A DNA stretch of 48,729 bases from a virus (IMGVR_UViG_3300008262_004929:1-48729), one strand, 5' to 3'; counted from the first letter of the stretch, positions 1 through 48,729 are shown. Numbers and translations are program-made. Notes: generated by a model not told the origin, from the sequence alone.

Positions 1-1
1 C

Positions 2-652
2 ATGATTGACCATGCCAAAGATGAAGAGTATGGTTATGCAAGTATTGAGCAGTTAATAGAGAAGTATTTGGTACGCAATCGTGCGACAAAGGAAATTTAT
101 GAAACTCCACAAGTTAGATACATGGTTGCGGCAGCAACTGTGTTCCATAAGGAAGAGCCGAATAGCGCAAGAATGCGTTACATTAAAGAATACTATCAAG
201 CGGCATCCGATGGTTTGTTTACTCTTGCTACACCTGTGTTGGCAGGGCTTGGCACTCCAACTAAACAGTTTTCTAGTTGTGTGCTTATCCGCAGTGACGA
301 CGATTTGGATAGCATATTTGCTTCTGGTGAGATGATGGCCAAGTATGCCAGTAAACGTGCGGGGATCGGATTGGAAATCGGTCGACTACGCCCATTGGGC
401 TCCCCAATTCGCGGTGGCGAAATCATGCATACTGGTATGATACCTTTCTTAAAGAAATGGTTTGGAGATTTGCGCTCATGCTCACAAGGAGGTATTCGTA
501 ATGCAAGTGCTACAGTATTTTATCCCATTTGGCATCATCAGTTTGATGATCTTATTGTACTTAAAAACAATCAAGGAACCGAAGAAACCCGAGTCCGTCA
601 TATGGATTATGGGGTTGTGCTTAGTGCTTTCTTCTGGAGAACAAAAGTTTGA
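2..652 (+). CDS. nrdA: Ribonucleotide reductase class Ia large subunit, N-terminal part (gene broken)
   Basis: Large subunit of aerobic class Ia ribonucleotide reductase, which reduces NDPs to dNDPs together with NrdB. The gene starts before the window; the visible part aligns with E. coli NrdA from the IDH...YLVQNR region onward. FSSCVLI carries the first active-site cysteine, and RAGIG, GSPIRGGE and SCSQGGIR follow. The match runs through RVRHMDYGV and then the frame stops at a TGA. The C-terminal half resumes in the next frame near position 636, but about 30 residues (the family's KGEDITLFSPSDVPGLYDAF block) are missing between them. So this is a deletion of roughly 90 bases plus a frame change, not a simple indel. 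It may be a real disruption, a strain variant or an assembly fault. nrdB and a glutaredoxin lie downstream. Confidence 0.9.
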   Translation: MIDHAKDEEYGYASIEQLIEKYLVRNRATKEIYETPQVRYMVAAATVFHKEEPNSARMRYIKEYYQAASDGLFTLATPVLAGLGTPTKQFSSCVLIRSDDDLDSIFASGEMMAKYASKRAGIGLEIGRLRPLGSPIRGGEIMHTGMIPFLKKWFGDLRSCSQGGIRNASATVFYPIWHHQFDDLIVLKNNQGTEETRVRHMDYGVVLSAFFWRTKV

Positions 653-1859
653 GGAACTGTACGTCAAATATGAAAAACAAAAGGGTCTTCGCAAGAAGAC
701 TATGAGTGCTGAAGAAGTATTCAAAAGCGGTATTCTAAAAGAGCGTACAGATACTGGACGCATTTATCTAGTGTTTGTTGACAACGTTATGAATCAAGGC
801 CCATTTGACCCTGAGTATCATACAATTTACCAAAGTAATTTATGTTGTGAGATTCTATTACCAACTAAGTCATTCAAGAGACTTGATGACGAAGAAGGGC
901 GCATAGCGTTATGTACACTGGGATCTATTAACTGGGGAGCATTCCGCAATCCAGAGGATATGCGTAGAGCCTGCCGAATTCTACAGCGTAGCCTGTGTAA
1001 CATCCTTGACTACCAAGACTTCTTGTCAATACAGAGCAAACTCAGTAACGATGAGATACAGCCATTAGGCATTGGTGTAACTAATCTAGCCTATTGGCAT
1101 GCCAAACGTGGACACAAGTATGGCGAGAAGGATGCCCTCGCAGATGTTAAAAGCTGGATGGAACATCAAGCATATTACTTAACAGAAGCCACAGTAGAAC
1201 TAGCACAAGAACGTGGCAGGTGTCAACACAGTGACAAAACACGTTACGGTCAGGGTGTATTCCCCTGGGAACTACGTGCTAATGGTGTTAATGATTTAGC
1301 AGACTTTACCCCCGAGTTAGACTGGGAGTCTTTACGTAAGGAGATGAAGCAACATGGCGTACGAAATGCTACTCTTATGGCTATTGCTCCAGTGGAGTCT
1401 AGTAGTGTTGTTATTAATAGCACAAATGGAATAGAAATGCCAATGAGTCTTATCTCTACTAAAGAAAGTAAAGCAGGATCATTTACACAAGTTGTACCTG
1501 AGTACCATAAACTTAAGAACAAGTATCAACTAATGTGGGAACAAAAAGATTGCGATGGTTACTTAAAAACTGCTGCAGTACTTGCTGCTTATGTTGATCA
1601 AAGTATTAGTACAAACACATTTTATAACCCTGCTCACTTCGTTGAACGTAAAGTGCCAACTACACTAATTGCTAAAAACTTGATGCAGGCACACTATTGG
1701 GGGATTAAAACATTCTACTATAGTTTAATTAATAAACAAGGTGCAAGAGCATCTAATGACCCACATCAGGAAACTAATGGTTACCAGGTAGAAGGTGTTA
1801 ACGGTTACCACGTAAATGTAGAAGTTATTGAAGATGACTGCGAGGCTTGTAAATTATAA
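636..1859 (+). CDS. nrdA: Ribonucleotide reductase class Ia large subunit, C-terminal part (frame-shifted)
   Basis: Continuation of nrdA in a different frame. Recognisable sequence begins at KFEELYVKYEKQ and includes TGRIYLVFVDN, the QSNLCCEI active-site segment (radical cysteine and glutamate), the LCTLGSINWGA partner cysteine, TNGIEMP, and the C-terminal redox tail DDCEACKL. The stop is TAA. The reading frame is open from about 462, but sequence before 636 does not resemble NrdA, so the true junction is between about 620 and 640. All catalytic cysteines survive across the two parts. The missing block lies close to the substrate-specificity loops, so an unspliced product would probably be inactive. 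The fragment has no obvious ribosome binding site of its own. Confidence 0.88.
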   Translation, partial: GEQKFEELYVKYEKQKGLRKKTMSAEEVFKSGILKERTDTGRIYLVFVDNVMNQGPFDPEYHTIYQSNLCCEILLPTKSFKRLDDEEGRIALCTLGSINWGAFRNPEDMRRACRILQRSLCNILDYQDFLSIQSKLSNDEIQPLGIGVTNLAYWHAKRGHKYGEKDALADVKSWMEHQAYYLTEATVELAQERGRCQHSDKTRYGQGVFPWELRANGVNDLADFTPELDWESLRKEMKQHGVRNATLMAIAPVESSSVVINSTNGIEMPMSLISTKESKAGSFTQVVPEYHKLKNKYQLMWEQKDCDGYLKTAAVLAAYVDQSISTNTFYNPAHFVERKVPTTLIAKNLMQAHYWGIKTFYYSLINKQGARASNDPHQETNGYQVEGVNGYHVNVEVIEDDCEACKL

Positions 1860-2035
1860 TGGATGCATACGATTTACATCAAGAACTATTCAAAGCATGG
1901 CAAATGTTAGCCCACAAGCCAGATGCAGGATTGATAAAAAAGATTTATAATGAGACACCTGTTTATCTAGATGATGGCCGAAAAATAGTTGATATTAAAA
2001 TTGAAGATAACAGAATTGTGTTGAAAACAAAATGA
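1859..2035 (+). CDS. Small hypothetical protein (58 aa)
   Basis: Short ORF starting MDAYDLHQELFKAW and ending VLKTK, with TGA stop. Its ATG overlaps the nrdA stop codon (TAATG), the tight coupling typical of phage operons, which supports it as real. It is charged, with no signal peptide or membrane segment. I do not recognise the family. Confidence 0.55.
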   Translation: MDAYDLHQELFKAWQMLAHKPDAGLIKKIYNETPVYLDDGRKIVDIKIEDNRIVLKTK

Positions 2036-2139
2036 AAAGTGCTAAGTGCCAATTTACCCTTTCGCCACATTGGCTGTGTCTAGCAAAAACTGGGAAAGTT
2101 CTAGACGCAGGATCCTTGGATGCCCAGTTGACCACCTAG
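2032..2139 (+). CDS. Possible mini-protein (35 aa)
   Basis: ATG overlaps the preceding TGA in an ATGA arrangement, and the frame runs 35 codons to TAG. The product has two cysteines and no recognisable motif. The main support is the overlap coupling and that it fills the gap before the SOD gene. It could equally be chance or leader sequence. Confidence 0.25.
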   Translation: MKSAKCQFTLSPHWLCLAKTGKVLDAGSLDAQLTT

Positions 2140-2153
2140 CTATATATTTAACT

Positions 2154-2696
2154 ATGTTTAACTTTATTAAGACAATTGTAGAAGGTAAGATACCAAAGAC
2201 TCTTGAACAGGCTAAATTACCTTATCCAAAAGACGGTTTAGGTAAAAGCCTAAGTAAATCTTCCCTCGACTATCATTATAGTTCTTTGTACAAGGCCTAT
2301 GTTGATCGATTTAATGCTGGCGAAGGTGATGCTAATTTTAACGAAGCAGGTGCATTTTTACATAATATCTATTTTACACAGTTGCATCCTCCAACAGGAT
2401 CTAATCAACCTACAGGGAAAATTAAAGAATTTATTGAAAGCCATTTTAAATCTTTTGAAAAATTTAAAGAAGAATTTGCAAAAATCGCAATGTCAATTCA
2501 AGGAAGCGGCTGGGTATATTTGAGTAAGTCGGGCGAAATAAAAACAATAACTAACCATCAAATTAAACAAGATATAGTTTTACTAATTGATTGGTGGGAA
2601 CATGCATGGGCACTTGACTACAAAGCCGACAAAAAAGCATATTTAAATAATCAATGGAAAATTATTAATTGGGAGCATGTAAATGGCTTACTCTGA
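2154..2696 (+). CDS. sod: Iron/manganese superoxide dismutase
   Basis: Fe/Mn-type superoxide dismutase, about 180 aa, converting superoxide to peroxide and oxygen. Metal ligands are visible as H41, H70, D146 and H150 (the last two in IDWWEH), and the conserved tyrosine at position 49 and the GSGW segment are present. Two things are odd. The loop between the first two ligands is about 17 residues shorter than in E. coli SodB. The second-shell gateway histidine (His30 in E. coli numbering) is replaced by leucine in HYSSLYKAY. The family glutamine is also not at its Fe-type position. A GTG start at 2046 would add 36 residues that do not look like SOD, so ATG 2154 is preferred, though no strong ribosome binding site precedes it. 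The stop overlaps the iscU start. Confidence 0.85.
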   Translation: MFNFIKTIVEGKIPKTLEQAKLPYPKDGLGKSLSKSSLDYHYSSLYKAYVDRFNAGEGDANFNEAGAFLHNIYFTQLHPPTGSNQPTGKIKEFIESHFKSFEKFKEEFAKIAMSIQGSGWVYLSKSGEIKTITNHQIKQDIVLLIDWWEHAWALDYKADKKAYLNNQWKIINWEHVNGLL

Positions 2697-3069
2697 TAAA
2701 GTAATTGATCATTATGAAAATCCTCGCAATGTAGGATCATTTGCCAAAGACGAAGCAGGTATTGGTACAGGCATGGTTGGCGCACCTGCTTGCGGCGATG
2801 TGATGAAATTACAAATAAAGGTAGATGATGATACAGGTATTATTACAGATGCAAAATTTAAAACGTATGGCTGCGGATCGGCTATCGCAAGCTCGAGCCT
2901 CGTTACAGAATGGCTCAAAGGTAAAACCCTCGACGAAGCCGGATCAATTAAAAACTCCGAAATCGCCGAAGAACTAGCATTACCACCAGTTAAGATACAT
3001 TGTTCAATACTAGCAGAAGATGCTATCAAGGCAGCTGTAGATGATTACCGTAACCGAAACAGCAAGTAA
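2683..3069 (+). CDS. iscU: Iron-sulfur cluster scaffold IscU
   Basis: IscU/NifU N-terminal-type scaffold on which [2Fe-2S] clusters are built, 128 aa, full length. The three ligand cysteines and the conserved Asp and His are in place: C37 and D39 in PACGDVM, C64 in TYGCGSAIASSS, and H106-C107 in LPPVKIHCSIL. It overlaps SOD upstream by 14 bases and iscA downstream by 29, implying translational coupling. No cysteine desulfurase (IscS) is seen in the window, so sulfur must come from the host enzyme or another phage locus. Confidence 0.93.
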   Translation: MAYSDKVIDHYENPRNVGSFAKDEAGIGTGMVGAPACGDVMKLQIKVDDDTGIITDAKFKTYGCGSAIASSSLVTEWLKGKTLDEAGSIKNSEIAEELALPPVKIHCSILAEDAIKAAVDDYRNRNSK

Positions 3070-3367
3070 AAAGATTAGACAGAATTTAGAACGACGCGGC
3101 AAAGGCGTAGGCATCCGGATTGGTGTAAAAACTACCGGTTGCTCTGGGCTAGCTTATGTGTTAGAATATGTAGATGAGTATGTAGCAGAAGTTGGTGTAA
3201 CAAATTACGCTCACCCTGATTTTGTAGTATTAGTAAGTGCTAAAGATGCACCTTACTTAAATGGGTTAGTTATGGATTGGCAAAGAAAAGGATTAAACGA
3301 AGGATTTGAATTTACAAATCCAAATGAGAGAGATCGCTGCGGGTGTGGCGAAAGTTTTAGAGTATAA
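3041..3367 (+). CDS. iscA: Iron-sulfur assembly protein IscA/ErpA type
   Basis: A-type Fe-S carrier, 108 aa. Diagnostic cysteines are C34 in TTGCSGLAY and C100/C102 in the C-terminal CGCGESF motif. A-type proteins receive or deliver clusters or iron downstream of IscU. The gene sits between iscU and nrdB with overlap or a 3-base gap, so the three are probably cotranscribed. This links cluster and iron supply to the iron-requiring NrdB diferric centre (inference). Confidence 0.92.
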   Translation: MITVTETASKKIRQNLERRGKGVGIRIGVKTTGCSGLAYVLEYVDEYVAEVGVTNYAHPDFVVLVSAKDAPYLNGLVMDWQRKGLNEGFEFTNPNERDRCGCGESFRV

Positions 3368-3370
3368 AAA

Positions 3371-4471
3371 ATGAGTCAAGCACAATATAATTTAAACATA
3401 AAGACAGATTATTTAAATCGCAAGATGTTTCTAGACCCTGCAGGTCCAGTTACCATTCAACGATTTGAAGAAGTAAAATATAACAAAATTGTAGATTTTG
3501 AAAAGACTGCTAGGGGATTCTTTTGGGTTCCTGAAGAGATTAGTCTAACTAAAGATTCACAAGACTTTAAGGATGCATCAGATGCAGTTAAACATATCTT
3601 CACTAGCAACCTGCTTAGGCAAACTGCTCTTGACAGTCTGCAAGGCCGCGGCCCAAGCCAAATCTTTACTCCGGTCGTAAGCCTACCAGAACTAGAAGCA
3701 CTGGTCTACAACTGGACATTCTTTGAAACAAACATTCATAGTCGTAGTTATAGTCATATTATTCGCAATATCTACAACGTACCCAAAGATGTATTCAACA
3801 CAATTCATGACACAGCTGAAATTGTAAATATGGCTTCAAGCGTTGGGTTGTATTACGATAAACTACATATGATTAATTGCCGAAAAGAATTGTTAGAAAA
3901 GTTTCCAGAAAAAGAACATATTAAATCTATATACCTAGCCTTACATGCTAGTTATGCACTAGAAGCATTCCGCTTTATGGTTTCATTTGCTACAAGTCTT
4001 GCAATGGTAGAGAATAAAATTTTTATTGGCAATGGTAATATTATTAGCCTGATTCTACAAGATGAATTATTACATAAAGGTTGGACAGCTTGGCTAATTA
4101 ATCAAGTAGTTAAAGAAGACTCTCGTTTTTCTCAAGCAGCACAAGAGTGTCAAGAAGAAGTCATACAAATTTATCGAGACGTTATTGCAGAAGAAAAAGC
4201 CTGGGCAGATTATTTGTTTAAGAAAGGTCCTGTAATTGGACTCAACGCAAATATTTTAAAAGATTTTGTTGACTATACCGCTGTTGGAGCATTAAAAGAT
4301 ATTGGCATTAAATATTGGAATCCAGCACCAAAAACTACTCCTATTCCTTGGTTCAACAAGCATAGCGACACTAGTAAAAAACAAACAGCTCTGCAAGAAA
4401 GCGAGTCAACTAACTATGTTATTGGTGTGATGTCCGATGCAATCGATTATGATGCACTACCAAATATTTAA
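3371..4471 (+). CDS. nrdB: Ribonucleotide reductase class Ia small subunit
   Basis: R2 subunit (366 aa) that holds the di-iron/tyrosyl radical cofactor. Ligands and radical residue are visible: D88 in LDSLQGR, E119, H123, radical Y127 in HSRSYSHI, E198 in ALEAFRF, and E232 and H235 in DELLH. The C-terminal tail with NYVIG matches the segment carrying the radical-transfer tyrosine that docks on NrdA. One oddity is that the first ExxH pair reads E-T-N-I-H, one residue longer than the E-T-I-H spacing of E. coli and T4. Upstream nrdA is broken in this assembly, so function depends on whether that break is real. Confidence 0.93.
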   Translation: MSQAQYNLNIKTDYLNRKMFLDPAGPVTIQRFEEVKYNKIVDFEKTARGFFWVPEEISLTKDSQDFKDASDAVKHIFTSNLLRQTALDSLQGRGPSQIFTPVVSLPELEALVYNWTFFETNIHSRSYSHIIRNIYNVPKDVFNTIHDTAEIVNMASSVGLYYDKLHMINCRKELLEKFPEKEHIKSIYLALHASYALEAFRFMVSFATSLAMVENKIFIGNGNIISLILQDELLHKGWTAWLINQVVKEDSRFSQAAQECQEEVIQIYRDVIAEEKAWADYLFKKGPVIGLNANILKDFVDYTAVGALKDIGIKYWNPAPKTTPIPWFNKHSDTSKKQTALQESESTNYVIGVMSDAIDYDALPNI

Positions 4472-4482
4472 AGGAAACAGAT

Positions 4483-4692
4483 ATGATTGGAATTATTTGG
4501 CCAGACATGCTAGAAAAGCAGGCTAGCTTCGATTTAATTATAGGAGTGCCAGAAGAAGAGGCACAATATTTTTTACTTCATCTACCACCTGACGGACAAC
4601 CTGTATATTGTCGAGATACTACTCCAGAAGAAAAAGAAATATTATCAGATCCGTTATACATACAAAAAATGTCGGAGGCAAATTTAAAATGA
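4483..4692 (+). CDS. Hypothetical protein (69 aa)
   Basis: Small acidic protein between nrdB and the glutaredoxin, preceded by an AAGGAAA ribosome binding site. It contains a VPEEEAQYFLLHLP stretch and no cysteine pair or membrane segment. Its TGA overlaps the next ATG (ATGA), so it is coupled to the glutaredoxin. The family is not recognised. Confidence 0.6.
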   Translation: MIGIIWPDMLEKQASFDLIIGVPEEEAQYFLLHLPPDGQPVYCRDTTPEEKEILSDPLYIQKMSEANLK

Positions 4693-4913
4693 AAGCTATT
4701 GTATGGAGTAAAAATCAATGCCCCTATTGCGATCAAGCAAAGGCATTGCTCAAACATAAAGGAATTGAGTTTGAGGAAAGAAACGTAAGTAAAGATTGGA
4801 CTAAGGAACAGTTGCTAGAAGCTGTACCTACGGCCAGGACTGTACCGCAAATCTTTTTAGACGATAAATTAATAGGCGGGTTCACAGAACTCAGAGAACA
4901 CTTAAAAGGATAA
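4689..4913 (+). CDS. grx: Glutaredoxin
   Basis: Class I glutaredoxin (74 aa) with the CPYC active site at residues 11-14, a TVPQIF cis-proline segment and the GGF glutathione-binding turn. It would reduce the C-terminal disulfide of NrdA, and its position after nrdB fits T4-like nrd operons. A longer frame exists upstream (from 4608), but the start overlapping the preceding stop matches the family's usual N-terminus. Confidence 0.93.
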   Translation: MKAIVWSKNQCPYCDQAKALLKHKGIEFEERNVSKDWTKEQLLEAVPTARTVPQIFLDDKLIGGFTELREHLKG

Positions 4914-4915
4914 AC

Positions 4916-5206
4916 ATGTTAATTGATAAAGGCGTTTCACAGGGAGAAGTTATTACACTTAAACTAACTAGCGGCGAAGAAATTGTTGCTAAATTAGTCG
5001 AAGAAACTTCAAATTACTACAAACTAAGCAGACCTATGGTGATAGGTATGGGAGCTAAAGGTCCAGGATTAATGCCGTACTTGTTTACAGTTAGTCCCGA
5101 CAAAGAAGTAAAATTGCTTAAAAATACCGTTACTGTAGCCGAAGCAACAGACAAGCAATTTGCTGATCAGTTTATTGAATCAACAACTGGAATAAAACTA
5201 GCATAA
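4916..5206 (+). CDS. Phage protein, possibly Sm-like fold (96 aa)
   Basis: Small protein with the pattern GEVITLKLTSGEEIVAKL followed by LSRPMVI, which resembles the strand layout of Sm/LSm-like small beta-barrels common in T4-like phages. This is a resemblance only and no RNA-binding signature is certain. The gene begins 3 bases after grx. A late-promoter-like box overlaps its stop codon. Confidence 0.6.
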   Translation: MLIDKGVSQGEVITLKLTSGEEIVAKLVEETSNYYKLSRPMVIGMGAKGPGLMPYLFTVSPDKEVKLLKNTVTVAEATDKQFADQFIESTTGIKLA

Positions 5207-5209
5207 ATA
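5202..5209 (+). promoter_or_regulatory. Late-promoter-like box
   Basis: CATAAATA, one mismatch from the T4 late consensus TATAAATA, overlapping the stop codon of the upstream gene and 27 bases before the ATG at 5236. Probably drives the structural-type genes up to PAAR. Confidence 0.5.
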
Positions 5210-5235
5210 TCAAATAGTAATACTAGGAGATATTG

Positions 5236-5502
5236 ATGACCATTGCCGTTAGTGATAATGCAGCACTTGCTATAGCAGCTGCTATAAGAGAACAAACAGA
5301 CGTACATAGACAAATTCAAACCTCAGTAGCCAGTTTAGTTACACAGGTTACAGCTATGAATACTTTTCTAGCAAACAATTTTTCAGTGGCCGCAGCTAAT
5401 ACTCCGCTGACCCCAGCAGCTTCGATGCGAACTACAGCAAGTTCTGGTAGTTTCAGGCCAACTAGCTGCCGGCGTTACTACATATCAAATAGCTACTGTT
5501 GA
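5236..5502 (+). CDS. Putative baseplate/tail-associated protein, N-terminal part
   Basis: ATG 5236 has an AGGAGA ribosome binding site 5 bases upstream. The N-terminus is alanine-rich and helical (AALAIAAAIREQTDVHRQIQ). After about residue 70 the frame degenerates and stops at 5502, while the next frame, open from 5411, reads a plausible continuation (VVSGQLAAGVTTYQIATVDQ). The gene is therefore probably one protein of about 215 aa interrupted by a +1 frame change near 5411-5460. This may be sequencing error, mutation or programmed shift. The function is unknown; it is tightly coupled to a PAAR gene. Confidence 0.6.
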   Translation: MTIAVSDNAALAIAAAIREQTDVHRQIQTSVASLVTQVTAMNTFLANNFSVAAANTPLTPAASMRTTASSGSFRPTSCRRYYISNSYC

Positions 5503-5548
5503 TCAAATTAGAAATAATAAATTTCAACAGAACACAACAAATGCGGCT

Positions 5549-5893
5549 TTGGAAAGATCTGGTCTACCTCCAACAGCAGTGACTGTCCCAAATATGCAAG
5601 CTCAAGTACAACAAACAGTTACAGATGTAAGTGATTTGAAACTTCAAGTGGCGTCTGCTAACCTAGTAACTGGTGCAATTACTGATAGTTTTGCTTTTGC
5701 TGGAACACAGCTTACCGCGTGGGCAGCTGAGACATACCTAGGCCAAGCTGCAATTACTGGTTGGGGACAACTAAAACAACTACTTACTATTGTTAAACCT
5801 GCTCAAACAGCTGCAGCTGGTGTTAGTGCTACTAATACGGCTACAACGTCTGTGTTATCAGGTACTCCAAGTATCCCTGGGGATGTAGCATAA
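5549..5893 (+). CDS. Putative baseplate/tail-associated protein, C-terminal part
   Basis: Second half of the frame-shifted gene. There is no ATG start; the frame is open from 5411 and a TTG occurs at 5549. It contains a helical stretch and an Ala/Thr-rich tail. The TAA stop overlaps the ATG of the PAAR gene, indicating translational coupling and supporting this frame as the real C-terminus. Confidence 0.6.
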   Translation: MERSGLPPTAVTVPNMQAQVQQTVTDVSDLKLQVASANLVTGAITDSFAFAGTQLTAWAAETYLGQAAITGWGQLKQLLTIVKPAQTAAAGVSATNTATTSVLSGTPSIPGDVA

Positions 5894-6147
5894 TGCCATA
5901 CGGAGTAGCTAGAGTTGGTCGAGATGTTGGCAGCGGACATGTAATTGTTCGAGGTTCTACAAATGTATTTGTTGAAGATCGAAATACAGCATTCGCCTAC
6001 GACTCTGTAAACTCAAAAGGGGTTGCTATTGTTCAAGGATCCGATACTGTCTTTGTAAACGACAAACCAATTGCAAGAGAAAGCGATAGTCTAGCCGATG
6101 GCGGAAATATTACTACCGGAAGTCTGACTGTTATCGTAGAAGGTTAA
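5893..6147 (+). CDS. PAAR-domain tail spike tip protein
   Basis: PAAR-type protein (84 aa). PAAR proteins cap the membrane-piercing spike of contractile tails (T4 gp5.4 class). The sequence shows three successive beta-repeat units, each ending in a V-F-V or V-I-V strand (STNVFVEDR, SDTVFVNDK, SLTVIVEG), which is the PAAR pattern. Only one histidine and no cysteine are seen, so the usual metal site is incomplete or differently built. Confidence 0.75.
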   Translation: MPYGVARVGRDVGSGHVIVRGSTNVFVEDRNTAFAYDSVNSKGVAIVQGSDTVFVNDKPIARESDSLADGGNITTGSLTVIVEG

Positions 6148-6225
6148 CCAAAATAGTTGTAATAACTTCATATTTGCCAGTAGTATAAAACTTGTTGACA
6201 TAACTAATAAACAAGGAGAACTATT

Positions 6226-6426
6226 ATGGCTACAAACCGATTTTCAGAATTTACCGCCGTTGTTGAGGCAATGGAATCCGATTTCGAAAAATTTTATGAC
6301 AAAGAAGTTGGTGCGGCGGGCACCCGTGTTCGCAAACACTTACAAGAACTTGCTAAGTTATGTAAAGAAGTACGTAACGATGTAACAGCAGTTAAAAACG
6401 CAAGAAAAGAATCTGCAACCAAATAA
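6226..6426 (+). CDS. Histone H1-like protein, Hc1 family
   Basis: A 66-aa basic helical protein with the Hc1-like pattern F-x-KFYDKE...AAGTRVRKHLQEL...CKEVRNDV, as in chlamydial Hc1 and related bacterial and viral H1-like proteins that bind DNA non-specifically. It has a strong AAGGAGA ribosome binding site and follows a 78-base gap of its own. It may compact phage DNA or act on the host nucleoid (inference). Confidence 0.75.
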   Translation: MATNRFSEFTAVVEAMESDFEKFYDKEVGAAGTRVRKHLQELAKLCKEVRNDVTAVKNARKESATK

Positions 6427-6432
6427 ACCAAT

Positions 6433-7347
6433 ATGAAGATTTTAATGACAGGATCAAGTGGGTTTATTGGAACCCACTTAACTCAACGACTAGAAAACAA
6501 TTACGAACTGTATCATCTTAAAAATGATTTACTTGATTTTAAAGAAGTAGAAAAAGAAATCTTAGATCAAAAACCAGATGTTATTGTTCACTTGGCGGCT
6601 AGGACCGAAGTTGAAAAAAGTTTTTACGAACAGCTAACATTTAGTCAAATTAATTATGTAGGAACAGTAAATTTAATTGAGGCTGCATGTAAACTAGACG
6701 TAATGCCTTATTTTGTTTTTGCTTCAACTATGGAAGTTTATGGTTGGCAACCTGTTAGTGATTTAATTAGAGAAGGTAACGTTCCTAATACTATTCCAGC
6801 GTTTGATGAGGAAACTATTCCTCATCCAAATGCACCTTATGCTGTGGCTAAATTTGCCTGCGAAAAATATTTAGAATATGCACATAGGGCTCACGGATTA
6901 GACTATGCTTTTATTAGGCAAACAAATTCCTACGGAAGAAAAGACAACGACTTTTTTGTAACTGAACAAATTATTAGTCAAATGCTAAGTAATTCAGAGG
7001 AAATAAATTTGGGTTACGCAGAACCTTATAGAAACTTTATATACATTGATGACCTACTCGATGCGTGGACTACAATTATTACCAATCGAGATAAATGCGC
7101 CAACAATATGTTTACTATTGGGCCCGACGAGCCTGTAAAAATTAAACAACACGCTGAAAATATTGCAAAGTTAATTGGTTGGACAGGCAAAATTAATTGG
7201 AATACTAAACCAAAAAGACACGGCGAAATATATTTGCTCAATAGCAATAGCAATAAGCTAACACAACTAACTGGTTGGAAACCAAAAGTTTCATACTGGC
7301 AGGGACTACAAGAAACTGTTAATTATTGGCAAACTCAAAAACATTAA
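6433..7347 (+). CDS. NAD-dependent epimerase/dehydratase (extended SDR)
   Basis: Extended short-chain dehydrogenase (304 aa) acting on nucleotide sugars. The N-terminal GSSGFIGTHL is the Rossmann glycine motif, HLAARTEV follows, and the catalytic set is the Ser/Thr in FASTMEVYG with YAVAK (YxxxK). YRNFIYIDDLLDAW is the typical C-terminal segment of GalE/RmlB-like enzymes. The substrate cannot be told from sequence. It may modify host surface sugars or glycosylate virion or DNA. Confidence 0.85.
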   Translation: MKILMTGSSGFIGTHLTQRLENNYELYHLKNDLLDFKEVEKEILDQKPDVIVHLAARTEVEKSFYEQLTFSQINYVGTVNLIEAACKLDVMPYFVFASTMEVYGWQPVSDLIREGNVPNTIPAFDEETIPHPNAPYAVAKFACEKYLEYAHRAHGLDYAFIRQTNSYGRKDNDFFVTEQIISQMLSNSEEINLGYAEPYRNFIYIDDLLDAWTTIITNRDKCANNMFTIGPDEPVKIKQHAENIAKLIGWTGKINWNTKPKRHGEIYLLNSNSNKLTQLTGWKPKVSYWQGLQETVNYWQTQKH

Positions 7348-7358
7348 ATCAAAATCAC

Positions 7359-7387
7359 TTGACTTTATTCTAGTATCTTGTTATACT
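7359..7387 (+). promoter_or_regulatory. Sigma70-type promoter
   Basis: TTGACT (7359-7364) and TATACT (7382-7387) with a 17-base spacer, 30 bases upstream of the ATG at 7418. A near-consensus host promoter, so the downstream gene is probably expressed early. Confidence 0.75.
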
Positions 7388-7417
7388 AGTTAAATCATAG
7401 TTATTTTGGTAGACAAT

Positions 7418-7807
7418 ATGAGTATGCATCTTGAAGGCCCGTGGCTCAGTACCACTGGTAAGAAAAAAGGAAAAAAGAAGTTTGCTTCGGCAGCACATGC
7501 CCGCAAAGCTCGTGAACAAGAGGAATCTTGGAACGAGCTTATGAAGCGGTGGGGTGTTGAAGCAGAGGATCGTAAACGACAACGTGGATTGTCAGCGCCT
7601 GCTATGAATCCAGTAGTTAATAAACCGTTTATTAGAGAAACTCCCAAAATTAATAGTTTGCCATTTACAGGCGGCCCTTGTTTGAAAGCACCAGATAAAG
7701 TTTACACTGGTACAGCAATCAAAGGTATTGGCACTATGCATAAATCAAACGCAGTTCCAATTTTTTCCGACGAAGAAGCAATAGATATTGCCAAAATGCG
7801 TCGATAA
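7418..7807 (+). CDS. Conserved phage hypothetical protein (129 aa)
   Basis: Basic protein starting MSMHLEGPWLSTTGKKKGKKKF with a lysine tract, then a region rich in Ala, Arg and Glu (AAHARKAREQEESWNEL). This resembles a hypothetical family I associate with T4-like marine phages, with no known function. ATG 7418 is preferred over the TTG at 7406. It has its own sigma70-like promoter, which suggests an early host-takeover or nucleic-acid-binding role (inference). Confidence 0.7.
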   Translation: MSMHLEGPWLSTTGKKKGKKKFASAAHARKAREQEESWNELMKRWGVEAEDRKRQRGLSAPAMNPVVNKPFIRETPKINSLPFTGGPCLKAPDKVYTGTAIKGIGTMHKSNAVPIFSDEEAIDIAKMRR

Positions 7808-8100
7808 TTACCTATTTAGAGTGTATAATACTATGGATGGGATATATATTATACGTTTCGCAAAGAAACTAAGATAGTTGGTTTGATATGGTAGCGAATA
7901 TCTAATCAAACCGGCGGGTCTTGGCCAATGAGAAACCCGTATTTTCGGGATGCCAAGGGTCGCCAAAGGCACACAATGTTATGAGCATGTGCGTCCGATG
8001 GAGACAACTACACGAAAGTAGGGTTCTTTCAGAGCCTCGTGAAGTTAACTCCCTTAATGTAACTGTTAGTGACAAATTTTTAATTTGAATCTAACACTAA
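7808..8100 (+). ncRNA. Candidate structured RNA / long 5' leader
   Basis: About 290 bases without a credible ORF but with many local stems: GTTTGAT with ATCAAAC (around 7876-7906), CCCG with CGGG, TGCC with GGCA, CTAC with GTAG enclosing ACGAAA, and GGTTCT with AGAGCC. A closing GGAG/CTCC pair surrounds the last ones. A TATAAT occurs at 7824-7829 without a clear -35 box. A final hairpin (8066-8100) ends next to the ribosome binding site of the lysin gene. I match it to no known RNA family. Confidence 0.35.
8066..8100 (+). promoter_or_regulatory. Hairpin immediately upstream of the lysin ribosome binding site
   Basis: TTAGTG (8066-8071) pairs with CACTAA (8095-8100), and the inner CAAAT/ATTTG pair forms a smaller hairpin. 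The AAGGAGG at 8104-8110 follows directly. It could gate lysin translation or stabilise the mRNA end. Confidence 0.4.
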
Positions 8101-8115
8101 GTGAAAGGAGGACTT

Positions 8116-8661
8116 ATGGAAAAGTCAATTAGAATCATATCCCTTATTTTGGGATTTTTTGTAGTAGCCACTTTGGTTCAAACTGTGACCCAAAAAAAGT
8201 TTGCTGTACTTAAAGAAAGTGCAGGAGTTTACAGTTCTGATATTGTAAGCATTAAAACTAGAGAACGACAATTAGATTGTCTAGCTATTAACATTTATAG
8301 AGAAGCAGGCTACGAGCCGTTTGAAGGCAAAGTGGCTGTTGCCCAGGTTACCATGAACAGAGTAGCCAGCGGACAGTTTGGTAACGATGTGTGCGGTGTT
8401 GTATACCAAAAAAATGTAATTATGGAAAGAGTTGTATGCCAATTCTCATGGGCATGTGACTCCGCCGCAAAAACTAGACCTGTAAACAAGGAGGCTTATA
8501 ATGAAAGTTATGCAGTTGCTAAAAAAGTTCTTTTGGAGAACTTCAGGTTGGACATTCTCAAAGATGCTCTCTTTTATCATGCCACCTACGTTAACCCGAG
8601 ATGGAACCTTGAGAAAATAGGTACAATCGGACAACACATTTTTTATCGTAAACCTAAGTAA
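8116..8661 (+). CDS. SleB-family cell wall hydrolase (probable endolysin)
   Basis: 181-aa protein with an N-terminal hydrophobic segment (about residues 6-24, IISLILGFFVVATLV), a signal anchor or SAR-type signal, then a Hydrolase_2/SleB-CwlJ domain. Family features are LAINIYREAGYEPFEGKVAVAQV, TMNRVASGQFGN, CQFSWACD and ALFYHATYVNPRW...IGQHIFYR. The glutamate in REAGYE or EGK is the likely catalytic acid. ATG 8116 follows a perfect AAGGAGG. The next gene is a small membrane protein, consistent with a lysis cassette. Confidence 0.85.
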   Translation: MEKSIRIISLILGFFVVATLVQTVTQKKFAVLKESAGVYSSDIVSIKTRERQLDCLAINIYREAGYEPFEGKVAVAQVTMNRVASGQFGNDVCGVVYQKNVIMERVVCQFSWACDSAAKTRPVNKEAYNESYAVAKKVLLENFRLDILKDALFYHATYVNPRWNLEKIGTIGQHIFYRKPK

Positions 8662-8674
8662 AAAGAGGATCGTT

Positions 8675-8980
8675 ATGCAAAACTTTGATTTGGCTAAATT
8701 TAAGGACTTTATTCAAAATAAAGTCAGCCACATTAGCGCAGAAACATTTGGATGGTTAGCGGCTATTGTATTACATGCTAGTACAATACCAAGTCTACTT
8801 GCTGTAATGAGTGGACTAACTGACAGACTTCCTCCTGTTGATCTAGTACTACTTTGCTGGGCTGGGCTTTCGTTACTGTTTGTTAAAGCAACTGTCCAAA
8901 AAGACATGCTTAACGTAGTAACAATTGGTGTAGGCTTTATTTTGCAGGCTGTAATGATGGCGCTTATTTTCTTCAAATAA
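8675..8980 (+). CDS. Small membrane protein, candidate holin
   Basis: 101 aa with about three predicted membrane helices (WLAAIVLHASTIPSLLAVM, LVLLCWAGLSLLFV, VTIGVGFILQAVMMALIFF) and a short amphipathic N-terminus. Located 13 bases after the SleB lysin, so a holin-like role is plausible from context only. Confidence 0.6.
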   Translation: MQNFDLAKFKDFIQNKVSHISAETFGWLAAIVLHASTIPSLLAVMSGLTDRLPPVDLVLLCWAGLSLLFVKATVQKDMLNVVTIGVGFILQAVMMALIFFK

Positions 8981-8985
8981 GTTGT

Positions 8986-9028
8986 TTACAATGCCGTTAA
9001 ACTGTATACTAGGTTTAACGGCATTGTA
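8986..9028. repeat. Perfect 15-bp inverted repeat
   Basis: Arms 8986-9000 and 9014-9028 are exact reverse complements, separated by 13 bases containing TATACT. It lies just after a stop codon and immediately before a late-promoter-like box. There is no T-run after it, so it is not a standard intrinsic terminator. It may be an operator, an RNA-processing or stability hairpin, or a Rho-independent-like barrier. Confidence 0.8.
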
Positions 9029-9030
9029 CT

Positions 9031-9038
9031 GATAAATA
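9031..9038 (+). promoter_or_regulatory. Late-promoter-like box
   Basis: GATAAATA, one mismatch from the T4 late consensus, 24 bases before ATG 9063 with a TAGGAG ribosome binding site between. Follows the 15-bp inverted repeat. Confidence 0.5.
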
Positions 9039-9062
9039 TAAAATAAACTTTAGGAGCATAAA

Positions 9063-9686
9063 ATGCCATCAGGATTTCAACAAGACGCTAACCAACTAAC
9101 ACCAAATTTTTATCGTGTAGTTTGGGTAGCTAATACCGGCGCATACGCAACAGCGGACGGTAACGATAACGGTGCAATGACACCAAATAGTTCAGATAGC
9201 TTTGCAACAGCTAATCTTCCTACAACCCTAGCTAAAGGCAAAGCCCGTGCTAGAGGCAACATGCGTTTCCGTAACGTTATTAACAGGCTTACAGGTTTGG
9301 CAGATTGTCAAATTTTAGATGTTGAAGTTGGTGCTGAAACCAACGGTGACGCCCAAGCTACTAGTTTAGCGTTCACTGTAAGATATGAAAGAGATGCAGG
9401 TGTAGTTGATGCATGTACTACCCTTAACGGTTCAACTACCGCTGTAGATGGTTCGACTACTGTTAGTACGGTTGCCCTAGCTGTTAAAGATCAATTTGTT
9501 AGAGGTTTTAGAGATGCCACTTCGGCTACTGTTCGTGTTTATAACGGCACCAACGGAACTGATAACATGTTACCAATTACAGTAGCTGCCCCTGATACAG
9601 CTGCAGACATTTGGGCAGACACTACAGTCACACGTATTGACGGTACTGAAGTCGTTACAACTGATAACTCTGGTGCTGCAGAATAA
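9063..9686 (+). CDS. Putative virion structural protein (207 aa)
   Basis: Thr/Ala/Gly-rich, low-lysine protein of beta type (STTAVDGSTTVSTVALAV), with no signal peptide. A late-promoter-like box precedes it and the composition fits a decoration or tail protein. No specific family is recognised. Confidence 0.6.
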   Translation: MPSGFQQDANQLTPNFYRVVWVANTGAYATADGNDNGAMTPNSSDSFATANLPTTLAKGKARARGNMRFRNVINRLTGLADCQILDVEVGAETNGDAQATSLAFTVRYERDAGVVDACTTLNGSTTAVDGSTTVSTVALAVKDQFVRGFRDATSATVRVYNGTNGTDNMLPITVAAPDTAADIWADTTVTRIDGTEVVTTDNSGAAE

Positions 9687-9692
9687 GGATCT

Positions 9693-10910
9693 ATGATACT
9701 AGCCTGGCTATTACTCGTAACTGGCTTAACAATCTCAGCGGTCGCAATTTACTACTCAGTAGTAGGTTTGGCCGCTGTGTTTTCTGCGGCTGTTATTCCA
9801 ATTATTATAATGGGGTCGGCTCTTGAAGTAGGCAAACTTGTCTGCGCCTCTTGGCTAAAAGCCAATTGGGAACGTGCTCCGCGTTTCATGAAGTACTACA
9901 TGATTATTGCCGTTATGGTATTAATGCTTATTACTTCAATGGGTATTTTTGGATTCCTTTCAAAAGCACATAATGATCAAAACTTAGTCAGTGGTGATGT
10001 TCAAAGTAAGATAGCACTATACGATGAAAAGATCAAAATTGCAAGGGACAATATCGATGCTAACCGCAAGGCGCTTAAACAGATGGATGAGGCTGTGGAC
10101 CAAGTTATGGCACGAAGCACAGACGAAAAAGGTGCTGACAAAGCCGTTGCTGTACGTAGGTCCCAACAAAAGGAACGTGGTAGACTACTTTCTGAGATCG
10201 AAGCCGAGCAGAAGAAAATTGTACAACTTAATGAAAGCCGTTCACCAATCGCAGCCGAGGTACGCAAAGTTGAAGCGGAAGTTGGGCCTATAAAATACAT
10301 AGCAAAATTTATCTATGGAGATAAAGGTGCTGATGAGAACATGCTTGAAAAAGCAGTAACATGGATTATTATTCTTATTGTTAGTGTTTTTGATCCGTTG
10401 GCTGTTATCATGTTGCTAGCTGCCCAGATGACTTTCCAATGGCATAGGGATCAGAAGAAATATAAATCTGAAGATATTCAAGAAGAATATGATTTTTCAA
10501 ACGGAGTTAGAGGCCCTGTTATCAACGATCCTGTACCCGACAGCACAGACTACATTTATTCACCGTGGCCTTTTCCTGTTCAAGAACCTAATACAAAAAT
10601 TGAGGAACCTACAGTAAATGTAGCCAAAGAACAAGATACAGTATTAGATTTAGATAAAGACTTTCTTAAAGAAGCTCAAACAAGAATAAATGAAAATGTT
10701 GCCGAAGCACAAGAACCGCCAATTCCTGTTGAACAATGGAATAAAATGATTGAAGAAGCAGAAAAGGCTGTTGAAGAAGAAACAAAATCTGTTGCCGAAT
10801 CCGAAGCTAAGAGATATGTTCCGGAAGAAGAGCCAACCGAAGAATCAAAAAAAAAGACTTACATGACCAAGAACCAAATGGGTCAGATAGAAATAAAGAA
10901 TCGGAAATAG
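9693..10910 (+). CDS. Phage membrane protein with coiled coil (405 aa)
   Basis: Three N-terminal membrane helices within residues 1-90 (ILAWLLLVTGLTISAVAIYY and following), a long coiled coil (about 100-205), another membrane helix (about 225-250, WIIILIVSVFDPLAVIMLLA) and an acidic tail. A similar gene is familiar in T4-like marine phages, without a known function. It ends in TAG. Within the tail, nine A's at 10847-10855 place A-AAA-AAG in the zero frame, and a -1 shift there would join the ORF that continues to 11200. See the finding on frameshifting. Confidence 0.75.
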   Translation: MILAWLLLVTGLTISAVAIYYSVVGLAAVFSAAVIPIIIMGSALEVGKLVCASWLKANWERAPRFMKYYMIIAVMVLMLITSMGIFGFLSKAHNDQNLVSGDVQSKIALYDEKIKIARDNIDANRKALKQMDEAVDQVMARSTDEKGADKAVAVRRSQQKERGRLLSEIEAEQKKIVQLNESRSPIAAEVRKVEAEVGPIKYIAKFIYGDKGADENMLEKAVTWIIILIVSVFDPLAVIMLLAAQMTFQWHRDQKKYKSEDIQEEYDFSNGVRGPVINDPVPDSTDYIYSPWPFPVQEPNTKIEEPTVNVAKEQDTVLDLDKDFLKEAQTRINENVAEAQEPPIPVEQWNKMIEEAEKAVEEETKSVAESEAKRYVPEEEPTEESKKKTYMTKNQMGQIEIKNRK

Positions 10911-10969
10911 GCTATGTCCAAAATCAAGAGCAGAGTGAGGAATCTCTTTGGTCTCAAATTAAAAAACGT

Positions 10970-11200
10970 ATGGGTATAAAAGCTAGAGATGAATTGTACA
11001 AAATTTATGATGAGACCCAATTTAAAGATTTAAATATAGACATAAACACAGACCCAGAATTACATGCCTTTGTTAGAGAGACTAGAGAAAAAGGACCCAA
11101 ATTTAGTAACTACTCTCAAGAAAAAATCGAACATTTTATAGATAGAATATATGAACTTAGGAAAAATAACAGTAATAACTCCTCCGGACAAAATTTTTAA
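10970..11200 (+). CDS. Hypothetical protein or frameshift extension of the preceding gene
   Basis: Starting from ATG 10970 the product is 76 aa (MGIKARDELYKIYDETQF...). The frame is open back to 10811, and the upstream part (YVQNQEQSEESLWSQIKKR) looks like genuine protein although no start codon lies in it. So either translation begins at 10970 or this is the C-terminus of the 9693 gene reached by a -1 shift or interrupted by an indel. It overlaps the next gene by 50 bases. Confidence 0.5.
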   Translation: MGIKARDELYKIYDETQFKDLNIDINTDPELHAFVRETREKGPKFSNYSQEKIEHFIDRIYELRKNNSNNSSGQNF

Positions 11201-11570
11201 TTCAACATTAGGATATCTACTAGTAAAACCGTCAATGCATATTAAGCAACAGTTTCAAGCTATCTTAAGTAGAAGCATTGACGACTTAAATGTTTTTATA
11301 TACGATCAAGACGAAACTGACATTAGTTGGTTACTAAGTGTTGCACATCAAGCAGATCTTATCATAATTGACGTTGACAACTGTGATCCGGTAACCAAAC
11401 AATTCATCACATTTCTATTAGCTAACCCAAATGTTCACTATATAACAAGTGATGAAATTACACCGTATAATTTGATATCTAAAAATAGAATATTTAATTT
11501 AGATCAAATTGTTGAAGAGCTTACCAATACAGACGAGGACGAAGAAGAAGAGAATGATGAACAATCATAA
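11151..11570 (+). CDS. Conserved phage hypothetical protein (139 aa)
   Basis: Starts [17 protein letters not shown] and contains [18 protein letters not shown], an alternating strand/helix pattern like a small Rossmann or receiver-like domain, then a strongly acidic tail. Similar proteins occur in T4-like marine phages; the function is unknown. It starts inside the preceding ORF and its end overlaps the bS21 start. Confidence 0.65.
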
Positions 11571-11790
11571 GCCGAAAGGCACAGGTATTACTGTAAGAGA
11601 TAACGAAAACATTAATCAAGCATTACGCAGGTTCAAGCGTAAAGTTGAAGACGCTGGCACATTAGACGCACTTCGTAAAAAAGAGTTTTACGAAAAACCA
11701 ACAACAGAGCGTAAACGTGCTAAAGGTGCCGCAAGAGCTAGATGGTTAAAGAAGCTCAAAAAAGAACAACTCCCGCCAAAATTGTATTGA
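11554..11790 (+). CDS. rpsU: Ribosomal protein bS21 homologue
   Basis: 78-aa protein of the bS21 family. The core [20 protein letters not shown] followed by [19 protein letters not shown] and a basic C-terminus is diagnostic. bS21 sits by the mRNA exit of the 30S subunit near the anti-Shine-Dalgarno. Phage copies are thought to replace the host protein and favour phage mRNAs (inference from published phage bS21). ATG 11554 (or 11557) is preferred to the longer frame from 11509, which overlaps the preceding gene without matching the family. A tRNA and its promoter follow at once. Confidence 0.92.
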
Positions 11791-11815
11791 CATTTATACG
11801 ACACACATATATAAT
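11787..11815 (+). promoter_or_regulatory. Perfect-consensus sigma70 promoter with palindromic -10 region
   Basis: TTGACA (11787-11792), 17-base spacer, TATAAT (11810-11815). CACACAT (11802-11808) and ATGTGTG (11814-11820) form an inverted repeat around the -10 box. Transcription would begin about at the 5' end of the tRNA. Confidence 0.8.
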
Positions 11816-11823
11816 GTGTGTAT

Positions 11824-11897
11824 GCGCCTGAAGCTGTATGGGTAGCAAGAGCTTCTAAAACTCCAGGTGGCAGGTTCGAGTCCTGTCAGGCGCACCA
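11824..11897 (+). tRNA. tRNA with apparent CUA anticodon (candidate amber suppressor)
   Basis: Acceptor stem GCGCCTG with CAGGCGC, discriminator A and encoded CCA. The D arm is GCT/AGC, and the T arm GCAGG/CCTGT carries a TTCGAGT loop. The seven-base anticodon loop reads TT-CTA-AA, giving CUA, which reads UAG. The anticodon stem has only three central pairs, with mismatches at its top and bottom, so the anticodon should be confirmed with a covariance model. Shifting the loop to give UCU (Arg) leaves even fewer pairs. Confidence 0.65.
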
Positions 11898-11905
11898 TTT
11901 CAAGA

Positions 11906-11913
11906 TATAAATA
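11906..11913 (+). promoter_or_regulatory. T4-type late promoter box
   Basis: Exact TATAAATA between the tRNA and the ATG at 11990. Confidence 0.6.
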
Positions 11914-11989
11914 AAATTGCGGAAGGTCCGCAACCGACACTCTTTAAATTAATATGGCTCTAGAGTGTAGCCAGTAAAAAGGAAGAAAA

Positions 11990-12814
11990 ATGATGTATAA
12001 TCAAAAACTCGTTGCGAGTATAAAAGCTAACGGAAAAGTCCTACGTGAATTCAAGGACACAGTCTATATTCCATTCGCTAGCGAATATAGCATCTTACTC
12101 AAAAACCTCAATACAACTCGCGCTGTCGTAAATGTGTTCATCGACGGAGAGAATGTCGTTCCTGGCGGATTGGTCATAGACCCGGGTCGGACTGTCGATC
12201 TTGAGCGTTGGATTAAAAACGGCAATCTCTCCGAAGGTAACAAGTTCAAGTTCATTGAACGCACTGACGCAATTGAAAATGGGCCACGCGGTATTAAACT
12301 AGAAGACGGACTAGTTCGTATCGAATATCAGTTTGAAATCCCTCGCCCGGTTATCAATATTCCTCAATGGAGTTCGTCTGCCATATACGGAGCCACTTCG
12401 ACAGCTTACAATGTAAACGGTATGATGCGTAGTGTAGATTTTAGTAAAGGCGAGAACATGAAAGCCTCTGCTACAAGTGCCACTAATGCTACACTACAGA
12501 GTATGAACATTAGTGCTAGCGGTGCTGTCCACGATGGTATGGCCACTATGGACTGGGCACCTGCTAATGATGTGGGTATCACTGTTCCTGGTAGTAAGTC
12601 AACACAAAGTTTCCAAACTGTTACAGTTAGCACATTAGAATCCACTGTGCATAACATTGTGCTGAAACTTGTAGGTGATCTAGGCGATAACAAACCTGTT
12701 ACTAAACCAGTAACAGTTAAGGCAAAACCAAAATGCGTTACATGCGGCAAACAGAATAAAGCACACGCTAAGTTCTGTTCAGAATGCGGCACTGCGCTAG
12801 AGATATTTGCGTAA
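11990..12814 (+). CDS. Beta-sandwich-like protein with C-terminal zinc ribbon (274 aa)
   Basis: The N-terminal half has many beta strands (YIPFASEYSILLKNLN, AVVNVFIDGENVV, GGLVIDPGRTVDLERWI). The last 30 residues form a zinc ribbon with two C-x2-C knuckles (CVTCGKQ and FCSECGTALE). Similar proteins occur in large phages; the function is unknown. An exact TATAAATA late box lies about 80 bases upstream, so it may be a virion or late protein. Confidence 0.7.
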   Translation: MMYNQKLVASIKANGKVLREFKDTVYIPFASEYSILLKNLNTTRAVVNVFIDGENVVPGGLVIDPGRTVDLERWIKNGNLSEGNKFKFIERTDAIENGPRGIKLEDGLVRIEYQFEIPRPVINIPQWSSSAIYGATSTAYNVNGMMRSVDFSKGENMKASATSATNATLQSMNISASGAVHDGMATMDWAPANDVGITVPGSKSTQSFQTVTVSTLESTVHNIVLKLVGDLGDNKPVTKPVTVKAKPKCVTCGKQNKAHAKFCSECGTALEIFA

Positions 12815-12861
12815 ATAAAAGCACAGGGGTGAAAGTCCCCTACTAACTAAAGGAAAATAAA

Positions 12862-13431
12862 ATGAAATAGATAGAGTATGCTTGTAAGGATGTAGTCTTC
12901 GCATTTAACAAAAAGCACTTAGAAGACGAGACCATTCCTATGTGGGTCTTAAAATTTCATGGGGAGACATTATATGTCAATCACGTGGACTGTCAGCTAC
13001 CTTGGAGCACTAAGGAAACGCCTGATAACAGTCATACAAAAGGTAGCATCAAAGTTAAAAACGCATTATTACGTGTTAACGATGACAACACAGCTACACT
13101 AACAGAACTCACACTTGTAGATAAATTTCGCCTGCGTAATCAAAAGCTGGGCATAGTACGCATCATGGCTCCATATGGCGGTGATATTCATAAGGCGCTT
13201 TTGGCTAATGAATATAAACATGCGCCAATTAAAACTATTAGAGGTGCTTGTTCTAGTAGTTTCATTGTCTGTGATTTATTGAGCAAGAATGAAGTATTGT
13301 TGGCTAAGATCAAATACGACAACTGGCGTGAACTTAAACCAAACGAGGGTTACTATCAGGATTACGATAATTTCAAAGGTGATATTCCGGTAGATTATGG
13401 ACATCCTAGTACACCGTATGAATATAGTTAA
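12862..13431 (+). CDS. Phage hypothetical protein with in-frame TAG at codon 3
   Basis: A good ribosome binding site (AAAGGAAAATAAA) precedes ATG-AAA-TAG, after which the same frame continues without a stop for 187 codons. The stretch directly after the TAG (IEYACKDVVFAFNKKHLEDE) reads as protein contiguous with the rest (MWVLKFHGETLYVNHVDCQL). Under the standard code the first ATG after the TAG is 12940, giving 163 aa and losing 24 well-formed residues. Expression of the full form would need amber readthrough, and a putative CUA tRNA lies 1 kb upstream. The function is unknown. Its stop overlaps the minus-strand HNH gene. Confidence 0.7.
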
Positions 13432-14096
13432 GATTTAGCACGGCAATTTTCTCCGTGCCATCTCTTATAATTAGATGGGTCAAGTAGTTTAGCACAATAG
13501 GAACACAACTTCTTAGGGCGATTCTTTGCTATTTCAGATTGTAATTTTTTAGTTATATCTGAGTGGGTTATACCTTTATTCCAAGTATCCTTACCTTTCT
13601 TTGATTGTGATATCTTTTCCCTCCATTCTGGAGTAAAATCTTCTTTTGTACGGCCAGTTGATATTCCTGTGCGGGCTTGCGACATTTTTTGTTTTTCTTC
13701 TAATGTTCGAGCTATTCCTTTATTCCACGTAGTCCGCCCTATCTTAAATTGCCCAGAAGTTCCTACAGTTGATAAAACGTGAGCATGTTTTTCTCTTGCT
13801 TTAGTATAAGTTTTAGATGTAACTTTGTAATCTAATTTTAAAGTATTACACATTCTCCACAACGCATGAACCATCTTGTTATGATAAATTCCAGTTGTCA
13901 TTTTTGGCAAAAGTATATGGCAAATAAAATGTTCACGCCCTGTAAGTTTTACCAAATTATTAAGAGAGTTATCACCACCGCAACTTTTTGGTATAATATG
14001 ATGTTTTTCTGTGTACACATTTGGCACATAGTCTCTTGACTTTGCTGTGTTGATGATGTTAAAATAACATTTAGAATATTTGTTTTCTATGAACAT
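13428..14096 (-). CDS. Free-standing HNH homing endonuclease
   Basis: 222-aa HNH nuclease. The core is TEKHHIIPKSCGGDNSLNN LVKLTGREHFICHILL, with the histidine pair and asparagine of an HNH site. It is followed by NUMOD3-type DNA-binding repeats (GISTGRTKED, GKDTWNKGI) and a terminal zinc-finger-like CSYC...H-x3-C. It lies antisense to its neighbours between two plus-strand genes and overlaps the upstream gene's end by 4 bases, as expected for a mobile intergenic endonuclease. Confidence 0.9.
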   Translation of the reverse strand: MFIENKYSKCYFNIINTAKSRDYVPNVYTEKHHIIPKSCGGDNSLNNLVKLTGREHFICHILLPKMTTGIYHNKMVHALWRMCNTLKLDYKVTSKTYTKAREKHAHVLSTVGTSGQFKIGRTTWNKGIARTLEEKQKMSQARTGISTGRTKEDFTPEWREKISQSKKGKDTWNKGITHSDITKKLQSEIAKNRPKKLCSYCAKLLDPSNYKRWHGENCRAKS

Positions 14097-14125
14097 ATAT
14101 TATTTATAAGAAAGAGATAAAAATC

Positions 14126-14710
14126 GTGCTAACAGACGTAATGATTGATTTAGAAACACTAGCAACATCAACCGATGCTGCCATACTTACCATAGGAGCA
14201 GTAAAGTTTGATCCTTTTGGTAAAGATATTCAAGAACCACAGATGGAAAGTTTCTACGTTCGTGTAGATCTAGACAGTTGTCACGACATAGGTTTAAAAG
14301 TAAATGACGACACCATTGCTTGGTGGGCACAACAAGACCAGGCAGTACAAGACGAAGCATTTGGCGAAGGATCTGATCGGATCCACATCAAAGATGCAAT
14401 GACCAAACTCTATAAGTTCTGTTGGGGTGCTAAACGAGTTTGGTCAAATGGTGCTGCTTTTGATGTTCCTATTTGTGAAACAGCATTTAATCGCGTAGGC
14501 AAATCTATTCCTTGGTCGTTTTGGCAAGTAAGAGATGTCCGCACAGCATTTGATTTAGGTATCAACCCGCATCGTCCCCCAGTAACAAAACACCATGCAT
14601 TAGAAGATGCATGGAACCAAGCTGTCGGCATTCAAAATGTTTATAATACTTTACGTAGTATGACTACATACGATGGCAGGATGATTATTCCTTTTAGCAA
14701 CGAAAGATAA
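14126..14710 (+). CDS. dexA: 3'-5' exonuclease, DEDDh family (DexA/RNase T-like)
   Basis: 194-aa exonuclease with MIDLETLAT (first Asp and Glu), an AAFDVPI second Asp motif and HHALEDAWNQA (His and last Asp of DEDDh). T4 DexA is the closest functional analogue. GTG 14126 preserves the first beta strand and has a purine-rich leader; the ATG at 14141 would leave the active-site strand at the very N-terminus. GMP reductase follows by 3 bases. Confidence 0.85.
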   Translation: MLTDVMIDLETLATSTDAAILTIGAVKFDPFGKDIQEPQMESFYVRVDLDSCHDIGLKVNDDTIAWWAQQDQAVQDEAFGEGSDRIHIKDAMTKLYKFCWGAKRVWSNGAAFDVPICETAFNRVGKSIPWSFWQVRDVRTAFDLGINPHRPPVTKHHALEDAWNQAVGIQNVYNTLRSMTTYDGRMIIPFSNER

Positions 14711-14713
14711 AAC

Positions 14714-15739
14714 ATGCGTATTGAAAATGAGATTCTACTTGACTTTAAAGATGTTCTTATTCGACCAAAAAGAAGTACACTCTCGAGTCGTAAAGAAGTT
14801 GATTTGTCTAGGACTTATAAGTTCCGTCACAGTAAAACTCAATGGACAGGCGTTCCAATTATAGCTAGTAACATGGACGGTGTTGGTACACTGGCTATGG
14901 CTAAGTCCTTGTGGGATTTTAGAATGTTTACTTGCTTAGTAAAGTCTTATGCTGAGGACGATCTATCTGACCTAGTAACAGAAACCGGCGGCAATTATTT
15001 TGCTGTTAGCACTGGTACTAGTGACCGCGAGTTTCTAAAACTTCGACGAATCATTAATGCGTATCCCGAAGTACATTTTATCTGTATTGACGTTGCTAAC
15101 GGTTACCAAGAAAGATTTGGCGACTTTGTACAAAAAGTTAGAGAAACATTCCCACATTGTACAATCATTGCAGGTAACGTTGTTACCGCAGACATGACAC
15201 AAGAACTTATTTTGAGAGGAGCAGACATTGTCAAAGTTGGAATCGGACCAGGATCGGTATGCACGACTAGGATACAAACTGGGGTTGGCTACCCGCAACT
15301 TTCTTCAATCATTGAGTGCGCTGATGCGGCACATGGCCTCAATGCCCATATTATTGCTGATGGCGGTTGTACTTGCCCAGGGGATGTATCTAAAGCATTT
15401 GGAGCAGGCGCAGACTTTGTCATGCTTGGCGGATTATTAGCCGGGCACGATGAAGGTGGAGGAATTGTTGAAAACGATATGGTTACTTTCTATGGAATGA
15501 GTTCGGATACTGCTATGGAGAAGCATCACGGCGGCGTTGCAGAATATCGTAGTTCAGAAGGTAGAACTGTAAAAGTAAAATATCAAGGTCCTGTACAAAA
15601 TACAGTACTAGACCTACTAGGAGGATTACGTAGTACCTGTACTTACGTAGGAGCTCCTACACTTAAACAACTTAGCAAATGTACAACTTTTGTTAGAGTT
15701 AACACCCAATATAATAATATTTTTGAAAAACAGGCATAA
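14714..15739 (+). CDS. guaC: GMP reductase
   Basis: 341 aa, co-linear with E. coli GuaC over its whole length. Segments include [16 protein letters not shown] at the N-terminus, [14 protein letters not shown], and [11 protein letters not shown] with the catalytic cysteine C183. Further on are [20 protein letters not shown] and [13 protein letters not shown]. The enzyme converts GMP to IMP with NADPH, moving purines from G to A. It suits an AT-rich phage needing dATP (inference). It is IMPDH-related, but the lack of CBS domains and the C-terminal pattern favour GuaC. Confidence 0.93.
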
Positions 15740-15742
15740 ATA
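15735..15742 (+). promoter_or_regulatory. Late-promoter-like box
   Basis: CATAAATA overlapping the guaC stop, 58 bases before dnaK. Confidence 0.45.
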
Positions 15743-15746
15743 ATAA

Positions 15747-15794
15747 TATAGAACGCCAATAGGGTTCTATATCATTCTTGCTTAACTTAAGGAG
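15747..15794 (+). promoter_or_regulatory. dnaK 5' UTR: hairpin plus ribosome-site-sequestering element
   Basis: Hairpin TATAGAAC/GTTCTATA (15747-15771) is followed by TTCTT (15775-15779), which can pair with AAGGA (15789-15793) of the ribosome binding site across a 9-base loop. The same arrangement and nearly the same bases precede the hsp20 gene. Confidence 0.55.
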
Positions 15795-15800
15795 AAAAAA

Positions 15801-17702
15801 ATGAGCAAAATTATCGGCATTGACCTTGGCACCACTAATAGTTGTGTGGCCATTTTAGAAAACGGCGTAGCTAAAGTTATTGAAAACTCAGAAGGCGCCC
15901 GTACAACACCCTCAATCGTTGCATACACACAAGACGAAATTCTTGTAGGTGCTACAGCAAAACGACAAGCGGTTACAAACCCAAAAAATACAATTTATGC
16001 AGCCAAAAGGTTGATTGGTCGTAAGTTCTCTGAAAAAGAAGTTCAGAAGGATATCGACCTAATGCCTTACGAAATTTTAGAAGCTAATAACGGAGATGCT
16101 TGGATCAAGGCGCAAGACAAAGAATTAGCACCTCCGCAAATTTCAGCAGAAGTTCTTCGTAAGATGAAGAAAACTGCAGAGGATTATTTAGGACATGAAG
16201 TTACTCAAGCCGTTATCACAGTTCCTGCGTATTTTAACGACAGCCAAAGACAAGCAACTAAGGATGCTGGAAAAATCGCAGGCTTGGAAGTACTCCGTAT
16301 TATTAACGAGCCTACTGCGGCAGCTCTTGCTTATGGTGTTGATAAAGCTGACAGTAAAGATCGGAAAGTTGCTGTTTACGACCTTGGCGGCGGCACTTTC
16401 GATGTATCAATCATTGAAATCGCGAATGTGGAAGGCGATAAACAGATTGAAGTATTAAGCACCAACGGTGATACATTCTTAGGCGGTGAAGACTTTGACC
16501 AACGCTTAATGGATTATATTGTTGATGAATTTAAGAAAGAAAGCGGAACTGATCTTAAAGCTGACGTTCTTGCACTTCAACGATTAAAGGACGCCGCTGA
16601 AAAGGCTAAGATTGAACTATCTAGTACACAATCGACTACAGTTAGTCTGCCATATATTACAGCAGACGCAAGTGGTCCTAAACATTTAAACGTTACTATT
16701 AGTCGCGCCAAGTTTGAGTCTTTAGTAGAAGATCTAATTCAACGTAGTATTGAACCTTGTAAGATTGCTATGAAAGACGCAGGAGTAAAAGCAACGGACA
16801 TCACAGAAGTTATTCTTGTAGGCGGCCAAACCCGCATGCCTAAGGTACAAGAAGCTGTTGAGAAATTGTTTGGCAAAGCGCCACGCAAAGATGTTAACCC
16901 AGACGAAGCTGTTGCCGCTGGAGCAGCTATTCAAGGTGCTGTACTAGCAGGTGACAAAAAAGACGTTCTGTTGTTAGACGTTACTCCATTAAGTCTAGGC
17001 ATTGAAACGCTAGGCGGGGTATTCACTAAGATTATTCAAAAGAACACTACTATCCCTACTAAGGCTAGTCAAACATTTAGTACAGCAGAAGACAATCAAC
17101 CTGCTGTTACTATTAAAGTAGCGCAAGGTGAGCGTGAACTGTTCAAGTACAATAAGATTCTTGGCGAATTTAATCTTGAAGGTATTTCTCCGGCTATGCG
17201 TGGCACACCCCAAATTGAAGTTACATTTGATATTGACGCTAACGGCATTATGAACATTAGCGCCAAAGATAAAGGTACAGGCAAAGAAAACAAAATTACA
17301 ATTAAGTCTGATAGTGGACTAAGCAAAGATGACATTGAAAGAATGGTTAAGGAAGCTGAAGCAAACGCTGACGCTGACAAAAAAGCCAAAGAGCTCATTG
17401 AGGCTCGTAATCAATCTGAAGCACAAGTACATACACTAACAAAAGACTTTAACGAATTCAAAGACCAACTCACTGATGATGAGAAATCAAAGTTTGATGA
17501 GGCAATCAAAGTAGTTAACGAAGCAACAACCGGTGACGATGTTGAAGCTATCAACAAATCATTGAGCGGGTTATTTGAAGCGGCAAGTCCAGTGTTTGCC
17601 AAAAAGCAAGCTGCTGAACAGGCCAAACAACAAGCTGCACAAAGTGGCGAACAAACTGTAGATGCCAGCTTCACAGAAGTTGACCCTACAGATAAAAAGT
17701 AA
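15801..17702 (+). CDS. dnaK: Chaperone DnaK (Hsp70)
   Basis: Complete Hsp70, 633 aa. It begins with [15 protein letters not shown], has [17 protein letters not shown], the phosphate-loop-like [12 protein letters not shown], and the VGGQTRMP adenosine motif. It continues through [18 protein letters not shown] into the substrate-binding domain and a helical lid with a Gln/Ala-rich tail. It is close to bacterial DnaK and near normal length (E. coli 638). No dnaJ or grpE is seen here, so host cochaperones are presumably used. It likely aids folding of virion proteins. Its leader matches that of hsp20. Confidence 0.97.
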
Positions 17703-17714
17703 TATAATACAAAC

Positions 17715-17762
17715 GTAGGGTGCCGATGGTCGGGCCCTACACAATTCTTGCTTAATTAAGGA
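17715..17762 (+). promoter_or_regulatory. hsp20 5' UTR: hairpin plus ribosome-site-sequestering element
   Basis: GTAGGG/CCCTAC with inner CCGA/TCGG forms a hairpin (17715-17740). TTCTT (17745-17749) then can pair with AAGGA (17758-17762) across an 8-base loop. This copies the arrangement before dnaK. Confidence 0.55.
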
Positions 17763-17770
17763 GATATAAA

Positions 17771-18193
17771 ATGACACAATTAAGAACTATCAATACGGCA
17801 GACCTTGCCAATTTAAGTAGAGCTTTAGTAGGCTTTGATCGCTATTTTAGCGCACCTCATCATCAGAATAGCAATTATCCTCCACATAATATTGTGAAGT
17901 ATAATGAAAACCAATATGGTATTGAAGTTGCAGTAGCTGGTTTTAGCAAAGATGAGATTACTGTAGAAGTTGATCAGGATCAACTAACCATTACCGGCAC
18001 CAAGGCAATCGATGTAAATGATTCTAAAGAATATCTACACCGTGGACTAGCCGCTCGTGACTTTGAACAAACATTTACTCTTGCTGAGTATATGGAAGTC
18101 AGAGGTGCAGAAGTTAAGGACGGTATGCTTAAAATTCAAATTGAGCGTATTGTGCCAGAAGCATTAAAGCCACGTCAAATCGAAATTAAATAA
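17771..18193 (+). CDS. hsp20: Small heat shock protein Hsp20 (IbpA-like)
   Basis: 140-aa alpha-crystallin domain protein. The N-terminal region has an IbpA-like GFDRYF segment, the central domain begins IVKYNENQYGIEVAVAGF, and the C-terminus has GMLKIQIERIVPEAL followed by RQIEI (I-x-I motif). Hsp20 holds unfolding proteins for DnaK, which is encoded just upstream. Similar small heat shock proteins are common in T4-like cyanophages. Confidence 0.95.
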   Translation: MTQLRTINTADLANLSRALVGFDRYFSAPHHQNSNYPPHNIVKYNENQYGIEVAVAGFSKDEITVEVDQDQLTITGTKAIDVNDSKEYLHRGLAARDFEQTFTLAEYMEVRGAEVKDGMLKIQIERIVPEALKPRQIEIK

Positions 18194-18202
18194 CTGTAAC
18201 AC

Positions 18203-18220
18203 GGGGGAGGAAACTCCCCC
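18203..18220 (+). promoter_or_regulatory. Stable GAAA-tetraloop hairpin in the clpS leader
   Basis: Seven-base G/C-rich stem (18203-18209 with 18214-18220) capped by GAAA, 19 bases before clpS. No T-run follows, so it is more likely an mRNA stability or processing element than a terminator. Confidence 0.6.
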
Positions 18221-18238
18221 ATATGAAAAGAGAAAAAA

Positions 18239-18541
18239 ATGCCCAGCACCGATATCCAACTAGATGAAAAAGTCAAAGTTACTGTATCTGAACCAAAACG
18301 TTGGAAAGTAATTTTACTTAATGATGACACAACACCTGTAGATTTTGTTATCTCTATTCTATTAGAAATTTTTAAACACACATTAGATAACGCTAAAGAC
18401 ATTACACTCCAAGTCCATGAAACCGGAGCCGGTATTGCTGGAACTTACAGTTTTGAAATTGCAGAAGCTAAAGCCGTAGAAGCAACACAGCAAGCTAGAT
18501 CAAACGGATTTCCATTACAAATTAAACTTGAGGAAGAATAA
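18239..18541 (+). CDS. clpS: ClpS N-end-rule adaptor
   Basis: 100 aa, co-linear with bacterial ClpS. It has WKVILLNDDTTPVDFVI (Asn-Asp pair of the N-degron pocket), VHETGAGIAG (equivalent to VHHEGKGVCG) and YSFEIAEAKA. ClpS delivers N-end-rule substrates to ClpAP, so the phage could redirect host proteolysis (inference). The TAA overlaps the heme oxygenase ATG (TAATG). Confidence 0.92.
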   Translation: MPSTDIQLDEKVKVTVSEPKRWKVILLNDDTTPVDFVISILLEIFKHTLDNAKDITLQVHETGAGIAGTYSFEIAEAKAVEATQQARSNGFPLQIKLEEE

Positions 18542-19092
18542 TGAGCTTAAAAGATCTTTTATGGGATGACCATAGAAACGCAGAAACAAGACCATTTGTT
18601 AAGGTTTTATTTTCTGGTAATGTTGAACCAAAACTTTACGCCACATATTTAAAAAATCAACACCCACTTTACGAGATACTAGAAGTTTGTGCAATGCCTC
18701 ATGGAATCTTTGAGGGAATGCCAAATTTAAGACGAGCTCCTGCTATCCTAGAAGACTTTATAGAGTTATGGGGTGATGATACAGCCGCACCAAAAATTTT
18801 ACCTGTAGTAAACGAATACACCAAATATATTCTTAGTATAAAAGACGATCCAAAAAAATTGTTAGCACACATTTATGTACGCCATATGGGTGACCTAAGC
18901 GGTGGCCAGATGATTGCTAAACGTGTTCCGGGTTTAGGAAAATATTACCAGTTTGGTGACGACCCAGAAACTATGAAAAATTTAATTAGATCTAAGTTAG
19001 ATGATAGTCTTGCAGAAGAAGCAAAAGTTGCCTTTCAGTTTGCAGCAAAATTATTTGATCAAATGATGGATGTCGTTGATGACTACAAGTAA
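18541..19092 (+). CDS. hmuO/ho1: Heme oxygenase
   Basis: 183 aa of the HemO/Ho1 type. DDHRNAETRPFVKVLF carries the proximal histidine. YLKNQHPLYEILE follows, and HIYVRHMGDLSGGQMIAKRV is the distal-helix signature with the flexible glycine pair. It opens heme to biliverdin, CO and Fe2+. It overlaps a bilin reductase gene, matching the phage heme-oxygenase/bilin-reductase cassette. The released iron could feed NrdB, SOD, Fe-S assembly and the desaturase. Confidence 0.9.
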   Translation: MSLKDLLWDDHRNAETRPFVKVLFSGNVEPKLYATYLKNQHPLYEILEVCAMPHGIFEGMPNLRRAPAILEDFIELWGDDTAAPKILPVVNEYTKYILSIKDDPKKLLAHIYVRHMGDLSGGQMIAKRVPGLGKYYQFGDDPETMKNLIRSKLDDSLAEEAKVAFQFAAKLFDQMMDVVDDYK

Positions 19093-19765
19093 TGTATGGA
19101 ATACTCTAGTAGAAGTTCAGGGGTTGCTAATTAGTGAATTTAATCGTACCGGCACAGAAATATTTGAACCGGGCATGGATCGATTTAATCAGCCGGGTTG
19201 GGTTAATCGAGTATGGACCAGTGATGTCTACCGTCGAGCTCACGTTGATGTAGTAGATGCTAGAGAAAGTAAAGGTCTTTGGATGATGCATTGTTGCATC
19301 TTCCCGCATACACATAATCCTGCACCTATATTTGGGTTTGATGTAATTGCAGGCGCTAACAAAATTACTGGTTGTTTTCATGATTTTAGCCCTGCCGGTG
19401 ATAGCGAACATCCTTTGATAGAATGGTTTGCTGAAGAAGCACAAAAACTAGAGTGGAACAAAACACGTAAACTTCCAGAGTGGGCAGAACGTATTTTTAC
19501 TGGAAGTATGATTGCTGCCGGAAACGTGCAGAAACAAGAAGAGCTAGATCAAATAATTAATTTAGTTAAACTAACAACTAATGTTTATTTGCAGAATGTA
19601 GGCGACACTAACAATACTGCAAAAAATACAACACAAAATCAAAATTTTTACGCTCAAAATCAAAAAATGAACCCGCATACTCCTCGTGTAATGGTCAGTT
19701 TAGGGTTATCAGAGGACGATGTGCGTATTTTTATTCAGGAATGCCTGTTCCCAGAAATCGTATAA
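19079..19765 (+). CDS. pcyX: Ferredoxin-dependent bilin reductase, PcyX/PcyA-like
   Basis: About 228 aa. Family marks are HCCIFPHTHNPAPIFGFDVIAG, with the active-site His and Asp of FDBRs, then ITGCFHDFSPAG, and LPEWAERIF. Such enzymes reduce biliverdin with electrons from ferredoxin; the phage group PcyX has been reported to make phycoerythrobilin. The start may be ATG 19070 or 19079; both lie inside the heme oxygenase gene, indicating coupling. Because the other genes do not suggest a cyanobacterium, it resembles the non-cyanobacterial marine phage type. The exact product cannot be read from sequence. Confidence 0.82.
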   Translation: MTTSNVWNTLVEVQGLLISEFNRTGTEIFEPGMDRFNQPGWVNRVWTSDVYRRAHVDVVDARESKGLWMMHCCIFPHTHNPAPIFGFDVIAGANKITGCFHDFSPAGDSEHPLIEWFAEEAQKLEWNKTRKLPEWAERIFTGSMIAAGNVQKQEELDQIINLVKLTTNVYLQNVGDTNNTAKNTTQNQNFYAQNQKMNPHTPRVMVSLGLSEDDVRIFIQECLFPEIV

Positions 19766-19768
19766 ATA
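19761..19768 (+). promoter_or_regulatory. T4-type late promoter box
   Basis: Exact TATAAATA ending 7 bases before ATG 19776, with no space for a ribosome binding site. The transcript would be leaderless or nearly so if the box works as in T4. Confidence 0.65.
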
Positions 19769-19775
19769 TTATACT

Positions 19776-21635
19776 ATGCGATTTTCAGAATTTAAATTAT
19801 TAGAAACAACACTTCAACGCTCGTCAACTAGCAGTTGGGAAAACTATCTAACTAACCTAGTACAGGCTAAGTCCATTGCTTTAGGTAAAACAGGCGAGAG
19901 AGATTCAGGATTAGAATTATCCGATAAATCTAAAGAAGCTGTTAAGGAACTTATTGGCCAATTTAAAGCAGCAGAAAATAAAATAGAATTTGCAAAAGAA
20001 ATAGAAGAGTTTGTAGTTACATTTACTAATAAAAAAACAGCACCTATTAAACATATTCATAAAAGTGCTGAAATAACAGGAAAAAAATCATCAACTGGTT
20101 CTGAAAAGAAACCATGGAATGAAGGAGAAGTTGCCGAAACTATATTAGGTGCTGCTCTGTATGCTAGATTTATTAGTAAAAAGAATATTAATGAAAATGA
20201 TGTTTGGTCGGCTCTTAAAACATTTACACAAAACCCAACATCGGGCGGTTTTAGAATCGTAGGAACTAAGCGTAATGGTAAAAGCGAAATTGACATGGTC
20301 GCTATTAATAAACCAATTAATAACGAAATCGTCAACAAACTAGTTACTGACAAGAAGTCTTTAGAAAAAGATTTTCCAAAAGGTGTAGAAGCATTACAAT
20401 CTAAAATTTCAGCTTGTGCTGCTTATGTAAATGAATCTGACAAAGTAATAAAAGCGTTAGAAGAAGCAGATCAAAATCCTGGCGCCCCAATTATTATTAA
20501 AACTGATGGAGTTGGCGATCAAAAAGGTACTAAAGCAGACCTTAGAATTGAAATTGGTAAATGGAAACAACTCCTAAGTTTAAAAGTTAATGATGTTAAA
20601 CAATTTGGTCAAGAAAGCGGATCCAGCGGACTTGTAGTATCTTCTTTCTTTAAGCGTTTTATGCCAGACTTAGATCTGTCAGATCTATATATGAAAGAAG
20701 GACAACCAGTGCCCTGGGCTCCACAAACTGGAGAGGGCTGGCCGGACATGGACAGTCGAAAAGCAGTAAAAGAATTAAAACAGTCAGGTCTTTGGGATGC
20801 CGCATTGGATCAAGTCTATCGTCTCACAGGCTCAGCATATCAACGTGCTTCTGCTCACCTCCAAGAAAAATTATCTACCGAAGACGGAGCAGCCTCAGTT
20901 GTTAAAAATATTTACAATGGAATAATACACCATGCACAAGGTACCGCTCAGTTTCAAACATTGGTTATATTAAATCCTTCAACAAAGGCTGCTTGGAAAG
21001 AATTAGAGTTTGGACCTAGTTTAGAACTAGCACTAGGAAACTACAAACTAGAAGTTGAGGTTGAGGTTGGGAAAAGGGGAGTAAGTAATCATAAATTAAA
21101 AATTTATGGAACACCAATAACACCCGAAGCTCAAGTAGCTGCCCAGACACAAATAAACACAGACCAAGATGCCGAAGTTGCAAAACAAAAAGCTGATCTT
21201 GGCAAAGTAACTCCTGTAGCTAAGAAAGAATTATTATTCCAATTAAGATCATATCAACAAGAAAGCGGTAACATGCGTAATCCTGTTGAGATGGGTACGT
21301 TACTAAAAAATCTAACTGAAGTACAAAAAATTGAAAATGCATCAGTTGATGATGCTGAAAATGAAAATCCCCCAGCTCCGCAGGCTGTAGCTGTAAAAAA
21401 ACCAGCACCTACAGTTAAAGAACCTCTAGCACAGCAAACTACAGCAAATACTCCGGTACAACCAATATACGGAAAGAGTGTTAACACTTTACAGGGCACA
21501 ACGTTTGCTCCAGATAACGAACCTTCTGTGTTAGATGAGCCTGTAAGAGAAACCGGCGAATCGCCGGTTGATAAAGACTTAGAAAGAATAAAAGAACTAT
21601 CTAGAATAGTTTCTCATATGTCTAGGAATTCCTAA
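19776..21635 (+). CDS. Large late protein, possible PD-(D/E)XK nuclease-like core (619 aa)
   Basis: Begins MRFSEFKLLET, a short N-terminal motif often seen in T4-like marine phage proteins. A central region has ETILGAALYARF, then KADLRIEIGKWKQLLSLKVND. The D...(12-15)...LSLK spacing resembles a PD-(D/E)XK nuclease core, but this is only a pattern match. The C-terminal 150 residues are Pro/Ala/Gln-rich and probably disordered. An exact late promoter box sits 7 bases before the ATG. It may be a virion or packaging-related protein. It converges with the desaturase gene. Confidence 0.6.
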   Translation: MRFSEFKLLETTLQRSSTSSWENYLTNLVQAKSIALGKTGERDSGLELSDKSKEAVKELIGQFKAAENKIEFAKEIEEFVVTFTNKKTAPIKHIHKSAEITGKKSSTGSEKKPWNEGEVAETILGAALYARFISKKNINENDVWSALKTFTQNPTSGGFRIVGTKRNGKSEIDMVAINKPINNEIVNKLVTDKKSLEKDFPKGVEALQSKISACAAYVNESDKVIKALEEADQNPGAPIIIKTDGVGDQKGTKADLRIEIGKWKQLLSLKVNDVKQFGQESGSSGLVVSSFFKRFMPDLDLSDLYMKEGQPVPWAPQTGEGWPDMDSRKAVKELKQSGLWDAALDQVYRLTGSAYQRASAHLQEKLSTEDGAASVVKNIYNGIIHHAQGTAQFQTLVILNPSTKAAWKELEFGPSLELALGNYKLEVEVEVGKRGVSNHKLKIYGTPITPEAQVAAQTQINTDQDAEVAKQKADLGKVTPVAKKELLFQLRSYQQESGNMRNPVEMGTLLKNLTEVQKIENASVDDAENENPPAPQAVAVKKPAPTVKEPLAQQTTANTPVQPIYGKSVNTLQGTTFAPDNEPSVLDEPVRETGESPVDKDLERIKELSRIVSHMSRNS

Positions 21636-22344
21636 TCTTTGCAAGTCTTACAAAACTTAAAAGTTTAATCCAAAACCATCCAGCATCAAATTCAAACCAA
21701 CGGCGACTTAGTCTAGGATTAGCAGGATCTAAGTGATGGTTATTGTGTAATTCTTCGCCGCCAATTAGTATGCCCCAGGGGCTGACATTGCGGCTGTGAT
21801 CCTTAGTTTCGCCATTGCGGTATCCCCACCAGTGTCCAACACCGTTGATAAAACCAGCAGCCCAGAATGGTATCCATATCATTTGAATACCCCATACTAG
21901 AAAACCCCATAGCCCAAATAATAACAAGTCTATGACTAACATTAAGAGAATGCCATGGCGGTGGTATCTAGTATAGAAAACTTCAACACGATCTTTTGGA
22001 GTGCCTGCACCGTACTTAATGACCATGTTAGGATCTTTAGTTGCTTCGTGATATAAACTCCAACCACCTAACAATAATCTTTTAATACCAAATACATGTG
22101 GACTGTGCGGATCTCCAGGTATATCGGTATTTTGATGGTGCATTCGATGTACAGCTACCCATGCCTTAGTAGTCATACCGGTAGTAAGCCATAACCAAAA
22201 ACGCATAAAATGACTTACTACAGGATGGAATTCTACACCGCGGTGAGCTTGTGATCTATGTAGATATAGAGTAACGCTGACAATAGTAATGTGTGTGAAT
22301 AAAAGGGTTATCAGCACCCCTTGTAGTAGAGTAATTGTGAACAT
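21622..22344 (-). CDS. desC-like: Fatty-acid desaturase (acyl-CoA/acyl-lipid delta9 type)
   Basis: Membrane di-iron desaturase with the three histidine boxes HRSQAH, HRMHH and HNNHH in standard order, plus pairs of hydrophobic helices. It introduces a double bond into fatty acyl chains and would change membrane fluidity. The frame extends to 22464 (40 more residues), but MFTITLLQGVLITLLF at 22344 is the usual family start and has a TAAATA box just before it. The upstream extension lacks family similarity. It is antisense to neighbours and converges on the preceding gene with a 14-base overlap. Confidence 0.88.
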   Translation of the reverse strand: MFTITLLQGVLITLLFTHITIVSVTLYLHRSQAHRGVEFHPVVSHFMRFWLWLTTGMTTKAWVAVHRMHHQNTDIPGDPHSPHVFGIKRLLLGGWSLYHEATKDPNMVIKYGAGTPKDRVEVFYTRYHRHGILLMLVIDLLLFGLWGFLVWGIQMIWIPFWAAGFINGVGHWWGYRNGETKDHSRNVSPWGILIGGEELHNNHHLDPANPRLSRRWFEFDAGWFWIKLLSFVRLAKIRNS

Positions 22345-22464
22345 ATAATATTTAGCCCACAAAAATGCCACTTTTAGGTAATACGGTAGCGAATCGTATT
22401 TTCCAAGGCAGTAGCCGCCTACACACTTGTGGTAACGAGTACCGGTCCTAAGGTGTGTTAACAT

Positions 22465-22546
22465 TATTTAATTAAAATGATAATCTTGCCTGTTAATTGT
22501 TTCATAAACCGTTTTAAATACTATACCGGATACCGGGAGCGAATCA
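22465..22546. promoter_or_regulatory. Region upstream of the curli operon, next to the divergent desaturase gene
   Basis: AT-rich gap with a TTTAAATA late-like box near 22515 and a GGGAGCGAA ribosome-site motif before ATG 22547. That leader motif recurs before other late genes (24300, 39571). Confidence 0.35.
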
Positions 22547-23047
22547 ATGAAAAAAATAATAACAGCATTAATACTCGTACCATCTTTTGTACATTCGGCT
22601 GAACTTGTACACAACTTTAACAGTCCTTCTTTTTCTGGGGTCGGTTATAGTTCTCACGTGTTGACTATTAAGCAACTAGAAGATCAGCAAAAAGACAAAA
22701 ATAAAGCAGCAGCAGAAGCATTACAAGCAAAAATAGAAAGAGATGCAGCCAATACTCCAGTAGCAAGATTTTTAGCAAATGTTGAATCTAGAATTTTTGC
22801 ACAATTAGCAAAACAAATGACAGATAGCTTGTTTGGAGAAGGAGCAAACGCATGTACGCCTACTGCAGCCAACGCAGCAACAATTAATTATTGTGGCACC
22901 ATTAATAATGTAGGTGGCGAAACTAACGGTAGTACTATTAAGTGGTGGATAACTGAAAGTACTAGTGGTAATATGATTCACATTAATGTAAATGGGCCAG
23001 GCGGAAATACTACTATGGTTGTTCCTGCTAATACATTCTTTTTCTAA
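22547..23047 (+). CDS. csgF: Curli assembly protein CsgF homologue
   Basis: 166 aa with a signal peptide (MKKIITALILVPSFVHSAE) and the CsgF N-terminal signature ELVHNFNSPSFSGVG, which in E. coli CsgF inserts into the CsgG pore. A charged helix (residues 45-80) and a C-terminal beta domain (WWITESTSGNMIHINVNGPG) follow. In curli systems CsgF couples secretion to surface nucleation. It is the first gene of a six-gene plus-strand run. Finding it in a phage context is unusual. Confidence 0.82.
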   Translation: MKKIITALILVPSFVHSAELVHNFNSPSFSGVGYSSHVLTIKQLEDQQKDKNKAAAEALQAKIERDAANTPVARFLANVESRIFAQLAKQMTDSLFGEGANACTPTAANAATINYCGTINNVGGETNGSTIKWWITESTSGNMIHINVNGPGGNTTMVVPANTFFF

Positions 23048-23056
23048 GGAGATAAA

Positions 23057-24271
23057 ATGAAAAAAACATTATTATCTCTAGCAATTATAACAACCTTAAC
23101 AGGATGTGCTACAAGTTCTGCTATCAGAGAAAAAATTACAGGTAATCAATTTGACGAACCACAAGTTGAACAAAGTACTCTTTTAAAGAAAGATACCTAT
23201 AAAGTTGCGCCGCCCGAAGGCGGCCCTATTGCTGTAGCAGTTTATCAGTTTATGGATAAAACTGGCCAGCGTAAAAGTATTCAAAATATTGCAAGTTTAA
23301 GTTCTGCTGTGACACAAGGTGCTGAAGGGTACCTAATAAAAGCATTGCAAGATGCAGGTGATGCTAGATGGTTTGTAGTCCTTGAAAGAGTTGGATTAGA
23401 TAACTTAATTAAAGAACGACAAATGATACGTCAAATGAGAGAACAATATCAAGGCAAAGACGCTAAACCTTTACCGCCAATGATGTTTGCCGGAGTTATA
23501 GTCGAAGGTGCTATTGTTGGCTATGATTCAAATACTATAACTGGTGGAAGCGGGTTTAGATTGTTAGGTATTGGGGCTACAACCCAATATCAAAGCGACA
23601 CAGTAACAGTTGTTTTAAGAACAGTATCAGTGAGCACTGGTGAAGTTCTCACTTCAGTAACTGTAACAAAAACTGTCCTAAGCTACATGGACAAGTTTGG
23701 TGTATTAAAATTTGTAGAACAAGGCACCCAGGCAGTAGAGGCAGAAACAGGTGCTAGCATCAATGAAAGTATTAACAAAGCAACTAATCTTGCAATACAA
23801 GCAGCTGTAGTTGGCACAATACGAGAAGGTGCTAGAAAAGGCCACTGGTCATTTAAAGTTGAAAAACCAGTTGAACCGGTGGTAAAAAAGGAAGAGGAGA
23901 AAAAGAATGAGCTGGTTCAAACGAACACCGCACCGCCAGAAATTTCAAAACCTTCCGCCGACGCAACCAATGCTAATGGAACAGAAAATAGCACAACTGT
24001 CAATAACATTGTCGACGGATCTGGCTCCCCAGTTACATCAGGGATACCAAATAGCACTGAACAAAACACGACACAAACAGACAAAAAACAAATAGGAATT
24101 GTAACAGACTGGGTAAACTTAAGATTAGGATCTAATCAAAACAGCGATAAAATTTTAAGATTAAAACCAGAGACAACAGTAGAGATCCTCAATACCGCCG
24201 GGGAACACTATTTTATTCGTTATGACGAGAAAGAGGGGTGGGTAGCAAAAAAATTTATTAAGGTACAATAA
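23057..24271 (+). CDS. csgG: Curli secretion channel CsgG homologue with C-terminal SH3-like domain
   Basis: 404-aa outer-membrane lipoprotein with lipobox LTGC (acylated C17). The CsgG core includes PIAVAVYQFMDKTGQRKS, WFVVLERVGLDNLIKERQM and AGVIVEGAIVGYDSNTITGG, and then SDTVTVVLRTVSVSTGEVL. It forms the nonameric export pore for amyloid subunits. Unlike E. coli CsgG (277 aa) it continues through a low-complexity linker into an SH3b-like domain (about 345-404: IVTDWVNLRLGSNQ...EGWVAKKFIKV) that could bind peptidoglycan. Confidence 0.92.
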   Translation: MKKTLLSLAIITTLTGCATSSAIREKITGNQFDEPQVEQSTLLKKDTYKVAPPEGGPIAVAVYQFMDKTGQRKSIQNIASLSSAVTQGAEGYLIKALQDAGDARWFVVLERVGLDNLIKERQMIRQMREQYQGKDAKPLPPMMFAGVIVEGAIVGYDSNTITGGSGFRLLGIGATTQYQSDTVTVVLRTVSVSTGEVLTSVTVTKTVLSYMDKFGVLKFVEQGTQAVEAETGASINESINKATNLAIQAAVVGTIREGARKGHWSFKVEKPVEPVVKKEEEKKNELVQTNTAPPEISKPSADATNANGTENSTTVNNIVDGSGSPVTSGIPNSTEQNTTQTDKKQIGIVTDWVNLRLGSNQNSDKILRLKPETTVEILNTAGEHYFIRYDEKEGWVAKKFIKVQ

Positions 24272-24299
24272 TAACAACAACCGTACCTAGGAGCGAAAA

Positions 24300-25097
24300 A
24301 TGATTAAAAATAATTATGGTAAAATGGCCTTCATTATGGCGGCCATGTTTTGGGGTTCTGGAGCTTCAGCACAAACAGCAGCAACAGGTCCAAACAAAGT
24401 CTATATTGAACAAGTTGGTAATTCTAATACTGTTACTATTGAACAAGTAGGAGGAACAAACAATGTTGGGGGAACTAACACAACTTCTACTACAGTAAGT
24501 ACTGTATCACCTATTGGAATTACAACACTAGTACCGGAAGCACCAAGTTCTTCTAACTATGCGACCATTACTGGAAGTTCAAACAATTTAACAATGACAC
24601 AAACTGGTAGTAATAACTCAGCCCAGTATAACATTAAAGGCAATAATAATAGTTATACCAGTACAGTAACAGGTAACAGTAACCAAACTAAATTAACTGT
24701 AGGTAATACTACTACCAACGGATTAAGAAACGTTATTACTGAAACTATCACAGGCGATAGTAATATGATTATTCAAAACGTTGTAGGGACTGACAACAGT
24801 ACAGTTACAGCTATAACAGGAAGTAGCAATCAGATTACTAGTGATCAATCAACTAGCTATGGGTCAATCACAAATACAATCAATGGAAGTTCAAATGTGT
24901 TTAATATTCAGCAGATTGATTCAGGACCTCATATTTTAGTTGCAAGTACAACAGGCGATTATAACAGCGTTACTACACAGCAACAGGGAACTAATGCAAC
25001 AACTGTGAACATTCAGACCACAGGAAGTCACAATACAATTACAGTTAGATCCAGTAGCTCTGCAATCGTAGGAGCACAAACAGCTGCACCGAGGTAA
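24300..25097 (+). CDS. Curlin-like amyloid subunit (CsgA/CsgB-like repeats)
   Basis: 265 aa with a signal sequence (about residues 1-25) and many curlin-type strands rich in N, Q, S, T and G. Examples are VYIEQVGNSNTVTIEQVGG, LTMTQTGSNNSAQYN and VFNIQQIDSG, with the N-x5-Q spacing of curlin. It is the probable fibre subunit exported through CsgG. The repeats are irregular and longer than the five of E. coli CsgA. Confidence 0.85.
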   Translation: MIKNNYGKMAFIMAAMFWGSGASAQTAATGPNKVYIEQVGNSNTVTIEQVGGTNNVGGTNTTSTTVSTVSPIGITTLVPEAPSSSNYATITGSSNNLTMTQTGSNNSAQYNIKGNNNSYTSTVTGNSNQTKLTVGNTTTNGLRNVITETITGDSNMIIQNVVGTDNSTVTAITGSSNQITSDQSTSYGSITNTINGSSNVFNIQQIDSGPHILVASTTGDYNSVTTQQQGTNATTVNIQTTGSHNTITVRSSSSAIVGAQTAAPR

Positions 25098-25100
25098 ATT

Positions 25101-26201
25101 ATGCGTCACTTACTGCTATCTTTGTTGTTAGCAACTAATAGTATTGCTCATGCAGGCATTGGTATAGTCGCTGACAGCAAAGGTACAGCATGTCAAATTG
25201 AAAGAAACAAAAAACAATTTTCTGGAATAAAAGGTTCAGAAGTTGAAAGTATGGACACTTATTCAACTGGGGCATGTGTTAGTAATATTACATTTAAAGA
25301 TGATAGCAAAGTTAAAATAACAGAGAATTCTAGACTAGTTATTGATGACTTTGTTTACGATCCAAAAAAATCAGATGCTGGAAAAATAGGAATGAAAGTT
25401 GCTATGGGAACAGTACGCATGGCATCTGGACAAATAGCAAAAACTAATCCTCAATTAGCAAATATTAAAACTCCAACAGCGACTATATCTGTTAGGGGAA
25501 CAGATTTTTCTATGACCGTAGATGAAACAGGTCAAAGTTTAATAATATTACTACCTAGCTGTAAAGACGACAGCGAAATGAAACGTTATGAATTAGATGA
25601 ACAGCGTTGTAAGGTTGGAAAAATTATAGTAGAAAACGGTGCTGGTTCAGTTGAGTTAGACAAAGCCTTTGAAGCAACTTTTGTAATTAGTAATTCAATT
25701 GTACCAACGCCACCGGTTGTAGTTAATACCGTAGAATCAAAGATTAGTAACAATTTAATTTTAGTACAACCTTTTGAAGTTGTAGAAGCTAGAAGAGAAG
25801 CTGCTAAAACAAAAAGAGAAAGAGAGATGGAGGAAATAGAAGTTGAAGCGCAGCGCAGACTAGCCCAACGAGTTAAGGAATCTGCAGAAGCTATTGAGCA
25901 GGCCAGACTTTTAAGAATGCAAGAAGAAGCTGGTAGGTTAGGATGTAATTCTACAACCAGTATTTGTGTGATTTGGGATAAGCCTGATGAATCAGCAATA
26001 TCAGGTAGAGGTAAAGGAATAGCATTTAGAAATACTGAAAATGAACATTATGCAGAAATTAAAACACAGGGATACAGTTCTAATACTACTATCAATGTTA
26101 TTCACAATGATCATTTGGCTACAGAATTAATAGGTGATGGTAGCCCTGGCGGTAACATAGTTAACATAAAACAAAATTCGGGTGTATTAAAAAGAAGATG
26201 A
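25101..26201 (+). CDS. Secreted FecR-domain protein with curlin-like tail
   Basis: 366 aa with a signal peptide ending near AHA-G. A FecR domain covers about residues 45-165 (VKITENSRLVIDDFVYD, GTVRMASGQIAKT, TPTATISVRGTDFSM). A charged coiled coil (about 225-275) and C-terminal curlin-like strands (YAEIKTQGYSSNTTINVIHN) follow. In the curli context it may act as an anchor or nucleator, the role of CsgB (inference). It overlaps the next gene by 4 bases. Confidence 0.78.
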   Translation: MRHLLLSLLLATNSIAHAGIGIVADSKGTACQIERNKKQFSGIKGSEVESMDTYSTGACVSNITFKDDSKVKITENSRLVIDDFVYDPKKSDAGKIGMKVAMGTVRMASGQIAKTNPQLANIKTPTATISVRGTDFSMTVDETGQSLIILLPSCKDDSEMKRYELDEQRCKVGKIIVENGAGSVELDKAFEATFVISNSIVPTPPVVVNTVESKISNNLILVQPFEVVEARREAAKTKREREMEEIEVEAQRRLAQRVKESAEAIEQARLLRMQEEAGRLGCNSTTSICVIWDKPDESAISGRGKGIAFRNTENEHYAEIKTQGYSSNTTINVIHNDHLATELIGDGSPGGNIVNIKQNSGVLKRR

Positions 26202-27880
26202 AACACTGGCGTTTAATTATAGTTGTTGTGTGTCTTGTACTGTTAAGTCCTAAGTCATGGGCAGCACTTACAGATGTAAAATTTGGCCAATATCAGATTG
26301 CTGACAGCCAATGGAATGTTAGTGCCTGCCTTAATACCACTACCTGCCAAATCTATAGCAAACAACCAGGTACTGCTTATAAGATTCCTTGGACATCTGG
26401 TCAGGTACAATGGTCTGCTGGAGACTATATAAAATTTGAACTCAGCGGCAATGCTAGTTACCCTTATCTAGCCAAACAATACAACAGTGCTGGTAATGTT
26501 AAAGCTACGGTTGGTACAGGTAAGATTGTTAATATGGGGCCTGACTATTTCTTCTTTGTGGGCAATGATAACAACACAGGACAGTTATTCAGCGGCTCGT
26601 CGGGCATGAGCAATACTTCGGGTGTTACTTGGACAGGAACACAGAATCCTACAATCCAACAAGCTGATACCTATGCTAATGCTACTTATTCTACTGTGCC
26701 GTTGTCTCAAGGACAAACAGCAACAACAACACCTAGTTCAGGTCAAACTTCTCCAGTACCAACAGCAATTTATAGCAACAGTTCAACAGTTTATATTACT
26801 AATTATTATCCTACCAGCAATAATAGTCCTGCCGGCGAAGGCGCAGTTAATGCATTTGACAACAATCCTAACACTAAGTATCTAAACTTTGATAAGAAGA
26901 ATGCCGGGGTTACAATTAAATTAAATCAAGGACGAGTAGTTACTGGATTTACTTTGACTACAGCTAACGATTTTAGCGGTAGAGATCCTACTAGTTACAA
27001 ACTTTATGGATCAAATGATGGAGTAACTTGGGCATTAATACAAGACGGTTCTTTGTCTCTTAGCGAAACTAGATTCTGGACTAGCCCAACCATAACAGTT
27101 ACAAATACTACAGCCTATGCTTATTATTACATTTACTTTCCAACTACCAAAGCAGGTGAAGGTTGTGGGTTGAACTGTGATAGTATGCAAATTGCTGAGA
27201 TAACCTATTATTATGATGCTAACAATACTACTACTAGTACAGCAACAGGTACTAACGTAACTAACCCTAGCAGTTTTTGTTGCGGCGGCAGTGGTGCTCC
27301 GTTCTCAATCAATCCCTCGTTTAATTCAAGAGTCCAAACATTTGTTAATAGGACTTCAAACGATAATCAAGTTTATATTGATCAAATTGGTAATGCAAAT
27401 ACTATTATAGTAAATCAATCAGGAACAAGGAACAATTTTATAGATTACAAGGGAAACGGGAGTTCTAATACTGTTAACATTACACAAATAGGCACATCTT
27501 CAACTACAGCAAACTATATTGAATTAACATTAGGGACTACAGGAACATCTGCTAATAACAATACAGTAAATTTAACTCAAAATAGCACAGGCGGCATAAA
27601 AGGAGTACTAGCTACAGTCACTGGGAATTCAAATACAGTATTAGTACAACAAAAAGATAGCGGAAGTCATTATGCAGAAGTAAATTTAACCGGCGGAAAT
27701 AAATCGGTAGATGTTCTTCAACAAGGATCAGCAGGACATATGGCTAGCATAGGGTTACATGGCAATCCAACTTCCCTAACAATAACTCAGTCCGGTTCCA
27801 CCCAACAACATTACACTATAAATCATACTTGTACAACAGGTGGCGGCTGCGCACCTATTACAGTAACGCAGGGACAATAA
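26198..27880 (+). CDS. Secreted adhesin-like protein: discoidin/CBM-like domain plus curlin repeats
   Basis: 560 aa with a signal peptide (SPKSWA-A). The N-terminal beta domain is unassigned. Residues about 215-335 resemble an F5/8-type-C (discoidin/CBM32) fold: GEGAVNAFDNNPNTKYLNF, TGFTLTTANDFSGRDPTSYK and LYGSNDGVTW. The last 180 residues are curlin repeats (VYIDQIGNANTIIVNQSG, NTVNITQIG). The fusion suggests a carbohydrate-binding tip or decoration on an amyloid fibre (inference). Confidence 0.8.
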   Translation: MKHWRLIIVVVCLVLLSPKSWAALTDVKFGQYQIADSQWNVSACLNTTTCQIYSKQPGTAYKIPWTSGQVQWSAGDYIKFELSGNASYPYLAKQYNSAGNVKATVGTGKIVNMGPDYFFFVGNDNNTGQLFSGSSGMSNTSGVTWTGTQNPTIQQADTYANATYSTVPLSQGQTATTTPSSGQTSPVPTAIYSNSSTVYITNYYPTSNNSPAGEGAVNAFDNNPNTKYLNFDKKNAGVTIKLNQGRVVTGFTLTTANDFSGRDPTSYKLYGSNDGVTWALIQDGSLSLSETRFWTSPTITVTNTTAYAYYYIYFPTTKAGEGCGLNCDSMQIAEITYYYDANNTTTSTATGTNVTNPSSFCCGGSGAPFSINPSFNSRVQTFVNRTSNDNQVYIDQIGNANTIIVNQSGTRNNFIDYKGNGSSNTVNITQIGTSSTTANYIELTLGTTGTSANNNTVNLTQNSTGGIKGVLATVTGNSNTVLVQQKDSGSHYAEVNLTGGNKSVDVLQQGSAGHMASIGLHGNPTSLTITQSGSTQQHYTINHTCTTGGGCAPITVTQGQ

Positions 27881-27902
27881 ATATTGTTTTAAGGAGTAAG
27901 CC

Positions 27903-28199
27903 ATGCGTACACTTGCATTGGCGTTCCTATTTTGCCTAGCAAGCCCTATAGCCAACGCCCAGTTCAGATATGAATATCCAGTAATTTGTGATAGCACTCA
28001 AAAACTAATCGAAAGTCTTACCGTTAATTTCAAAGAAAAATTATCTTGGACTGGTAAACACGTAGAAGACAAATCAAGATACTCACTATGGGTTAATGAA
28101 AAAACAGGCAGTTGGACATTATTAAAAATGAATCCAGAAGTTGCCTGCATATTAGGAGTAGGTGACGAGTCTAAAATTATGCTAGGTGAAGGTGTATAA
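27903..28199 (+). CDS. Small secreted protein (98 aa)
   Basis: Signal peptide (MRTLALAFLFCLASPIANA) followed by an 80-aa mature domain with two cysteines (VICDS and VACIL, a possible disulfide) and YSLWVNEKTGSWTLLKM. Similar small exported proteins occur in marine phages and bacteria, with no known function. Last of the secreted gene run; an AAGGAG ribosome site precedes it. Confidence 0.65.
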   Translation: MRTLALAFLFCLASPIANAQFRYEYPVICDSTQKLIESLTVNFKEKLSWTGKHVEDKSRYSLWVNEKTGSWTLLKMNPEVACILGVGDESKIMLGEGV

Positions 28200-28202
28200 A
28201 TA
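28195..28202 (+). promoter_or_regulatory. T4-type late promoter box
   Basis: Exact TATAAATA overlapping the stop of the upstream gene and ending 4 bases before ATG 28207. Confidence 0.6.
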
Positions 28203-28206
28203 GCTC

Positions 28207-29229
28207 ATGCTATTAAATAAGTCTTTACATTCTTTAGTAATTAATCATCACTTTAGACAAGAATTAGAAAATAAACCGATTTATAATTTTCCTTTATCGA
28301 TGAATAATCCTGAAGATTGGGATTCTCTACTTCAAAATTTTACTTGGGACAAAAACAAATATCACGGTATTATTTTAGATGCCTTTCACGAAGCACCTGA
28401 AGAATGGAGAATAACTAAGTTTGCTTTAAAACTAATCTCATTAGGTGTTCCCCCAGAAAAGATTTTATGGATAGATAGTGGTTTTAATCTACCAAGCGAA
28501 ATAAAACATATTAGTTTTCCAGTGTTTTTAAATTCTTATAAGGACGAAACTACTTCTGTAGTTCCTTATAACAATCGAACAAAAATGTTTTTAGCATTAG
28601 CAAGAAATCCAAAGACCCAAAGAGTTAAATTTATCATAGAACTACTAAAATTAAATTTAGATCAAATGTCTGTGATTACTTGTGGTTGCGGAAAAGAATC
28701 ATTTGACAATAAAGACGTTTATTATTTTGTTCCAGAAGAATATAAAAGTTCCTTCCCAATATTACTTAATTCAAAAACAGTAGATATTAGAGAACTAAAC
28801 ATAATAGAAGAAGAATTTAAAAATTGCATGTTCAATGTAGTTCTAGAAACTAGTTTTGAAAATATATTTCCTAACACCGGATGGGACAGACATTTTTACA
28901 CAGAAAAAACAGGCAAGGCATTTTTCTTAGAACAGATTCCGTTATTTCTTGCTAAAAAAGGATACGTTGCAAAATTACGCAATTTAGGATTTGAGTTATT
29001 TGATGATATTGTTGATCATCACTATGATAGCATAGATGATCCCGTTGAACGAATACATGCATTATCTTTAGAATGTTTACGTTTATCTAAACAAAATTTA
29101 GATTATTATAAAAATATTCAAGGACTAGAAAAAAAGTTTATACATAATAAACAGTTAAGATTAACTTTGGCAGAAAAACTAGATAAAATAGCGTTAACAG
29201 AGCTACAAAACTGGATTCAATCGATGTAA
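28207..29229 (+). CDS. Glycosyltransferase-like phage protein (340 aa)
   Basis: The C-terminal half has FYTEKTGKAFFLEQIPLFLA, then VAKLRNLGFELFDDIVDHHYDSIDDPVERI. This resembles the donor-binding region of GT10-like (fucosyltransferase-type) or related viral proteins (TEKT...QPF...LR..GF.TF...YD). The N-terminal half is not recognised. No ribosome binding site is apparent; a late box abuts the ATG. Treat the glycosyltransferase call as tentative. Confidence 0.4.
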   Translation: MLLNKSLHSLVINHHFRQELENKPIYNFPLSMNNPEDWDSLLQNFTWDKNKYHGIILDAFHEAPEEWRITKFALKLISLGVPPEKILWIDSGFNLPSEIKHISFPVFLNSYKDETTSVVPYNNRTKMFLALARNPKTQRVKFIIELLKLNLDQMSVITCGCGKESFDNKDVYYFVPEEYKSSFPILLNSKTVDIRELNIIEEEFKNCMFNVVLETSFENIFPNTGWDRHFYTEKTGKAFFLEQIPLFLAKKGYVAKLRNLGFELFDDIVDHHYDSIDDPVERIHALSLECLRLSKQNLDYYKNIQGLEKKFIHNKQLRLTLAEKLDKIALTELQNWIQSM

Positions 29230-29237
29230 AATAACCA

Positions 29238-29245
29238 GATAAATA
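29238..29245 (+). promoter_or_regulatory. Late-promoter-like box
   Basis: GATAAATA ending 7 bases before ATG 29253; the same close spacing as at 19761. Confidence 0.5.
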
Positions 29246-29252
29246 TTGTACT

Positions 29253-31253
29253 ATGAAAAATACTCTCAATATTAAAAAAATTTTAGTTAGTCCGTGGACA
29301 GCACTATTAACACTAGCGTTAGTAATAGGAATTCGTATCGCTGATCCAACGTTTGTAGAGTCAGTTAGACTACGCTATTTTGATACATTAATTACAAGTA
29401 AAGTATCAACAGAAAATAACATTTATACAGTTAACATAGATGAAAATGCACTAGACAAGTATGGGCAATGGCCTTTTAATAGGCAGATACATGCAGACTT
29501 AATTGAAGATTTGTATAAACGTGGTGCTGGTTTGGTAGTTTTTAATGTGTTGATGACTGAAAAAGATCGACAGGGTGGTGACAGCGCATTAGCGGCAACA
29601 CTCAATGAATTCCCAGTAGTCTTTCCTCATATGCCTGCTGATAGAAATAAAAATACTCCACGCAAACCAAGCACGGCGGTGATAGGAGCTGATTATTCTG
29701 AAATGATTGTAACTTATCCTGGAATAATTGCTAACGTTCCTGAAGTAGAAAAACGTGCTGCAGGAACAGGTGTTGTAAACACATTGCCAGAAGTAGACGG
29801 TGTTAGCCGAAGATTGCCATTGGTAATAGCTGTTGATGGAGTTGTTTACCCTAGTCTTGCGATGGAGGCATTACGTGTAGCTGCAGGAGATTCTACAACA
29901 CAAATAAAATTGTTTGAAGGTGGCGTAGAAAAAATGCGTATACCAAAGTTTGGTCCTATTAGTACAGATTCTTTAGGAAGAGTTTGGGTCGATTGGAGCC
30001 AAAAAAGTAAATCAGTTTCTATGACTGAATTACCTAAAGACTTTGGCGGTGCTGTTGTTATTGTTGGTGTTGCTGCAGCAGGATTAGGAAATCCTGTGCC
30101 AACAGCTATAGGAAGCGTGTGGCCACATGAAGTACAAGCATCATTGTTAGGTACAATGTTTAATAACATTGTAATAGAGCGACCTGATTATGCTGATGGA
30201 GTTGAGATAATTGGTTTGCTTGTGTTTGGATTATTAATAATTTTCTTATCGAGGTGGACCTATGTGGGACTTTCTTTCGCTGTTATTAGTGTCGTCGCCG
30301 TTGCTCCTAGTACTTGGTATCTCTACTCAAACTTCTCCATACTGGGAGACGCGACATCAGGGACGTTTGGTCTTATACTGCTATCTTTGCACGTTTATGG
30401 CGTTAAGTTTGTAAGTGAGTTCTTACAGAAGCAGGCAATCAAGAAACAGTTTGCTGGATACTGTTCAAAAGAAGTAGTAGAAATGCTACAGAAAGATCCA
30501 GACCTAATTAAGCGTGGTGTACGCAAAGACGTTAGTGTAATGTTTAGTGACCTACGTGGATTTACTCCTATTGGTGAACACTACGGTGATGACGTAGGTG
30601 GACTTGGCAAGTATATGAATGGTTATATGGATGCTATCAGCAAACCTATTATGGACAACAAGGGTATGGTCATCAAGTATGTAGGTATTGTTGCTGTTGG
30701 CTTACAAATGTTAGATGCTGTAGACGCATATACCAAAGAGATGGAAGCACAGGGCTTACCGCCTGCCGCAATGGGTTGGGGTTGCAACACAGGTATTGGC
30801 TTTATTGGTGAGATGGGGTCGACTGACCGTCACAGCTACGACATCCTAGGTGATATGGTTTCAACGGCCGCACGACTAGAAGCACGTTGTAAAGCCTACG
30901 GCGTGTTAGCTATCATCGGTGCTGAAACATACAACAGAACTAAAGATGATTTCTGTTACTTGTACTTAGATAACTTACAACCTAAAGGTAAGACTGTAGC
31001 AGATGCTATCTATACAGTATTGCGTACAAACGGTGCTGACTATTCGGCAGACATTGCAGTTCATGATACAATGCATGATTTATATAAACAGAAAAAGTTT
31101 GATAACGCAGCCGCAATGTGTGCTAATATGAAAGGGTTGTTTGACGGCCAAATGGACAAGTACTACAAAATATGGATTGAACGTTGCGAGTTTATGAAGC
31201 AACAAGATTTACCAAGTAATTGGAACGGCGAATTTATTGCCCACGAAAAATGA
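29253..31253 (+). CDS. CHASE2-domain class III nucleotidyl cyclase-like protein, catalytic domain shortened
   Basis: 666 aa. One N-terminal membrane helix is followed by an extracytoplasmic CHASE2 sensor (about 30-310: YTVNIDENALDKYGQWPFNR, GVVNTLPEVDGVSRRLPL). Membrane helices follow (about 315-385), then a class III cyclase domain (SVMFSDLRGFTPIGE first-metal Asp, YDILGDMVSTAARLEA). Compared with CHASE2 cyclases, about 22 residues are missing after IKYVG. That loss includes the second metal-binding Asp and the AFWGAPL segment. The usual N of the V-N-x-A-x-R motif is S. Catalysis is therefore doubtful; it may be a sensor or inactive partner. Confidence 0.85.
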   Translation: MKNTLNIKKILVSPWTALLTLALVIGIRIADPTFVESVRLRYFDTLITSKVSTENNIYTVNIDENALDKYGQWPFNRQIHADLIEDLYKRGAGLVVFNVLMTEKDRQGGDSALAATLNEFPVVFPHMPADRNKNTPRKPSTAVIGADYSEMIVTYPGIIANVPEVEKRAAGTGVVNTLPEVDGVSRRLPLVIAVDGVVYPSLAMEALRVAAGDSTTQIKLFEGGVEKMRIPKFGPISTDSLGRVWVDWSQKSKSVSMTELPKDFGGAVVIVGVAAAGLGNPVPTAIGSVWPHEVQASLLGTMFNNIVIERPDYADGVEIIGLLVFGLLIIFLSRWTYVGLSFAVISVVAVAPSTWYLYSNFSILGDATSGTFGLILLSLHVYGVKFVSEFLQKQAIKKQFAGYCSKEVVEMLQKDPDLIKRGVRKDVSVMFSDLRGFTPIGEHYGDDVGGLGKYMNGYMDAISKPIMDNKGMVIKYVGIVAVGLQMLDAVDAYTKEMEAQGLPPAAMGWGCNTGIGFIGEMGSTDRHSYDILGDMVSTAARLEARCKAYGVLAIIGAETYNRTKDDFCYLYLDNLQPKGKTVADAIYTVLRTNGADYSADIAVHDTMHDLYKQKKFDNAAAMCANMKGLFDGQMDKYYKIWIERCEFMKQQDLPSNWNGEFIAHEK

Positions 31254-31414
31254 TCTACACACCTATAAATTGGTGGTTTGACTATACTGTATGGTTGATG
31301 CTACAATATAAGTTTATGACACCAGCAAAAATGATTAGTGTTAACGAAGATATGGAAGAGTATCTTAAGCATTTTAGTTTGAATGGAATAAAACAATTTA
31401 GTATTTGTAGATAA
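31250..31414 (+). CDS. Small hypothetical protein (54 aa)
   Basis: ATG overlaps the preceding TGA (ATGA). The product is MIYTPINWWFDYTVWLMLQY followed by a charged region, an aromatic and possibly membrane-associated N-terminus. The stop overlaps the next ATG. Coupling on both sides supports it; the function is unknown. Confidence 0.55.
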   Translation: MIYTPINWWFDYTVWLMLQYKFMTPAKMISVNEDMEEYLKHFSLNGIKQFSICR

Positions 31415-32046
31415 TGCCTACTATTGCCTTGTTCATACATCAACCCATATGTGCAGTTGACTCTGCTAATGGTATTATTAAAGCATTGTCTGGACACTAT
31501 AATTTTAAATTATTTTCAAGAGATTGGGTATCGCCAAAATTTTTTGATGACGTTGATATAGTTTGTTTTCCAGGCGGCTTTGGTGATTGTGATCGATATG
31601 ACACATTAATGCAATGGAATGCTGATTCTATAAGAGAATTTATTAACAAAGGCGGAAAGTATTTAGGAATTTGTATGGGTGCTTATTGGGCAGATCAAGA
31701 CTATCTTAATATATTAAATAATGCTAGGGTTGTCCAATATATTAAACAACCAAATACAGATACAAGAAGACCCCACCCTAAGGCTATGCCCGTAACGTGG
31801 AACGGACAACAAGAAAGGATGTACTTCTATGACGGCTGTGCATTTGTTGGTGATAATATGGACGTTGTGGCTACCTACAGCAATGGCGACCCTATGGCTG
31901 TTATACAAGGAAAAGTTGGGTTAATTGGTTGCCATTTAGAAAGTGAGCAATGGTGGTATGATAAGCGGTATTTACAACCACATTGGCATCAAGAAAAGCA
32001 TTATCCATTATTATTAGAATTTGTTAACAAATTAGTCACTGTATAA
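31414..32046 (+). CDS. Class I glutamine amidotransferase-like protein (BPL_N family)
   Basis: 210 aa with a GATase1 fold similar to the N-terminal domain of eukaryotic biotin-protein ligase (BPL_N). The nucleophile elbow is GICMGAYWAD and the His-x-Glu partners are in GLIGCHLESE. FPGGFGD is the early glycine turn. BPL_N proteins are known in bacteria and phages but their substrate is unknown. It lies between the cyclase-like gene and a D,D-peptidase. Confidence 0.8.
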   Translation: MPTIALFIHQPICAVDSANGIIKALSGHYNFKLFSRDWVSPKFFDDVDIVCFPGGFGDCDRYDTLMQWNADSIREFINKGGKYLGICMGAYWADQDYLNILNNARVVQYIKQPNTDTRRPHPKAMPVTWNGQQERMYFYDGCAFVGDNMDVVATYSNGDPMAVIQGKVGLIGCHLESEQWWYDKRYLQPHWHQEKHYPLLLEFVNKLVTV

Positions 32047-32049
32047 ATT

Positions 32050-32754
32050 ATGAAAAAAATATTTTTATTATTTTTGTTGATGCCTCTTTGTTCTTTTGCA
32101 CAGGATATTACCGCAACTTCTTGGTTAGTAGCCAATAGCGATGGTACTATTCTTAAGAGCGAAAACATGTATCAACAACGTAGCATTGCTAGCATTACTA
32201 AGTTAATGACAGTTATGATAGTATTAGATGCACATCAAGATTTAGATCAATATATTAAACCTTATACCCGTCGAGAACTAATACAATTGGCTGTTGTGCA
32301 TTCAGATAACCGTGCTTCAGAAATTTTATGTAAAAATTTTCCTAGAGGAAGAAGTGAATGTGTTAAAGCTATGAATGATAAAGCTCGCTTTTTAGGAATG
32401 ATCGATACTCATTTTGTAGATCCTACTGGGCTAGGAGTAATGAACTCTAGTACAGCATATGATCTAGTTAAGTTAGTTAAGGCCGCAGAACTGTATCAAG
32501 AAATTGTAGAAGCTAGCAAGATGAGTGAAGTAAAAATTAAACATAAGAAAAAATTTCTAGTGTTTAAAAATACCAACCCACTTACACAAACTAAAGAATT
32601 TATTATAAGTAAAACAGGATATATTCGTGCTGCGGGCGGCTGTATTGTTATGATGATTGATACAGAAATAGGACGAAGAATTGTCGTCCTATTGAATAGT
32701 AAGAATACAAAAACTCGTATTCCAGAAGCCTACTTATTATCTACAAAGTATTAA
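32050..32754 (+). CDS. dacA/pbpG-like: D-alanyl-D-alanine carboxypeptidase/endopeptidase (S11, PBP7-like)
   Basis: 234 aa with a signal peptide (LLFLLMPLCSFA) and the serine peptidase triad motifs S48-I-T-K51, S85-D-N87 and K-T-G (SKTGYIRAAGG), followed by an S11-like C-terminus. Periplasmic D,D-peptidases trim or cut peptidoglycan peptides. A phage copy might remodel the wall or assist lysis. It lacks the C-terminal anchor domain of DacA, so PBP7/PbpG is the closer analogue. Confidence 0.9.
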   Translation: MKKIFLLFLLMPLCSFAQDITATSWLVANSDGTILKSENMYQQRSIASITKLMTVMIVLDAHQDLDQYIKPYTRRELIQLAVVHSDNRASEILCKNFPRGRSECVKAMNDKARFLGMIDTHFVDPTGLGVMNSSTAYDLVKLVKAAELYQEIVEASKMSEVKIKHKKKFLVFKNTNPLTQTKEFIISKTGYIRAAGGCIVMMIDTEIGRRIVVLLNSKNTKTRIPEAYLLSTKY

Positions 32755-33143
32755 CTTTCGCCGCTGGCAGCTGAATTATCGTCTTCTGATTTATTGTCTT
32801 TCTTTTTACTGTCTTTAGACGGTTTTGGATCGTCCATACGCACAGCTTTATCAAACTGTTTCGAAGCTTCACGCTCAACTTTAACCTGTTCCATAACACG
32901 ATCGCTTTCAATCATTTTACCGCGTAAGTGTAAAACAGTATTGACTTTTTGATTTAACCGAATTAGATCGTTATCTAGCATACGAATGCGATCTATTAGT
33001 GCGATCAAAACTGTGTTTGCTTCACTAATAACAGGCTTAACTTCTTTTGTTGCCCACTCCCAAACATATTTTATAATATAACCTAATCCTACCGCCATTA
33101 CAATAGGAAAACCATATTTGTTAACTAACTCTACAACATCCAT
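32751..33143 (-). CDS. Membrane-anchored coiled-coil protein, holin-like (paralogue A)
   Basis: 130 aa on the minus strand. The N-terminal hydrophobic segment YGFPIVMAVGLGYIIKYVW is followed by an amphipathic coiled coil (VLIALIDRIRMLDNDLIRLN) and a charged Lys/Asp/Ser tail. It shares layout and residues with the protein at 33772-34053 (GFPI..A...GY, then IALxxR...DxxR). It overlaps the D,D-peptidase end by 4 bases. Small proteins of this shape include BhlA/YvrJ-like holins; the assignment is tentative. Confidence 0.6.
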   Translation of the reverse strand: MDVVELVNKYGFPIVMAVGLGYIIKYVWEWATKEVKPVISEANTVLIALIDRIRMLDNDLIRLNQKVNTVLHLRGKMIESDRVMEQVKVEREASKQFDKAVRMDDPKPSKDSKKKDNKSEDDNSAASGES

Positions 33144-33290
33144 TTATTTCATCTCCTTCCAGATCCCCCAGGGGTCCCAGATTTTCTTTTCTTGTTTTTT
33201 AGGCTCGCGGTAGTAGTAAATGAACGCTGTTATTAGCACCAGGCATTCTAACAAATAGAACACTATAAAAGCTTCAAATAGCAAGTCCAA
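33144..33290 (-). CDS. Small membrane protein (48 aa)
   Basis: Minus-strand ORF with TTG start, encoding LDLLFEAFIVFYLLECLVLI as a membrane helix, then a basic/aromatic tail ending IWDPWGIWKEMK. Its TAA is directly next to the start of the 33143 gene, and its beginning overlaps the end of the 33432 gene. The hydrophobicity and the packing suggest a real gene. An ATG start is absent. Confidence 0.5.
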   Translation of the reverse strand: MDLLFEAFIVFYLLECLVLITAFIYYYREPKKQEKKIWDPWGIWKEMK

Positions 33291-33432
33291 TTAACACCCC
33301 AAGGCAAAATCCAATCGCTCCTGCCTTCCACATATCAGTATCATACCAAATTGCTCTAGGTTGATTCATCCAGTCTTTGATGTGTTGTGGTTGAGCATCG
33401 TACCACAACTCCCATTTATTTTTCTTGAACAT
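33274..33432 (-). CDS. Small protein with C-terminal membrane helix (52 aa)
   Basis: ATG-started minus-strand ORF: MFKKNKWELWYDAQPQHIKD, ending in the hydrophobic AGAIGFCLGVLIGLAI. It overlaps both neighbours, as in a compact phage operon. The family is not recognised; it may be a tail-anchored membrane protein. Confidence 0.55.
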   Translation of the reverse strand: MFKKNKWELWYDAQPQHIKDWMNQPRAIWYDTDMWKAGAIGFCLGVLIGLAI

Positions 33433-33613
33433 TTATAGCGTGTCCTTTAGCAAAGGCTTCGATTGGGTCTATTTTTATTAACATTTGTTGACCGTTTATG
33501 TTAATTAATTTAAACAAATCTCCACCCTTCCATCCTAGTCTGTCTGAATTAAATTCTTCGTCAAGTATAATACCGTTTGGACTACAGTCCCATCTATAAT
33601 CTATATACAACAT
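33416..33613 (-). CDS. Hypothetical protein (65 aa)
   Basis: Minus strand, MLYIDYRWDCSPNGIILDEE followed by WKGGDLFKLININGQQMLIKI, a small beta-rich protein. It overlaps its downstream neighbour by 17 bases and follows the 33615 gene by one base. Function unknown. Confidence 0.6.
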   Translation of the reverse strand: MLYIDYRWDCSPNGIILDEEFNSDRLGWKGGDLFKLININGQQMLIKIDPIEAFAKGHAINVQEK

Positions 33614-33614
33614 T

Positions 33615-33788
33615 TTACATCCTTTTTATAAGTGCAGACAATCGATCAGCACAATGTCCTATGTCATCACTTAGTTGTCCAGGTTGTCCAAATGCCTGTT
33701 CTAGTGTACGTGCTGAGTTGTGTAGGTTAATAACTACCTGACTCAGCAATTCTAATTCAATTTCGTTTAGTTTAGTCTCTTCTTGCAT
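33615..33788 (-). CDS. Hypothetical helical protein (57 aa)
   Basis: Starts MQEETKLNEIELELLSQVVI and is entirely helical. ATG 33788 is preferred to the longer frame to 33812 that has no ATG. It overlaps the end of the 33772 gene by 17 bases. Function unknown. Confidence 0.55.
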   Translation of the reverse strand: MQEETKLNEIELELLSQVVINLHNSARTLEQAFGQPGQLSDDIGHCADRLSALIKRM

Positions 33789-34053
33789 CGTTCTTTCCGT
33801 CTGCTCTAGCAATACGATCTACATCAGGCTTTAATCCTAATGCGTTTGACACAATAGTATCAATACGCACTACATCGTGGTTCATGGTTTTTACACGGTT
33901 ATCAAGGGCAATAATTATGCCCTTCATGCCATTGATGGAGCCTAGGACTCCCTGAAGCAATAGCTTAATTGTTAGATATACAAAATAGCCGCCTGCAAGT
34001 GCAACCGCAATAGGAAATCCAAGATCTCCAATAAGTTTAAAAACATCATTCAT
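33772..34053 (-). CDS. Membrane-anchored coiled-coil protein, holin-like (paralogue B)
   Basis: 93 aa, minus strand, with the hydrophobic segment LGFPIAVALAGGYFVYLTIK then IIIALDNRVKTMNHDVVRID. It shares the GFPI...GY and IALxxR...D.VR pattern with the 32751-33143 product. Preceded by a GGGAGCGAA leader. First gene of the minus-strand cluster. A small holin-like role is possible but unproven. Confidence 0.6.
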   Translation of the reverse strand: MNDVFKLIGDLGFPIAVALAGGYFVYLTIKLLLQGVLGSINGMKGIIIALDNRVKTMNHDVVRIDTIVSNALGLKPDVDRIARADGKNDARRD

Positions 34054-34147
34054 GGTTCGCTCCCGTTTGAATGGACTTCAATAATATTTAGTTATTATGC
34101 AAGATTTACATTTTGGGCTTAATTTTCTCATATTTTGGTACAATCCA

Positions 34148-34176
34148 TTGACAAACAAGACATTTTTTGCTAAAAT
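34148..34176 (+). promoter_or_regulatory. Sigma70-type promoter for the helicase/methyltransferase operon
   Basis: TTGACA (34148-34153), 17-base spacer, TAAAAT (34171-34176), 33 bases upstream of ATG 34209. Suggests early expression. Confidence 0.75.
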
Positions 34177-34208
34177 ATGCGTAAGTGTTAATCTTACGGA
34201 CATTTTCA

Positions 34209-36443
34209 ATGACTATAGAATCTTCAAAAAACCATACAATTTATATGTGGAGTACCGAACGTTATAAAGACGAAACTCAACGTACTAAAGATGGGAAATT
34301 TTTTCCAGTACTGGCCAAAGTGGGCGAAACTAAAGAGTTTCGGGCTGAAGTCCGTGTAGCTCAAACTGACTCTACAGGTGTTGCTGAAACTCCGTTACTT
34401 CTTAAACAATGGCACATTCCTAGTCAATATCGAGACAAGTATCTTCATGCTCTTTTGGCTAAAAAAGGGTACCCAAAAAATCGAGACGACAAAGACCGCG
34501 AATGGATTTATTTTACTGGTTGTAAATCCAGCGACGATGCTATTAAAGTTATGGATCGATTGCTCAACGAAGTCCTTACAGGTAAAAGTGCCATTACAAA
34601 TTATCCGCTGTTTGATTATCAACAAGAAATTGTTAATTGGGCCGTAGAAAGATATAACAGCGGTAATAAAAAAATACTTGTCAATGCAATTATGAGGGCA
34701 GGTAAGTGTCTTATTTCACATGCTATTGTCAAAGCCTTAAATTTTAAAAAGGTATTAATTGTAACAGGTAAACCCGGAGCCATACCTAGTTGGAGTGTTT
34801 TATCCAAAGGTGGCGAAGAAGAACATGTTGACTATAACAATTATATCTTTCATAATTATGATGCACTTAAGAAAACAACTATTGATTTTAACAAAGGCGA
34901 TTGTGACCTAGTTGCTATCAGTTTACAATTTGCATCAAGGCATTTAGAAAAGGGATCTAGTAATTTGCTAAACCAAATTATTGAAACACCCTGGGATATG
35001 ATTGTCTTTGACGAGCAACATTTTGCCACTAACACTGAACGAACTAAACTATTCTGGAATAATCTTAAATCTAAATTTTGGGTTGAACTCAGCGGAACTC
35101 CGTATAAAACTTTATTAAGTAATCGTTTTGACGAAACAGCTATCTACAGTTTTGATTACATCGACGAGCAAAAAATTCGAAGCCGATTACTAGGTGAAAA
35201 TAAAGAAGATGTCCAAACAAATCAGTTTCTTTATAAAGCTCGCATTGACTGGGCATTAATTGATGTTCCTTCAAAAATCAAATCAATGATTAACGAAGAA
35301 AACTTTAATCTCGGTGCTAAAGGAATTTTTTCTACAGTTGGAGATTCTCTAAAGTATCGAGACGCTGTTAATGAATTATTAAATCACGTTCGTCTTAAAG
35401 GTTATAAAAATTTACCAGAAAAGTTTGACAATAATTCCGAAAAGGTAACTAAGCATACTCTTTGGGTTCTACCTAAGAATGTAAAAGCAATTAAGCTAGT
35501 AGCTAAGATGTTGAAAGAACATCCTTATTTTAAAAAGTATAATGTCATAGTAGCTACAGGTTCAAGCGATGATGCACAAGCATCAGTAAACGATATTGAT
35601 GATGTTAAGGCAAGTATTGCATCTGTAGAAACTGGTAAAAGTGATTACATGGGGACCATTACACTTACCTGCGGAAGGTTCCTAGAAGGTACAAGTGTTC
35701 CCGAATGGTGGGCCGTGCATCAGATTAATGATGCTAAAAGTGCAGAAGATTATTTTCAAGGATCGTTTCGATGCAAGACTCCTTGGGCTAAAGGAAACAA
35801 GACTGATGTTGTAGTATTTGATTATAACCCTGAAAGGTTTGTTAGCGTAATGTATCAACACATTGAACGCAAAGCAGATGCGACTAATCGACCAACAGAG
35901 GAAGTAGCTTCGGAGTTTACTGACTGTAGCGATATTTTTGATTATTCAGATAACAGTTGGAAAATTATCGATGGAACAGATTTACAACAAAAGTTTTTAG
36001 CAAACATTAGAAATTATACTGACCGTGTTGGATATTTGATTAAATCAGAAAACATTACTGATGCTATTAAAGCAATACTTGAAGATAAAAAATCTGACTC
36101 TAATAATGTATCAGCTAACACACAATTAAATCAAAACGATCTAACTAGAGGTTCAAATCAAAAGAAAAAAAATAAACCTAAGGAAGAATCTACCGAAGAT
36201 GACACAGTTCAAGAAGATACCGTGGCTAAAATTAGATTTGCACTAAAACAGGTTTATGAACTAGTTAATGTTGCGTGGGCTGAAGGTACAGAAATTAAAT
36301 CTATGAATGATGTAATTAATTTTAAAGACATTGGAATTGTTTATGAAATTACTGGCCTTGGCCCGTCAGAATGGAAGAAAATTCTTCCGGCAGTTGATGT
36401 TGTAGGTATGAACAGAGCGATTGGACAGTTTAATGCTTTCTAA
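34209..36443 (+). CDS. SF2 helicase, type III Res/UvsW-like (744 aa)
   Basis: The N-terminal 120 residues are unassigned (IYMWSTERYKDETQRTKDGK...). The helicase core follows: FDYQQEIVNWA Q-like motif, Walker A NAIMRAGKCLIS (G-K present, then Cys instead of the usual Thr/Ser), motif II FDEQH, and SGTPYK as motif III. The C-terminal lobe includes TCGRFLEGTSVPEW and QGSFRCKTPW (motif VI-like). The final 100 residues contain a Lys/Glu-rich linker and a helical domain. No nuclease motif is evident. Two methyltransferase-like genes follow without a gap, suggesting a DNA-modification-linked module. Confidence 0.82.
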   Translation: MTIESSKNHTIYMWSTERYKDETQRTKDGKFFPVLAKVGETKEFRAEVRVAQTDSTGVAETPLLLKQWHIPSQYRDKYLHALLAKKGYPKNRDDKDREWIYFTGCKSSDDAIKVMDRLLNEVLTGKSAITNYPLFDYQQEIVNWAVERYNSGNKKILVNAIMRAGKCLISHAIVKALNFKKVLIVTGKPGAIPSWSVLSKGGEEEHVDYNNYIFHNYDALKKTTIDFNKGDCDLVAISLQFASRHLEKGSSNLLNQIIETPWDMIVFDEQHFATNTERTKLFWNNLKSKFWVELSGTPYKTLLSNRFDETAIYSFDYIDEQKIRSRLLGENKEDVQTNQFLYKARIDWALIDVPSKIKSMINEENFNLGAKGIFSTVGDSLKYRDAVNELLNHVRLKGYKNLPEKFDNNSEKVTKHTLWVLPKNVKAIKLVAKMLKEHPYFKKYNVIVATGSSDDAQASVNDIDDVKASIASVETGKSDYMGTITLTCGRFLEGTSVPEWWAVHQINDAKSAEDYFQGSFRCKTPWAKGNKTDVVVFDYNPERFVSVMYQHIERKADATNRPTEEVASEFTDCSDIFDYSDNSWKIIDGTDLQQKFLANIRNYTDRVGYLIKSENITDAIKAILEDKKSDSNNVSANTQLNQNDLTRGSNQKKKNKPKEESTEDDTVQEDTVAKIRFALKQVYELVNVAWAEGTEIKSMNDVINFKDIGIVYEITGLGPSEWKKILPAVDVVGMNRAIGQFNAF

Positions 36444-37632
36444 TAATATTTCTAAAGTAGTTGAAATGATTCCTCTTTTTGATAGAGCAGGAACACAAAG
36501 CATTACCTTCACTGAAGATGCTCGCAAAATAGTACAAATGATTCCAGCAAAGGCCCGCAAAGATCCAACTACTACATATCAAGATCGTCAATGCGGCACT
36601 GGCCTTGATGCGCTTGTGTTAGCTGAACAATTGGTAATAGACTTAGAAGACTCTTTTCCTAATATCAAAGATCGTTTAGCACATATTTTTAAAAATCAAA
36701 TTTTTATTAGTGACATTGACCCTATCCAAGTTAGGATTGCTCGAGCAAATATCAAAAGAGCATTAAATGATAATACGTTTGAACCTAACATTATTATAGA
36801 AGATTGTTTTAATATAAAAACTTCTGTTGATTATACATTTGGTTCTATACAGTTTGATACAACAAACGATTTTATAGACCATTATTTGCCTTTGTCAAAA
36901 CATGTTGTTGTTATTACAAAATCAAACAAGCATAGATATGTAGAATCAAAACTAAATGAGATTTCGTGTTATCGATATCTTAGGAGAGTAAATAACACTC
37001 CTATGTGTTTAATCAGTATTCCTAAAAATAAAAAAAATACAATCGTAACCTTTATAAACGATCAGAGCAATGTTACTATAGATAATCCAAAAACTGTTCC
37101 TACCGAAGATTTTTATGGATGGCAATTTGCCCAAGAGGTTCTTCAACAAAACTTTGACGGCTATCAATCATCCGCTGGCCCAGAACGTCCTCGAGTGATA
37201 GATCACCCTGGAAATATACCCATGGTGTTTAACCCCTCAAAAGCTAAACTAAATGACGGTATTACAATTAGTAAAGATAGAGAAAATGGGAATATAATCG
37301 GTGTAAGTAAAAAAATAGCAACAGGTAATACTGGCTACGGAATTGAAAAGTTAATTGTATCAAAAAATGGAAATCCGGGCCAAGTACCAAACTTTTATTG
37401 GGATAATGGAAGTTTGGCAGCAAGTGCCCAAACACATTGGATTCCAATGTCAAAAGATGAGTTTGACAAACTTACTAATGCAATTAAAAACGAACCCTGT
37501 TATAATATTCTATTTAAGGCTGTATTAGTTAAAACACACACTAAAGATTTTTGGAGCAAGATACCTAACATTAAATATCTAAAACAGGTAAAGAAAATAT
37601 ATGGCAATTATTACAAATCAGACAATAACTGA
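36433..37632 (+). CDS. Methyltransferase-like protein, N6-adenine type fold (399 aa)
   Basis: DRQCGTGLDALVLA resembles the SAM-binding motif I of type I/III N6-adenine methylases (D-x-x-C-G-T-G). ISDIDPIQVRIARANIKRAL resembles motif II/III with acidic residues. A catalytic (N/D/S)PPY motif is not seen; the corresponding area reads QFDTTNDF. The C-terminal half contains FYGWQFAQEVLQQNF. It could be a degenerate or recognition subunit paired with the next gene. ATG 36433 overlaps the helicase end. Confidence 0.65.
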   Translation: MLSNNISKVVEMIPLFDRAGTQSITFTEDARKIVQMIPAKARKDPTTTYQDRQCGTGLDALVLAEQLVIDLEDSFPNIKDRLAHIFKNQIFISDIDPIQVRIARANIKRALNDNTFEPNIIIEDCFNIKTSVDYTFGSIQFDTTNDFIDHYLPLSKHVVVITKSNKHRYVESKLNEISCYRYLRRVNNTPMCLISIPKNKKNTIVTFINDQSNVTIDNPKTVPTEDFYGWQFAQEVLQQNFDGYQSSAGPERPRVIDHPGNIPMVFNPSKAKLNDGITISKDRENGNIIGVSKKIATGNTGYGIEKLIVSKNGNPGQVPNFYWDNGSLAASAQTHWIPMSKDEFDKLTNAIKNEPCYNILFKAVLVKTHTKDFWSKIPNIKYLKQVKKIYGNYYKSDNN

Positions 37633-38767
37633 CTACTACAATGATCTATGTAATCGTTGGGGCTATACTTCAACTGATAACATGTCTACCGGGTATGAAT
37701 CAGTCATGCCTAGATTAAGACAATTAAGCAAAGAAGTTTGGCTTAAAGCTGACGATGCTGGCAAAGTACAAATCGAAGAAGAGGTGTTTAACATTTATAG
37801 AAGTGTTAACATTATTCCAATTCATTATTACAATTTAAATGGCTGTAGAGAACAACTACTAGAACTTTCAACTAAACAAAAATTAATTGAAAACAAAATT
37901 CTTGGTGTAGGTAATAATGAAGGACTAACCTTTGGAAGATTTTGGTTTGAAAATATGCAAGATGCATATACAAGAAATAACAAAGATGTTAGTCTTCGAG
38001 CTAGATTTAATAATGATAAAAAATTAAAACGAGCAATTAATCTATGTTACAAACACAGAGACGAGGGCGAGGATGCTGTAATCCCAAAAAATTTGCGTAG
38101 GGCATTTGATTTAGTATCTGGCGGGAGTATACAAAACTTCAAACCAATGAATGCAAGAGCTGTTTGGGAATACTTATGTCCTGTAATGTTCGGTAGAGTA
38201 TTAGATTTTAGTTCAGGATATGGCGGAAGAATGTTAGGTGCAATGACATCAAATATGAGATACCATTACACTGGCATTGATCCTAATACAAAGACTTATA
38301 ATGGATTAGTAGCATTAGGCGAAATGTTAAACGAATGTAATCTTGGCAGTGGATATGAAATGAATCATATGCCTAGTGAAGATTTTGATCCTGAACCAGG
38401 GACTTACGATGCAGCATTTTCAAGTCCGCCTTATTTTAATTTAGAAACATACAGTGACGAAGATACACAATGTATGAATAGGTGTAACAATTTAGATGCA
38501 TGGTTTGAACTTTATGTAGAGCCAACATTAAAAATGATACACAAGGGATTGGCTAGAGAATCGTTATACGCTGTCAATATTGCTGACTATAATTTTGATA
38601 AAGAAAATTTTCAAATAGTTGATCGTTGGACACAATTAAGTGAAAAAGTAGGTTTTAAATTTGAACATACTGTTAAGATGATGTTAAATGTTAGGCCTGG
38701 GCAAGGTAATAACCGACAACAAAATGCTCTTAAATTTGAAGGCATTTATGTTTTTTCAAAAAAATAG
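37601..38767 (+). CDS. DNA methyltransferase (388 aa)
   Basis: SAM-binding motif I DFSSGYGGRMLGAM, then YTGIDPNTKTY (motif II Asp), and catalytic motif IV FSSPPYFNLETYSD of amino-methyltransferases. The C-terminus GIYVFSKK ends in TAG. It overlaps the preceding methyltransferase-like gene by 32 bases. Similar enzymes in large phages are annotated as adenine-specific methylases. Target sequence unknown; it may protect phage DNA or work with the neighbouring helicase. Confidence 0.82.
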   Translation: MAIITNQTITDYYNDLCNRWGYTSTDNMSTGYESVMPRLRQLSKEVWLKADDAGKVQIEEEVFNIYRSVNIIPIHYYNLNGCREQLLELSTKQKLIENKILGVGNNEGLTFGRFWFENMQDAYTRNNKDVSLRARFNNDKKLKRAINLCYKHRDEGEDAVIPKNLRRAFDLVSGGSIQNFKPMNARAVWEYLCPVMFGRVLDFSSGYGGRMLGAMTSNMRYHYTGIDPNTKTYNGLVALGEMLNECNLGSGYEMNHMPSEDFDPEPGTYDAAFSSPPYFNLETYSDEDTQCMNRCNNLDAWFELYVEPTLKMIHKGLARESLYAVNIADYNFDKENFQIVDRWTQLSEKVGFKFEHTVKMMLNVRPGQGNNRQQNALKFEGIYVFSKK

Positions 38768-38785
38768 ACAACAAATAAATACACA

Positions 38786-38917
38786 ATGGATAAATTAATT
38801 CTTTTTACTATAGTTCTCGTGTTACATGGGTATTGGATCTATAAACTTGTAACCTATGATTGGAGTAAATTTGAAGAAGATTCAGAAGGTGACGATTTTT
38901 TGAAGCCCTATGAATAA
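38786..38917 (+). CDS. Small membrane protein (43 aa)
   Basis: MDKLILFTIVLVLHGYWIYK forms a membrane helix, followed by an acidic tail (EEDSEGDDF). The start is ATG 38786; the upstream AATAAATA box is only 4 bases away. It resembles tiny single-span phage proteins. Function unknown. Confidence 0.5.
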   Translation: MDKLILFTIVLVLHGYWIYKLVTYDWSKFEEDSEGDDFLKPYE

Positions 38918-38929
38918 TAAAGGATAATC

Positions 38930-39145
38930 ATGACTGATTTGAAGAAATTTTTAGATATTGTTAACGAAAATGATAACCAAATGGACGCCCCTAGGGTTGA
39001 CCAACGCGAAGGCAACAGAGATGAGCTTCGTCAGCAGATCTTTGGTTATTTAGACGATGCTCACGAAGCTATGGATGCAGGTGACTTGGACAAAGCACAT
39101 GAATATATCAGCTTTGTATATGAATTAGTTGACGACAATCTGTAA
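38930..39145 (+). CDS. Hypothetical acidic helical protein (71 aa)
   Basis: MTDLKKFLDIVNENDNQMD followed by two helices with a TPR-like pattern (FGYLDDAHEAMDAGDLDKAHEYI). Ribosome site AAAGGA precedes. The tmRNA promoter overlaps its last codons. Function unknown. Confidence 0.6.
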   Translation: MTDLKKFLDIVNENDNQMDAPRVDQREGNRDELRQQIFGYLDDAHEAMDAGDLDKAHEYISFVYELVDDNL

Positions 39146-39157
39146 AGATAATATAAT
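39129..39157 (+). promoter_or_regulatory. Sigma70-type promoter for the tmRNA
   Basis: TTGACG (39129-39134), 17-base spacer, TATAAT (39152-39157). Confidence 0.75.
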
Positions 39158-39163
39158 GTAAGT

Positions 39164-39504
39164 TATTGCTGTATGAAGCAAAGAGAAAAGTGTTCTGGAC
39201 GCGGGTTCGACTCCCGCCTGGTCCACCATAAAGTATATTAGTCAGGTGAGAAGCGTGGGTAAAGATTAGAGATCAACTAATCGCTAGTATATTTTATAAT
39301 GGGCCAGACATGGTTTCGACAGGGCAATGAGTAAATGAGTGGACAGCAGGGTAGGCGATGACCCTAAATCAAGCAAAATCCATAAATGCAAACACAGCAT
39401 TTAAGTACTTTGAAGTAGACGTAGCTGTTAACGACAGCAAGTTTGCTTTAGCTGCCTAAAAAACAGCGGTACCGGGGTAGTTATACCTTGTCACCCAAAA
39501 TAGC
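39164..39504 (+). ncRNA. ssrA: Circularly permuted (two-piece) tmRNA
   Basis: The acceptor piece comes first: a T arm GCGGG-TTCGACT-CCCGC, acceptor strand CTGGTCC and ACCA ending at 39228. The coding piece begins at 39301 with GGGCCAG, which pairs with CTGGTCC, then ACATGGTTTCGACAGG, the usual tmRNA 5' sequence. The tag frame ends GCT-TTA-GCT-GCC-TAA (ALAA), giving a peptide near AVNDSKFALAA. The order 3' piece, spacer, 5' piece defines permutation, as in alphaproteobacteria and some beta and cyanobacterial lineages. It rescues stalled ribosomes and tags products for ClpXP-type proteolysis. The outer boundaries are approximate. Confidence 0.88.
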
Positions 39505-39528
39505 ATAGGGCCTCCGGGCCCTATTTTT
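39505..39528 (+). terminator. Intrinsic terminator of the tmRNA
   Basis: Stem ATAGGGCC/GGCCCTAT (39505-39512 with 39517-39524), loop TCCG, followed by a T-run. Confidence 0.8.
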
Positions 39529-39570
39529 ACGGACATTGTGTAAATAGCTATGTTGGGCTAGGAGCGAGAA

Positions 39571-40347
39571 ATGGATCCGTTAACCCTGTTTGCCCTTGCC
39601 AACGGTGCTGTTTCAGCCGTAAAAGCAGGATGTAAACTTTATAAAGATATAAAAGGCGCTGCTGGGGATGTTAAAGACATTCTCAAAGATCTTGACGACC
39701 AATTTAACAAACGACACCCTCCTGACCGCCCTCCTACAGTAGCTGAGAAAAATCAGTACATACAGGAAAAAAATCGTATCATCGATCTGAATAAAAAGGC
39801 AGGCGATACTACTAATATCTACACAGAAATTGGACAGCAACTAGGAGTGTATTTTGACAACTACTATAAGTGCAGGGCTATATTTGAAGAAGAAGAACGG
39901 CGCAGTCAGACAGAAGTATATCACGGCGAAGATAGTCTAGGTAAACGTGCGCTACAGCGTGTTTTACTAAAAAAACAACTCCAGCATATGGGAGAAGAAC
40001 TTCGTGAAATTATGGTCTATAACAGTCCACCAGAACTAGGTGCGTTATGGACTGAAGTAGACGACATGATGAAGATTATGGGTAAGGAGCAAAAGGTAGC
40101 TGTAGCAAATGAAATGCGTCGAGCTGAAGTTACAGCCCGTAGAAGAAAAATAAGAAAAGATAAAATGGTCTTACAAGCTACAATAGGAGTATCTATTGTA
40201 ATTTCGATATTTGTTGTTATGTTTATGTTCATGAATATTATAAATGTCAGACAAGAGCGTTGGCCAGAATTAGGCAATTGTCCTATGCCCAAAGGTACAT
40301 GGCTATATAAAAAATGGACTAGTACTGTTTGGGCGTCATGTGAATAA
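39571..40347 (+). CDS. Phage membrane-anchored structural-type protein (258 aa)
   Basis: Starts MDPLTLFALANGAVSAVKAG, a pattern I associate with a conserved T4-like marine phage family, followed by helical, charged regions. A membrane helix (VLQATIGVSIVISIFVVMFM) lies near residue 210, with a short C-terminal domain containing two cysteines. GGAGCGAG leader before the ATG. Probably virion-associated; function unknown. Confidence 0.65.
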   Translation: MDPLTLFALANGAVSAVKAGCKLYKDIKGAAGDVKDILKDLDDQFNKRHPPDRPPTVAEKNQYIQEKNRIIDLNKKAGDTTNIYTEIGQQLGVYFDNYYKCRAIFEEEERRSQTEVYHGEDSLGKRALQRVLLKKQLQHMGEELREIMVYNSPPELGALWTEVDDMMKIMGKEQKVAVANEMRRAEVTARRRKIRKDKMVLQATIGVSIVISIFVVMFMFMNIINVRQERWPELGNCPMPKGTWLYKKWTSTVWASCE

Positions 40348-40426
40348 TTTGTAATAGTGCTGTAATTATTTTATGCTTAAATAGAGTTGTGCGTTTGCAC
40401 ATTCACTTACTACAGAGGAGATTACA

Positions 40427-40996
40427 GTGAAAAAACTAATACTGACACTACTGGCGGCAATAGCCGTTTCAGCACAAGCAGGTGAAATAAAGCCTTACTT
40501 TCAAGTAGCTAATGGTTGGCAAGAAAACAGAGCAACAGGAGCAGATAATATTTCTCCTGAGTTTGTTTTAGGAGCCAAAGACGGCAATTGGCAATATTCC
40601 GGACGTGTAGGGTGGAGCCAATCATCATGGGGCAACGGTTCGATGACCAATCAATTAGAAGGACGCTTACGCTATAATTTGAATCCTGTAACTGGACTAA
40701 AGTTAAAACCATATAGCCAGTTACGTCTAGGCGAGCAAATAAAAACCGGAGCTCATTTTTCATACTATGCTATCGATCTTGGTCTGATAACTCCGATAAC
40801 TAAAACCTTTGAGTTAGATTTTACCTATCGTTATCGTAATGCTTTTGAGACTGGGAACAACTTTGAAACTGATCGATATGGAGTAGAAGGTAAATTTTCA
40901 TTAACTAATAAAGACGGCATTGCTATTCGTTATACACAAAGCTACGGCGACAGCGAAACTGATGCATGGCGTTTACAATACACTAGAGCGTTCTAA
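40427..40996 (+). CDS. Outer-membrane beta-barrel protein (189 aa)
   Basis: Signal peptide (MKKLILTLLAAIAVSAQA) and alternating amphipathic strands (WQYSGRVGWSQSS, LEGRLRYNLNP, LDFTYRYRNAF), ending in a C-terminal phenylalanine as outer-membrane barrels do. Probably an 8-12-stranded porin or adhesin of the KdgM/OmpW class, which cannot be resolved further. A phage copy may block receptors (superinfection exclusion) or change permeability (inference). A strong terminator follows. Confidence 0.8.
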   Translation: MKKLILTLLAAIAVSAQAGEIKPYFQVANGWQENRATGADNISPEFVLGAKDGNWQYSGRVGWSQSSWGNGSMTNQLEGRLRYNLNPVTGLKLKPYSQLRLGEQIKTGAHFSYYAIDLGLITPITKTFELDFTYRYRNAFETGNNFETDRYGVEGKFSLTNKDGIAIRYTQSYGDSETDAWRLQYTRAF

Positions 40997-41024
40997 CAAT
41001 TAGATTTGTTAGATACAAGAGATC

Positions 41025-41050
41025 AAAAAGGGACTTAGGTCCCTTTTTAT
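41025..41050 (+). terminator. Intrinsic terminator
   Basis: Ten-pair stem (41025-41034 with 41039-41048), loop TTAG, T-rich 3' arm. Ends the barrel-protein transcript. Confidence 0.8.
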
Positions 41051-41079
41051 TTGATACATACATTTTTAACAAGATCTTT

Positions 41080-41442
41080 ATGAATGAAATTTTAATTTTA
41101 GTTTTATTGTTGTTCACCAAACACTTTATAATAGACTTTCCTTTACAAAACAAATTTCAATACAGCAACAAAGGCACATACGGGCACCTTGGAGGACTAC
41201 TTCATGCATTCTTACACGGGTGTGGAACTTATATTTGTCTAGCTTGGTATGCGCCTGCGGCTGCAGGTTATTTGGCTATTATCGATACTGTTGTCCATTA
41301 TCATATTGATTGGGCAAAAGTTAATATCAATAATAAATTTGGCTGGGGTGCTACTACTCACGAAAAATTTTGGTGGCTTTTGGGATTTGATCAGTATCTA
41401 CATGCCGTTACCTACATATTTTTAATAAATTTAGTTGTATAA
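41080..41442 (+). CDS. DUF3307-family membrane protein (120 aa)
   Basis: Hydrophobic protein with the DUF3307 pattern: TKHFIIDFPLQNKFQ, LGGLLHAFLHG, IDTVVHYHIDWAK, and a last helix YLHAVTYIFLINLVV. Conserved histidines near membrane ends suggest a metal or enzymatic role but the family is uncharacterised. It is seen in bacteria and in T4-like phages. Confidence 0.8.
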   Translation: MNEILILVLLLFTKHFIIDFPLQNKFQYSNKGTYGHLGGLLHAFLHGCGTYICLAWYAPAAAGYLAIIDTVVHYHIDWAKVNINNKFGWGATTHEKFWWLLGFDQYLHAVTYIFLINLVV

Positions 41443-41482
41443 ATTTGGACTCAATGAGTTCATATTTTGGACTCATTGACTG

Positions 41483-41511
41483 TTGACCTTTTGCCTAAGA
41501 TGCGCTATAAT
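41483..41511 (+). promoter_or_regulatory. Sigma70-type promoter for rIIA/rIIB
   Basis: TTGACC (41483-41488), 17-base spacer, TATAAT (41506-41511), 38 bases before the rIIA start. Direct copies of a TTTGGACTCA-like motif occur just upstream (around 41444 and 41467). Confidence 0.8.
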
Positions 41512-41549
41512 ATACACATACTAAACAAACAGGCACAGAAAGGCGCTAA

Positions 41550-43706
41550 ATGAAAATCCAAACTGCCCCACAGCACGAAGCAATTATGTCCAATGTAGGT
41601 GCGATTGGCGAGTTCCGAATTAGAAACTCTGCGAAAGCATTTAACATTTTGAGTTCAGGTTTGTATGCTAACAAGATCCGTGCTATTATCCGTGAACTTT
41701 CTTGTAACGCCGTAGACAGTCATACAGCTGCAGGCAAACAAGATACACCATTTGATGTGCATTTGCCCAACCAATTGGAACCTTGGTTTGCTATCCGCGA
41801 CTATGGCACCGGTTTGAATAATGAACAAGTTAATAATATCTACACTACGTATTTTGAATCTACTAAAACCGATAGCAACGATTACATTGGCGCTCTTGGT
41901 CTTGGTTCTAAGTCTCCGTTTAGCTATACAGATAATTTCTCTGTAACAGCTATTAAGGACAGTCAGAAAAATATCTATACTGCTTTCATTAATGACCAAG
42001 GTGTGCCTAGCATTGCGTTAATGGCCAGTGAAGAAACTGATGAGCCTAGTGGAGTTGAAGTTAAATTTTCTGTAAACGATCGCTGGGACTTTAGTAAATT
42101 TGTTGACGAAGCACGTCAGGTCTATACCTATTTTAAATTGCGTCCTGTTATTAGCGGTGCTACCAATTTTCAATTTCGTGATGTAGAGTACGAAACTAAG
42201 GATATCATTCCTGGTGTACACAGCCACCGCGACGGTCGCCGTAGTGTCGCTATTATGGGCAATATTGCATATCCCATTGAAGTTCCTAATACTGAACAGA
42301 CTATTGGTGATCTGCGTAACCTGTTGAATTGCGGTTTGGAATTGCACTTTGCTATTGGCGAGTTAGACTTCCAAGCTTCGCGTGAAGGCCTGTCATATAT
42401 TCCACAGACTATTGAAGCAATTAAGGCTAAGTTGGTCACCGTAAATGCTGCTTTGGCGGTAGTTATTGCTAAAGAAGCAGACGCTATTCCTAATCTTTGG
42501 GATCGTGCTGTACACTTATACAAGAAGTATAACAATAGCTTGTGGACAACGGCTGTTAAGAAGTATGTACATGATTCTAAATTGTCTACCTTCGACGATG
42601 GCCGTTACGGTGGAACTATGACGTTTAAGTTAGGCATCGACAGCCTTGCCAACAAGTACAACATTACCTTGCGTGGTTTTAATTACAGTAAAAATACCAA
42701 AGCATTTCCTAATCGTAAGAGTAGCACTGACCATGTGAATAAGCAAGGTGGCGGCTACGATATGTTTAATTACTGGGGTATTACTGTAGAAGACCGTGTT
42801 CAGTTCATTATTAATGATACTAAAGTTGGTGCTGTTGAACGTGCTAAACATCATTATCGTGTTACTAAACCTGATGGCTCTATGACTGTGTTTGTTTTGG
42901 AAAAAGCAGACAAGACTAAAGCAATGAATACCAAGGCTTTCTTTAAGGCTATTAGTAATCCGCCTACAGCACGTATTGTTAATGCTAGTTCTTTGGAAAA
43001 GAAAGAACGCAAAGACAGCGGCTTAGGCAAAAATGTTACTATCCTTGCCTTGCAAGAACGTGGTTCGGGTGGATACTATCGTGAACGTGAAATGGTTTGG
43101 CGTGATGCCGGCAAAGTAGACAGTTTTGATGCTAGCCAAACTTACTACTATTTGCCGTTGAGCGGTTTTGAAATTAAAAGTAATTACCGTATGACCGATG
43201 CCAAACAGTTCTATAACGATTTGAAAGAGTGCGGTTTGCCAGGACTTCAAACTACGATTTATGGTGTGCGTAAAGGCGATATCGAGTACATCAGTAGTCA
43301 AAAAAATTGGGTTAACATTGAAACACATATTGCTAAAGAATTGAGCAAGTCAATTGACAATAAACTTGTTATGAGCTTGGTGCTCAATGCTATTGACAAT
43401 TACAACAATGTCAAGTACAATGATACTATTGTAAACGCCGTCGCCGACGACAAGAGTCCTTACAAAGTGTTTTTGACTAAGCTCAAAGGTTTTGAAAAGA
43501 TTCGTTACAGCGAGGCTAGCTTGAAGCGACTGTGCGAACGTTATGCTCAAGGTGTAACATTTAACCCAGAAGCACAAGTGCAAGCATTTGTAAATGAGTG
43601 CCACACGGTACAGAATCGTTATCCGTTGTTGGCATACATGAGCCGTGTACCGGCAGGCGAATTGGTAGAGTATATTAACATGGTTGACACACAGAAAGGT
43701 ATTTAA
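41550..43706 (+). CDS. rIIA: rIIA-like protein (GHKL ATPase)
   Basis: 718 aa, T4 rIIA family. An N-terminal GHKL ATP-binding domain is visible: IIRELSCNAVDSHTAAG (N-box), FAIRDYGTGLNNEQV (G1-like), and ALGLGSKSPFSYTDNF (G2 box). The long C-terminal domain is typical of rIIA only. In T4, rIIA/rIIB protect against RexAB-type exclusion and affect lysis timing. It is followed by rIIB as in T4 and driven by a host-like promoter, so it is early. Confidence 0.93.
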   Translation: MKIQTAPQHEAIMSNVGAIGEFRIRNSAKAFNILSSGLYANKIRAIIRELSCNAVDSHTAAGKQDTPFDVHLPNQLEPWFAIRDYGTGLNNEQVNNIYTTYFESTKTDSNDYIGALGLGSKSPFSYTDNFSVTAIKDSQKNIYTAFINDQGVPSIALMASEETDEPSGVEVKFSVNDRWDFSKFVDEARQVYTYFKLRPVISGATNFQFRDVEYETKDIIPGVHSHRDGRRSVAIMGNIAYPIEVPNTEQTIGDLRNLLNCGLELHFAIGELDFQASREGLSYIPQTIEAIKAKLVTVNAALAVVIAKEADAIPNLWDRAVHLYKKYNNSLWTTAVKKYVHDSKLSTFDDGRYGGTMTFKLGIDSLANKYNITLRGFNYSKNTKAFPNRKSSTDHVNKQGGGYDMFNYWGITVEDRVQFIINDTKVGAVERAKHHYRVTKPDGSMTVFVLEKADKTKAMNTKAFFKAISNPPTARIVNASSLEKKERKDSGLGKNVTILALQERGSGGYYREREMVWRDAGKVDSFDASQTYYYLPLSGFEIKSNYRMTDAKQFYNDLKECGLPGLQTTIYGVRKGDIEYISSQKNWVNIETHIAKELSKSIDNKLVMSLVLNAIDNYNNVKYNDTIVNAVADDKSPYKVFLTKLKGFEKIRYSEASLKRLCERYAQGVTFNPEAQVQAFVNECHTVQNRYPLLAYMSRVPAGELVEYINMVDTQKGI

Positions 43707-43707
43707 G

Positions 43708-44658
43708 ATGAGCTATCCGTTTTTAATCCAAGGTGATAATGTTGTTGTTGTTATTGACAACAAACCACACACAATTAACAAAACACACATTACCTATCAA
43801 AAGGTAGTTGATGCAATCAAGGCAGGTGACTGGGAAGCTGTTAAAGATTCCGTTGAGCCTAAAAAGATTGTTCTTAACTATGGTAAGGGTAATGTTTCTA
43901 TCCAAGGAGAAACACTCTTTTGGAAGGGCACTGAACTTCATACTACACTAGCAGTTAAGATGATTGATATGCTTCGTGAAGGATTTCCAATTGAACCTAT
44001 GGTTCATTTTATGGATAATCTATACCAAAATCCTAGCAAGCGAGCTGTTGACGAACTGTACGGTTTCTTGGAAAAGGGTAACTTGCCCATTACCCCAGAC
44101 GGACATTTCCTGGCCTACAAGAAAGTTCGTGCAGACTATACAGATTGTCACACTGGCAAGATGGATAATAGTATTGGTCAAGTTGTTGAAATGGAACGTT
44201 ACAATGTTGACGACAACAAGGACAATACTTGTTCAGCGGGCCTGCACTTCTGTTCTAAAGACTATTTGAATAGTTTTAGTGGAGAACGTACCGTAATTGT
44301 CAAGATTAATCCACGTGATGTTGTAAGCATTCCTAGTGACTACAATGCTACTAAAGGTCGTGCTTGCCGATACGAAGTTGTTGGCGAAATCGAACAGGAC
44401 AAGGCAGATCAAGCGTTTACTCGCTCGGTGCAATCTAATGCATACCATCGTCCAATGAAAACTGGTACTAGTGCTTTTTACAAAGGATATAGTGCTGGCT
44501 GGCAAGGTAGCATCAATGCTAAAGATGATCATTTTGGCAAAGAACGGTTAGATTACCGTGAGGGTTACGAAAAGGGTGAGGATGATCGAATCAGTGGCGG
44601 TCAAGAACGATATCGGTATGTTGGTCAAAGCGAAACATGGCCTCACCCCAAATATTAA
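43708..44658 (+). CDS. rIIB: rIIB-like protein
   Basis: 316 aa, T4 rIIB family, starting one base after rIIA with ribosome site AAAGG inside rIIA. Family marks are YGFLEKGNLPITPDGHFLAYKKV, TCSAGLHFCSKDYL and VVSIPSDYNATKGRACRYEV. The C-terminal 80 residues hold aromatic/Gly repeats (YKGYSAGWQGS, DYREGYEKGEDD). Acts with rIIA. Confidence 0.92.
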   Translation: MSYPFLIQGDNVVVVIDNKPHTINKTHITYQKVVDAIKAGDWEAVKDSVEPKKIVLNYGKGNVSIQGETLFWKGTELHTTLAVKMIDMLREGFPIEPMVHFMDNLYQNPSKRAVDELYGFLEKGNLPITPDGHFLAYKKVRADYTDCHTGKMDNSIGQVVEMERYNVDDNKDNTCSAGLHFCSKDYLNSFSGERTVIVKINPRDVVSIPSDYNATKGRACRYEVVGEIEQDKADQAFTRSVQSNAYHRPMKTGTSAFYKGYSAGWQGSINAKDDHFGKERLDYREGYEKGEDDRISGGQERYRYVGQSETWPHPKY

Positions 44659-44674
44659 TTACTAGAATATTTTA

Positions 44675-44923
44675 ATGGGTAATCTTTCTGATTATTTTAA
44701 TCGAATTGCCTATAAGCCTGTATGGTTTATAGGCGATCGTATTTTTGGAAAATGGAATAAAATTCCATTTATCGGAACAGTGGGCAATGATCGATGTATT
44801 AACGGAGTAGATCCAGAAGTAACTGTACATCTTGACCTTCCAATAAAATACAAAGATAAAGTTTATACTATATTAATTGTAAAGCATACAGATATTAAGT
44901 TAGAATTAAAAGAGCTCAAATAG
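44675..44923 (+). CDS. Hypothetical protein (82 aa)
   Basis: MGNLSDYFNRIAYKPVWFIGDRIFGKWN, then strands PEVTVHLDLPIKYKDKVYTI; a small SH3-like or OB-like beta protein. It resembles phage hypotheticals that follow rIIB. Stop codon TAG. Function unknown. Confidence 0.6.
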   Translation: MGNLSDYFNRIAYKPVWFIGDRIFGKWNKIPFIGTVGNDRCINGVDPEVTVHLDLPIKYKDKVYTILIVKHTDIKLELKELK

Positions 44924-44973
44924 TTATTAATTTTTCCTATAATCGTCATTAAAAAATATTTAGGAAAAATCTA

Positions 44974-45003
44974 TTGATCTTGTATTTTAATAGGATATAT
45001 AAT
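44974..45003 (+). promoter_or_regulatory. Sigma70-type promoter for ahpC-ahpD
   Basis: TTGATC (44974-44979), 18-base spacer, TATAAT (44998-45003), 56 bases before ahpC. Confidence 0.65.
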
Positions 45004-45058
45004 ATACACATAGAACAAGATGTTCTAAGTTTTCAAACACACACAAAAGGAGATTGAT

Positions 45059-45619
45059 ATGAAAACAGTAGGTCATAAGTTAGAAAAATTTGCCGTTACA
45101 GGCGTTAACCCAGGTAAAGATGATTTCTTTACTATCACAGACGAATCATTTGCAGGTAAGTGGAAAGTAATCGTTTACTATCCCAAAGACTTTACCTTTG
45201 TATGCCCAACTGAAATTGTAGCATACGATAAACTATTCCAAGACTTTGCTGACCGTGATGCAGTATTGCTTACAGGTTCAACAGACAACGAGTTCTGTAA
45301 ACTAGCATGGCAACGCAGTCACGAAGATTTGAGCAAGATCAAACACATTCAATTTGCTGATACTCAACGTGAAGGAATCGATTCAAACGGTGGATGGCAA
45401 AATCTAAGTTTAATTGAACAGCTTGGTGTATTCTATGCTCCAGCAGGTGCCGCACTTCGCGCTACATTCATCGTTGATCCAGAGAACGTTATCCAACACG
45501 TTACTGTCAACAACTTGAACGTTGGTCGTAGTCCAGAAGAAACACTTCGTGTATTAGATGCGCTACAAACTGGCGAACTATGTGCCTGTAACCGTACAGT
45601 AGGCGGAGAAACTCTATAA
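45059..45619 (+). CDS. ahpC: Alkyl hydroperoxide reductase/peroxiredoxin AhpC (AhpD-dependent type)
   Basis: 186-aa 2-Cys peroxiredoxin. The peroxidatic cysteine is C49 in DFTFVCPTEI, and the C-terminal LCACNRTVGG (C175, C177) matches the AhpC subtype reduced by AhpD, as in Mycobacterium. Ribosome site AAGGAGA. Its stop overlaps ahpD (TAATG). It detoxifies peroxide and organic hydroperoxides, completing the pathway started by the phage SOD (inference). Confidence 0.94.
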   Translation: MKTVGHKLEKFAVTGVNPGKDDFFTITDESFAGKWKVIVYYPKDFTFVCPTEIVAYDKLFQDFADRDAVLLTGSTDNEFCKLAWQRSHEDLSKIKHIQFADTQREGIDSNGGWQNLSLIEQLGVFYAPAGAALRATFIVDPENVIQHVTVNNLNVGRSPEETLRVLDALQTGELCACNRTVGGETL

Positions 45620-46125
45620 TGGCATTCATTGACGCTATCAAAGAAGCGTTGCCAGACTACGCAAAGGACACCAAGTTAAATCTTGACGCTGTTCTTTTGC
45701 GTAGTACACTAGACGCGGATGTGGCTATGGGTTGTGCTGTAGCCGCACTCGCTTCAACTGGTAACGGTAAAGTACTTGCTGTACTATTAGCTGATGCTCC
45801 TGTTCACGCAGAGTCAGCAATGACAGCCGCATCAACTATGGCCCAAAACAATACCTGGTACCCTTATGTTGAAATGGCTGACGATCCTAGTCTAAAAGGA
45901 TTACCAGCAGGCCTACGTATGAACGCTATTGCTAGTCATGGCGGAACTACCAAGTCAAACTTTGAGGCATTTAGTTTGGCCGCAAGCATTGTTGGCAAGT
46001 GTCACTTCTGTGTTAAGGCACATTACGAAACATTGAAGACTGAAGGCTACACAGTTGAACAGCTTCGTGACATTGGACGTATTGCCAGTGTTATGAACTC
46101 TGTTGCTAAGGTATTAAATTCATAA
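45619..46125 (+). CDS. ahpD: Alkylhydroperoxidase AhpD
   Basis: 168 aa. The active site is C128-H-F-C131 in KCHFCVKAHYETLK, with H135 and the helper E116. AhpD reduces AhpC through a lipoyl-linked dehydrogenase complex in Mycobacterium. The tight ahpC-ahpD overlap indicates a transferred functional pair. Confidence 0.93.
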   Translation: MAFIDAIKEALPDYAKDTKLNLDAVLLRSTLDADVAMGCAVAALASTGNGKVLAVLLADAPVHAESAMTAASTMAQNNTWYPYVEMADDPSLKGLPAGLRMNAIASHGGTTKSNFEAFSLAASIVGKCHFCVKAHYETLKTEGYTVEQLRDIGRIASVMNSVAKVLNS

Positions 46126-46136
46126 AGGAATTAACG

Positions 46137-46547
46137 ATGTTTGATTGTTTAATTATCGGCGATAGTATTGCTGTAGGTACATCAAATGTTCGCAAAGAAT
46201 GTGTGAGCTACAGTATCGGCGGTCTTAATACTTGGCAATGGAATAAAAAGTTTGCGGGGAAAGAACTTTCTTCTCGCTCTGTTATTATTAGTCTTGGTAC
46301 TAATGATCATAGGGGTGTTAATACTTTTAAAGAGCTAGAGTCAATGAGAAGAAGGGTAGATGCTGAACGTGTATACTGGATACTTCCTCCTTGCAACGAC
46401 AAATTTTGTAAGCCACATGTAAACGAAATTGTAGAAATTATAGCTAAAAATTACGGTGATCATATTGTTAAGACTAATAAACTACAATCAGACGCTATCC
46501 ATCCTAGTTGGGCAGGTTATAAAGAACTAGGCGAGAAAACAAAATAA
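46137..46547 (+). CDS. SGNH/GDSL hydrolase-like protein (136 aa)
   Basis: Compact SGNH fold with GDSIAVG (catalytic Ser block I), SLGTNDHRG (block III Asn) and SDAIHPSWAGY (block V, Asp-x-x-His). Smaller than bacterial esterases but similar to phage SGNH proteins. Substrate unknown: acyl groups on lipids or polysaccharides are possible. No signal peptide. Confidence 0.82.
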   Translation: MFDCLIIGDSIAVGTSNVRKECVSYSIGGLNTWQWNKKFAGKELSSRSVIISLGTNDHRGVNTFKELESMRRRVDAERVYWILPPCNDKFCKPHVNEIVEIIAKNYGDHIVKTNKLQSDAIHPSWAGYKELGEKTK

Positions 46548-46653
46548 CTAGACATCTTTAATGATTTTACGTATGTACTTTAGGTCGTTTTGCCTGTATT
46601 ATAATGATACATACTAATGCAGTATGTTAATTTTAATCACAAGGAGATTGACC

Positions 46654-46725
46654 ATGTGGACTAAACCAGAAGCAGTTGAAATGCGATACGGGTTCGAAGT
46701 TACAATGTACATAATGAACCGTTAA
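46654..46725 (+). CDS. pqqA: PqqA-like PQQ precursor peptide (23 aa)
   Basis: Tiny ORF with a strong AAGGAG ribosome site 7 bases before ATG. The peptide begins MWTKP and contains GFEVTMYIMNR, matching the MWKKP...GLEVTLYISNR layout of bacterial PqqA. Glu15 and Tyr19 keep the E-x3-Y spacing; these side chains are joined by PqqE to make pyrroloquinoline quinone. An intrinsic terminator follows 18 bases after the stop, giving a one-gene transcript. No pqqB-E is seen, so host enzymes would process it. Confidence 0.85.
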   Translation: MWTKPEAVEMRYGFEVTMYIMNR

Positions 46726-46743
46726 TACAAAAGTAGCAACGAG

Positions 46744-46772
46744 AACCCTACTCCTAGTAGGGTTTCTTTTTT
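46744..46772 (+). terminator. Intrinsic terminator after pqqA
   Basis: Stem AACCCTAC/GTAGGGTT (46744-46751 with 46757-46764), loop TCCTA, then TCTTTTTT. Confidence 0.9.
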
Positions 46773-46803
46773 GTAGCATTTTTGCCACATTATCATATAG
46801 GTC

Positions 46804-46832
46804 TTGACACAGAGACATATATACAATATACT
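46804..46832 (+). promoter_or_regulatory. Sigma70-type promoter 1 of a duplicated pair
   Basis: TTGACA (46804-46809), 17-base spacer, TATACT (46827-46832). Followed by AGAGACTAGTTAG. Confidence 0.8.
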
Positions 46833-46886
46833 AGAGACTAGTTAGATAGTTGATCCAATCTTTTTTGCCAAAAGTGACAATAAAGG

Positions 46887-46915
46887 TTGACACAGAGACT
46901 AAATAACTATACAAT
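46887..46915 (+). promoter_or_regulatory. Sigma70-type promoter 2 of a duplicated pair
   Basis: TTGACA (46887-46892), 17-base spacer, TACAAT (46910-46915). The start TTGACACAGAGAC and the tail AGAGACAAGTTAG repeat the first promoter. Confidence 0.75.
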
Positions 46916-46973
46916 AGAGACAAGTTAGCAATTCCGCTAGCAAATTTTTCAGAAAGTAAAAAAGAGAAACAAA

Positions 46974-47120
46974 ATGCAATCAACGAATAGACAACATAAA
47001 TGTTTATCAATAGCCCAGGTGGGAGGCTTTATGCCCTCTTATTGGCTTGCGATCAACAGTATTAGTCTATCAAATGATCGCACACCAGAGATTAATAGGG
47101 TCCGGAGGACTGTCGTGTAA
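46974..47120 (+). CDS. Possible small protein (48 aa) in the tRNA-region leader
   Basis: ATG 46974 with an AAGAGAAA leader opens a 48-codon frame (MQSTNRQHKCLSIAQVGGFM...). No family is recognised, and the sequence could instead be a structured leader RNA, since it sits just after two strong promoters and before a terminator. Confidence 0.3.
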   Translation: MQSTNRQHKCLSIAQVGGFMPSYWLAINSISLSNDRTPEINRVRRTVV

Positions 47121-47160
47121 CACACAAGTTAACACAACAAACTTCAAGGACCCTAGGATT

Positions 47161-47185
47161 AAAAACCCTGGGGTTTTTTGTTTTT
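47161..47185 (+). terminator. Terminator or attenuator-like hairpin
   Basis: AAAAACC pairs with GGTTTTT around loop CTGG (47161-47178), followed by a broken T-run to 47185. Confidence 0.55.
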
Positions 47186-47198
47186 CGCAAGGAGAACA

Positions 47199-47354
47199 AT
47201 GATTGTAAAAGATCAAACAGTAAAAGAGGCAGAGTGGATTAAAGAGTTCACTTTATCTGACAAGGATTTTAGGAAACTAATTCTTGAAAAGATGGAGAGG
47301 AACGGTTTAAAAACTCGAATAGCCGAACAGCGTAAAGTCAAGGAAGTTGACTAG
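47199..47354 (+). CDS. Small charged protein (51 aa)
   Basis: AAGGAGAACA ribosome site then MIVKDQTVKEAEWIKEFTLS and a basic helical C-terminus, stop TAG. It has good protein-like composition and a proper start. The family is unknown. Confidence 0.55.
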   Translation: MIVKDQTVKEAEWIKEFTLSDKDFRKLILEKMERNGLKTRIAEQRKVKEVD

Positions 47355-47464
47355 CGCAAAGTGTGAATATACAGGAAACGAGGTCCTGGCTCTGCACTTA
47401 AAACATGGAGCAAACGGGCGGCCTACCGGATGGCTTATCCTTATGTGGATAAAAAAATGGTAGC

Positions 47465-47526
47465 GTATTAAAGCAGATTGCCGAACAGTCAAATGGTGCA
47501 AGCCGATGAGTAGTCTGCTTTAATAC
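47465..47526 (+). ncRNA. Stem-closed mini-RNA element
   Basis: Thirteen-base perfect stem (47465-47477 with 47514-47526) enclosing 36 bases with a weaker TTGC/GCAA inner pairing. It lies at the start of the tRNA cluster and is not a recognisable tRNA. Confidence 0.5.
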
Positions 47527-47576
47527 ACACTCTTCATTCCAACTACGAATTGGTCTAAAAGCATAGCGGAGAGTGT
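47527..47576 (+). ncRNA. tRNA-like mini-RNA with Arg(ACG)-type anticodon loop
   Basis: Terminal stem ACACTCT/AGAGTGT (extendable to nine pairs) closes about 50 bases. Inside, CCAA-CTACGAA-TTGG forms an anticodon-like arm whose seven-base loop CT-ACG-AA has U33 and A37. No D or T arm or CCA end is seen. Confidence 0.4.
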
Positions 47577-47586
47577 TACAAATTTT

Positions 47587-47675
47587 GGACTGTGTCCCCT
47601 ACGGCGGACTGTAAATCCGTTGCCATAATATGTAGGGTGGTTGGCGATTAGGTTCGATTCCTTCACGGTCCACCA
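47587..47675 (+). tRNA. tRNA-Tyr(GUA), atypical
   Basis: Acceptor GGACTGT with ACGGTCC, discriminator A, encoded CCA. The anticodon arm GCGGA-CTGTAAA-TCCGT gives GUA. Only 10 bases lie between the acceptor and anticodon arms, so a normal D arm cannot form. Instead CCCTAC (47597-47602) can pair with GTAGGG (47632-47637) across the anticodon arm. The T stem is weak (three pairs). It may be a degraded or unusual tRNA. Confidence 0.65.
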
Positions 47676-47680
47676 AATTT

Positions 47681-47755
47681 GGTCTCAAGGTGTTCATGGA
47701 CGCATACTGGCTTGTCACGCCAGAGGACGGGGATCGTTACCCCGTGGGACCGCCA
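47681..47755 (+). tRNA. tRNA-Asp(GUC)
   Basis: Acceptor GGTCTCA/TGGGACC, anticodon arm CTGGC-TTGTCAC-GCCAG, T arm CGGGG-ATCGTTA-CCCCG, discriminator G and encoded CCA. Confidence 0.9.
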
Positions 47756-47760
47756 AATAT

Positions 47761-47835
47761 AGCCTATTAGCTCAGTGGTAGAGCACCGTCTTGATAAGGC
47801 GGGGGTCCTTGGATCGTTCCCAAGATAGGCTACCA
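47761..47835 (+). tRNA. tRNA-Ile(GAU)
   Basis: Acceptor AGCCTAT/ATAGGCT, standard D arm (GCTCAGTGGTAGAGC), anticodon arm CCGTC-TTGATAA-GGCGG, T stem CTTGG/CCAAG, encoded CCA. Confidence 0.92.
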
Positions 47836-47841
47836 AGTTTA

Positions 47842-47898
47842 AGGATGCTAACAGCAAATTCTAATTTCACTTTTTATGGAAAAAAGAAAATGCATCCT
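47842..47898 (+). ncRNA. tRNA-Lys-like mini-RNA, copy 1
   Basis: AGGATGC (47842-47848) pairs perfectly with GCATCCT (47892-47898) like an acceptor stem. Inside, TTTCA-CTTTTTA-TGGAA (47865-47881) forms a five-pair arm with a seven-base loop reading UUU at the anticodon position. No D or T arm and no CCA. Flanks are identical to copy 2 for 23 bases on the left and 16 on the right. Confidence 0.55.
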
Positions 47899-47907
47899 GT
47901 TTTATAT

Positions 47908-47999
47908 GCCTCTGTAGTTTAATGGTAAAACAGCGGATTTATATCCCGTGTGCAACAGATAATTGGCCAATGTGGGTTCGACTCCCGCCGGAGGCACCA
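47908..47999 (+). tRNA. tRNA, anticodon probably UAU (Ile), long variable region
   Basis: Acceptor GCCTCTG/CGGAGGC, D arm GTTT/AAAC, T arm GTGGG-TTCGACT-CCCGC, discriminator A and encoded CCA. The most likely loop is TT-TAT-AT, but the anticodon stem has a mismatch at its loop end, so identity is uncertain. The variable region of about 22 bases is unusual for Ile. Confidence 0.7.
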
Positions 48000-48006
48000 A
48001 TTTAAT

Positions 48007-48082
48007 GCCGCTTTAGCTGATGTGGTCATAGCACCGGTTTGAAGCACCGAGGAATGAGGTTCGATCCCTCAAGGCGGCACCA
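48007..48082 (+). tRNA. tRNA-Phe(GAA)
   Basis: Acceptor GCCGCTT/AGGCGGC, D arm GCT/AGC, anticodon loop TTGAAGC on a CGGT/ACCG stem, T loop TTCGATC, encoded CCA. Confidence 0.82.
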
Positions 48083-48088
48083 TATAAT

Positions 48089-48172
48089 GCCCTTGTAGAC
48101 AAATTTGGTAAAGTCAGCTCTCTCAAAAGGAGTGCCGCAGGTTTCTCGGTTCGAATCCGAGCAAGGGTACCA
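48089..48172 (+). tRNA. tRNA-Leu(CAA)
   Basis: Acceptor GCCCTTG/CAAGGGT, D arm GAC/GTC, anticodon arm GCTCT-CTCAAAA-GGAGT, 11-base variable region, T arm CTCGG-TTCGAAT-CCGAG, encoded CCA. Confidence 0.88.
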
Positions 48173-48177
48173 GTTTA

Positions 48178-48239
48178 AGGATGCTAACAGCAAACTTTTA
48201 ACATTAGACTTTTAATCTAACCACGTTAAAATGCATCCT
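48178..48239 (+). ncRNA. tRNA-Lys-like mini-RNA, copy 2
   Basis: Same acceptor-like stem AGGATGC/GCATCCT (48178-48184 with 48233-48239) as copy 1. The arm TTAGA-CTTTTAA-TCTAA (48204-48220) is a canonical Lys anticodon arm: C32, U33, UUU, A37, A38. No recognisable D or T arm and no CCA. A complete tRNA-Lys(UUU) exists separately at 48442. Confidence 0.6.
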
Positions 48240-48261
48240 GTTTATTAGAGGAGAAACTAAA

Positions 48262-48329
48262 ATGGGGCGGTTGCAATTGTTATTTTGGTTATCGTAGGGT
48301 TGATTTGGATTGACAGAAACTTGAAGTGA
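48262..48329 (+). pseudogene. Frame-broken small membrane protein
   Basis: A ribosome site (GAGGAG) precedes ATG-GGG. The frame then ends after 11 codons at TAG. One extra G in the G-run would give an open frame reading MGAVAIVILVIVGLIWIDRN to TGA at 48327, a clean single-span membrane peptide. A one-base loss or sequencing error is likely. Confidence 0.45.
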
Positions 48330-48338
48330 ACATATAAT
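48310..48338 (+). promoter_or_regulatory. Perfect-consensus sigma70 promoter
   Basis: TTGACA (48310-48315), 17-base spacer, TATAAT (48333-48338), upstream of the Lys and Met tRNAs. It overlaps the broken membrane ORF. Confidence 0.85.
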
Positions 48339-48441
48339 ATAGAAACTAAGGAGAACGACATGAAACGAGGTAAACTTTAGTGTCGCCTGGAACCCGTATG
48401 GTCTAGGTTGGCACAATAAATCAACATAGTACGGATCATGC

Positions 48442-48516
48442 GGGGGTATAACTTAACGGCTAAAGTAGTAGGCTTTTAACCTATTAATCAGAGTTCGATT
48501 CTCTGTGCCCCTACCA
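48442..48516 (+). tRNA. tRNA-Lys(UUU)
   Basis: Acceptor GGGGGTA/TGCCCCT, D arm ACTT/AAGT, anticodon arm GTAGG-CTTTTAA-CCTAT, T loop TTCGATT, discriminator A and encoded CCA. Fully formed, unlike the two Lys-like mini-RNAs. Confidence 0.92.
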
Positions 48517-48601
48517 TATAAAAGCACATTTAACCTAAAACATAGTTTGGGTACTGGGAACGGCCACCTTCTAGGAAAACGGCATACGTGTGCTTCTATA
48601 T

Positions 48602-48676
48602 GGTAATGTAGCATAACGGTAGTGCAGCACCTTCATACGGTGTCCAGTGAAAGTTCGACTCTTTCCATTACCACCA
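48602..48676 (+). tRNA. tRNA-Met(CAU)
   Basis: Acceptor GGTAATG/CATTACC with a paired first position (so not an initiator), D arm GCA/TGC, anticodon arm GCACC-TTCATAC-GGTGT, T arm GAAAG-TTCGACT-CTTTC, encoded CCA. Could be elongator Met or Ile2 after lysidine modification. The bases before it (48517-48600) are closed by a stem AAGCACA/TGTGCTT. Confidence 0.88.
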
Positions 48677-48729
48677 AGTTTTGTTAAAGTGTCAGCAAGA
48701 GAATGTCACGCTATCTAGGTAAGTTCGAA

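Follow-up and report, generated by a model that had tools for sequence, protein, structure and literature searches.

A curli-type operon in a T4-like phage, with a conserved curlin tail under exchangeable head domains

The window, the whole 48,729-nucleotide stretch of an IMG/VR virus contig (IMGVR_UViG_3300008262_004929:1-48729), carries a curli-type operon in one plus-strand run (22547-27880) with genes for CsgF, CsgG with an added SH3 domain and two curlins, between which stands the gene of a secreted FecR-domain protein. The operon belongs to a genuine phage and is of a published kind. Three of its features were not found described before: the conserved tail of the second curlin beneath exchangeable heads, a TAAATA hexamer before csgF, and a phage DnaK gene linked upstream. 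We consider it fairly probable that the operon acts late and covers the infected cell with curli-like fibres able to bind sugars.

To date, the role of phage curli has been debated (PMC7029224, PMC9004378, PMC9599517). csgF and csgG were reported in pelagimyophages, for which "sibling capture" was proposed (PMC7029224), and the series CsgF-CsgG-CsgA/B-FecR-second curlin-cyclase was described in podo- and myophages together with its expression in metatranscriptomes (PMC9599517). The csgF and csgG genes of the methylophage Melnitz have also been described, with infections that showed no clumping and with a lysis pore as the favoured function (PMC9004378), and csgGF is mentioned for temperate sediment viruses (PMC9636769). 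Thus, the claim of an earlier sequence-only reading of the window, that no described phage system encodes both pore and fibre, does not stand: such systems have been published for pelagiphages (PMC7029224, PMC9599517) and for a methylophage (PMC9004378). Its suggestions of kin trapping, superinfection block and host aggregation stand as ideas already proposed in PMC7029224 and PMC9599517.

Composition and phage origin of the operon

The genes of the core operon and the domains of the second curlin are as follows.

22547..23047, plus strand: csgF homologue, 166 aa, with a signal peptide and a conserved N-terminal FNSPSFSG-type motif
23057..24271, plus strand: csgG homologue, 404 aa, with lipoprotein Cys17, CsgG domain (aa 56-265), linker and SH3_3 domain (aa 353-402)
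24300..25097, plus strand: main curlin, CsgA/B-type, 265 aa, with 15 GxxN motifs mostly 11 aa apart
25101..26201, plus strand: secreted FecR-domain protein, 366 aa, with signal peptide, FecR domain, long helix and C-terminal five-strand stretch
26198..27880, plus strand: second curlin, 560 aa, whose start overlaps fecR by 4 bases
26264..26677, plus strand: head domain 1 of the second curlin (aa 23-160), without Pfam match, confidently folded and recurring in relatives
26693..27232, plus strand: head domain 2 of the second curlin (aa 166-345), F5/8 type C/CBM32-like (PF00754, 1.4e-9; Foldseek)
27350..27877, plus strand: conserved curlin tail of the second curlin (aa 385-560), with predicted strand-turn-strand repeats

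The six ORFs that the sequence-only reading had proposed for 22547-28199 were all found where it placed them, and the survey of gene order that it had suggested was borne out. The order csgF-csgG-curlin-fecR-second curlin, often followed by a cyclase gene, recurs in ~70 IMG/VR contigs and in two cultured phages, HTVC008M and Melnitz. The HTVC008M record has CsgF, CsgG and curlin annotated, and that of Melnitz CsgF, CsgG, curlin, FecR, second curlin and cyclase, both in the same order as the window. When viral contigs were scanned, CsgG as the query recovered 69 loci and the second curlin 179 confirmed stretches, 80 of which were retained. Within the stretches examined (IMG/VR plus the two cultured phages), complete genes number 71 for csgF, 69 for csgG, 65 for the curlin, 59 for fecR, 55 for the second curlin and 34 for the cyclase. 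csgF lies 5' of csgG in every surveyed locus, and the 4-base overlap between fecR and the second curlin is kept in most.

Bacteria are the usual carriers of curli genes, which would favour a host fragment wrongly joined to phage sequence. Such a misjoin, named by the sequence-only reading as the finding that would overturn it, is refuted: the gene order is common to ~70 viral contigs and the sequenced isolates HTVC008M and Melnitz, and the G+C and third-position G+C of the operon are like those of neighbouring genes. The proposed T4-like setting fits the RIIA, RIIB, ribonucleotide reductase (RNR), tmRNA and tRNA genes of the contig, which also encodes an endolysin. Some operon-bearing contigs measure 280-372 kb, and three of these large ones encode a T4-type Gp23 capsid protein. 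In a CsgG tree, the clade of the window lies apart from HTVC008M and Melnitz (support 98/99). A single genome scan for a bacterial ancestor returned mostly phage-type contigs binned into MAGs plus two distant bacterial CsgG loci, and a FecR search of 385 genomes returned FecR-domain proteins with much weaker scores. A search for AmoC/PmoC, which would link the phage to methanotrophs, gave no match, either to these proteins or for any positive control. Stop-codon recoding, hinted at by a CUA tRNA, was considered and set aside; reading TAG as Gln made the ORFs slightly longer with no clear gain.

Both pore components passed their curated Pfam cut-offs in the profile check proposed earlier. CsgF matches PF10614 (3e-9) and PHROG 35372 (3.6e-29), with no match to solved structures. 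CsgG matches PF03783 (1.4e-47) and, at its C-terminus, SH3_3 (4e-6); its profile retrieves the PDB structures of E. coli CsgG (9e-71), and the lipoprotein Cys17 is invariant in the alignment of relatives. The operon thus combines the elements of a type VIII secretion system, namely a CsgG-family outer-membrane lipoprotein pore, CsgF adjoining CsgG, and a curlin-repeat subunit. The loop that reads SNFS in E. coli CsgG is ASLSS in the window, with N-F replaced by S-L at aligned positions that we take to be the E. coli constriction residues; E. coli-type residues at the constriction are not a family-defining trait. CsgE (PF10627) was absent from the window record and from 11 related records, which may be fragments, in a search with a positive E. 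coli control. CsgE, the secretion cap, is not universal among curli systems.

In CsgG, CsgF and curlin repeats, the operon resembles the curli systems of E. coli (csgBAC/csgDEFG) and alphaproteobacteria; it differs by adding FecR, a CHASE2 cyclase and lectin-like curlin heads and by its changed CsgG constriction residues. Alphaproteobacterial curli operons likewise lack CsgC, CsgD and CsgE (PMC3521004). The pelagiphage module (HTVC008M, pelagimyophages and HTVC023P-type podophages) has the same order, csgF-csgG-curlin-fecR-second curlin-cyclase. In the window, however, CsgG carries an SH3 domain at its C-terminus, the second curlin bears both a CBM32-like head and a further head domain, and additional ORFs lie 5' of a cyclase gene that is internally deleted.

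The main curlin scored 0.0024 against Pfam Curlin_rpt, below the cut-off. Nevertheless, judged by its sequence profile and period, its identity as the curlin-repeat subunit proposed earlier is secure: the family profile matches the solved curlin 8c50 (1.1e-4) and aligns with the second-curlin profile (hhalign probability 98.6%, 1.2e-15), the 15 GxxN motifs compare with a mean of 3.0 and a maximum of 9 in shuffled sequences, and the autocorrelation at a lag of 11 residues exceeds that of 1000 shuffles.

The sequence-only reading had further proposed a FecR-domain protein with a curlin-like tail. The FecR domain was confirmed (PF04773, 3.1e-10), and its fold distantly resembles the cell-surface signalling domain of PupR. 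The C-terminal stretch is slightly closer to curlin repeats than control segments are (hhalign E 0.007-0.009 against 0.3-0.8), which weakly suggests the proposed tail, at an hhalign probability of ~5%. In both the alignment and the model, the FecR domain directly follows the signal peptide, and no domain, hence no anti-sigma part, precedes it. An inner-membrane sigma regulator with a cytoplasmic anti-sigma part was therefore rejected. The product is more likely an exported or periplasmic partner than the iron regulator suggested in PMC9599517.

Head exchange in the second curlin

The second curlin is a head-and-tail protein. Its family profile matches the solved curlin 8c50 at 2.7e-16, and the AlphaFold model (mean pLDDT 82, pTM 0.45) shows two head domains followed by a tail of strand-turn-strand repeats. 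Both phage curlins thus match 8c50, whereas the head has no counterpart there and groups with CBM32. Together with the PF00754 match (1.4e-9), the CBM32-like fold and the tail match to 8c50 uphold the earlier proposal of a discoidin/CBM-like protein fused to curlin repeats.

Among 58 non-redundant second curlins, ~170 C-terminal residues are conserved while the head is variable. The conserved tail begins after a CCGGS motif and ends in C..C and QGQ. Pfam identifies heads of F5/8 type C in 27 of these proteins and of PA14 type in eight, with no match for head 1 (window aa 23-160) or for the other heads in the set. The architectures include head 1 followed by F5/8C, another domain followed by F5/8C, and head 1, F5/8C or PA14 alone. 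Pairs with tails more than 80% identical can have heads with less than 25% homologous cover (L058/L023 and L020/L007); closely similar tails with unrelated heads indicate that head domains are exchanged. The HTVC008M second curlin, recorded as hypothetical, contains a PA14 domain (2.7e-6). No head-domain match was obtained for the Melnitz protein, in which it differs from that of the window; the Melnitz authors saw the pore only (PMC9004378). The main texts of PMC9599517 and PMC9004378 make no mention of discoidin, PA14 or carbohydrate-binding domains.

In Foldseek comparisons, head 2 groups with CBM32 modules, several of them solved with galactose (TMt 0.65-0.77). Judging from this fold, the heads may bind sugars. 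Among the earlier ideas, sugar binding at the fibre tip gained most, through the exchanged heads, the model and the match to CBM32 folds solved with galactose. A conserved tail under exchanged heads of carbohydrate-binding type points to adhesion to a changing target.

Upstream region, proposed role and alternatives

Three features upstream of the operon bear on its use.

15801..17702, plus strand: phage DnaK (Hsp70), full-length, a possible accessory (PF00012, 2.7e-257)
17771..18193, plus strand: small heat-shock protein Hsp20, whose gene accompanies dnaK (PF00011, 2.2e-18)
22515..22520, plus strand: TAAATA, a hexamer resembling the core of T4-type late promoters, 32 nt 5' of csgF

The core of T4 late promoters is of the TATAAAT type (PMC3037559; reviewed in PMC2988020), and the TAAATA site is likened to them by similarity only. 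The hexamer lies 24-52 nt (once 11 nt) 5' of csgF in 44 of 51 non-redundant loci, as compared to 3.8% of random 80-nt windows. It precedes csgG in 0/48, fecR in 0/43, the second curlin in 0/42, the curlin in 3/44 and the cyclase in 11/27. Of the 23 plus-strand TAAATA hexamers in the window, 11 lie no more than 80 nt from a start codon, against ~6.6% expected. The canonical TATAAATA was tried as well; before csgF it is absent from the window and present in one of 52 relatives, and the shorter TAAATA is the conserved form. When gp23 was used as a promoter control, TAAATA was missing from the stretch immediately 5' of three capsid genes. The late-promoter-like site points to use of the operon in the assembly phase.

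A dnaK gene lies 2.1-4.7 kb upstream of csgF in 42 of 58 loci for which 7 kb or more of upstream sequence was covered and was found in 10 of 12 records searched whole. E. coli DnaK keeps curlins competent for export (PMC6123696). ClpS is also encoded upstream of the operon, and the dnaK block includes genes for heme oxygenase and bilin reductase. Since the latter two travel in the same block, the linkage of dnaK to the operon may reflect plain shared descent.

Gene content and order, their conservation, the domain architecture, the exchange of heads and the promoter-like site are observed; that the curlins are exported, form amyloid and bind sugars, and when and to what benefit they do so, we infer along the following lines. 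CsgG with CsgF would form an outer-membrane pore, through which the main curlin would be exported to polymerise as a surface amyloid. The second curlin may act as a minor subunit whose tail inserts into, starts or caps the fibre and which would display an exchangeable head of sugar-binding type, CBM32/discoidin-like in the window. The FecR-domain protein could be a periplasmic or exported partner serving as anchor, nucleator or escort. The fibre-coated cell would most likely keep neighbouring cells or progeny virions near, or be shielded from other phages. Against the fibre reading stand Melnitz infections without clumping, the failure to find a CsgE gate in the 12 records, the changed CsgG constriction, and a gp23 control that was not clean.

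The same pore could instead have been repurposed. The Melnitz authors, whose model had a pore but no recognised fibre genes and who drew on the genes nearby, took it to set the timing of lysis as a gated pore or pinholin (PMC9004378), with the curlin-like proteins then secondary; the late-promoter-like site would suit lysis too, and no CsgE gate was found. However, two conserved curlin genes share the operon, Melnitz included, CsgG is of the outer-membrane lipoprotein type rather than an inner-membrane holin, and the window carries its own endolysin and RIIA/RIIB, all of which makes a lysis pore unlikely. Uptake of nutrients such as iron or cofactors, with FecR as iron regulator (PMC7029224, PMC9599517), would account for the FecR-domain gene and the missing CsgE plug, and the upstream heme oxygenase and bilin reductase could free iron. 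Yet the conserved curlins would then serve no purpose and, in the model, the FecR domain stands right after the signal peptide without a preceding anti-sigma domain, so that this explanation is quite unlikely. Adhesive decoration of the virion by the curlin and head proteins, rather than fibres on the cell surface, would agree with the late-promoter-like site and with the exchange of heads, which phage adhesins also show; it is very unlikely, as the assembly of virion proteins takes place in the cytoplasm, whereas these products have signal-peptide-like N-termini and go together with a secretion pore of the outer membrane.

The cell-surface fibre reading can be extended, tentatively, to a broad group of large T4-like phages, which might coat their hosts late with amyloid fibres bearing exchanged lectin heads, a retargetable capture net possibly aided by DnaK and Hsp20. 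If so, each phage would pick the cells or surfaces to which its dying host adheres. With the exchanged heads and the late-promoter-like site, "sibling capture" and "superinfection shield" become directly testable, and glycan targets to seek are suggested.

Downstream end of the module

Three ORFs follow the second curlin.

27903..28199, plus strand: 98-aa accessory protein with a signal-peptide-like N-terminus, directly preceding the cyclase in some relatives
28207..29229, plus strand: 340-aa ORF, G+C 28%
29253..31253, plus strand: CHASE2 domain plus class III nucleotide cyclase (PF05226, 1.8e-38)

The 98-aa product, the sixth ORF, has no curli feature. The sequence-only reading had ended the module with it at 28199; the ORFs of that interval hold, but the CHASE2 cyclase beyond it is part of the curli module and forms its end. 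The 340-aa ORF of low G+C is probably a recent insertion within the module. The window cyclase is probably inactive, or the contig sequence is wrong there: a clean loss of 57 bp at ~30686/30687 removes 19 aa after KYVG, and these hold the second metal-binding Asp (GD motif), present in 22 of 22 aligned relatives.

Genes flanking the curli operon

The surroundings of the curli operon (csgF, csgG, curlin, fecR and second curlin genes) include the following features:

15801-18541: consecutive genes for full-length DnaK, Hsp20 and ClpS, a phage chaperone/proteolysis block
18541-19765: heme oxygenase adjoining a ferredoxin-dependent bilin reductase (PF01126, 2.5e-20; PF05996, 5.9e-15)
21622-22464, minus strand: fatty acid desaturase, divergent from csgF on the opposite strand
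28207-29229: 340-aa ORF with 28% G+C and without an assigned family, a probable insertion that separates the second curlin from the cyclase
32050-32754: D-Ala-D-Ala carboxypeptidase-like gene (Peptidase_S11, 3e-37), shortly after the module

Among the related loci compared, the chaperone/proteolysis block is kept upstream of the operon in many relatives, and the heme oxygenase/bilin reductase pair, a cassette already known in phages (PMC11480375), repeatedly adjoins it. Peptidase_S11 genes of the same carboxypeptidase-like type also lie near the cyclase in five related loci (L004, L026, L031, L034, and L066). In two of these, L034 and L066, a relative of the desaturase is found downstream of the module instead. 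In the related phage contig L053, an autotransporter beta-domain protein follows the second curlin (13943-15997, 1.2e-17). No strong relative of the 340-aa ORF was found at the same place in the loci surveyed.

By eye, self-pairing is often possible around the late-promoter-like TAAATA before csgF, both in the window (22500-22546) and at the same place in relatives, as exemplified by TTCGCTC..GAGCGAA in L026. This stretch may form a hairpin in a 5' leader.

The CHASE2 cyclase of the window

The alignment and the DNA both reveal a clean in-frame deletion of 57 bp in the CHASE2 cyclase gene at 30686/30687, which removes a metal-binding Asp. The deletion is confined to the window copy (one of 23 aligned sequences).

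Curli operons in bacterial MAGs and other window features

Phage-type curli operons also occur inside GTDB bacterial MAGs (loci L073-L078 and L080) assigned to Rhodobacteraceae, Pirellulales, Flavobacteriaceae, and Pelagibacter. The contigs bearing them are probably mis-binned phage contigs.

Elsewhere in the window, a tRNA with a CUA anticodon (11824-11897) was called tRNA-Pyl by ARAGORN; the window ORFs give no clear sign of TAG recoding. The large subunit of ribonucleotide reductase (2-1859) is split across two frames that switch near 620-650, reflecting either a frameshift, an intervening element or a sequence error.
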